DNA from: Methanosarcinaceae archaeon
GTDB taxonomy: Archaea; Halobacteriota; Methanosarcinia; Methanosarcinales; Methanosarcinaceae
DNA: 36,095 nucleotides
Reading direction: 5' to 3'
Assembly: GCA_021106765.1 (NCBI GenBank)
Contig: JAIOTO010000095.1
Span: 1 to 36,095, forward strand
Part shown: positions 1 to 36,095 of the stretch, piece after piece
How the letters are laid out: every line of letters starts with the position of its first letter
How positions within the stretch are numbered: position 1 is the stretch's first letter
Program-made: the position numbers and the translations under genes
The notes under the pieces: model-generated
What the model was told of the DNA's origin: nothing
Database searches by the model: none
What the model saw: the letters and a program-made list of their open reading frames with translations, nothing else

Positions 1-158
1 AACATGTGATGAGAGAGGTCCGTGAGGAACTCGATATTGGTATCATTACATCTGTACCAGGCTGTGCCAAGGGTATTGCAGCTAAGATGAATATTGAGAA
101 GCTGCTTGATATCGAGATCAACAGCTGCGCCAAGTTCAGAGATTCTACCGGACAGTAA
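1..158 (+). CDS. mtbB: Dimethylamine methyltransferase MtbB, C-terminal fragment (5' end outside window)
   Basis: The last 51 codons of a gene that begins upstream of the window (frame from base 3, TAA at 156-158). The peptide contains [16 protein letters not shown] and [15 protein letters not shown], which match what I know of the end of Methanosarcina MtbB, the pyrrolysine enzyme that moves a methyl group from dimethylamine to the corrinoid protein MtbC. The active-site UAG would lie about 110 codons before the stop, so it is not visible here. A hand comparison with the mtbB paralogue at 30535-31935 gives about 25 identities in 41 positions, so the two are clearly homologous but not recent copies. 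A strong terminator follows at once. Confidence 0.9.
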
Positions 159-166
159 AGCAATCG

Positions 167-220
167 GATGTTTGTTCGATCTGTATATGGATGCAGATCA
201 AGCAAACATCTCTTTTTTTT
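167..220 (+). terminator. Terminator hairpin after mtbB
   Basis: A 20-bp stem (167-186 with 191-210) around a 4-base loop has one mismatch and two G-U pairs and is followed by TCTTTTTTTT. It starts 8 bases after the mtbB stop codon. The perfect half-stem GATGTTTG pairs with CAAACATC. This looks like a factor-independent terminator of an abundant transcript. Confidence 0.85.
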
Positions 221-378
221 ATTATAATAGTTAATCTTCAAAACACTTTAATTCCATACGTCCGTGATCGCTAGTCGATACCTCCTTAGGCCAGTGAAAA
301 TATCCTCAAAAGTACTTTATAGCTGTAATTCATTTCTCAACACGATCTTTGATCATATATCCAATACGGAGATTGATA

Positions 379-2214
379 GTGGACTCGATATATCTGTTGC
401 AGCTGGTGCTTGCAGTGTTGGTAATGGCCATCATAGCAGACACGCTGAGCAAGCGGTTCAAATTACCTGTACTGATCTTTCTTCTAATAGAGGGTATTTT
501 GATCGGGCCTGAGGTACTTGGTGTGCTTGATCCCAGTATTCTGGGAGATGGGCTCACTGCCATCGTATCTCTTTGCGTTTCAGTTATTGTATTTGATGGG
601 GGGTTACACATCGATGTCAAATCGGTACGAACCATCCAAAAGGGTGTACTAAAGCTTGTAACCCTTGGTTTACTCATCACCTTTGTATCTGCTACTATTA
701 TCTGTTATCTGGTAATTGGTTTTCCTCTCCAGATAGCAGCATTGTTCGGTGCATTGGTGACGGCCACCGGCCCTACGGTAATAACTCCGATCGTACGTAG
801 CGTCAGGGTAAATCATAAGGTCAGCAAGCTCCTTGAGATCGAAGGTATCCTCAATGATGCAGGAAGTGTCATACTTGCAGCACTCGTATTCGAGTGGATC
901 GTCTCCCAGTTATCAGGTGTAGAGGTCATCGAGTTTATTGCTTACCGAATCTTCATTGGTCTGGTAATGGGTGTTGCGAGTGGAATTGTACTGATCAGGT
1001 TCCTTTCACTCAAAACGGCTCTCTCCGCACAGACAGTAAAATTTGTTACATTCACAATGGTCATCGCAACCTATGTCATATCCGAGACATTTGGAAACGA
1101 ATCCGGGATACTCGCAGTGGCTATATTTGGTATCATTGTGGGTACTTCCAATGTTCCATATAAAGCTGCTCTTAAGGATTTCAAGGCAAACCTGGTATTC
1201 ATAATGCTAGCCCTGATCTTCATACTTCTCGCAGCGATGCTGAGATTTGAAGACATTACAAGGATCGGGATCATGGGGGTAGTTGTCATCCTGCTGTTGA
1301 TGTTTGTGGTCAGACCCCTGGCGGTATTCATATCTACCATAGGAACTAGTTTTACTACAAAAGAAAAGTTGTTCATATCGTTCGTAGGCCCACGAGGCGT
1401 TGTACCTGCCTCTATTGCAATATATTTTGCGATGAGATTGAATTTATTGGGTATGGATGGTGGCCAGGAACTTGTCGGCCTAATGTTCCTTACGGTAATA
1501 ATGACTGTAGTAGTAACAGGTACAATGGCAAAACATGTTGCAAAAAGATTAGGAGTGATATCCATGGAAATACTCATAGCAGGTGGAGGCGAAGTTGGTT
1601 ATATTCTGGCAGAGAGGTTTGAGAAGAGGGGACATAATGTAGTAGTGGTCGACGCACTGGAGGAGAACTGCGAAAAGTTGATGGAAGCCGACATTCGTGT
1701 TGTACATGGAGACGCTGAAAATATCGATGTGCTTAAAAAAGCAGGAATCGAGAATTCGAAGTATGTAGTGGCAACCACGGATCAGGATAACACGAACCTT
1801 ATGGTGTGTCAGATAGCTAAGGCCAAGTTCGGGTTCACAGAAGATCAGATCATTGCAAGGGTAAACAATATGGAAAACCTGCATGCGTTCTGGGATCTTA
1901 ATATACGATCCATGAGTCCTGCCATGGGTACTGCCATGGTTCTTGATAATATGGTTGGCAGGTCCAATATGTTTACCATGTGCGGTGTATCGGGGGGTGC
2001 TGAGACTCTGGAGGCCAGGGTTACAAATCCAAAGGTAGTAGGAAAGGCTATCAAAGAACTTTCCCTTCCGAAAAACAGTCTTTTGGTCATGGTGCGACGT
2101 GGAGACGATTCATTCATAGCCAATGGTAACATGGTGCTGGAACAAGATGATATTGTATCAATTATTGGAGAAGGGGATGCGGCAAAAGATGTTCAGGAGT
2201 TGTTGAACAGATAA
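379..2214 (+). CDS. CPA1-type Na+(K+)/H+ antiporter fused to a C-terminal RCK (TrkA-N/TrkA-C) domain
   Basis: A 611-residue membrane protein. Residues about 5-390 form a run of hydrophobic segments typical of NhaP/CPA1 exchangers, with TATGPTVITPI and EGILNDAG (the paired acidic-site region of this family) and GPRGVVPAS. At about residue 394 a cytoplasmic RCK module begins with the Rossmann motif GGGEVGYILAERF and VVVVDALEENC, followed by a TrkA-C-like end. RCK domains bind nucleotides or ions and gate transport, so the exchanger is probably regulated by cytoplasmic ligands. The reading frame is open from a TTG at 349, but I prefer GTG at 379 because GGAG lies 7 bases before it and the first helix then starts at once. 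It probably keeps Na+/K+/pH homeostasis. The exact ion is not readable from sequence. Confidence 0.85.
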   Translation: MDSIYLLQLVLAVLVMAIIADTLSKRFKLPVLIFLLIEGILIGPEVLGVLDPSILGDGLTAIVSLCVSVIVFDGGLHIDVKSVRTIQKGVLKLVTLGLLITFVSATIICYLVIGFPLQIAALFGALVTATGPTVITPIVRSVRVNHKVSKLLEIEGILNDAGSVILAALVFEWIVSQLSGVEVIEFIAYRIFIGLVMGVASGIVLIRFLSLKTALSAQTVKFVTFTMVIATYVISETFGNESGILAVAIFGIIVGTSNVPYKAALKDFKANLVFIMLALIFILLAAMLRFEDITRIGIMGVVVILLLMFVVRPLAVFISTIGTSFTTKEKLFISFVGPRGVVPASIAIYFAMRLNLLGMDGGQELVGLMFLTVIMTVVVTGTMAKHVAKRLGVISMEILIAGGGEVGYILAERFEKRGHNVVVVDALEENCEKLMEADIRVVHGDAENIDVLKKAGIENSKYVVATTDQDNTNLMVCQIAKAKFGFTEDQIIARVNNMENLHAFWDLNIRSMSPAMGTAMVLDNMVGRSNMFTMCGVSGGAETLEARVTNPKVVGKAIKELSLPKNSLLVMVRRGDDSFIANGNMVLEQDDIVSIIGEGDAAKDVQELLNR

Positions 2215-2249
2215 TATGTCAGGGAATACTTTCAATGTGCTTAGATCAG

Positions 2250-2259
2250 ATATATATAT
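2250..2259 (+). promoter_or_regulatory. TATA box of the RPA operon
   Basis: The run ATATATATAT lies 63-72 bases before the RPA start codon, which puts transcription start near 2281-2285. The leader then starts with GCCTCT (2281-2286), which can pair with AGAGGC (2303-2308) just before the GAGG ribosome-binding site, a small possible leader hairpin. Confidence 0.5.
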
Positions 2260-2321
2260 GTACAGTACCTATCTAAGATTGCCTCTCAAAAGATAACAAA
2301 CAAGAGGCTTGAGGAATTATT

Positions 2322-3572
2322 ATGGAAGTAGCTAACGATATTAAAGATAAATTTACTGAACTGGGAGTAGATATCCCTGTAGAACAGATCGAAGACAGGT
2401 TGAATAAACTTATCACCAAGTTTAAAGTTCCACAGGATGAAGCAAGAAGAAGTGTGGTGAATTACTTCTTGAAAGAATATGATATTGATCGGAGCAGGTT
2501 CTATTCTGGACAGTCATCGACTACTCTTGTCAGTATTGCTGATATAAATGAAGATGGCCAGTGGGTGAATGTCAAAGCCAAGGTTGTACAGTTGTGGGAC
2601 AATTCTCATGAATCAATATCCCAGGTTGGCCTTGTCGGAGATGAAACTGGTACGGTCAAATTTACTAAATGGTCACGCGACGATCTCCCGGATGTCGAGG
2701 AAGGTAAGACCTATCTATTCAACAATGTCGTTGTACATGAGTGGAACGGCAAGTTTGCGATCAATCTCAATAAAACTTCTTCAATAGAGGTATTGGATGA
2801 GGACCTGAATGTTGGAAATATTCCAACCGGTGATCCCCTGTCCACATCAATGGCAACGGTCGAAGAGATGAATGAGGATGGTAAGTGGGCGAATATCAAA
2901 GCCAAGGTTGTACAGCTGTGGGACAATTCTCACGAATCAATATCCCAGGTTGGCCTTGTTGGAGATGAAACTGGTACGATCAAATTCAATAAATGGTTAC
3001 GTGACGATCTCCTGGATGTCGAGGAAGGTAAGACCTATCTATTCAACAATGTCGTTGTACATGAGTGGAACGGCAAGTTTGCGATCAATCTCAATAAGAC
3101 CTCTTCGATAGAGGCATTGGATGAGGATATTGAGGTAGGCACGACGACGGTCACGTTCACCGGTGCGATGGTTGATGTCCAGGCAGGGTCGGGCTTGATA
3201 AAACGTTGTCCTGAATGCAATCGTGCATTGACAAAGGGTGCCTGTATGGAGCACGGAAAGGTAGATGGTGTGTATGATCTCAGGATCAAAGCTGTTCTTG
3301 ATGATGGTGTCACTGCTCAGGATGCAATTATAAAACGAGACATTTCCCAGGAGCTTGTTGGAATGACCCTTGATGAGGCTGTTTCCCTTGCGGCTGATGC
3401 CCTTGATCAAGGTGTTGTCCTTGAGCGTATGAGGTCCATGTTGATAGGGAAGTATTATACCATTGAGGGATCCAGATTGGACCGATATATTCTGGTTGAT
3501 TCCATCGATCAGATATCTGAACTGAACATGGCTCTGGTCGATGAGTTGATACGGGATACGGAGGTGGTGTAA
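2322..3572 (+). CDS. rpa: Replication protein A (single-stranded DNA-binding protein) with two near-identical OB folds and a zinc finger
   Basis: A 416-residue archaeal RPA that would coat single-stranded DNA in replication and repair. Residues 1-65 are a helical N-terminal region. Two OB folds follow at about 75-160 and 183-268, and residues 296-311 carry a C-x2-C-x8-C-x2-H zinc finger (C296, C299, C308, H311) followed by a C-terminal OB-like domain. The two OB folds are almost the same at DNA level as well (units about 2548-2802 and 2872-3126, offset 324 bases), far closer than functionally separate OB folds in one RPA normally are. The next gene starts directly after its TAA, so the pair is co-transcribed. 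A ribosome-binding GAGG lies before the ATG. Confidence 0.93.
   Translation: MEVANDIKDKFTELGVDIPVEQIEDRLNKLITKFKVPQDEARRSVVNYFLKEYDIDRSRFYSGQSSTTLVSIADINEDGQWVNVKAKVVQLWDNSHESISQVGLVGDETGTVKFTKWSRDDLPDVEEGKTYLFNNVVVHEWNGKFAINLNKTSSIEVLDEDLNVGNIPTGDPLSTSMATVEEMNEDGKWANIKAKVVQLWDNSHESISQVGLVGDETGTIKFNKWLRDDLLDVEEGKTYLFNNVVVHEWNGKFAINLNKTSSIEALDEDIEVGTTTVTFTGAMVDVQAGSGLIKRCPECNRALTKGACMEHGKVDGVYDLRIKAVLDDGVTAQDAIIKRDISQELVGMTLDEAVSLAADALDQGVVLERMRSMLIGKYYTIEGSRLDRYILVDSIDQISELNMALVDELIRDTEVV
2548..2802 (+). repeat. Tandem in-gene repeat, copy 1 (RPA OB fold 1)
   Basis: Together with 2872-3126 this is a direct repeat of about 255 bases, 324 bases (108 codons) apart and in the same frame. Long blocks are identical, for example the part that encodes FNNVVVHEWNGKFAINLNKT. 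Differences are scattered single bases, many of them silent. This suggests a recent duplication or continuing gene conversion. Confidence 0.85.
2872..3126 (+). repeat. Tandem in-gene repeat, copy 2 (RPA OB fold 2)
   Basis: Second copy of the in-frame repeat described at 2548-2802. It encodes the same OB-fold core (AKVVQLWDNSHES, then QVGLVGDETGT) with few substitutions, including W-V-N-V to W-A-N-I, V-K-F-T to I-K-F-N and W-S-R to W-L-R. Confidence 0.85.
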
Positions 3573-4139
3573 ATGGCAGTGTATATACGTGAAGTTGCAC
3601 AGCGAATTTTTGCTCAGGAGTTTCGGGAATCCGATCTTTCATTCAAAGATGGTGACGATGTATATTCGCCACATTATCTATTAACTCCCACAGGTGCAAA
3701 GGTTAACCGTATATTCATTGTTGGAACTCTGATCGAAAAGGAAGATATTGGCACTGATTCGGAGTACTGGAAGGGACGTGTATCAGATCCTACCGGTTCT
3801 TTCTTCATCTATGCTGGTCAGTACCAGCCTGAAGCTGCACAGGTTCTTGCAGAATGTGAAACACCTGCTTTTGTTGCTATCGTAGGAAAACCGAGTACCT
3901 ACACCACAGCAGATGGAAGTGTACTCACGTCCGTAAGACCTGAATCCATACATATTGTGGATGGAGAAACACGTGACATATGGGTTGCTGATACGGCCGA
4001 GCGAACCCTTGATCGCATAAGTGCTCTTGATGACGAAGATTCGAATGTGGTAAAGGCAAAGGAGCATTACGGTACTGACAGGGCCTACTATTCGTCTATG
4101 GCATTGGATGCCCTGCGATCCCTGAAAGATGAAATTTGA
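3573..4139 (+). CDS. RPA-associated protein (RPAP, COG3390-type OB-fold protein)
   Basis: 188 residues. The protein has YSPHYLLTPTGAKVNRIFIVGTL, shown here as two pieces YSPHYLLTPTGAK and VNRIFIVGTL, then RVSDPTGSFFIYAGQYQP, the signature of the archaeal OB-fold protein always found next to RPA. In haloarchaea such proteins bind their partner RPA and help it work on DNA (established knowledge of the family). The ATG directly follows the RPA stop codon with no gap, which argues for coupled translation and a complex with equal amounts of both proteins. The C-terminal third is helical and charged. A terminator follows 9 bases after the stop. Confidence 0.85.
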   Translation: MAVYIREVAQRIFAQEFRESDLSFKDGDDVYSPHYLLTPTGAKVNRIFIVGTLIEKEDIGTDSEYWKGRVSDPTGSFFIYAGQYQPEAAQVLAECETPAFVAIVGKPSTYTTADGSVLTSVRPESIHIVDGETRDIWVADTAERTLDRISALDDEDSNVVKAKEHYGTDRAYYSSMALDALRSLKDEI

Positions 4140-4148
4140 TGGAATAGC

Positions 4149-4177
4149 ACTGCGCGATGATGCGCAGTCTCTTTTTT
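4149..4177 (+). terminator. Terminator hairpin of the RPA operon
   Basis: A perfect 7-bp stem ACTGCGC / GCGCAGT (4149-4155 and 4162-4168) with a 6-base loop, followed by CTCTTTTTT. The same stem sequence occurs in the thermosome terminator at 14544-14564. Confidence 0.85.
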
Positions 4178-4237
4178 ATCGAGCATAGACCAAAAGTCAG
4201 ATAAACATAGTTTGCATTGAACTATACAGGTGATAAA

Positions 4238-4471
4238 ATGAGAACGTACCTACTTATATGGTACAATAGTGAAGGCGGTCGCCCATCGGAGATCAACCAG
4301 CGTTTGATGTCCCTGGGATTCAAGCCCATGCATGGTACCTATGATTATATCTATGACTGGGGTAACAACGTTGATGTGGATGAGATCCTGAAGATTGGAG
4401 ACAAGGTATGCTTAACCCTTCATAATATGAATGTCACCTTCAAGATCGAAACGATCAATGGCAAGGATTGA
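4238..4471 (+). CDS. Small conserved protein of unknown function
   Basis: 77 residues, soluble, with no membrane segment. It starts RTYLLIWYNSEGGRPSEI and contains several aromatic residues (GTYDYIYDWGNN). The frame is open from 4217, but ATG at 4238 is preferred because GGTGA stands just before it and the protein then begins with its beta-strand. I do not recognise a domain. The pattern of a first strand, a helix (EINQRLMSLGF) and a strand suggests a small alpha/beta fold. It is a single gene between the RPA terminator and the convergent phosphoesterase operon. Confidence 0.65.
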   Translation: MRTYLLIWYNSEGGRPSEINQRLMSLGFKPMHGTYDYIYDWGNNVDVDEILKIGDKVCLTLHNMNVTFKIETINGKD

Positions 4472-4485
4472 TAGTACATTTTATA

Positions 4486-5019
4486 TTAATCAGATCGTGT
4501 GGAGAGGTCTTGTGAGAACTTAATATACTCGCATGATCTTCCTTCTATTTCTATGATCCTTGCGGACACATCCTTTCCGTTAACATTTATCTCAACAACA
4601 GTTGGGGCTGCCATCCGCGGAGAAGTGGGTGATCCCGGGCAGATAAGAGTAACATCACTCTTTTCAATAAGAGGTCTGTGGATATGACCAAAAATGAGGA
4701 CATCCACTCCCATTTCCATTGCAAGATATCGCAATGCAGTGGTATCCATAATAGACAGTGAACCGTTGTGCACCACCCCTATGTAAATCCCTTCTACTTT
4801 GAACTTGATCCTTTCGGGTAGTAGCTGCTTGAGTTCGTCGTCGTCTGAATTACCATGCACTGCTTTGAGTTTGTGCGAAGCAGCAAATGCTCGATAACAG
4901 TCCATTGAGTCAAAGTCCCCGGCATGGACGATCATATCACTATCTGCAATGATCGCTTCAAGCTGTGGTGAGAGAACGCCTCCTCTCAGGTGCGTATCAG
5001 AAAGAACGATAATTTTCAT
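4486..5019 (-). CDS. YfcE/MJ0936-type metallophosphoesterase
   Basis: 177 residues, the usual length for the small archaeal calcineurin-like phosphoesterases. All metal-site motifs are present: SDTH (D8, H10), GDFD (D35), HGNSD (N57), VVHNG (H84) and GHIH (H112, H114). Such enzymes hydrolyse phosphodiesters or phosphomonoesters with two metal ions, but the natural substrate is not predictable. It is the last gene of a leftward operon with two winged-helix regulators (26 bases after the gene at 5046). It converges on the small protein at 4238-4471 with only 14 bases between the stop codons. Confidence 0.85.
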   Translation of the reverse strand: MKIIVLSDTHLRGGVLSPQLEAIIADSDMIVHAGDFDSMDCYRAFAASHKLKAVHGNSDDDELKQLLPERIKFKVEGIYIGVVHNGSLSIMDTTALRYLAMEMGVDVLIFGHIHRPLIEKSDVTLICPGSPTSPRMAAPTVVEINVNGKDVSARIIEIEGRSCEYIKFSQDLSTRSD

Positions 5020-5045
5020 GGATCTGTTTCACCAAAAGATATATA

Positions 5046-5834
5046 TTATTGAATTGCCAGATCCACCAGCTCATATTCCAGATTATCCGTCTCCAAACGG
5101 TTCATGATGGTTGGTACTTCCTCATCGATCACAAGGACAAGCGATGACAGACCATGGAAGGCTGCTTCAACAATGGATTCTTTGGCACCATACATAACAT
5201 CAGGAACCAGTCCTATCCTTTTAAGAGCTACCAGGGATTCGACTCCGATCGCTGCAATGTAGGCCTTTGTACCGGCAAGTGTTCTCAGACGCTCGAGATT
5301 GATATTCTTTGAACCTCCACGTTCACTGCGTGGTATTTTGCAAACGGTTATGCTTGCCGTTTCGAGATCGATCATGCCTACCAGGTCCGTAACGCCAACA
5401 TCTTCTCCCTTTTGAGCATCGGAGATCGTGGTACCGGTAGCATCCACTTTATCATATTTGTTCACATAGAGCAATCCATCTCTCATATGCAAGTAGACCT
5501 TTTCACCCTTTGTAAGATCCTCATCGGCAATTGCTGTCCAGGTGGATACATGGCTGATGATGTCACTCATCACAAACTTAGCATAGCGTTTCATGTCTGC
5601 GGCGTTTTCCAAGACCCATTCTACGCCTATTTTCGTGACCCGATAGCGAACACGTCCGTCCGAATGTATGAATCCTTCTGCTGTAAGCTCTTTGATATAT
5701 TCCGAGACTGCCTGTGGAGTTACACCTATCTTATCGGCGATCTCCTTCTGTCGCACATTTGGTTGGTGAGCTGCAACCTCTATCAGTATCTGGAACTTGG
5801 TAATTCCACTTTTGCTTTGTAATATATCGATCAT
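5046..5834 (-). CDS. Winged-helix (MarR/Lrp-like) archaeal transcription regulator with a large C-terminal domain
   Basis: 262 residues. Residues about 12-75 are a clear winged helix-turn-helix: KFQILIEVAAHQPNVRQ, then KEIADKIGVTPQAVSEYIKEL as recognition helix, then the wing GFIHSDGRVRYRVT. The remaining 180 residues are a mixed alpha/beta domain that ends LEYELVDLAIQ. I do not recognise its ligand. Its start overlaps the stop of the gene at 5831 by ATGA, so the two regulators are translated together. Whether it represses or activates, and which genes, is unknown. The phosphoesterase downstream is an obvious first candidate. Confidence 0.75.
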   Translation of the reverse strand: MIDILQSKSGITKFQILIEVAAHQPNVRQKEIADKIGVTPQAVSEYIKELTAEGFIHSDGRVRYRVTKIGVEWVLENAADMKRYAKFVMSDIISHVSTWTAIADEDLTKGEKVYLHMRDGLLYVNKYDKVDATGTTISDAQKGEDVGVTDLVGMIDLETASITVCKIPRSERGGSKNINLERLRTLAGTKAYIAAIGVESLVALKRIGLVPDVMYGAKESIVEAAFHGLSSLVLVIDEEVPTIMNRLETDNLEYELVDLAIQ

Positions 5835-6340
5835 TTATGATTCTCATTTACTTTGAGTCTCTGTCCCATAACTGATATAATGTTAGAGCGTTGTGCCAGG
5901 GAACGAACATGTAAAGCACTTTTATTGAGGGCACGTGTAAGGCTGCTCATTGAATGGTTTCCATCAATTACCAGTGTTTCCAGCTCACGGACAAGGCCTT
6001 CAATTTCTTCATATGGTGCGAAGGTCAACATGAGTATTTCACTCAGATCATCAAGAGAACACTGAAAATTAGCCTGGGCCTTTGAATACGAAGAACGGTA
6101 CTCCTTTTCAGGTGTTTGCCCGGGTTCTGGCATGTGCCACTGGCTTTCAACCAGTCCACATTTTTTCAGTATCTCTATACTGGGTGCGACCTCAAACCCC
6201 ATATCCTCTTTTAGCTCTGATGTTGTCTTCCAATCATCCGTAAGTGCATTATACACTTTCTTATGCTCTTTGGATCTGAATGTTTGAAGAAGAGGAACCA
6301 ATTCGGAAGGGTCATTTATGATTCGGGTTCGTTTGGGCAT
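5831..6340 (-). CDS. ArsR-like winged-helix regulator
   Basis: 169 residues. The segment LQTFRSKEHKKVYNALTDD followed by WKTTSELKEDMGFEVAPSIE and ILKKCGLVESQW is a winged helix of the ArsR/DtxR kind found in many methanogens. The C-terminal half (LSEILMLTFAPYEE onward, to SLAQRSNII) is helical and may dimerise. It is the first gene of the operon with 5046-5834 and 4486-5019. A TATA-like TATTTATTATAC at 6359-6370 (minus strand) puts transcription start very near the ATG, although GGAAAGG before the ATG also fits a ribosome-binding site. Confidence 0.72.
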   Translation of the reverse strand: MPKRTRIINDPSELVPLLQTFRSKEHKKVYNALTDDWKTTSELKEDMGFEVAPSIEILKKCGLVESQWHMPEPGQTPEKEYRSSYSKAQANFQCSLDDLSEILMLTFAPYEEIEGLVRELETLVIDGNHSMSSLTRALNKSALHVRSLAQRSNIISVMGQRLKVNENHK

Positions 6341-6358
6341 ATTCCAACCTTTCCATTT

Positions 6359-6370
6359 GTATAATAAATA
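6359..6370 (-). promoter_or_regulatory. TATA box for the regulator/phosphoesterase operon
   Basis: Read on the minus strand, TATTTATTATAC ends 19 bases before the ATG at 6340. The predicted transcript therefore has a very short leader or none. Confidence 0.4.
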
Positions 6371-6492
6371 CTGAAATAGACTATGAATTGATTATTTTAT
6401 AATAAGGCTTCAGTATACTATGGCACTGAAAGGTAATAAACTTGTTGTGGTTATTGACGATGAACTGCCATTTTTTAAAATGATAGATCGTT

Positions 6493-8823
6493 TCAATCCA
6501 TTGACTGGACCAGAGGGATCAAATGTATCGTATCACCATTGACAATTTCATTTTCGGAAATGGAGACCTCGACCATCTGACCACCATTCTCACTCCACAC
6601 ATGGATCACATCTGCTGGAGCGGTATCATATGGGCAGTTCGTGGTCGCATACGGCACGATTATTTCATACCAGCCATCATCGTCAGCAATGGCTGTATTG
6701 TGGTATTCAAAACTTCGCTCACGGTTCGATGTTATCAAAACAGCAGCATGAACTATATCTCCGGGTGTTGTCTGGCCGACAAGGTGTGCGCCCTTGACAT
6801 ATTCAAATATCTTCACATACTTTACATCCGGATTCGTTGTCACAGTGGTATTTGACTCATACACCAATCTGAAGTGGTCCAGCATAACACCATCAAAGAC
6901 ATGGAGTTGTACAAGCATGGTTTGCTTGAATTTATCATTTTCCACCTTACGCATTATTGTCTTCGAACCCTCGTGTGTGGTGAGGAGATCATAATAACTA
7001 TCTGTTTTTTCTCCAGAAAGCTGTGCAATATTGTTGAACTTTGTTTTCACCATTTCTATATCAGTGATAACATATCGGACATTCCTCATATCCAGTATTT
7101 CATTACCGGCATTCTCATCACTGCTGATGAAGAAATCCGCAGAATCCTTTACACCGGTCTGGAAATTGTTGGCTACTACCGGTCGATGGCCTGTGTATAA
7201 TATCCAATTACCATAGTCCCACCAGCTCATGATCCCATATTCTGCCTGTCCTGTGGCTTCATCGTAGAATGAGGTCTTTGGGGTATTCTGATCCAACCAC
7301 CGAACTGACTCATCCCAATCAGACGGTATCATGGATGGGTTGTTTGCAAGTGATATTCCAGTGTATATGGTTGGAATGAAAAGAAGCATAACAATGATCA
7401 GTGGTATGATGCTTCTTGAAGATCCCCGTTTAGACGATCTGGACCCGCCTTTATCTGGCCGGGTATAGATCGCCATGATCAGATAGCCGCTCAGTATCGA
7501 GATATTGATGGAAAGCAGATATGCAAAACGACTCTGTGAGATGGTAAGTAGCGTGATGACCACTGTCCACACAATGAAAAATGTCAGTTCTGCTGGATAT
7601 TGTTCTTCATTTACTCTTTTAACGATCATCCACGCTGCTATAAGAGCTACCAGTGTGCATAGACCGAAATATTCCCAGAGGTTAACTAATGTGAAACTAC
7701 CATCCACAGCAAAGAACAACGGTGATGCTTCTGATATAGTACCGAGGATCTCCCCTCCTCCAAACAGGTAGTTAATACCGAAGGCGATATTCTGATATAC
7801 ATTTGGAGTGGCAAATTTCAGCGTTAGCAGACCGAGCACTGCCAGTGTGACAACCATGGCCGGATATTTCCACCAATCCATACCCTTTGTATGAAAATAG
7901 GTAGCCGTCGATCCTAGAATACCGATCCCGACAAGGATGATCGCTACATAGATCACATGGAACCCGGAAAGGAACATTGGACTCATCTCCAGCCCGGGTC
8001 GTAATGTGGAGGCAACAACAGGCACCAATAGGATCAGTGTTGTTAGGTACGTACACATTCCGATAATGAACAGATACTGGGATGACCTGCCCGTTTTGAG
8101 ATCGAGGCTGAACTGTACAGGGAGGTACAGGAATATAAGACCAATAAAGATCGGTGAGCCTGCCCATGTTATGACTGCCAGTATCAGGAACACGCCAGAC
8201 AACGCTGCGTATATCAAAGGTCTGGCGATCGTTCGGTCACGATTCCTAAGTTTGGTAAATGTGATATCATTCATCCTGCCGGATCGCAGGGAATAAATAA
8301 ACAGAGCGTATGCAGCCGTGGAAAGAAGGACCTCTGCAGCATGATGATCGGTGGCACCTATCTGGGTGACCATCAGATGAGCCGGCATAAATACAAGAAC
8401 GGCTGCACTCATAAGTGCGATCTTTTTGTCAAAGATAGTTGATGCAGCAACATAGATCGGTATGATGGATAGAGTGCCAAGCAGTGCTGGTAAAATTGCT
8501 CCTGCTACCTCTATTGTGTGCAGATCAGGGTTACCTGCTCCCAAGATCAGGGCAAGCAAGGCAGCGAGCTGATCGTAAAGAGGCGGCCACGCAATATCAA
8601 AGCCATAAGGGTAGTTCAGGTACGAGTCGAACGTGAGATAATCAGGGAAGTTGTGGGTGGTGTGAACGATCCGTCTCATATGGTAAAACGAATCATAACC
8701 AAGGAACATGATCTTGTCATTCGTAAATACTACAGCGGCCGAGAGCGCCCGGAAGATCAGGGCAGCCAGGGCGATGAGTACCAGCAGAGTTTTGTTGTTG
8801 GGGATATGACTACCGATGGACAT
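6493..8823 (-). CDS. aglB: AglB/STT3 dolichyl-phosphooligosaccharide-protein glycotransferase
   Basis: 776 residues. This is the membrane enzyme that transfers a lipid-linked glycan onto Asn in N-x-S/T of secreted proteins such as the S-layer. The first acidic motif is GYDSFYH (D44), the second is GATDHHAAE (D159, H160, H161, E164), the archaeal external-loop motif TISE is at 362-365, and the signature WWDYGN is at 534-539. About 13 membrane segments fill residues 10-490, and the rest is extracytoplasmic. A basic cytoplasmic loop SRSSKRGSSR precedes the last helix. It is the fourth gene of a leftward glycosylation cluster. A TATA box in the 58-base gap upstream suggests that it can also be transcribed alone. 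Confidence 0.95.
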   Translation of the reverse strand: MSIGSHIPNNKTLLVLIALAALIFRALSAAVVFTNDKIMFLGYDSFYHMRRIVHTTHNFPDYLTFDSYLNYPYGFDIAWPPLYDQLAALLALILGAGNPDLHTIEVAGAILPALLGTLSIIPIYVAASTIFDKKIALMSAAVLVFMPAHLMVTQIGATDHHAAEVLLSTAAYALFIYSLRSGRMNDITFTKLRNRDRTIARPLIYAALSGVFLILAVITWAGSPIFIGLIFLYLPVQFSLDLKTGRSSQYLFIIGMCTYLTTLILLVPVVASTLRPGLEMSPMFLSGFHVIYVAIILVGIGILGSTATYFHTKGMDWWKYPAMVVTLAVLGLLTLKFATPNVYQNIAFGINYLFGGGEILGTISEASPLFFAVDGSFTLVNLWEYFGLCTLVALIAAWMIVKRVNEEQYPAELTFFIVWTVVITLLTISQSRFAYLLSINISILSGYLIMAIYTRPDKGGSRSSKRGSSRSIIPLIIVMLLFIPTIYTGISLANNPSMIPSDWDESVRWLDQNTPKTSFYDEATGQAEYGIMSWWDYGNWILYTGHRPVVANNFQTGVKDSADFFISSDENAGNEILDMRNVRYVITDIEMVKTKFNNIAQLSGEKTDSYYDLLTTHEGSKTIMRKVENDKFKQTMLVQLHVFDGVMLDHFRLVYESNTTVTTNPDVKYVKIFEYVKGAHLVGQTTPGDIVHAAVLITSNRERSFEYHNTAIADDDGWYEIIVPYATTNCPYDTAPADVIHVWSENGGQMVEVSISENEIVNGDTIHLIPLVQSMD

Positions 8824-8867
8824 TGTTATCTCTCGGGATTAATGTTTTGTCCCTATAAGGATGTAAC

Positions 8868-8877
8868 AATATATAAG
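8868..8877 (-). promoter_or_regulatory. TATA box for aglB
   Basis: Minus-strand CTTATATATTG lies 45-54 bases before the aglB ATG, inside the 58-base gap after the GT-C-like gene. It predicts a transcript start near 8843 and a leader with GAGAGAT as ribosome-binding site. Confidence 0.45.
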
Positions 8878-8881
8878 AATT

Positions 8882-11680
8882 TCATTGATCATGTTTGTTC
8901 TGAAAAAAACGTCTATAATATTGGAAAAACAAATATCCCAGCATGCACAATAGGAATAGACCGGACACCATCAATGCCTGTTCGATGGTCCGTTGTTCGG
9001 TGAACTCGATCGTTGCAGTACCGTTCAGCGTTCCTTCAATGAAGAAACCATTTGAGTACGAGTTCACCATCATGGGCGCAATGGTATCATTCGCCAAACT
9101 GGCTTCCCATAGAGGATGATAGCTTTCTGCCAATACCATCATAAAGGGGGCAGTTGCATTGTAATGGACGATATATTTTGTAGGGGAGATATGCTCGATC
9201 TCATACACAACATCATCCATACTGTAATACTCGATCATGAGATCGTCGATTTCCATGCCATCATTCTGTGATCGATATGTATCAAGATATATCGTATGTT
9301 TACTGTCAAGGACGTCTGAAACTTCTTCGATGATAGCCTCATGGCCTTCTACCGGTACGATCGCAACCCCATCGACAGCATTTTCCCCCCCCGTATTCTC
9401 CAGGAAGATCTCATAAGTACCCCTGTTAAGTTCCATTGTACCCACATTGAACCATTGGAACCCTCTATACTCAGGGGCATCAGAAGTAGCGTTAAAATAA
9501 TTGTTCCCAATCGACAGGTTCAGAGCACCACGATCAGGAGCACATAATATGTGTACCCAGATATCGTAGGAGCCCGGATCAGTGACATCATATTCCATGT
9601 CGAGTAAAGCATCCCCCCTGGTGATCGCGTATCTACCCCCTCGGGGCAATGCACCCGCCCCCACTATCCCTCCTTCGACATATTCAAAAATGTCGGATCG
9701 TATCCATTGATGCATGATCATCTCTTTCGGTGCCTGACCGGTACCAGGATTCTCTGCAACATCATAAGGGTTCAGTATGTAATCCTGATCAATGAACTCA
9801 AATACCAGCTCGTCCAGATCAGCCGCAATGACCACATTCTCAAACATACCGACATTTTGTTTAAGGTTATCCAGCTGATTCGCATATACCACTGTGACAT
9901 TCCCTGAATTGTTCAAAAGGGATGGCAACACTGACCTGTCACCCACAACAAGGATGGGAGGTGGGGTGAAGCGTACGTGTTCCATGAAACGGAGGTTCTC
10001 GTAGATCGTGTATCCGCCAAAGGTTTTGACCTTCTTGAACGAATCGCTGTGGCTGAACAATTCGTTCAGGGTAGAAGGGGGTGTTTTGTAGCGGCTGGGA
10101 ACGAAGTTCCAATCATTACTGCTTAAAGGATAGGTATCAGCATTCTTTATGACCACATACTTTGTACTGGTGTATCCCAATGCTGATGCAGCGATATCTA
10201 TATTTTTATTTTCAATTAAATCAAAGATATATGTCAGGTATTTGTGAGAATGCGGGTCGGATTGACCGATAGCTATTATTGGTTTGTCTGACACCCATTG
10301 CCATGTGTGACAAATAAACCCATCATACGGCAGGACTGCTACACGAAAAAAACCGTTATGCGATGATATCCACTCACCTGTATCCCTGTAATCGGATGAG
10401 AGATCATATTTTGGATGATGGGTGTAGAGCTCATTGTCTCCTGTGAACATTGGCCAGACAAATATTGCCTGAGATATGATCAACAAAAGTATGACCCCCC
10501 TGGATATGATCATCTTCGATCTTTTCTCAAAAACATGTTTGTCCAGATGCATCCGGATAGAATCAAGGCAGATCGCTGTCAGTAATGAATAGGTCAGGCA
10601 TACAGGTATAAGGAATTTTGATGGTTCTCTGAATGCATAGAAAAAGGGAAAGTTAAAGTATAGCCATTCGTATGCGTGGCTGAAATACATTGTGCCGGTC
10701 GAGAGGACCAGGCACATAAGTCCTATAACAGCAATGATAATGGACAATTTTCTATATTTCCGATCGACGATAGGAATGGAGATATAAGCAAAGATCGGAA
10801 CCACAAAACCCAACATGACCCATGCAGGCGGAAGCCAGTGGTCCAGGTAGATCGTTTCAATAAATGGACTTCCACTTTGTCCGATCAGACGAAACATATT
10901 CAAAAATTCCGTATTCGTGCTTAAAGAATGCACATAATGTATATTGATCAGGGATGGACCGGCATGATATGCTGAAAAGAGCAGTATCTGGATGACGGTA
11001 GGGAGCATAAGGGAGATGGTTACAAAGATCATTCCCCCTGTGCAGATAGCGTTTGATACAAGTTGTTGGAAGGAACGGGATAGTAGGGGCTCGAGTGATC
11101 CATAACTAATGATAAGGAACAGTGAGAGATACAGAAACTGACTTTGTATGGATGAGGTGAATGCAACAACAATAGCAAGTAGAAGTGTCGCTCTTAAGCT
11201 GCGATCTTCAAACATGCTCTGTGTGAGTAACAGAACGAGAGGGAACAGAGCATACCCCACAAGAATTCCCACATGTGCCGAAAGGAATCTGTCAAGTATT
11301 ACAGGATTGAACATATAAATAAAAGCAGCAGTGAAACATGCCATCGGACTACAGGTGTTCCTTCTGCAAAGCACGTACATTGAGATGCCGGATATGGGGA
11401 TTGGAAGTAGTATCCATAAATTACTTGCGATATTGTTTCCCAGCAACAAGAGTGGTATCGAAAAAACACTATAATAATTTATAGGTACCTGTTCTCCTAT
11501 ATTCCTATATGCCCAGGTACTGAATAAGTTCTCAATATGTGGGACGATGCCTGAAAAATCATAATAAATAATTGGATCCGGGGTCAGTAGTTTTCGTAAT
11601 GAGATCACTGATATGAGCAATATGACCAGAAGATAGGGGAGATCTGACCGATCCAACCTTTCATGCATATGGCTCCACAC
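8882..11680 (-). CDS. Large GT-C/YfhO-like membrane protein, probable glycosyltransferase for lipid-linked glycans
   Basis: 932 residues. Residues about 15-415 hold about 12 membrane helices with an early acidic motif (DPIIYYDF, residues 34-41) where GT-C enzymes keep their catalytic Asp. Residues about 420-900 are extracytoplasmic and include a beta-rich stretch (DPGSYDIWVHI, then GTYEIFLENTGG, typical of a carbohydrate-binding module) and the YfhO-like element ESYHPLWEA. A last helix is at about 900-920 with a basic tail (YYRRFFQNKHDQ). GT-C enzymes use polyprenyl-phosphate sugars outside the membrane, so this protein may add a sugar to the glycan before AglB acts. The first codon is GTG (11680), and ATG at 11668 with GGAG before it is a good alternative. 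It overlaps the upstream gene by up to 20 bases. Confidence 0.75.
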   Translation of the reverse strand: MWSHMHERLDRSDLPYLLVILLISVISLRKLLTPDPIIYYDFSGIVPHIENLFSTWAYRNIGEQVPINYYSVFSIPLLLLGNNIASNLWILLPIPISGISMYVLCRRNTCSPMACFTAAFIYMFNPVILDRFLSAHVGILVGYALFPLVLLLTQSMFEDRSLRATLLLAIVVAFTSSIQSQFLYLSLFLIISYGSLEPLLSRSFQQLVSNAICTGGMIFVTISLMLPTVIQILLFSAYHAGPSLINIHYVHSLSTNTEFLNMFRLIGQSGSPFIETIYLDHWLPPAWVMLGFVVPIFAYISIPIVDRKYRKLSIIIAVIGLMCLVLSTGTMYFSHAYEWLYFNFPFFYAFREPSKFLIPVCLTYSLLTAICLDSIRMHLDKHVFEKRSKMIISRGVILLLIISQAIFVWPMFTGDNELYTHHPKYDLSSDYRDTGEWISSHNGFFRVAVLPYDGFICHTWQWVSDKPIIAIGQSDPHSHKYLTYIFDLIENKNIDIAASALGYTSTKYVVIKNADTYPLSSNDWNFVPSRYKTPPSTLNELFSHSDSFKKVKTFGGYTIYENLRFMEHVRFTPPPILVVGDRSVLPSLLNNSGNVTVVYANQLDNLKQNVGMFENVVIAADLDELVFEFIDQDYILNPYDVAENPGTGQAPKEMIMHQWIRSDIFEYVEGGIVGAGALPRGGRYAITRGDALLDMEYDVTDPGSYDIWVHILCAPDRGALNLSIGNNYFNATSDAPEYRGFQWFNVGTMELNRGTYEIFLENTGGENAVDGVAIVPVEGHEAIIEEVSDVLDSKHTIYLDTYRSQNDGMEIDDLMIEYYSMDDVVYEIEHISPTKYIVHYNATAPFMMVLAESYHPLWEASLANDTIAPMMVNSYSNGFFIEGTLNGTATIEFTEQRTIEQALMVSGLFLLCMLGYLFFQYYRRFFQNKHDQ

Positions 11681-12704
11681 CCGCTCCGTATTCTGGAATA
11701 AGGAAGATCGACAGAAGGATCAGCCAATACCAGAGGACGTAGGCCATATCAGGTACAACGATGTGCATGCCTGCCAGTCCGATCACCGAGAACAGGGCAC
11801 ATCCGAGGGGAATGTACTTCAGGTGTTCGATCGCCATCGGATAATTGAACTCGATAGTGTTCATCCTGTCTTCCCCGAGACCTTCTGAGATCAGGCGGCT
11901 TCCAACTCCGAGTACCAGCAGGAAATAGGCATAGATCGCGGACTGCTCGGCCAGGTCTTCCCGATCGTATATCAGGAAAAATGGAGTGATCACGAGCATG
12001 ATCAGGGCGAATATGATGGACTGTGAGGATATAGGTAGGTTCCAGTATCGTTTGAGAAGGGGCGATCCGAAAACGATCGAGATAAGGGTTGATAATGGAT
12101 TGACCCCTCTATCATTGTCCTTCGACGAACTGATACCTGTCCACCGTTTTTCCCGTACTATGGCAAGCAGGGATGCGATGATCATACTGAAGAGTCCGAG
12201 CAGGAAAACTGAGGTGGTGTTGAGTATATTTTCTGCAAATTTCGTTGCAGGGATAAGGAACGATACAGGAGGTATCTTCGACATAGGGGAGGAATCCTGG
12301 TTTGTGTATGTTCCAACATCCTGGATCGTAAGCGTGGTGTATCCTTTCCCTTCCTGTAGGATCGTCAGGGTTATGTCGTCTTTGATCTCGAACAGAGCAC
12401 CAACGGTGAGCTCGTAATATGCTTTATCATCTATGTCAGTGAGACTTTTGTCGATCAGTATCGTGTCATCCTTTACGAACAGAGCACCAGACAGTTTGTT
12501 CTTTTCATCCCAATCCACTCTCAGTATGTCCGCATTGTCAAATGTGATCTCTGCATACCTGGAAGTACCTGCAAATGTCAATTCAAGGTCTGATATTCGC
12601 TCAATGGAATTTCCTTCTATCACTTTTGGTGGTAAAAGGCCGATCAGGCTGTATGATACAAGCAACAGTACCACTGCAAGTATTAATGTTTTTGTTAAGT
12701 TCAT
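11661..12704 (-). CDS. Membrane protein of the glycosylation cluster, function unknown
   Basis: 347 residues. An N-terminal helix (LILAVVLLLVSYSLIGLLPP) is followed by an external beta-rich domain (about 30-150) with strands such as LELTFAGTSRYAEITF and DITLTILQEGKGYTTL. Residues 160-345 hold about five more helices, with a cytoplasmic loop rich in Arg, Lys and Ser (REKRWTGISSSKDNDR). I do not recognise a family. The overlap with the large GT-C-like gene and its place between the flippase and that gene indicate a role in assembly or export of the N-glycan or an associated surface polymer. No usable ribosome-binding site is visible before the ATG, 21 bases after the flippase gene, so translation may be coupled. 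Confidence 0.6.
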   Translation of the reverse strand: MNLTKTLILAVVLLLVSYSLIGLLPPKVIEGNSIERISDLELTFAGTSRYAEITFDNADILRVDWDEKNKLSGALFVKDDTILIDKSLTDIDDKAYYELTVGALFEIKDDITLTILQEGKGYTTLTIQDVGTYTNQDSSPMSKIPPVSFLIPATKFAENILNTTSVFLLGLFSMIIASLLAIVREKRWTGISSSKDNDRGVNPLSTLISIVFGSPLLKRYWNLPISSQSIIFALIMLVITPFFLIYDREDLAEQSAIYAYFLLVLGVGSRLISEGLGEDRMNTIEFNYPMAIEHLKYIPLGCALFSVIGLAGMHIVVPDMAYVLWYWLILLSIFLIPEYGAGVEPYA

Positions 12705-12725
12705 GTTCGTTTATCTATCTGTTTA

Positions 12726-14219
12726 TTACAACCCATTCTCATTAAGTTTTCTGGTAATGTGTAGGATATTCTCTGCAATAAAATTGATGAACCTATGATC
12801 GGGCAGGCCTGAAATGATTATTGCAAGATCTTCTTCGCCCAGCAGGTTCAGGAAAGTGAGTGAAAGCAAATAGATCAAACCACTGATAGTCAGGTCTGCG
12901 AGTATCCACAGCAGCCCGGTGTGAGGAAGCAGGATGAGACTGATGGTGAATATGGACAGGGAAACGATCGTTTTGACCAGTGCGGCGTAATCAGTTTTGA
13001 ACTTGTAATATTGTATGTAGAGGACAAGAAGCGCCAGGAGACCGATCGCACAGGCGATGGTGGTGGATGCTGCTGCACCGATGATCCCATATTCTGGAAC
13101 AAGTGCAATTAACAGGAGAATCTCAACGATAACGGCACATGGCAGGACCACAGCGGGTATTCGTGGGGCATGCCGTGCCTGGAAGATGTGTGTGAACACC
13201 ATTATCATGGCCAGGCATCCCATACCGATTGCTATGATACGTAGTGAAGGAGCTGCAGCGAGATATACATCGGGAAAGATCAGGGTGATCAGGGATCCAG
13301 GTAAGGATGCAACTATTATTGAAGCTGGCAATATGAAAAGGGTGGCGTATTTGATACTTTTCAGGGAATATGCCTCGTTGCCTTCGTGTTTTGATATATA
13401 TGGAAACAGGACCCCCATCATTGCTCCTGTCAGGAATACGGGAAATTGGGCAAGGATAAGGGATGCACGATAATATCCCGCAAGTGTGTTAGAAAGCAGG
13501 CTATCGGTAAGGAATTTAACGCCAAGGATATCGATGTTCATCAGGAGGGTCATACCCAGAGTGCCGAAGAACATGGGTAGAGCAAAAAGGTAAACATGCG
13601 TGTCTGCCCAACCCCCTGTCTTCCAGAAAGTGAAGTCACGAGTGAAGAGTATAGCCAACCCGATCCCTATAAGGCAGCTTATGGGTATGCCGAGCAAAGC
13701 ACCGAAAGCACCGAAACCGGCCTTGACGAGCAACACCCCGAATACAAGTTTGCCAATTGTTATGATAGCCGTGATAATTCCCAATAGTTTGAACCTGAAT
13801 GTACCCTGAAGTATACTGATGTAGACAACCATGGCCGATGTCAGGATCGTTGTAACCACGATCCCCAGGACCAGTTGATCGTATCCTTCACCCAGTTCGA
13901 ATACATGAGTAGTGTATCCCATATAGAAAATTGCAGATAAGACGAGTCCAATAAGGATGTTCGAGACCAGTGAACTCTTGAACACACGGTGTTTCAGTTT
14001 CTCTTCATATTCACCGGAGATAAATTTGGTGGAGGTAAGCGGAAAAGCGGATGTTACAAACAGGGAGAGGATGAGCAGGAATGAGATTGAGACCCCGAGC
14101 ACGCCGAACTGTTCAGGTGTGAGGAACCAACCCATACTGACATTATAGACATAGTTCATAATCGCAGTTATGAAGAATGTTGCGATCATGATGAAGCTAT
14201 TCCGGGATGGATTTGTCAT
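12726..14219 (-). CDS. Wzx/MATE-type polysaccharide flippase
   Basis: 497 residues with about 14 hydrophobic helices across the whole length and no soluble domain. Typical Wzx features are the N-terminal NYVYNVSMGWFLTPEQFGVLG, the repeated SAFPLTSTKFI and the central LLMNIDILGVKFL. Such proteins turn lipid-linked oligosaccharides from the inner to the outer face of the membrane, here presumably the AglB donor. It is the first gene of the leftward cluster flippase - membrane protein - GT-C-like protein - AglB. A TTAAATAG element about 45 bases before the ATG could be its TATA box, and GAGGT precedes the start by about 8 bases. No cytoplasmic glycosyltransferase lies in this cluster, so the glycan must be built by genes elsewhere. 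Confidence 0.85.
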   Translation of the reverse strand: MTNPSRNSFIMIATFFITAIMNYVYNVSMGWFLTPEQFGVLGVSISFLLILSLFVTSAFPLTSTKFISGEYEEKLKHRVFKSSLVSNILIGLVLSAIFYMGYTTHVFELGEGYDQLVLGIVVTTILTSAMVVYISILQGTFRFKLLGIITAIITIGKLVFGVLLVKAGFGAFGALLGIPISCLIGIGLAILFTRDFTFWKTGGWADTHVYLFALPMFFGTLGMTLLMNIDILGVKFLTDSLLSNTLAGYYRASLILAQFPVFLTGAMMGVLFPYISKHEGNEAYSLKSIKYATLFILPASIIVASLPGSLITLIFPDVYLAAAPSLRIIAIGMGCLAMIMVFTHIFQARHAPRIPAVVLPCAVIVEILLLIALVPEYGIIGAAASTTIACAIGLLALLVLYIQYYKFKTDYAALVKTIVSLSIFTISLILLPHTGLLWILADLTISGLIYLLSLTFLNLLGEEDLAIIISGLPDHRFINFIAENILHITRKLNENGL

Positions 14220-14520
14220 GTTGGATACCTCTGGTCGATGTGGTAGATATGGTAGAAGCTATTTAAGAACACCGATAGGTAGCTCAGGGGTCTAACGGCA
14301 GAATATACGGGAATCAGCTTCCTCACACGATTGTTCCATCCGTCACAAGACTCAAATGATCGTATCTCAAGAAGAATGCATACAATTAATTAATACTGTA
14401 TTATGGGTTGAAACTGTTAAACTCAGGATACATATTTGTATACACTGAGTGGATGGTAGTATCTTAAAACCTAAGATCTGCCCAGAAATAGCTTAATGGA
14501 TACACTAACAATTTGATACT
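14220..14520. other. Intergenic region between flippase operon and thermosome terminator
   Basis: No gene with a plausible start and ribosome-binding site was found here. The right edge joins the thermosome terminator. The left edge holds the flippase promoter. A short stretch near 14277 (GTAGCTCAG) looks like a tRNA D-arm, but no anticodon or T-arm follows. The rest is A+T-rich and unrecognised. Confidence 0.5.
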
Positions 14521-14564
14521 CAAAAAAATGAAATAAAAATAAATGCGCAGTATATCACTGCGCA
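14521..14564 (-). terminator. Terminator hairpin of the thermosome gene
   Basis: A perfect 8-bp stem TGCGCAGT / ACTGCGCA (14544-14551 and 14557-14564) with a 5-base loop lies 27 bases after the stop codon. On the minus strand it is followed by a T-rich tract (TTTATTTTTATTTC, then T7). The stem shares ACTGCGC with the RPA terminator. Confidence 0.85.
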
Positions 14565-14591
14565 GATACACTATTTTGCAATATTTCCGAA

Positions 14592-16238
14592 TTACATTCC
14601 CATGCCAGGTGGCATTCCACCCATACCTGGTGGCATTCCGCCTTCAGCACCGGCTGGAGGGTTGGAAGATGCAATGACATCATCGATCCTCAGGATCATC
14701 ACAGATGCTTCTGCGGCGGCGTTGATAGCCTGGGTCTTGATTCTGAGTGGCTCGACAACTCCTGCTTCCCACATGTCGATGACCTTTCCGGTATAGACAT
14801 TGAGACCTGCTGTTTTCGTGCCTTTCTCATGGTGTGATCGCAATTCTACAAGCATGTCTATTGGGTCAAGACCAGCATTCTCAGCGAGAGTACGTGGTAT
14901 GATCTCAAGTGACTCGGCGAATGCCTTCACTGCCAGTTGTTCTCTGCCGCTGAGGGTTGCTGCATATTCCTGTAGTCTCAATGCGACTTCCACTTCTGGA
15001 GCTCCGCCACCGGCTACAAGTTTCTCGTCCTCAATAGCAACAGCGACAACACGAAGTGCGTCTTCCAGTGCTTTCTCAATATTATCGATGACGTGCTCTG
15101 TGCCGCCACGAAGTAATATGGACACGGACTTGGGGTTGACACATCCTGTAATGAAGATCATGTTGTCACCACCGATCTTCTTTTCCTGCACAAGTTCAGC
15201 ACTACCAAGCTCATCTGCGGTCATCTCTTCGATGCTTGTCACAAGCTTACCACTGGTGGACCTGACTAGTTTTTCCATGTCACTCTTCTTGACACGCCTG
15301 ACTGCAAGGATACCTGCCTTTGCCAGGAAATGCTGTGCCATGTCATCAATACCCTTCTGACAGAATACCACATTGGCACCGCTGTCGGTGATATTTTTGA
15401 CTATGTTTTTGAGCATCTGTTCTTCCTGGTCAAGGAAGGACTGCAGCTGGTCAGGGGACGTAATAGAGATCTCTGCATCCATTTCGGTCTCTTTAAGCTC
15501 TATTGCACTATTGATCAGTGCGATCTTTGCACCCTCTATTACCTTTGGCATGTTGGTATGCACACGCTCTTTGTCAAGGATCATTCCTTCAATAAGTTCG
15601 GAGTCACCGATGCGGCCACCGACCTTCTTCTCTACCTTGACATTATCGATATCGACGGTGTTACCATCTGCCTGGTCGACAATGCTGATAATAGCTGACA
15701 CTGCGATGTCACCAAGAACATCTTTGGATGCTTCGGCACCTTTTCCGGTCATGGCTGTCCCTGCTATGTTTATCAGAGACTCTCTGTCATCGAGAGTAAC
15801 TCCCTTTGCAAGGTTCTCGAGGATCTCTCCTGCCTTATCAGCTGCCATTCTGTAACCGGCAGCAATGATCGTTGGGTGAACATCCTGCTCGATCATGTCC
15901 TCGGCCTTTTTGAGCAGTTCTCCTGTAACCACTGCTGCTGTTGTAGTACCATCGCCGACCTCATCATCCTGCGTCTTTGAGACCTCGACGATCATCTTCG
16001 CAGCGGGGTGTTCTATATCCATCTCTTTTAAGATAGTGGCGCCGTCGTTGGTAATGACCACATCACCGAGAGCATCCACAAGCATCTTGTCCATTCCTTT
16101 TGGACCAAGCGTGGTTCTGACTGCTTCAGCAACTGCCTTTGCGGCCATAATGTTGTTACTCTGAGCATCCCTACCTTTTGTTCTCTGGTTACCGTCCCTT
16201 AATATGAAGATCGGCTGTCCAGCCATTTGTCCTGCCAT
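14592..16238 (-). CDS. ths: Thermosome subunit (group II chaperonin)
   Basis: 548 residues, the standard length. It forms the double-ring ATP-driven protein-folding machine of archaea. Visible motifs are [11 protein letters not shown] (43-53), ITNDGATIL (62-70) and the ATP-site [11 protein letters not shown] (94-104), together with VAGGGAPE in the C-terminal equatorial domain. The protein ends in the Gly-Gly-Met-Pro repeat tail [16 protein letters not shown], typical of euryarchaeal subunits. It is a single-gene unit with its own TATA box (16317-16324) and a strong hairpin terminator. The ribosome-binding AGGAG is 12 bases from the ATG, somewhat far. Expression is expected to rise on heat shock. 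Confidence 0.97.
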
Positions 16239-16316
16239 TGTATTCTTTATCTCCTGTATAAATATAGATCAATTGGATTCCCTGTATCACAGGTCGTTTT
16301 TACATGTTTGTAGTTC

Positions 16317-16324
16317 TATATAAA
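16317..16324 (-). promoter_or_regulatory. TATA box of the thermosome gene
   Basis: Minus-strand TTTATATA is 79-86 bases before the ATG, which predicts a transcript start near 16292 and a leader of about 55 bases. Next to the predicted start is a small palindrome CCTGTATCACAGG (16281-16293) that could be an operator. Confidence 0.6.
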
Positions 16325-16441
16325 CGTTACTGTCGGGGTTCGCTACAAAAATAGTCAAAAGTACTTAGTGCCGTACAATATATTTCCGGAATATTTTCTT
16401 CCGACCGGATCAACTTGTAAGTTCTCCATCGCGTACAGGAA

Positions 16442-16458
16442 GTCCGACAGAGTCGGAC
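16442..16458. promoter_or_regulatory. Perfect inverted repeat GTCCGAC-AGA-GTCGGAC
   Basis: A 7-bp perfect palindrome with a 3-base centre lies in the 281-base gap between the thermosome promoter and the small basic gene at 16520-16693. There is no T tract after it on the plus strand, and on the minus strand only a mixed sequence follows. It could be an operator or a weak terminator of the small gene. The related TTGTCCGACAG occurs at about 27088 before the por operon. Confidence 0.35.
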
Positions 16459-16519
16459 CAGCATACTATTACAGAGTACCTACTATGGGACTAAGATAAA
16501 AAGAAATAATGAAAGAAAG

Positions 16520-16693
16520 TTATTTAGCGATCGCTTTTTGTGGGCGTCTCATGAACCTTCTTTTTGCACCAGATGACATATATCTCTGAGCAGGTCCTGA
16601 GTGTGATTTTCCTGCCGCAGATTTCTTTACCTTGATGACCCTTCCTTTCCGTCCTTTGACCCTAACCCATTCAATGCTGCCTGTTTTGCCCAT
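16520..16693 (-). CDS. Small basic protein (resembles methanogen DUF5350 family)
   Basis: 57 residues, ATG at 16693 to TAA at 16520-16522, too short for most gene callers. It starts [19 protein letters not shown] and contains [20 protein letters not shown]. It is very rich in Lys and Arg and has no hydrophobic segment, so it is likely to bind nucleic acid or the ribosome. From memory this pattern (MGKTGS-x-W, then GPAQR and KRR) fits the uncharacterised DUF5350 proteins of methanogens. TGAGGA stands before the ATG and an A+T-rich TTTATAAC box lies about 15 bases further up. It is transcribed alone between the thermosome and the betaine transporter. Confidence 0.75.
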
Positions 16694-16792
16694 TATTTAT
16701 CCTCAGTTGTAATGTTATAAATTATTCATTAAAGCTATCTGCTCCCCCTACATGTAGTGCTAATTATTAAACCTTGCGGAAACACAAAAGCT

Positions 16793-16824
16793 GAAAAAAA
16801 GGAAAATGGGGGGAATACATCCCC
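16793..16824 (-). terminator. Terminator after the betaine-binding protein gene
   Basis: On the minus strand a 5-bp stem GGGGA / TCCCC (16820-16824 and 16810-16814) follows the TAA by three bases and is followed by a T-rich tract with TTTTTTT. The stem is short but G+C only. Confidence 0.6.
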
Positions 16825-16826
16825 AA

Positions 16827-17714
16827 TTATGCAGTACCCAGCACTTCGTCGTACTTTTCTGGATGTGCCTCAAGCCATGCGGCAGCGGCTTCCTCTGGAG
16901 TCATTCCAGCATCGATGTCCACCATTATGGCTGCTACATCAGAAATGTCCATGTGGAAGTTTGCCATTAGTGCATGGAGTTCAGGTTTCTCTTCACTAAG
17001 ATCCGCTCTTGCAATTATGGCCAGATTCTCAGCTTCTCCAAAGGTCATTTCCGGGTCATCAAGATATTTGAGGTCCATACGTCCAAATGTCCAGTGAGGG
17101 GTCCACAGCGTGACAACGATCCATTCCTCATTGTCAATGGCATCCTGCAACACAGTTGCCATTGCTGGTGTGCTGGCTGCGTTCAGCTGGTAGTCAAGGC
17201 CATAGGTCTCGATGGCACCCTCGCAGTTCTGCATGATACCGGCACCAGGTTCGATTCCCTGTATCTCACCATTGAACTCTTCGGAATGGTCTGCGAGTTC
17301 ATCGATGGAATCAATGGTCACATATGATGGTACAACAAGACCACATCGTGCACCACTGGAGATGTTGCCTACATAATCAAGATCATCACCGTATTTCTCT
17401 ACGTAGGGTGCCTGGGTTAGTGGCAACCATGCGCTGATATATGCATCGAGATCTCCCTGAGAAACTCCCTGATATATAGCACCAACATCCGCCTTGACGA
17501 TCTCTATTTCATATTCGCCTGTGGATTCGATGATCTGTTTGAACACCTGGGTGTTCGCACGTGAATCGTCCCAGCCAGGGTCTCCAAGTCTTACCTGAAC
17601 AGGTTCGAACGTTTCTTCTTCAGCAGTTCCTTCGTCCTGTCCGGCACAGCCGGCTGCAACAAGGGAAAGTACCAGTACAATTCCAATAAGTACAGTTTTC
17701 ATTTTATTGTTCAA
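16827..17714 (-). CDS. Glycine betaine/proline-type ABC transporter, substrate-binding lipoprotein
   Basis: 295 residues. It has a signal peptide with the lipobox LVAAGC (Cys23 lipid-modified), an acidic linker (EGTAEEETFEP) and an OpuAC/ProX-type type II binding domain. Several aromatic residues likely to hold the quaternary amine are visible: DPGWDD, AYISAWLPLTQ, VVTLWTPHW and FGRMDLKYL. It captures betaine or a similar compatible solute outside the cell and delivers it to the permease at 17779. TTG at 17714 is the preferred start because GGAGGT stands 8 bases before it, and the ATG four codons later is too far from that site. It is third in the operon ATPase - permease - binding protein. 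Confidence 0.93.
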   Translation of the reverse strand: MNNKMKTVLIGIVLVLSLVAAGCAGQDEGTAEEETFEPVQVRLGDPGWDDSRANTQVFKQIIESTGEYEIEIVKADVGAIYQGVSQGDLDAYISAWLPLTQAPYVEKYGDDLDYVGNISSGARCGLVVPSYVTIDSIDELADHSEEFNGEIQGIEPGAGIMQNCEGAIETYGLDYQLNAASTPAMATVLQDAIDNEEWIVVTLWTPHWTFGRMDLKYLDDPEMTFGEAENLAIIARADLSEEKPELHALMANFHMDISDVAAIMVDIDAGMTPEEAAAAWLEAHPEKYDEVLGTA

Positions 17715-17778
17715 CTTCTCTTACCTCCTTTATTGTAAGTTATTTCTCAATAATAATATCCAACTTTGGTCATAAATC

Positions 17779-18609
17779 TTATTCGGGAGTAAGGCACTGT
17801 GTGAGTCTATCCAGGACAACCGCGATGATCACGATACCAAGCCCTGCCTCAAAACCAACACCGATGTCCACTCTCTGGATGCCGATCAGTACCTGGTATC
17901 CAAGGCCTCTGGCACCGATCATCGAGGCGATCACCACCATCGACAGGGAAAGCATGATACATTGGTTCACGCCAGCCATGATCGTTTTGAGTGCAACTGG
18001 GATCTCCACTTTCACAAGCTTCTGCATGGGCGTGGACCCGAACGCATCCGCAACTTCCACAAGTTCCTCTGGTACCTGGCGTATTCCCAGGTTGGTCAGC
18101 CTGATAGCTGGTGGCATAGCGAATACCACAGTTGCGATAAGGCCCGGTACATTACCAAGGCCAAAGAAGATCACAGCCGGGATCAGGTACACGAAAGAAG
18201 GCATCGTCTGCATAAGATCAAGTATGGGTTTGACTCCACGGAAAAACACATCGTTCTTGGCGGACAATATCCCTACCGGAATGGCGATCACCAGTGCAAC
18301 TCCTGCAGAAGCGATCACCAGAGCCAGCGTTTCCATAGACATTACCCATAGTTCCATACTCTGGAGCAACACAAATCCAACACCGGTCCCTAAGGCAAGC
18401 TTCCAGTCACGTCTGCTGATAAGATACGCAATAACGGAAATGATCACAATAAAGAGAAGAGGTGGGAATAACAGTAGCCCATCCTTGAAAGCATCGATCA
18501 AAAAGCTGAATAATGCACTGAACATATCAAGTACTGGTTCAAATGTATCATCGATCCAGTACACGACAGCTTCTGCACCCTCTCCTATCGGCATTCTGGG
18601 TATGATCAT
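17779..18609 (-). CDS. Glycine betaine/proline-type ABC transporter, permease
   Basis: 276 residues. About seven hydrophobic helices are seen, the first at about 42-63 (LLLFPPLLFIVIISVIAYLI). The inner-membrane EAA motif, which docks onto the ATPase, is visible as EVADAFGSTPMQKLVKVEIP. This is the OpuAB/ProW pattern with GILSAKNDVFF and QTMPSFVYLIP. The ATG overlaps the stop of the ATPase gene by one base (TAATG), which couples translation. It forms the channel for the solute bound by the lipoprotein at 16827-17714. Confidence 0.92.
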   Translation of the reverse strand: MIIPRMPIGEGAEAVVYWIDDTFEPVLDMFSALFSFLIDAFKDGLLLFPPLLFIVIISVIAYLISRRDWKLALGTGVGFVLLQSMELWVMSMETLALVIASAGVALVIAIPVGILSAKNDVFFRGVKPILDLMQTMPSFVYLIPAVIFFGLGNVPGLIATVVFAMPPAIRLTNLGIRQVPEELVEVADAFGSTPMQKLVKVEIPVALKTIMAGVNQCIMLSLSMVVIASMIGARGLGYQVLIGIQRVDIGVGFEAGLGIVIIAVVLDRLTQCLTPE

Positions 18610-19811
18610 TATTCATCCTCCTCCTTTCTTTTAAGTGCTCCAAGGATGCTTCCTCGAACGATGATGCCTACAAGTTTGCCCACATCGTTGACGACTGCAA
18701 TGGGTTTGGCAGTTGCTTCCCGTATTGGGAAAAGATCCTTTATTGGAGTATCAGGCGATGTTATGGGGATATCTTCAATGAGCACATCCGGCAACGTTTT
18801 CTTGTCCTTCAACCCGTCAACTGCATCATCAGCCGTCACGAGTCCTTTAAGCCTCTTGCCCTTATCCACAACAAAGATGGATGAAATACCATGTCTTTTC
18901 ATAAGCCTCAGTGCGACCTCGAGACCTGATTTATCGGACATCACTACTGTCGGTTCGGGTCGTTTCATGACATTCTCTGCGGTCAGGATCTTGGCCTTGT
19001 CCACACCCGCCACGAACTTTGACACGTAGTCATCGGCCGGTTCTGTCAGGATCTCTTCTGCAGTTCCTATCTGTGCGATCATCCCATCCTTCATTAATGC
19101 GATCCGATCACCCAGTTTCAGGGCTTCGTCAAGATCGTGTGACACAAAGACGATGGTCTTTTGCATCGTTTCTTCAAGTTCCAGCAATTCATCCTGCATT
19201 TCACTACGTATGAGTGGGTCCAAGGCGCTGAATGCCTCATCCATCAGAAGGATCTCCGGATCGGTTGCCAGCGCACGTGCCAGTCCGACCCGCTGTTGCA
19301 TACCTCCACTAAGCTGTGCAGGTTTGCTGAACTCATGTCCTTTCAGACCTACGGTCTCGATGGCCACTTTTGCTTTTTCATGGCGCTTGTCCTTATCCAC
19401 TCCCTGTATCTCAAGACCATAGGCTACATTATCGATTATGGTCCTGTGTGGAAGCAGGGCAAAGTTCTGGAACACCATGCTCATCTTTCGTTCTCTAATC
19501 TCCCGTAGTTTGTCCTTGCCAGCTGTAGTAACATCCTCGCCATCAATGATCACTGTCCCAGAAGTGGGTTCGATCAGGCGGTTCAGACAGCGTAAAAGAG
19601 TGGATTTTCCAGAGCCGGACAAACCCATCAGGACGAATATCTCGCCTTCTTTTATATTAAAACTAACATCATACAGGCCAACGGTCTGTTTTGTTTTCTC
19701 GAAGATCTCGTCCTTGGAAACCCCTTCTTCAATAAAGGAAAGCGCTTTTGTGGGATTTTTACCAAATATCTTGGTTAGATTGTTGACTTCAATTATCCTT
19801 TTATCAGTGAT
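18609..19811 (-). CDS. Glycine betaine/proline-type ABC transporter, ATPase with CBS domains; no standard start codon
   Basis: About 400 residues. Walker A GLSGSGKST, signature LSGGMQQRVGLARAL and Walker B LLMDEAFSALD are intact, and two CBS domains (from ENVMKRPEPTV to the end) resemble the OpuA ionic-strength sensor. The coding similarity goes on upstream of the first ATG in frame (19628, which would cut off the first strands): ITDKRIIEVNNLTKIFG, then TVGLYDVSFNIKEGEIF, is a normal ATPase N-terminus. In that stretch there is no ATG, GTG or TTG between a TAA at 19827-19829 and 19628. AAGGAG at 19820-19825 is 8 bases before an ATC at 19811 (or 2 before an ATT at 19817). Either a rare start codon is used or a start codon was lost. 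First gene of the operon. Confidence 0.85.
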   Translation of the reverse strand: MTDKRIIEVNNLTKIFGKNPTKALSFIEEGVSKDEIFEKTKQTVGLYDVSFNIKEGEIFVLMGLSGSGKSTLLRCLNRLIEPTSGTVIIDGEDVTTAGKDKLREIRERKMSMVFQNFALLPHRTIIDNVAYGLEIQGVDKDKRHEKAKVAIETVGLKGHEFSKPAQLSGGMQQRVGLARALATDPEILLMDEAFSALDPLIRSEMQDELLELEETMQKTIVFVSHDLDEALKLGDRIALMKDGMIAQIGTAEEILTEPADDYVSKFVAGVDKAKILTAENVMKRPEPTVVMSDKSGLEVALRLMKRHGISSIFVVDKGKRLKGLVTADDAVDGLKDKKTLPDVLIEDIPITSPDTPIKDLFPIREATAKPIAVVNDVGKLVGIIVRGSILGALKRKEEDE

Positions 19812-19987
19812 AGAAATAACTCCTTCTTATCAATGAGCCGTTTGTAAACGTTTTCATCTATCCACACCATATTTTAAAGGTCATAATACATATAGTTTTG
19901 TGAAGTATAAACTCAATCTGCAAATATAGATATTGTATGGATACATTATATGTTGTAGTCGCATGACCCCTCCAGTCCGCATGAATA

Positions 19988-19998
19988 CCTATATATTA
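19988..19998 (+). promoter_or_regulatory. TATA box of nurA-herA
   Basis: CCTATATATTA lies about 27 bases before the nurA ATG at 20021, the normal distance from TATA box to transcription start in archaea. No ribosome-binding site precedes the ATG, so the message is probably leaderless. Confidence 0.55.
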
Positions 19999-20020
19999 GT
20001 GTCCATCCCCATGGTATCCA

Positions 20021-21274
20021 ATGACCCTTGATCCAGTTCATATTAAAGCGATATCTGACCTTGCATCCCGCATCGAGTTCTCTGCCCGGGACGAGGATAC
20101 GGAGAATTCAAGTGAGATCCTTGATCTGCTTCATGAACTCTGGTACGATGGAAATCTGGTCCTGCGATCACTTGGAAGGGTATATCGTTCCAAAGTGGAT
20201 ATTAAAAAGATGTCGCATACACAGGACCCAATACCACGTACCGTCTCATGCGATGGTGGAAGTACTAACCCATTCACCTTTGATAATGGCCTGTCTGTGG
20301 ACTTCTGTCATTCTGCCCTTGCATCTACTCCGACAGATCTTGAGATCCATTCAAAGAGGACGATCGTTGCTGCCACCTATTCTCCAAGCAGCAGCGTGAT
20401 AATCGATACCACCGATGGATGGGCTGACTTTGACAACGGATCAGGACGTTCTAAGATCATACGCATCCAGCCAGGGCTTCTGCAGACCAGGATCAGTAGA
20501 CTTGTGCATAATATTGCGATGTATCTGGCAGAATCGGAACATATCCTGTGGACGATGGATCAGTTCACAGAGGACAGTATCCTGATAATGGATGGCCCCA
20601 TTTACCCCAAACAGCTAATGTACTGGATGGTAGTGGACTCCGATGAGGTACAGATACGGTATGACCCACATGCAAGGAAGATCCTTCAGAACTATATCGA
20701 CATAATGGACCATCATCTGGAGAACCGTATACCGCTAATAGGATTTGTAAAGAACCCTGAAGACAGACAGATCATACGGACACTAAGAAAACGGGATGAT
20801 ATATGCGATATTCCCTGGTTGATGGATGCCCAGTTCTTCAAGAGCGTCCTGAAATCCAAACGCTCTGAAAACGGCAGGTACATCACCTATACCAATTGGT
20901 TCATGCAACCGAACCAGTTCTATGAGGATATAATGGGAACGACAACTCCCCTGATGGAGGACCGGCTCACACACCGTTTCCCGAAGGAGGATTATTCACT
21001 AACGTTCTTCATGGTCCATGTACCATCCATGAACGTGATGTTCAAGATCGAGTCCCCATACGGGCTCGTTAAGGATGAGGATATGCGCGAGACGATCACA
21101 AAAAAAGTGCTGCATGACATAGCGATCAATGGCATACCTGAAACGTTATCCAAAGCAGATACCCTTGCTAAGATAAGGCTGGTCGAACGCCGTCAGATAA
21201 TCGACCAGTTCAAAGAACTAACAATGGATACAAAATACAATGATATACGATGGAGTGAGTTCGAAGATGAATGA
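20021..21274 (+). CDS. nurA: NurA-type nuclease
   Basis: 417 residues. NurA is a Mn-dependent 5'-3' nuclease that works with the HerA helicase to resect DNA ends. The first metal-site motif is SCDGGS (D78), the second is ILIMDGPIYP (D191), and a later acidic part matches NurA order. The gene overlaps herA by 8 bases (herA ATG at 21267). No mre11 or rad50 lies next to it in this window. A TATA box 27 bases upstream and the lack of a ribosome-binding site point to a leaderless message. Confidence 0.87.
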   Translation: MTLDPVHIKAISDLASRIEFSARDEDTENSSEILDLLHELWYDGNLVLRSLGRVYRSKVDIKKMSHTQDPIPRTVSCDGGSTNPFTFDNGLSVDFCHSALASTPTDLEIHSKRTIVAATYSPSSSVIIDTTDGWADFDNGSGRSKIIRIQPGLLQTRISRLVHNIAMYLAESEHILWTMDQFTEDSILIMDGPIYPKQLMYWMVVDSDEVQIRYDPHARKILQNYIDIMDHHLENRIPLIGFVKNPEDRQIIRTLRKRDDICDIPWLMDAQFFKSVLKSKRSENGRYITYTNWFMQPNQFYEDIMGTTTPLMEDRLTHRFPKEDYSLTFFMVHVPSMNVMFKIESPYGLVKDEDMRETITKKVLHDIAINGIPETLSKADTLAKIRLVERRQIIDQFKELTMDTKYNDIRWSEFEDE

Positions 21275-23087
21275 TCCTGATATTCTTGCATATGCGTCCG
21301 AGGACGAAGATATGCCATGCGATGCGGAGGATGTGACTGTGGCAGACGATGAATATGCATTCGAAGAATTCGATACTAAACAGATGGAAATGCTACCCAC
21401 GGGCCCGGAGGATCTTGAAAGGGCGTTTGGCATCATCACGACCGGTATCGAACCACTGGAAGTGACCGAGTCCAGTGCCAGGCTGACTGGATACATAACC
21501 ACATCCAACCGCTCCCAGGTTCGGCTGGGAACCTATGTGGTTGTGCCCTATGGTGATGAGGATCTGTTCTCACGTGTCTGGAAACTGCAGTATGTTCAGG
21601 AATTCGATGTTGATGATGCGACAGAGATACATTCAAGACGAATGCTAAGATCCAATACCATCCAGGAGGAGGATTACAAGTACCTTGCCTACCTGGACCC
21701 CATTTGTATCCTATATGAGCAGCAAGAAGATGGCGAGACCGTGCTCATGCGCCGAATGGCGGACCGGATCCCGCGCCCGAATACCCCCATATTACCGGTA
21801 ACTGAAAAGGTGAAGATACAGACCGGCCTCAACATCCCGCGCGAGGGAATATTCCTCGGACATCTGAGTGTGGGCGGGGAATTGGTCAGGACAGATGCGG
21901 TTCCCTTCACAGTGCCATATTATCTCAGGAATGATTATTCTATGGGCGATCCCCTTGTCTTCCGTCACATGTTGGTGTGCGGCAGTACGGGAACAGGCAA
22001 GACGTTCCTGACTAAAAATATCCTCCGACAGTTCATGAACGAGAACAACCGGTACAATTTACGCAGTATTGCTGAGATCAAAAAAAATCCCTGTCTGGTT
22101 ATTATGGATCCTCAGGATGAGTATTCCCAGTTTTTCGAGAACAATCAGGAACTAAGCCCGAGCGATGAACTTGTTTTTGGTTCCGAGATGGTGGAACATG
22201 GAGCATGGCCGAGGACACGGACATTTGTTGCAAAGGTGGACGGTCATTCTTACAATGGCAGTTCCAGGGCGCAGCAGGTGGAGTTCACCATTCCCTTTGA
22301 ACTGGTCAGGAACAATTCCTGGCTGATCGCAGCGGCAGAACTCTCCGAACTCCAGTATATCGCTCTTGAGGTCCTGCTTGAGGACTACTTCAAGAGACCG
22401 GGGATGCATACCTACCGGGGATTTGGCTCTTTCATCGATGATGAGAGCACACGTATTACCTACGTGGATAGTGGAAAGGTCCACGAAGCTTCCTATGATG
22501 CGATCGTGAGGAAGGTCAAGAATCGTTCGTTTGACAGAGTGTTCGACCAATCTGCCATCCCCATCACGGACATACTGGCCGATGTCTTCAAACCCGGGCA
22601 GATCAGCGTGTTCCCTACGGAATATATCAATAATTCCAGGATACGGGACCTGATCACCCTTACATTGATGACGATGATCGTTGACAACAAATTGAGGACA
22701 TCCGGAGATATAGCAGTCAAGGATACGCCGGTGATCCTCACTCTGGATGAGGCTCATCGTTATCTGTCCCGTTCTTCCAGTGCCCACTCCAGGATGATAA
22801 TCTCAAAGTTCGCAGATGCTGCCCGACAGGGGCGAAAGGAAGCATTAGGCTTGTTCCTGATCACCCAGGACCCGCAGGACATCGATGATACTGTGTTCAA
22901 GCAGATCAATACACGCATTATACTCAACCTGTCCAACGATGCTGCTATCAATGTCATGAAAGTGAAGAAGGAATACGAGAAACGGATCCCATACCTGAAA
23001 AAAGGACAGATGATCGTCCAGAGTCCTGACAATAGTGACGTGGTGGAGGTCACGGGTCTCTCGAAGTGTGTTGTGAAACATGGATGA
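21267..23087 (+). CDS. herA: HerA-type hexameric DNA translocase
   Basis: 606 residues. Residues about 60-225 form a beta-rich HAS-barrel-like domain, followed by the ATPase with Walker A GSTGTGKT (239-246) and Walker B VILTLDEAH (489-497, D494, E495), then the arginine-rich ADAARQGRKEALG and the end-motif QINTRIILNL. The frame is open from 21240, but ATG at 21267 gives a normal start (MNDPDILAY) and a short overlap with nurA. The N-terminal 45 residues are acidic and variable (EDEDMPCDAED). HerA and NurA form a complex that processes DNA ends before homologous recombination. Confidence 0.92.
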   Translation: MNDPDILAYASEDEDMPCDAEDVTVADDEYAFEEFDTKQMEMLPTGPEDLERAFGIITTGIEPLEVTESSARLTGYITTSNRSQVRLGTYVVVPYGDEDLFSRVWKLQYVQEFDVDDATEIHSRRMLRSNTIQEEDYKYLAYLDPICILYEQQEDGETVLMRRMADRIPRPNTPILPVTEKVKIQTGLNIPREGIFLGHLSVGGELVRTDAVPFTVPYYLRNDYSMGDPLVFRHMLVCGSTGTGKTFLTKNILRQFMNENNRYNLRSIAEIKKNPCLVIMDPQDEYSQFFENNQELSPSDELVFGSEMVEHGAWPRTRTFVAKVDGHSYNGSSRAQQVEFTIPFELVRNNSWLIAAAELSELQYIALEVLLEDYFKRPGMHTYRGFGSFIDDESTRITYVDSGKVHEASYDAIVRKVKNRSFDRVFDQSAIPITDILADVFKPGQISVFPTEYINNSRIRDLITLTLMTMIVDNKLRTSGDIAVKDTPVILTLDEAHRYLSRSSSAHSRMIISKFADAARQGRKEALGLFLITQDPQDIDDTVFKQINTRIILNLSNDAAINVMKVKKEYEKRIPYLKKGQMIVQSPDNSDVVEVTGLSKCVVKHG

Positions 23088-23575
23088 GGGTGATAAGCAT
23101 ACCTTTCACTCCATTTCATATTGGACCGGCTCTTTTTTTGGGAGAGGTGTTCGAAAAGCGGATCAATATGGTAGCGCTCATTCTTGGTAGCATTATTATC
23201 GATGTAAGGGCAACCTATTGTCTTTTCATGGGGTGTCGCCCTCTGCATGGTCCATTTCACACATTTATCGGAGCGACATTGCTGGGCTTGCTGGTCATCA
23301 TTGTAATATACAAAGAAAGAGATACATTCGAACGGATCACTTCATATTTTAGGTTAGATCAGGATTATTCTCGGGTTTCCATTGTAAGTGGCGCAATTAT
23401 CGGAGTTTGGAGCCATGTTTTACTTGATTCTTTCCTGTATAATGATATCATTCCCCTGTGGCCGCTGACTGCGAATCCTTTTTACGGGATGTTGAGTTCT
23501 GGTGAAGTGTATTTTATTTGTACTGTCTTCTTTGCTTTGGGTATTGCTGTTTATTTACACCGATCCATTCGCTGA
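23084..23575 (+). CDS. DUF457/YdjM-like membrane metal-dependent hydrolase family protein
   Basis: 163 residues starting at the ATG that overlaps the herA stop codon as ATGA. Conserved polar residues of this membrane family are all visible: TPFHIGPA, LHGPFHTF, GVWSHVLLDS and DIIPLWPL. About four hydrophobic helices fit the length. The family has been described as metal-dependent hydrolases, but its physiological substrate is not known to me. The overlap with herA means translational coupling, although no functional link with DNA repair is established. Confidence 0.72.
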   Translation: MRVISIPFTPFHIGPALFLGEVFEKRINMVALILGSIIIDVRATYCLFMGCRPLHGPFHTFIGATLLGLLVIIVIYKERDTFERITSYFRLDQDYSRVSIVSGAIIGVWSHVLLDSFLYNDIIPLWPLTANPFYGMLSSGEVYFICTVFFALGIAVYLHRSIR

Positions 23576-23605
23576 ATATTGTATCTTAGTGGCACTTTCA
23601 TCCGA

Positions 23606-23616
23606 AATATATATAA
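23606..23616 (+). promoter_or_regulatory. TATA box of tRNA-Lys
   Basis: AATATATATAA lies about 45 bases before the tRNA, so the primary transcript starts about 15-20 bases before the mature 5' end. Confidence 0.6.
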
Positions 23617-23656
23617 CAAGGAAGTACGTATGATGGCAAGTCCGTGTATGATATGT

Positions 23657-23730
23657 GGGCCGGTAGCTTAGTCAGGCAGAGCGATGGACTCTTAATCCAT
23701 CGGCCGAGGGTTCAAATCCCTTCCGGCTCG
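23657..23730 (+). tRNA. tRNA-Lys (anticodon CUU)
   Basis: A complete cloverleaf is visible. The acceptor stem GGGCCGG pairs with CCGGCTC (one G-U) with G as discriminator base. The anticodon stem ATGGA/TCCAT holds the loop CTCTTAA with anticodon CUU. The T arm is GAGGG-TTCAAAT-CCCTT. CCA is not encoded; a T tract (CTTTTTTC) follows at once and may end transcription. Confidence 0.95.
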
Positions 23731-23860
23731 CTTTTTTCTTATACTTGATCCTTTGTGATTCAGACATCGGTATCGTTTTGTGATCCTGTTCGATCCAATC
23801 TTTGCAATTATTATATGTATCATAAGATGCGTTCATTATTTAATATCATGAGGTTTGATA

Positions 23861-24040
23861 ATGCCAAAGGTCAGTGTTGATGTCCCTCAGGAGCTGCTGG
23901 ATGACCTGAATGCTCATGTCGGACATAATAAGAAGTTCGTCAGCCAGTCCGATGCCATACGCACGGCCATACGCAAGATGCTGGACATGATGGATGATAT
24001 CGATAGGCGGCATGGTCGCATCGATGGACCGGGAAAGTGA
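23861..24040 (+). CDS. Small ribbon-helix-helix DNA-binding protein
   Basis: 59 residues. PKVSVDVPQELLDDLNAHVG forms the ribbon and helix 1, and SQSDAIRTAIRKMLDMM the second helix, the pattern of CopG/NikR-like regulators. The frame is open from 23855, but the ATG at 23861 follows GAGGT at a good distance. The tail MMDDIDRRHGRIDGPGK is charged. No toxin gene lies next to it, so it is more likely a stand-alone transcription regulator than an antitoxin. Confidence 0.8.
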   Translation: MPKVSVDVPQELLDDLNAHVGHNKKFVSQSDAIRTAIRKMLDMMDDIDRRHGRIDGPGK

Positions 24041-24074
24041 ACCTAACAGTTTCTCTCTACGCAATGTATAATTG

Positions 24075-24857
24075 TTATATTTCTTTCAGATACTCAATAC
24101 ACTGTGCCCCTTCCTTTGGATCTGCCATCTCTGTTACAAAGGTTCCGGTGTAATGGTACAGTTCTCCAAACACGTGCTTCCAGTCAATGTTCCCTTGGCC
24201 CAGCGGCAGATGTTCATCTTTTGTACCATGGTTGTCGTGTATGTGTATATGTGATATATGATCCTTACAGGTGGCCATGAACTCATCCACCAACCCCATT
24301 GTATTGGCGTGTCCCACATCTAATGTCATTTTGATGTTTTCCCGTCCGACGTCATTGATCAATTCCATTATCTCTTCAGGTGTTCGTCCAAATACAAGAG
24401 CAAGATCTGGCATGTTCTCAACGGTCAGGAGGATACCGTACTCCTCTGCTATGTCTGATAGTTGTTGAAGGGATCGTACGTTCTGTTCCCAGGCCCTGTC
24501 GGGAACCTGGGCTCCGTAGGGTGAGAGATATCCGGGGTGCACCACTGCAAGTTCTACAAGATCGGATGCCAGTTCCAGATAATCTGTCATCTGACGGAGG
24601 ATCTCATGATGTATGCCCGGATTGAGGGATGCCATATTCATATCCGAGAACGGAAGGTGCAAACTCAGCTCAAGATCAGTGGTATCATGGATGTCACTCA
24701 CGAGATCGATGTTGTCCTGGTTCAGGCACTGATCGCCCTCCTGGACGACCTCCCATCCGGTATATCCAATATCCTCAAGGGTGTAGGCCCAGTCAAAAGC
24801 GTCCCTGCAGGCACGTCGGGACGAGAAACTGACCCGCTTTACCCTCATACTGCACAT
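24075..24857 (-). CDS. Sugar isomerase/AP-endonuclease-2-type TIM-barrel protein
   Basis: 260 residues. The order of likely metal and substrate residues fits the xylose-isomerase-like TIM barrel: SLHLPF (strand 3), VVHPGYLSP (strand 4), TVENMPDL (strand 5), LDVGHANTM (strand 6), HIHIHDNHG (strand 7) and VTEMADP (strand 8). The substrate is unknown; a sugar phosphate or a DNA abasic site are the family's options, and the short archaeal versions are not characterised to my knowledge. The ATG at 24857 and one three codons later are both possible starts. Confidence 0.75.
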   Translation of the reverse strand: MCSMRVKRVSFSSRRACRDAFDWAYTLEDIGYTGWEVVQEGDQCLNQDNIDLVSDIHDTTDLELSLHLPFSDMNMASLNPGIHHEILRQMTDYLELASDLVELAVVHPGYLSPYGAQVPDRAWEQNVRSLQQLSDIAEEYGILLTVENMPDLALVFGRTPEEIMELINDVGRENIKMTLDVGHANTMGLVDEFMATCKDHISHIHIHDNHGTKDEHLPLGQGNIDWKHVFGELYHYTGTFVTEMADPKEGAQCIEYLKEI

Positions 24858-24887
24858 ATGTTCTCACTCACTTGTATCAGTCGTTCA

Positions 24888-25322
24888 TTATTCCATTGGC
24901 ATATCAATCTCATACAGTGGTATTCCCTCTTCTGTAGGTGGGGCAAGCCAGTCAGCAAGTGTTTCAAGTTCCTTTTGATCATCTGCCTGAATACGAACAT
25001 GTATCGAACCCAATGATTCCTTCTGGCCAGGGAAATTCAGTCGCTTCATAATGGCTACCTGTTTGTTGATCCTGATATACGTGGAGGTACCGGTGGCATC
25101 CAATCCTAAATATAACCGGGTCCTGGCTGTGTCGAGGATCTGCTCACTTCTTAAAAGTGCATGCATATGACGAAGTGCTTCCACTCCCCCCCTGCCAGAT
25201 ACGCGATCCTCACTATCCGTTACCTCGAGATCAGCGATATCAATTATGTTCCTTATAGATTCTTCCACCAGTTCTAAATTTTCTGTGGGATTCACATCAG
25301 CCCACACTTCTACCTCGATCAT
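24888..25322 (-). CDS. UPF0201 family protein (RNA-binding-like, COG1325)
   Basis: 144 residues. It starts IEVEVWADVNPTENLELVEE and contains LRSEQILDTARTRL, the signature of this archaeal family, with no assigned reaction. The start ATGA overlaps the stop of the UPF0200 kinase-like gene (25319-25861). The same two genes are neighbours or fused in many archaea, so they very likely act together. Confidence 0.85.
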   Translation of the reverse strand: MIEVEVWADVNPTENLELVEESIRNIIDIADLEVTDSEDRVSGRGGVEALRHMHALLRSEQILDTARTRLYLGLDATGTSTYIRINKQVAIMKRLNFPGQKESLGSIHVRIQADDQKELETLADWLAPPTEEGIPLYEIDMPME

Positions 25323-25861
25323 TGATCTACTTCCAGGGTATCCTTGATATTCTGTCTGAAATCATCAAGATCGGTAGTGTTCTCAATGACGAAATCAGCA
25401 ATTCCGATGGCTTCGGCCATACCCCACCCCATTTCTCGTTCATCCCTTTGTCGAAGCGCATTGATATTTTCCATATCATCACTTCTGCCACGCTTACGGA
25501 CCCGTGCAAAGCGTAGCTCAAAGGGTGAATCGATGGATATAAGAGTAAAATCGTTCCCAAACTCTTTCTTGAAACATTCTACCTCTGCAATACCCCGGAC
25601 GCCATCAATTATCACAATATTCGATCCAGTGTCCCGGATCGTGGGAATACATCGTTTTGCAATACTGTCCATTCCTTCTTTATCTCTAAGATCATTGGCC
25701 ACACTTCCAGTGTTCGCGTCAGTGGGCTCAAGACCTCTGCGTATCACTTCTTTGCGTATTACGTTTCCCATATTGACGACATCAATACCCATGTTACGTA
25801 CAACATGTGCGGCTTCTGATTTACCTGATGCTGGCATTCCTACAAAAGCTATTATCTTCAT
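25319..25861 (-). CDS. UPF0200 family P-loop protein (dephospho-CoA kinase-like)
   Basis: 180 residues. The P-loop GMPASGKS (8-15) is followed by DVVNMGNVIRKEV, then VIIDGVRGIAEVE (Walker B region) and LRFARVRKRGRSDD, which matches the lid of nucleotide/nucleoside kinases. The family is archaeal and its substrate is unproved; dephospho-CoA or a nucleotide is the usual guess from fold. It is first in a two-gene operon with the UPF0201 gene, with a four-base overlap. Confidence 0.87.
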   Translation of the reverse strand: MKIIAFVGMPASGKSEAAHVVRNMGIDVVNMGNVIRKEVIRRGLEPTDANTGSVANDLRDKEGMDSIAKRCIPTIRDTGSNIVIIDGVRGIAEVECFKKEFGNDFTLISIDSPFELRFARVRKRGRSDDMENINALRQRDEREMGWGMAEAIGIADFVIENTTDLDDFRQNIKDTLEVDQ

Positions 25862-25944
25862 TTTTCCATCCTGATGAGTGTTGATATATGGATCACTATT
25901 GTTTGATATACGGGCTACTATTTGGGGATACCATGGTGTGATTA

Positions 25945-25954
25945 TTTATATATT
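25945..25954 (+). promoter_or_regulatory. TATA box of the Dus-like gene
   Basis: TTTATATATT lies about 27 bases before ATG 25976. No ribosome-binding site is seen, so a leaderless transcript is likely. This also decides the start, since the frame is open from 25922 but the upstream part lies across the promoter. Confidence 0.5.
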
Positions 25955-25975
25955 CTTACCTGTCATGAATATCTG

Positions 25976-26938
25976 ATGAAAATTGGCGGATACTCAATAT
26001 CAGGCAATATTTTCCTGGCCCCCCTGGCGGATGTGACCAACATCGCATACCGATTGCTGTGCAAACAACACGGCGCTTCGGTAACGTATACTGAGATGAT
26101 CAGCTCGGATGCGGTCCTCAATGGCAATTCTCAGACCTTTCGCAGGGCTATGACCTGCAAGGAGGAGGGCGTCATGGGCATCCAGTTATTTGGCAATTCT
26201 CCTGAGAAGATCACAGCGGCGGCCCGCATACTGGAAGAACGGTATTCTCCTCCGATGTTCGATATCAATCTGGGTTGTCCATTTCCTGTTGTAACGAAAA
26301 ATGGAGGGGGGTCTGCACTACTAAGATCAGTGGATTTGGTCCAGGATATCTTCATGAACCTGAATGAGAATCTGACCACACCGGTGAGTGCAAAGATGCG
26401 GGTGCTTGGTAACACCGATGCGACTGTTCGTATCGCCCGGGTTATCGAAGATGCCGGTGCATGTGCTATCACGGTGCATGGGAGGACCCGATCACAGAAA
26501 TATGGGGGTACATCGGATCTCGAATACGCAAAACTGATCAAGAGCGAATTGTCGATCCCTATCATCGTGAACGGTGATATCAGGGACGAGCACTCAGCAG
26601 AACATGCGCTTGCATATACCGGATGTGATGGATTGATGATCGGCAGGGCGGCAATGGGAGATCCGCGCCTGTTCGATCGTATTTCTTATTATCTTGAGAC
26701 GGGAGAATGCATTGCTCCTGCCACATGTACACAACGCAGGGATGACCTGATCAACTATGTGGAGCTGCTGGAAAGGTTTGACCTGCTTGGGTCTATGAAC
26801 ATTAGATCACATGCACAGTGGTTTACCAGAGGACTGGACGGTAGTCGTAAGGTACGTCAGTTACTAAATCATGCCGATGATATGAGTTCGATCATTGAAT
26901 GTTTTGATGTGTTGTGTGAACCCAATGTGGATCAATGA
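25976..26938 (+). CDS. dus: Dus-like tRNA dihydrouridine synthase (FMN TIM barrel)
   Basis: 320 residues from ATG 25976. The Dus signature is clear: FLAPLADVTN at the FMN-binding first strand, FDINLGCPFPVV with active-site C101, then GGGSALL, and ITVHGRTRSQKYGG and IIVNGDIRD near the phosphate. GLMIGRAAMGDPRLF is the final FMN phosphate loop. Bacterial and eukaryotic members reduce uridine in the tRNA D-loop with FMN and NADPH. In archaea such genes are thought to do the same. It is divergent from the UPF0200/UPF0201 operon and stands alone. Confidence 0.85.
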   Translation: MKIGGYSISGNIFLAPLADVTNIAYRLLCKQHGASVTYTEMISSDAVLNGNSQTFRRAMTCKEEGVMGIQLFGNSPEKITAAARILEERYSPPMFDINLGCPFPVVTKNGGGSALLRSVDLVQDIFMNLNENLTTPVSAKMRVLGNTDATVRIARVIEDAGACAITVHGRTRSQKYGGTSDLEYAKLIKSELSIPIIVNGDIRDEHSAEHALAYTGCDGLMIGRAAMGDPRLFDRISYYLETGECIAPATCTQRRDDLINYVELLERFDLLGSMNIRSHAQWFTRGLDGSRKVRQLLNHADDMSSIIECFDVLCEPNVDQ

Positions 26939-27194
26939 GTGTATCCGGAATAATGTTTCCTTCATACAAACCTTTTACAAAAATTGTTAAATAGTTAAAT
27001 AATAATTAGTATTGTACACGATTAAACGTTGCACTTATATCTAATGCCATGTATTTGATTCGATAATAGATACACAGGATCTGACGATTGTCCGACAGAT
27101 ATAGGACATGCATTCCACGGGATATTGTCGGAATATCATATTGCAATTTATCGATAAGTTGTTGTTAGCATACACATTGTTATGGAGAATTTAG

Positions 27195-27743
27195 ATGAAA
27201 GAGATACGAATACATGGCCGAGGTGGACAGGGTTCTGTAACTGCTGCTGAGCTGCTGGCTGCCGGAGCATTCGATGACGGGATGTTCAGCCAGGCATTCC
27301 CGGCTTTTGGTGTGGAACGCCGTGGTGCACCGGTACAGGCATTTACAAGGATCAGTGACAGTTTGATACGTCTCAGAAGTCAGGTATACAAACCAGATTA
27401 TGTGATCGTCCAGGATCCAACATTGCTGGAAGTTGTCAGCGTTGAGAGTGGTGTAAAGGACAATGGGATCATTATAATCAACAGTGATTTTGAGCCAGAG
27501 AAGTTCGACCTTAATACCAATGCAAAGATCATGACTGTCAATGCTACAAAGATCGCCCTTGATATTATAGGTCGTCCAATAGTCAACACGGTCCTGTTGG
27601 GTGCTTTCGCAGGTGCGACAGGAGAGATCCGGTCAGAATCCATTAAGGCCGCAGTAAAGGCACGTTTCCCAGGAAAGATGGGAGATAAGAATGCAGAAGC
27701 CATGCAGAAGGCATATGATATGATGGTGGAGGCAAAAATATGA
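27195..27743 (+). CDS. porC: Pyruvate:ferredoxin oxidoreductase, gamma subunit
   Basis: 182 residues. [19 protein letters not shown] and [17 protein letters not shown] are the standard gamma-subunit motifs. The four-subunit enzyme makes acetyl-CoA from or to pyruvate with reduced ferredoxin, which methanogens use to make cell carbon from acetyl-CoA. It is first of the four overlapping genes gamma-delta-alpha-beta (some archives name it porG). The next gene overlaps by ATGA. GGAG precedes the ATG by 7 bases. Confidence 0.9.
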
Positions 27744-28000
27744 CGCTACTGCCAGGTGGGGTTTGTAAAGCTGGTTCGACGATCGTGAACAAGACCGGTG
27801 GGTGGAGAACGTTCAAACCTGTCTACGATTATGACAAATGTGTTAAATGCAAATTGTGCGAACTGCTGTGCCCGGATATGTCCGTCCTTCCAAGGGATGA
27901 CGGGTATTTCGAGTTCAACTATGATTTCTGCAAGGGATGCGGGATATGCGCAAATGAATGTCCTAAGGATGCGATCTCAATGACCCTGGAGGAGAAATAA
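27740..28000 (+). CDS. porD: Pyruvate:ferredoxin oxidoreductase, delta subunit (2[4Fe-4S] ferredoxin)
   Basis: 86 residues. Two iron-sulphur cluster motifs are C-x2-C-x2-C-x3-C at C34, C37, C40, C44 and at C64, C67, C70, C74, each followed by Pro. They pass electrons from the beta subunit to ferredoxin. The ATG overlaps the gamma stop (ATGA), and the stop overlaps the alpha start (TAATG). Confidence 0.93.
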
Positions 28001-29214
28001 TGACAGTAATACGTGATCTTGACAAGGATAAGATGGTCGTTGCAGAAGGTTCATACACTGTTGCGAGTGCCGTCAAGGCCTGCAAACCAAATGTGATCTC
28101 TGCCTATCCTATCACCCCCCAGACACATATTGTGGAGGATCTGTCACAGTTCATGGCAGACGGCGAGATACCTAACTGTGAATATATTAACGTCGAATCC
28201 GAGTTCTCGGCACTTTCGGCACTGGTAGGTTCTTCAGCTGCTGGAGCACGATGTTATTCAGCCACCACGTCACAGGGTCTTGAACTGATGCATGAGGTTC
28301 TGTTCAATGTGTCTGGTATGAGGCTGCCTGTGGTCATGACCATTGTGAACAGGGCTGTCAGTGCACCGATCAATATATGGAACGATCACCAGGATTCGAT
28401 ATCACAGCGGGACACTGGCTGGATACAATTGTATGCAGAGGATACCCAGGAAATATCTGATATGACTGCACAGGCCTTCAAGATCGCTGAGGATAAGGAC
28501 ATTCTGTTGCCAGCAATGACATGTATGGATGGTTTCATACTGTCCCATGTCCATGAACCGGTGGAACTCCTTGAATCGGATCTCGTGGATGAATACTTGC
28601 CATCATACGAGCCTGAATATGTGCTTGACCCAAAGAATCCGATGTCATTCGGTGCTTTTGCTGATCCGGAATCCTATACCGAGTTCAGATACCTCCAGCA
28701 ACAGTCAATGGACAATGCTGTGAAAAAGATCGAGGATGCAGCTACTGAGTTCTATGATATCTTTGGACGATACTATGGTGGTCTCATCGACGAGTATGAG
28801 ACAGAGGATGCCGAGATCATCATAATGGCAATGGGCTCAGTTATCGGCACGATCAAGGATGCTATTGATAAACTCAGAGACAAGGGAGAGAAGGTCGGTC
28901 TCCTGAAGATCAGATCCTTCAGACCGTTCCCGGTAGAGGCTATCAGGAAGGCTGTGAAAGATGCAAAGGTAGTGGTTCCCATTGACAAGAACATCTCTCT
29001 TGGTTTAAATGAAGGGGCCCTGTGCACCGAGACCAAAGCATGTCTGTATAATACCAGTATCAATATGCCTGTAGTGGGATTCATGATCGGTCATGGTGGC
29101 CGTGATATTCGTATCAGCACCATTGAAAGTATCGTTGAGCAGGCTAAAAAAGTGGCAGACTCCGGGATTGAAGTGGAGAGTCAATATGCCGATCTGAAGG
29201 AGGAAATGTTATGA
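28000..29214 (+). CDS. porA: Pyruvate:ferredoxin oxidoreductase, alpha subunit
   Basis: 404 residues. It starts with the pyrimidine-binding-type domain ([15 protein letters not shown], then [28 protein letters not shown] as pieces [12 protein letters not shown] and [11 protein letters not shown]), with [13 protein letters not shown] and WNDHQDS in the middle and a C-terminal transketolase-like domain ([17 protein letters not shown]). Together with the beta subunit it holds thiamine diphosphate. Length and order match methanogen porA, which distinguishes it from the shorter 2-ketoisovalerate type. Its TAATG start is coupled to porD. Confidence 0.92.
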
Positions 29215-30086
29215 AATCACTGTTATCCTCAGGACATCGTGGATGTGCTGGATGCTGCGATGCGATGGCTGCCAAGTTTACCCTGATGGCAGCAGGAGAG
29301 GACTGTATCGTCATAAATCCTACCGGTTGTCTTGAAGTTATGACCACGCCATACCCGGAATCATCCTGGGAGGTCCCCTGGATCCATTCCCTTTTTGAGA
29401 ACACCGCAGCGGTTGCCTCAGGGATCGAAGCGGCCCTGAAGGCCATGGGCAAGATGGGAGACACCAAGATCATCGCCATGGGCGGCGATGGTGCCACCCT
29501 TGACATAGGGATGCGTGCCATATCAGGTGCCTTTGAACGGGGACATGATTTCACCTATGTCTGCATCGATAATGAGGCATACATGAATACCGGCGTCCAG
29601 AGAAGTGGTGCCACTCCGTTTGGTGCATCAACGACCACCAGTCCGGCGGGAAAAGTATCCATCGGGAATCCTCGTCCGAAAAAGAACATGCCTGCGATCA
29701 TAGCAGCCCACGGCGCTCCCTACATAGCGACCACGTCCATTGGATACCCAAAGGATATGATCCGCAAGGTCAAGACCGCCATTGATACAGAAGGCCCTAC
29801 CTATATCCACGCACATGCCCCCTGTACTACCGGATGGGGATTCGATAGTTCCAAGACTGTGGAGATCGCAAAACTGGCAGTTGAAACAGCACTGTGGCCC
29901 CTGTACGAGATGGAGGACGGCGATGTCACAAAGGTGAAGAAGATCATGAAACCAAAGCCTGTAGAGGATTATCTCAAAATGCAGAAGCGTTTCAAACACC
30001 TTTTCACAATGGAAGGTGGGGACGATGCGATAAAAAAGATCCAGGCTCTTGCCGATGAGAATATTGTTAAGTTCGGGTTGCAGTAA
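29211..30086 (+). CDS. porB: Pyruvate:ferredoxin oxidoreductase, beta subunit
   Basis: 291 residues. [11 protein letters not shown] (C12, C15) begins the cysteine ligands of the proximal cluster. The thiamine diphosphate site is [12 protein letters not shown] with [13 protein letters not shown], and the typical [12 protein letters not shown] and [12 protein letters not shown] follow. The start ATGA overlaps the alpha stop. The stop codon lies inside the loop of a terminator hairpin. Confidence 0.95.
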
Positions 30087-30121
30087 ACCCGGACTTTCTC
30101 TTTTCCTTTTTATTTCCCTTT
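30071..30121 (+). terminator. Terminator of the por operon (overlaps the porB stop codon)
   Basis: A 9-bp stem (30071-30079 GTTCGGGTT with 30086-30094 AACCCGGAC, one G-U) around a 6-base loop that contains the porB TAA, followed by a long T- and C-rich tract (TTTCTCTTTTCC, then TTTTTATTTCCC). Confidence 0.7.
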
Positions 30122-30534
30122 TGCATTGTGTGGGTGACTTATCCCGATTCATAATCTCATTATTGTCCGGCAGTCTCTATAAATCAATTATTTCAAACAA
30201 TAAGAATGAGATATAGACACAGGGGCTGACAAATGGATTCAGATGTGTATGAAGAATTAATTTTTGCACAATAAAAACAAATCAAAAATCATACTAACCA
30301 GACAAAAATAGAAGTTTCTAAGGGGTATTCTCAGAATCTTCTACGGAGTTGCAAAGCCTTTATCAACTTTTTTGTTTGTTCTTTCAACACCTCCAAAATT
30401 TAACATATTATAATATGCATGATGCCAGACCAGAGCCATTCGGTCTGACATCTCACCCGATTAGGAGAATACTTTATTTGCGTTTTCAAAGATCCTCATT
30501 CGTGGATACTTTTCACTCAAATTGGAAGCAGATC
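30122..30534. other. A+T-rich gap between por and the divergent methyltransferase locus
   Basis: Apart from the possible transposase remnant I see no gene here. A 13-codon open stretch starts at 30234 on the plus strand (MDSDVYEELIFAQ) without a ribosome-binding site and is not called. Confidence 0.5.
30300..30437 (-). pseudogene. Possible transposase C-terminal remnant
   Basis: On the minus strand an open stretch reads MALVWHHAYYNMLNFGG, then VERTNKKVDKGFATP, a TAG, and RIPLRNFYF. The string VERTNKKV resembles the VER-x-NRK motif near the C-terminus of several DDE transposase families, and HHAYYN resembles another transposase motif. No upstream catalytic part, no inverted repeats and no start with a ribosome-binding site were found. 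It lies in the 448-base gap between por and the mtbB paralogue, a plausible place for an island edge. The identification rests on motif memory only. Confidence 0.3.
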
Positions 30535-31935
30535 TTATCTGTTATACAACACATCAACACAGGGGATCTCAATATCAAGTGTCTTTGCAATATTTGCTTT
30601 TGCCTGTATTCCTTTAATCGCCCCTGGCACCGCATTAATTGTTCCAAATCCTAGTTCTTCTCTAACTTCTTTCATTATGTACTCATCTGCCAGTTCAAAT
30701 GGATCAAGCCCTCCAAGCTTATCACCAACATATTTTTTTGCATCTGCAAGTTTCATTCCATTCATTTGCATTCTCATAACAAGATCGCCTGCAGTTCTGA
30801 TACCATTCATTCCAACTGCCATATTCATTGCGCCATCCATGCCGAATGGATCACCCACTCCTACCTATATACCATCCACTCCTGTCATTTCCACAGTTGC
30901 CTTTACACATCTTGTAACTGCATCTATGGGTGGTATTTCTACCATTGGGATACCTCCGACACCCATGCCCATATTTACATGAACTGGAATATCCGCATCT
31001 TCAACACATCTTTTGAGAAGAGTAACTGTCTTTGCTAGATTCCAGGGTGTGCTCTTTTTGGTTTTTATGTTAACAACACAACCAAACATATCTGCTCCGG
31101 CTTTTGCTACCGACTTCACCTGTTCATGCGGATATTGACCAGCCAGTCTTTCCCCATTGTATTCAAGTCCACCATGTATGCCTAAGACGAATTCATTAGC
31201 CATTCCTATATAGGCAGACAAACGAGTGGTTTTCTTGATCTGTTCAGTTGCCTTAAGTGTTGCAAGGAAATCACCATCTCCAGCAGCCGCTGTAGTATCA
31301 AGATTTAGTCCATCAGTGCCAATAGGATCAAGTACCGCTTGTGCACTCCATAGAAGATCTTTTTCTACAGCAACCATAGCATCCTCATATGCAGCAAGAC
31401 CCTTTTCAATTTCACCATTAGATATTAAGTCACCAGCGTTATCATATGGACCTTCGGGTTTGTAATAATTGCCAAGGTTTGGTACAATTAAAGGCTCCAC
31501 GGGAGATATGGTCCTCATCAAAGTGTCTTCTAAGCTTTGTTGTAGTTGGGTAGCAGCCGGTTTCAGATCTTTGTTCATGAGATTCAAATTTGAAACCAAA
31601 TGATAATCCGCAGCAAATCCTCGTTCCATTACCAAATTAGCTGTGGTATAATCCATTGGGATCCCTACACCGCCATATTCGCCATAGTTCCCAAATAATC
31701 CCATTCCACCAACATCAGCGCTCAGAATAACCCTATTTTCCTGAGAGACACTAACCATTTTGTCTGGAATTAGAAAAATATCCAGAAGATGATCTTTTTC
31801 ATCATCCGTTAGTTCGGGTATCCGGCCCATCTCAGCAGCTAGCTTTGACCCTTCATCGATATCATAAATTATTTCTTCTTTTGTCATTTCAACAGGTCTT
31901 GCGTCACCCATTCTTTGATGATAAGTTGTAGCCAT
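30535..31935 (-). CDS. mtbB: MtbB paralogue (dimethylamine-type corrinoid methyltransferase) with in-frame UAG = pyrrolysine 357
   Basis: 466 residues if UAG at 30865-30867 is read as pyrrolysine; M. barkeri MtbB has 467 residues with Pyl356, so the length and position fit. The site reads VEMTGVDGI-Pyl-VGVGDPFGMDG, against AGVDGI-Pyl-VGVGDP in the known enzyme, and NLDTTAAAGDGDF, HVNMGMGVGGIPM and the end EVREELGFG are retained. The protein is clearly divergent from the canonical MtbB whose end lies at 1-158. It should demethylate a methylated amine and methylate the corrinoid protein encoded at 31957-32610; whether that amine is dimethylamine is uncertain. ATG 31935 is chosen because AGGAG lies 9 bases before it. 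The frame's TTG at 31944 touches that site. Confidence 0.88.
30865..30867 (-). other. In-frame UAG codon (pyrrolysine 357 of the MtbB paralogue)
   Basis: TAG on the minus strand in the exact context GGT-ATA-TAG-GTA-GGA. The two parts on either side are homologous to one continuous MtbB. Read as stop it would remove the last 109 residues, which are conserved in the family. Confidence 0.9.
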
Positions 31936-31956
31936 TCCAATCAACTCCTAATAATC

Positions 31957-32610
31957 TTATTTATTCATTAATTCAAGGGCTTTACCGTATGCACTAGCAG
32001 CATCCTCTGCATAAGCATCTGCACCGATCTTCTCTGCCCAATGCTCTGTGCATGGAGCACCACCGATCAATGTTCTATATTTGTTTTTCAGTCCTTGTTC
32101 TTTCAGCATTTCCTCTAAGGATTTTTGAGCCACCATTGTAGATGTCATTAGTGCAGAAGTAGCGATTATATCTGCGTTTACTTCTTTTGCTTTTGTTATG
32201 AAAGTAGTAATCAATACATCTCTACCCAGATCAATAACTTCAAATCCGTTCACACTTAGGAATATCTTTACGATATTCTTCCCAATATCGTGAACATCCC
32301 CTTCTACGACACCAAGCACAATGGTTCCGATTTTATCTGCTTTTTCATTACCCATATACTCCTGAAGTTCTTTTACTGCATCAGTCATCAAATTTGCAGA
32401 CATCATTAATTGTGGGAGAAAACGCCTACCCATTTCAAACTCCATACCAACTTCCTGCATACCCCTTGAAAGACCGTTTTCAATCATTTCCAATGGTTCT
32501 ATTCCCGCATCTAAACCGTTCTTAATTGTTGTTTCAAGCAATGTTTTGTCTGTATTAATTACAGCATCGCTTAAATCTTTCAAAATAGCAGCATCATTTG
32601 AATTTGTCAA
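31957..32610 (-). CDS. mtbC: Corrinoid protein, MtbC-like
   Basis: 217 residues. A four-helix cap (LLETTIKNGLDAGIEPLEMI, then GRRFLPQLMMSANLM) comes before the cobalamin-binding Rossmann domain with DVHDIGKN (His107 is the lower cobalt ligand), the SALMTSTM helix and the late GGAP motif. It carries the methyl group from the MtbB paralogue to the coenzyme M methyltransferase, which is not in the window. The frame is open from 32721, but that would overlap a small membrane gene. TTG at 32610 with AGGTG before it is the credible start. A terminator-like hairpin stands between it and the upstream small gene. It is 21 bases upstream of the mtbB paralogue. Confidence 0.9.
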   Translation of the reverse strand: MTNSNDAAILKDLSDAVINTDKTLLETTIKNGLDAGIEPLEMIENGLSRGMQEVGMEFEMGRRFLPQLMMSANLMTDAVKELQEYMGNEKADKIGTIVLGVVEGDVHDIGKNIVKIFLSVNGFEVIDLGRDVLITTFITKAKEVNADIIATSALMTSTMVAQKSLEEMLKEQGLKNKYRTLIGGAPCTEHWAEKIGADAYAEDAASAYGKALELMNK

Positions 32611-32633
32611 TATTTTCACCTTCTTATTTTTTT

Positions 32634-32663
32634 TAAAAAAAAAGTACCCAATTTTATTGGGTA
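32634..32663 (-). terminator. Terminator/attenuator hairpin between the small membrane gene and the mtbC-like gene
   Basis: Minus-strand TACCCAAT-AAA-ATTGGGTA is a perfect 8-bp stem at 32645-32663 followed by C and nine T. It is 24 bases before the TTG of the corrinoid gene. It would end or reduce transcription of the permease part of the operon, so methyltransferase genes may need their own promoter or read-through. Confidence 0.65.
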
Positions 32664-32677
32664 TTTCGTTTAAACTA

Positions 32678-32827
32678 TCACATAAATTTACGAGCAAAAG
32701 TCCTTGCCTGCCAAAGAGCAAATGCAGAGATGATTAAAATAACAACCATCCACGTTATTTCGGCAGCAGGCATTGGACCTGCCCAATAACTATAGTATGT
32801 TTCAAGTGCAACTTCTGATTGTACCAT
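32678..32827 (-). CDS. Small single-helix membrane protein (49 residues) of the methylamine locus
   Basis: ATG 32827 to TGA 32678-32680; shorter than usual gene-calling limits. The sequence starts VQSEVALETYYSYWAGPMP and has one clear membrane helix of about 18 residues (ITWMVVILIISAFALW) followed by a basic tail (ARTFARKFM), so the N-terminus should be outside. GGAGG is about 9 bases before the ATG. It follows the winged-helix gene by 12 bases in a run that begins with the permease, which suggests an accessory subunit of the permease. I recognise no family. The short basic tail after a single helix is typical of small transporter partners, but this is inference. Confidence 0.7.
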   Translation of the reverse strand: MVQSEVALETYYSYWAGPMPAAEITWMVVILIISAFALWQARTFARKFM

Positions 32828-32839
32828 ATCATGACCTCC

Positions 32840-33121
32840 TCATAAACTCCTAAAGCATGACTCTGATGCTCGAACCTTTCCATAGTCGGTGATGCCATAT
32901 TTCCGAAGCAAGTGGCCTGTATCTTCATCAATTTGTGCTTCCAGACTGGATATTAGCCCTCCTGAAGCAAGTTCTATTAGATCAAAATTAATAGAAGATC
33001 TTCCATAATCATCGGTCATTGCATACTCTTCCCCAACGGTTTCAATAATTTCATTATTCCAATGTGCTTTACCGTCAGACATGATTTCAAGTATTCTGAA
33101 TTTTAATGGACGCAACGTCAT
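32840..33121 (-). CDS. Winged-helix protein of the methylamine locus
   Basis: 93 residues. LRPLKFRILEIMSDGKAHWNN shown as LRPLKFRILEIM and SDGKAHWNNEIIETVGEEY is the start of a small winged helix, with RSSINFDLIELASGGLI as the recognition helix and YGITDYGKVRA at the end. It may sense the substrate or simply regulate this locus. ATG 33121 is chosen because AAAGGTGA precedes it by 6 bases; the frame also has a TTG at 33127 that touches that site. It is the second gene of the leftward set, 16 bases after the permease gene. Confidence 0.75.
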   Translation of the reverse strand: MTLRPLKFRILEIMSDGKAHWNNEIIETVGEEYAMTDDYGRSSINFDLIELASGGLISSLEAQIDEDTGHLLRKYGITDYGKVRASESCFRSL

Positions 33122-33137
33122 TTTCAATCACCTTTCC

Positions 33138-34178
33138 TTAAGTCCTTATAGACTCCTCTTCGGTCACATCTTCACTGAACATAACAGCAGCACCAGCAAT
33201 ACCCAAAGCTCCACCTATCAACAAACTGGAATCTGGTACGGAACCAAAGAAAAGGTATAGGGCAACTACCACTACGACCACATAAAGAATGGTAATTCCT
33301 TGAGCTCTCGCAATACCGATCAATGGGAAGGATTTGTACCAGCAGACATATTCATAACCAAATGCCAAACCCGCAAAGAACATGACCATCATAACAAGTG
33401 GATCAAAGAACGCAAGAGCATATGTGTACATTGGGAATCCAACCAGTGCAAGAATGGGTATAACAATAACCCACCAGATCGCGGTTTCACTAATAAACCT
33501 CAAATGAAGCGCAGCGTCCGGTTCTGCAACATCTAGACCTTTACCGGCAATGGCACCTTCAACACCCCATCCAATAGGGATCATAAGTCCTCCAATAATT
33601 CCTATTAAAGGAACACTTGCACCCAGTTCACCAGTAATACCCGCTCCAAAAATAACAATTCCGCCACAAATCATAAAGAACATACCTACAAGTGCTCTCT
33701 TGGTAATTTTCTCTCCATACCAACGATTAGCTAGTATTGTACCAACTACAGGATAGAGTAGAGCTGCAACTGCAGCAAATGCTGCACCGACGAAACCCAT
33801 AGCAATAAAAGACCCAAGAATTGCAACAGGACCTCCAAATATAGAAGCTGCAAAGAACCATTTTGTACATGGATGAATTTCACGCATGGTTCTTTTAAGT
33901 TCACCTAATTTGCCAAGTGAACCATTCCAAATTGTAAGAACTACTACAACAGCTAATGCATTGAAAGCTGTTATCAATACCGCAGTAACAAGTAGTGCAG
34001 CAACATCTCCACTTTCGACCGCAATATCACCATACATTGTAGCAAATGGATCCAATACCCAGAGTACACTGCCTGGCAAATACCAGAGACCCCATAATAT
34101 GGTGGCAGTCATTGCCCACATATATCCTGAACGCTTCTTCAATACATTTTGATTTTTTAATACAGCTTTCAAATCCAC
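33138..34178 (-). CDS. mttP: MttP-like methylamine permease (EamA/DMT-like fold)
   Basis: 346 residues with about ten hydrophobic helices. The N-terminus KKRSGYMWAMTATILWGLWYL, written here as KKRSGYMWAMTA and TILWGLWYL, and LPGSVLWVLDPF are followed by GWGVEGAIAGKGLD in the middle. The overall DMT-like pattern and its place next to mtb/mtt genes match what I remember of the methanogen methylamine permeases. It should bring the methylated amine into the cell. GTG 34178 is the start, with GGAGGAGG at 8 bases. It is transcribed leftward from a TATA box at 34247-34254, divergent from the mttB-family gene. Confidence 0.82.
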   Translation of the reverse strand: MDLKAVLKNQNVLKKRSGYMWAMTATILWGLWYLPGSVLWVLDPFATMYGDIAVESGDVAALLVTAVLITAFNALAVVVVLTIWNGSLGKLGELKRTMREIHPCTKWFFAASIFGGPVAILGSFIAMGFVGAAFAAVAALLYPVVGTILANRWYGEKITKRALVGMFFMICGGIVIFGAGITGELGASVPLIGIIGGLMIPIGWGVEGAIAGKGLDVAEPDAALHLRFISETAIWWVIVIPILALVGFPMYTYALAFFDPLVMMVMFFAGLAFGYEYVCWYKSFPLIGIARAQGITILYVVVVVVALYLFFGSVPDSSLLIGGALGIAGAAVMFSEDVTEEESIRT

Positions 34179-34246
34179 AAGTAAAACCTCCTCCTTAATT
34201 TACGTAAGCCAATCACTATGGCCATAATCACCATTAAGTCGTATGG

Positions 34247-34254
34247 TATATAAA
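34247..34254 (-). promoter_or_regulatory. TATA box for the leftward permease operon
   Basis: Minus-strand TTTATATA, 69-76 bases before the permease GTG. It predicts a transcript start near 34222. Confidence 0.6.
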
Positions 34255-34423
34255 CATTTCTGTCACCGGCAGATACTGTTAAATATAGGACTTGTTTGAT
34301 GGCCTTAATATCCTTAGAGAATGGTTACAAAGACATATTTTGACCTTATTTCCCCCACATTAGTGGTTTTTGGCTTCTTTTGAATAATGCTGTATATAAT
34401 GCTTTCTATTCTTAATCGAAAAT

Positions 34424-34432
34424 GATATATAA
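34424..34432 (+). promoter_or_regulatory. TATA box for the mttB-family gene
   Basis: GATATATAA with GAAAA just upstream as a possible BRE, 70-78 bases before the ATG. A second TATA-like TATATAAT is at 34393-34400. The 323-base gap between the divergent genes (34179-34501) holds both promoters and no gene. Confidence 0.6.
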
Positions 34433-34501
34433 TAGAACTACTCATTGAATCTATATGGATGAGGGAAATCCAACCATCCTATCAAAGGAGGAATAAAGAA
34501 T

Positions 34502-35950
34502 ATGATAAGCAACATGTACAACGTGCTTTCAACAGAAGAATGTGAAGCCATTCACAGGGCTACTTTGCAAATATTTGAAAATCCAGGAATAATGGTTTCA
34601 GATGCTGAAGCCAGACAGATATTTGCTGATGGCGGATGTGAAGTTGATGAAAAAAGCAAAATGGTAAAGATCCCAGAGTATATTTTAAAAGACGTTTTAA
34701 GGACGGCACCGTCAAGATTTACTGCTCATGGCCGTGATCCTAAACACACTCTAGACATATCAAACAAGGGAAAGGTCCATTATACGAACTTCGGGGTGGG
34801 CGTAAAAGTAACTGAATATCAAGGTCCTGGAAAATACATCAATAGAGGATCTACTGAAGAAGATTTAATAAATTTAGCAAAAATAATAGACTCGTTAGAT
34901 AATATTGACTACTATCTTAGCCCTGTGACGGCGTCCAATCTCACAGGTGAAGCAGATTCAAATATGCATGAAGTAATTGCACCTATGGAAAATACCGTAA
35001 AGCACATTATGATTGCGGATGCCGAAATGGATAATGTTGAAAACTATTTTGGATTAATGAAAGCCTACTATGGAGGAGATGAAGAAGAAGCTCTAAAGAA
35101 ACCAATAGTTACCACTGCAGCCTGTCCAACAAGTCCTCTTGAACTTGGTTACAACTCATGCCAGGTAATTATAAAAAGTGCAAGATTTAATATACCTGTA
35201 AATACGGTTTCCATGGCTATGGGCGGTGCATCATCACCTGTTCAAACCGCAGGGACTTTAGTTACCCACAACGCGGAGGTGCTTTCTGCTTTTGTACTTT
35301 CCCAGTTGACAAAACCTGGATCCCCCATGTGGTATGGTAGTTCAACTACAAATTTTGATTTGAGACAAGGAACTTCTGCTGTAGGTTCACCAGAACTTGC
35401 CCTCATTAGTGCTGGAGTGGCTGCACTCGCAAAATACTATGGACTCCCATCCTTCACAGCCGGCTCATAGAGCGATTCTAAATTGCCTGATGCACAAGCA
35501 GCCCATGAGTCTACTATCACCGGAATTCTTCCGGCGCTTGCTGGCATAAGTTGTGTTTATGGTGCAGGCATGCTTGAGATGGGAATGTCGCTCTCAATAG
35601 AACAGTTGTTAATTGACAACGACATTATTTCCATGATAAAGCAAGCAACTAGGGGAATTGCAGTCTCTGAAGAAACACTTGCTTTAAGCGTTATCAGGGA
35701 CGTCGGTGCTGGTAATAATTTCCTTGCACACAAGAATACAAGAGATAATATTGACTATCCTTCAGATCCAATGCTATTTGACAGGAAAATGTATGGAGAC
35801 TGGGCTGCTGCCGGTTCAAAGGATATCGTAGCTGTTGCACACGAAAAAGGTATTGAAATACTAAATAACTATAATGCCGAGCCAATAGATGGTGATATTC
35901 TCAAAGATATGAGAGCTATTGTAGCTGAATGTGACAAGAAATTTAAATGA
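34502..35950 (+). CDS. mttB: MttB-family methyltransferase with in-frame UAG = pyrrolysine 323
   Basis: 482 residues when UAG at 35468-35470 is read through; M. barkeri MttB has 495 residues with Pyl334, so this protein lacks some N-terminal residues but keeps the site. The context is PSFTAGS[17 protein letters not shown]. Conserved family strings are [63 protein letters not shown] and [16 protein letters not shown]. It would move a methyl group from trimethylamine, or a related quaternary or tertiary amine, to the next corrinoid protein. GGAGG is 10 bases before the ATG. Confidence 0.9.
35468..35470 (+). other. In-frame UAG codon (pyrrolysine 323 of the MttB-family protein)
   Basis: The TAG joins two parts that are continuous in the family, with no frameshift and no ribosome-binding site after it. 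The TTG at 35483, which would be needed for an independent downstream start, has no ribosome-binding site. Confidence 0.9.
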
Positions 35951-35971
35951 GTTATATAAGGAGATTATAAT

Positions 35972-36095
35972 ATGTTAACACAGGATGAAATAAATGAGAA
36001 AGGTAGTGCTGCTGTACAAGAATTTGACAACGATGCAGTTGTTGCAGCATCACAGGAAGCGATAGACGCAGGTGTTGACCTCGTATCCTTTATTG
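35972..36095 (+). CDS. mttC: MttC-like corrinoid protein, N-terminal part (runs off the window)
   Basis: 41 residues before the window ends. LTQDEINEKGSAAVQEFDND and the helix AVVAASQEAIDAGVDLVSFI fit the N-terminal helices of methylamine corrinoid proteins. AAGGAG is about 9 bases before the ATG, and the gene begins 21 bases after the mttB stop. The cobalamin motif lies beyond the window. Confidence 0.8.
   Translation, partial: MLTQDEINEKGSAAVQEFDNDAVVAASQEAIDAGVDLVSFI

Follow-up and report, generated by a model that had tools for sequence, protein, structure and literature searches.

The canonical operon for trimethylamine (TMA) and dimethylamine (DMA) in Methanosarcinaceae is arranged as mtbC-mttB-mttC-mttP-p95-small TM-mtbB, and to our knowledge TMA, DMA and MMA are the only substrates named for pyrrolysine (Pyl) enzymes in the literature cited here. 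Extra methylamine methyltransferase copies also occur within single genomes of Methanosarcina, where the MtmCB, MtbCB and MttCB isoforms are near-identical. The MttB superfamily also has accessory members that serve amines other than TMA, among them MtgB and MthB, non-Pyl members of the MttB family that act on quaternary amines (glycine betaine and phosphocholine). Also separate from the canonical set is the corrinoid-dependent amine methyltransferase system MtqB/MtqC of Methanococcoides methylutens Q3c; MtqB, a non-Pyl MtmB homologue that demethylates choline and tetramethylammonium, was identified in 2026 as the first enzyme of the choline route (PMC13044021). Some methanogens convert choline to N,N-dimethylethanolamine (DMEA), N-methylethanolamine (MMEA) and then ethanolamine, and these intermediates are known in Methanococcoides (PMC7374477); no enzyme for DMEA or MMEA demethylation was found in the cited literature.

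The locus described here occupies positions 30535-36095 of the window, by which we mean the whole 36,095-nucleotide stretch that was analyzed. It shares with the canonical operon its gene families, its Pyl codon positions and an mttP-p95-small TM block of canonical type that precedes mtbC-mtbB in the same order, and differs from it in that the MtbB/MtbC and MttB come from other subfamilies with changed conserved positions, and in that mttB-mttC is transcribed divergently from the permease operon. Unlike the Methanosarcina isoforms, the locus enzymes differ at about half of their positions. Whereas MtqB is a non-Pyl enzyme of quaternary amines, the window encodes Pyl-containing MttB and MtbB and no MtqB, although non-Pyl MtmBs related to MtqB are linked to these enzymes in relatives. 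Because MttB' keeps the Pyl that MtgB and MthB lack, it is predicted to act on a tertiary amine. We propose, with a probability of roughly 0.58, that the locus encodes an accessory demethylase acting in two steps, on R-N(CH3)2 and on R-NH-CH3, where R is larger than methyl, with DMEA and MMEA as the leading candidates.

Gene content of the locus

The accessory Pyl locus is real and comprises MtbB and MttB homologues, a dedicated MtbC, an EamA-type permease and two small genes (Table 1). Its mtbB' and mttB' each contain, as the initial annotation had it, an in-frame UAG, exactly one per gene and at the Pyl position of the family. The Pyl of mtbB' is residue 360 of a TTG-initiated frame, and the likely start read from the sequence is the ATG at 31935, after AGGAG; that of mtbC' is the TTG at 32610, behind AGGTGA. 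The same annotation had credited the locus with its own corrinoid genes and permease and had called it complete. The locus does contain a corrinoid gene and an EamA permease, but mttC' stops at codon 41 because an mttC repeat, common to contigs C90 and C131, forms the end of the contig, so the locus as assembled is truncated. The permease and small genes, taken to be the locus's own additions, proved to be the canonical mttP-p95-small TM set, 54-60% identical to the canonical operon of the Methanosarcina-group genome G154 and in identical order. By sequence the permease is an MttP (EamA family, canonical MttP clade, adjoining p95 and the small TM gene) and the sole copy found in this assembly; membership in the accessory permease clade was ruled out by the tree. 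No significant Pfam or NCBIfam match was obtained for p95.

Table 1. Features of the accessory locus and its edge (window coordinates)
Feature	Position	Strand	Basis
~150-bp non-coding repeat at locus edge	30270..30420	.	80% identity to C10:1745-1888
mtbB' (dimethylamine-methyltransferase family, divergent)	30535..31935	-	TIGR02368/PF09505; trees
mtbC', cognate corrinoid protein	31957..32610	-	TIGR02370, 232 bits; co-clades with corrinoids beside MtbB' (100/99)
49-aa single-TM protein, canonical mttP set	32678..32827	-	57% to homologue between p95 and mtbB in canonical Methanosarcina-type operon
p95, ~93 aa, mttP set	32840..33121	-	54-57% to canonical-operon homologue
MttP-type EamA permease	33138..34178	-	PF00892; canonical MttP clade, long end branch
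mttB' (trimethylamine-methyltransferase family, divergent)	34502..35950	+	TIGR02369/PF06253; accessory clade 100/96 and 99/97; pocket residues
mttC' start, cut at contig end	35972..36095	+	39/41 residues identical to genome's own MttC

Two old subfamilies of pyrrolysine enzymes

MtbB' and MttB' belong to two separate old subfamilies of Pyl enzymes. MtbB' scores 452 bits against the MtbB equivalog TIGR02368 (cut-off 369), with the UAG inside the match and aligned with the Pyl of other MtbBs, and MttB' scores 644 bits against the MttB equivalog TIGR02369 (cut-off 525), with Pyl334, Tyr364 and Gly110 present in an alignment to PDB 7xcm. Caution in annotation is warranted here, as the two models label these proteins DMA and TMA enzymes. 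MtbC' falls below the MtbC equivalog NF041607 (231.9 bits; cut-off 350) and above the cut-off of 215.3 for the general Pyl corrinoid model. The 3′-end of canonical mtbB, which had been noted at the other end of the window, does lie at positions 1-158 and is 63-64% identical to MtbB' over 39-40 residues. In the trees, MtbB' forms a clade with eight other genomes (support 100/100), and the AU test rejects both its placement inside the canonical clade (p 2.7e-6) and the union of MtbB' and canonical MtbB in one clade (p 5e-4), which rules out MtbB' as a recent in-paralogue of the canonical enzyme. MttB' sits in an accessory clade outside the canonical TMA-enzyme clade (AU p 0.002); a clade of accessory MttB and G109 that leaves out G170 is also rejected (p 0.003), only because the MttB of G170 nests with G109. 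Both enzymes thus fall among accessory copies from other genera rather than in canonical clades, so the idea of the initial annotation, a set distinct from the canonical copies, withstands the refutation test that came with it. MtbC' co-evolves with MtbB', with G091 as sister in both trees. Of 186 genomes in the order, nine from seven genera have MtbB', mostly with an MtbC' of the same clade. Relatives were found by an alignment scan; scanning 84,980 genomes with MtbB' alone as the query had found none.

These genes might instead be isozymes for TMA and DMA themselves, used in other conditions (low concentration, nitrogen supply or salinity) in the manner of the Methanosarcina mtm/mtb/mtt isoforms. 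The equivalog scores favor this, and the canonical-type MttP with p95 and the small TM gene arranged as in the canonical operon, as well as the start of mttC', almost the same as the genome's own MttC, are compatible with plain TMA. The identity of MtbB' to canonical MtbB of about 47-48% and the separate clades speak against it, as do the altered positions and the linkage described below, and we regard such isozymes as unlikely.

Altered positions, linked enzymes and predicted substrates

The catalytic core of MttB is kept in the accessory enzymes (M249, Pyl334 and Y364 throughout, and G110 except in G109). In contrast, C108, S150, L151, R156, H182 and L217, which are (nearly) invariant in 41 canonical and six Methanomassiliicoccales enzymes, are all replaced; the changes in MttB' include C108N and substitution of L217 by small residues (residue roles from PMC9842639). 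In two genomes the neighbors of MtbB' include sister MttBs whose pockets are almost the same, one with Pyl334/Y364 and the other with W334/F364. MtbB' likewise keeps its catalytic core and all family-invariant residues, while the canonical-invariant motif DQxNxS has become N(Y/F)xExG. Among 214 canonical-invariant MtbB columns, 37 are lost in all nine MtbB' proteins, and 14 of the 37 fall within residues 82-120 (p 5e-6, for a region chosen post hoc); over all loops of the barrel mouth there was no enrichment (p 0.18). Conservation of D86, N89, S91, R99, E116 and H119 extends to nine Methanomassiliicoccales MtbBs and 16 others, mostly bacterial, which argues against an enzyme for DMA itself. 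A structure model of MtbB' from 40 sequences (pLDDT 90; an earlier one from nine sequences was poor, at 64.7) places residues 82-98 in the loop that follows strand 1 of the barrel and assigns Pyl360 to strand 8; structure comparison with this model gave no close solved structure.

The genomic neighbors of the relatives also argue against TMA/DMA isozymes. A non-Pyl MtmB clade, X, shares a locus with MttB'/MtbB' in six genomes, and all nine genomes with clade X have accessory MttB' and/or MtbB' (p 4.5e-10); in G078, an mtqCB-like pair is flanked by two MttB'-MttC pairs. The fragmented bin of the window itself yielded neither a clade-X MtmB nor an MtqBC-like pair or non-Pyl MttB, but did contain a non-Pyl MtmB of a widespread clade, on C131. 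The changed pockets and this linkage make another methylated amine likelier than other conditions, the two options raised at the outset. Since the relatives have such genes next to homologues of quaternary-amine enzymes, the probable substrate is a bulkier amine, possibly a choline breakdown product.

In the two-step scheme that we propose, the permease would import the methylated amine, and MttB' would form a Pyl adduct with the tertiary amine R-N(CH3)2 and pass one methyl to an MttC-type corrinoid protein. MtbB' would next treat R-NH-CH3 likewise with its own MtbC', and MtbA or an equivalent would move the methyls to coenzyme M. R would exceed methyl in size or polarity, making the substrates close analogues of TMA and DMA rather than TMA and DMA themselves. 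The two subfamilies, the intact Pyl frames and catalytic residues, the dedicated corrinoid protein, the altered conserved positions and the linkage in relatives support this scheme; from them we infer the order of the reactions and the size of R. DMEA and MMEA are our leading guess for the identity of the substrates because they are choline-pathway intermediates in Methanococcoides and lack an enzyme in the cited literature. Several Methanococcoides strains are reported to use choline and DMEA, and MtbB' occurs in just one of the 11 genomes of genus g6, which we take to be Methanococcoides; MtbB' is therefore not the sole route for DMEA and MMEA. As substrate-specific Pyl enzymes for amines other than TMA and DMA, MttB' and MtbB' could be the missing DMEA/MMEA demethylases of choline methanogenesis, or could catalyze the corresponding steps for a different quaternary amine, a proposal we hold tentatively and at less than even odds.

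The series might also start from a quaternary amine other than choline (e.g., carnitine, gamma-butyrobetaine or glycine betaine), a reading that varies the R group of the preferred explanation and shares part of its probability. It would fit the varied permeases (EamA, APC) beside MtbB' and the first step in G158 and G078, which resembles a non-Pyl/Pyl MttB pair (with Pro108, Asp150 and Cys217) rather than an MtqB-type enzyme. On the other hand, Methanococcoides grown on betaine halt at dimethylglycine and use neither dimethylglycine nor sarcosine (PMC7374477), making glycine derivatives less likely, and we consider a non-choline series doubtful. If the two-step demethylase is the correct reading, Pyl-dependent catalysis reaches beyond the three simple methylamines. 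The locus offers concrete candidate enzymes and residues for the DMEA and MMEA steps, as do its relatives in two strains available in culture, Methanosarcina sp. 2.H.T.1A.6 and Methanohalophilus profundi.

Integrity and edges of the locus

Repeats terminate the contig at either end, on C131 a 3′ tail of mttB' precedes another mttC copy, and MtbB' and MttB' have long end branches in the trees, all of which could point to a nonfunctional copy that is decaying or mis-assembled. We find this very improbable, given that the frames are intact apart from one UAG each, the family-invariant MtbB residues are all kept, MtbB' pairs show purifying selection (dN/dS 0.05-0.14), mttC' matches the MttC of the same genome, and the comparison of locus order that had been suggested identified one relative, G091, with an identical, mirrored gene order.

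The A+T richness first noticed by eye is borne out by a GC3 of 0.29-0.32 versus 0.454 ± 0.068 for 47 background ORFs, and a por operon lies upstream, as described. Transfer of the locus, in one direction or the other, is likely. The supposed transposase remnant did not survive scrutiny: a Pfam search of the edge ORFs and a search for plasmid matches found none, and the edge holds just the ~150-bp non-coding repeat, whose second copy, on C10, lies downstream of the other canonical mtbB/permease.

Gene content and contig ends

On the minus strand, from 34178 downward, the locus at 30535-36095 encodes an EamA permease, a ~93-aa protein (p95), a 49-aa membrane protein, a corrinoid protein (MtbC′) and an MtbB homologue (MtbB′); on the plus strand at the right window end lies an MttB homologue (MttB′), then mttC. 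In both MtbB′ and MttB′ a single in-frame UAG occupies the pyrrolysine (Pyl) position of the family. The window is the complete contig C119 (36,095 bases); its bin (1.74 Mb, 134 contigs), whose family also includes Methanosarcina and Methanolobus, contains pylS. The locus was initially annotated as complete, but mttC is represented by its first 41 codons only. Both contig ends fall inside repeats, the left in mtbB (common to C10) and the right in mttC (common to C90 and C131), and this probably accounts for the lack of canonical mtbB and mtbC bodies in the bin; canonical mttP could likewise be absent. On C131 (L057, 1-2179), a widespread-clade MtmB homologue without Pyl precedes a short mttB′ 3′ tail and a further copy of mttC, and a flanking repeat of ~113 bp recurs on C106; the arrangement looks like recombination around mttC. 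Elsewhere in the window, a 263-bp direct repeat (2541-2803 and 2865-3127, 92% identical) within a replication factor A gene is probably a duplicated OB-fold.

Divergence and origin of the methyltransferases

The proposal that this MtbB and MttB set is distinct from the canonical copies is borne out by the trees, in which both enzymes fall in separate clades. Across 186 genomes of the order, relatives of MtbB′ at 51-62% identity occur in only eight, and the other MtbBs among the matches listed are 45-49% identical to it. The resulting nine-row clade (support 100/100), in which the window's sister is G091, stays separate once bacteria, Methanomassiliicoccales and other archaea are included. AU tests rejected placing the window inside the canonical MtbB clade (p = 2.7e-6), uniting MtbB′ with canonical Methanosarcinaceae as one group (p = 5e-4) and joining MttB′ to the canonical clade (p = 0.002). 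MttB′ groups with other accessory copies in a clade of 11-13 rows (100/96 and 99/97): the MttBs that accompany MtbB′ in G091, G174, G113, G141 and G109, the second Methanimicrococcus copies, and further ones found in G078 and G170. Pairwise dN/dS for MtbB′ is 0.05-0.14, with synonymous sites close to saturation.

MtbC′ tracks MtbB′, with the identical sister (100/99). Since the MttC adjoining MttB′ lies near the same genome's canonical MttC in the window, judged over just 41 residues, and in G109, and near that of the same genus in G091, MttB′ may share canonical MttC. The permease and small genes, initially taken as the locus's own, are instead a canonical mttP set: the three proteins (permease, p95, small membrane protein) share 54-60% identity with their counterparts in the canonical G154 operon, where these separate mttC from mtbB, and the permease sits on a long branch in the canonical MttP clade, outside a ten-row accessory clade. 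With this canonical-type set beside divergent enzymes, the locus is a mosaic of canonical and accessory parts. G091 shares the mirrored architecture, yet its permeases are of the accessory clade.

The low GC3 of the locus genes (0.29-0.32 versus a background of 0.454 ± 0.068) and the patchy spread of the MtbB′ clade across seven genera fit acquisition by transfer. The transposase remnant suggested at the locus edge was not found. A ~150-bp non-coding repeat (window 30270-30420 and L062 1745-1888 on contig C10, 80% identical) lies downstream of both methylamine loci and is perhaps a shared regulatory element or a mobile remnant.

Changes at putative pocket positions

In an alignment with the M. 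barkeri MttB structure (7xcm), MttB′ retains G110, M249, Pyl334 and Y364, residues discussed in PMC9842639. Substituted are C108 (to N) and L217 (to A), and S150, L151, R156, H181 and H182 are also altered. The 41 canonical enzymes and the 6 from Methanomassiliicoccales show no or almost no variation at these positions, where the accessory enzymes carry other residues; C108N occurs in all 12 tabulated accessory MttBs and in G170. Given their placement at barrel-strand ends, the changed positions probably line the pocket.

In MtbB′, 37 of 214 canonical-invariant columns are lost in 9/9 sequences. These include D86 to N, N89 to E and S91 to G, three residues that are likewise conserved in 16 further MtbBs, most of them bacterial, and in 9 from Methanomassiliicoccales. 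Enrichment of the lost columns over all barrel-mouth loops was not significant (p = 0.18); they cluster in 82-120 (p = 5e-6), a region picked post hoc. In an AlphaFold model (pLDDT 90), residues 82-98 follow barrel strand 1, and Pyl360 is part of strand 8. MtbBs of G078 (C115) and G170, which come from another branch but are also encoded near MtmB homologues of clade X (which lack Pyl), are likewise changed at 86, 87, 89, 106 and 337.

Associated methyltransferases and a proposed reaction

Clade X occurs in 9 of 186 genomes, all with accessory MttB′ and/or MtbB′ (p = 4.5e-10 over the 98 MttB-bearing genomes). Only tree-placed copies were counted as accessory; for G084 and G085 this relied on the rows by which their Methanimicrococcus loci appear in the trees under named records. 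Clade X and the accessory genes share one locus in G158 (Methanosarcina sp. 2.H.T.1A.6), G078, G091, G109, G084 and G085, the last with stop codons breaking the clade-X frame. For MtqB, an MtmB homologue without Pyl, demethylation of choline and of tetramethylammonium was demonstrated in 2026 (PMC13044021), and three candidate pairs were likened to strain Q3c mtqCB by gene arrangement.

Methyltransferase features in the compared loci
Feature	Locus (genome)	Positions	Remark
Clade-X MtmB homologues without Pyl	L222-L230		
Clade-X MtmB homologue without Pyl	L043	11357-12730	
Clade-X MtmB homologue without Pyl	L044 (G158)	15846-17240	
Candidate mtqC-mtqB (corrinoid, non-Pyl MtmB)	L132 (G078)	5124-7269	MttB′-MttC on both flanks
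Candidate mtqC-mtqB (corrinoid, non-Pyl MtmB)	L254 (G098)	9674-11727	
Candidate mtqC-mtqB (corrinoid, non-Pyl MtmB)	L259 (G170)	3396-5455	
Sister tandem MttBs	L044 (G158)	11516-15218	Pyl334/Tyr364 and Trp334/Phe364
Sister tandem MttBs	L046 (G078)	6144-10066	Pyl334/Tyr364 and Trp334/Phe364

If the roles of the known pathway apply, MttB would demethylate a tertiary amine and MtbB a secondary one; a locus that has both enzymes and lacks its own MtmB would fit the series R-N(CH3)2 to R-NH-CH3 to R-NH2. Methanococcoides converts choline to ethanolamine via dimethyl- and monomethylethanolamine (PMC7374477), and an enzyme for these two intermediates was not found in the literature searched. Our guess is that R is ethanol. 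MtbB′ is absent from 10 of the 11 genomes compared of g6, which we take to be a Methanococcoides-like genus. In G158 and G078, MtbB′ stands beside two sister MttBs in tandem whose pockets are almost the same, which suggests that a single R group is handled first as the quaternary and next as the tertiary amine. The tandem genes look like Pyl loss (or gain) inside one small clade. The MtbB adjoining the candidate pair of G098 (L136, 7561-8970) belongs to the canonical clade, but its branch is long (0.3), which could reflect adaptation to a different substrate.
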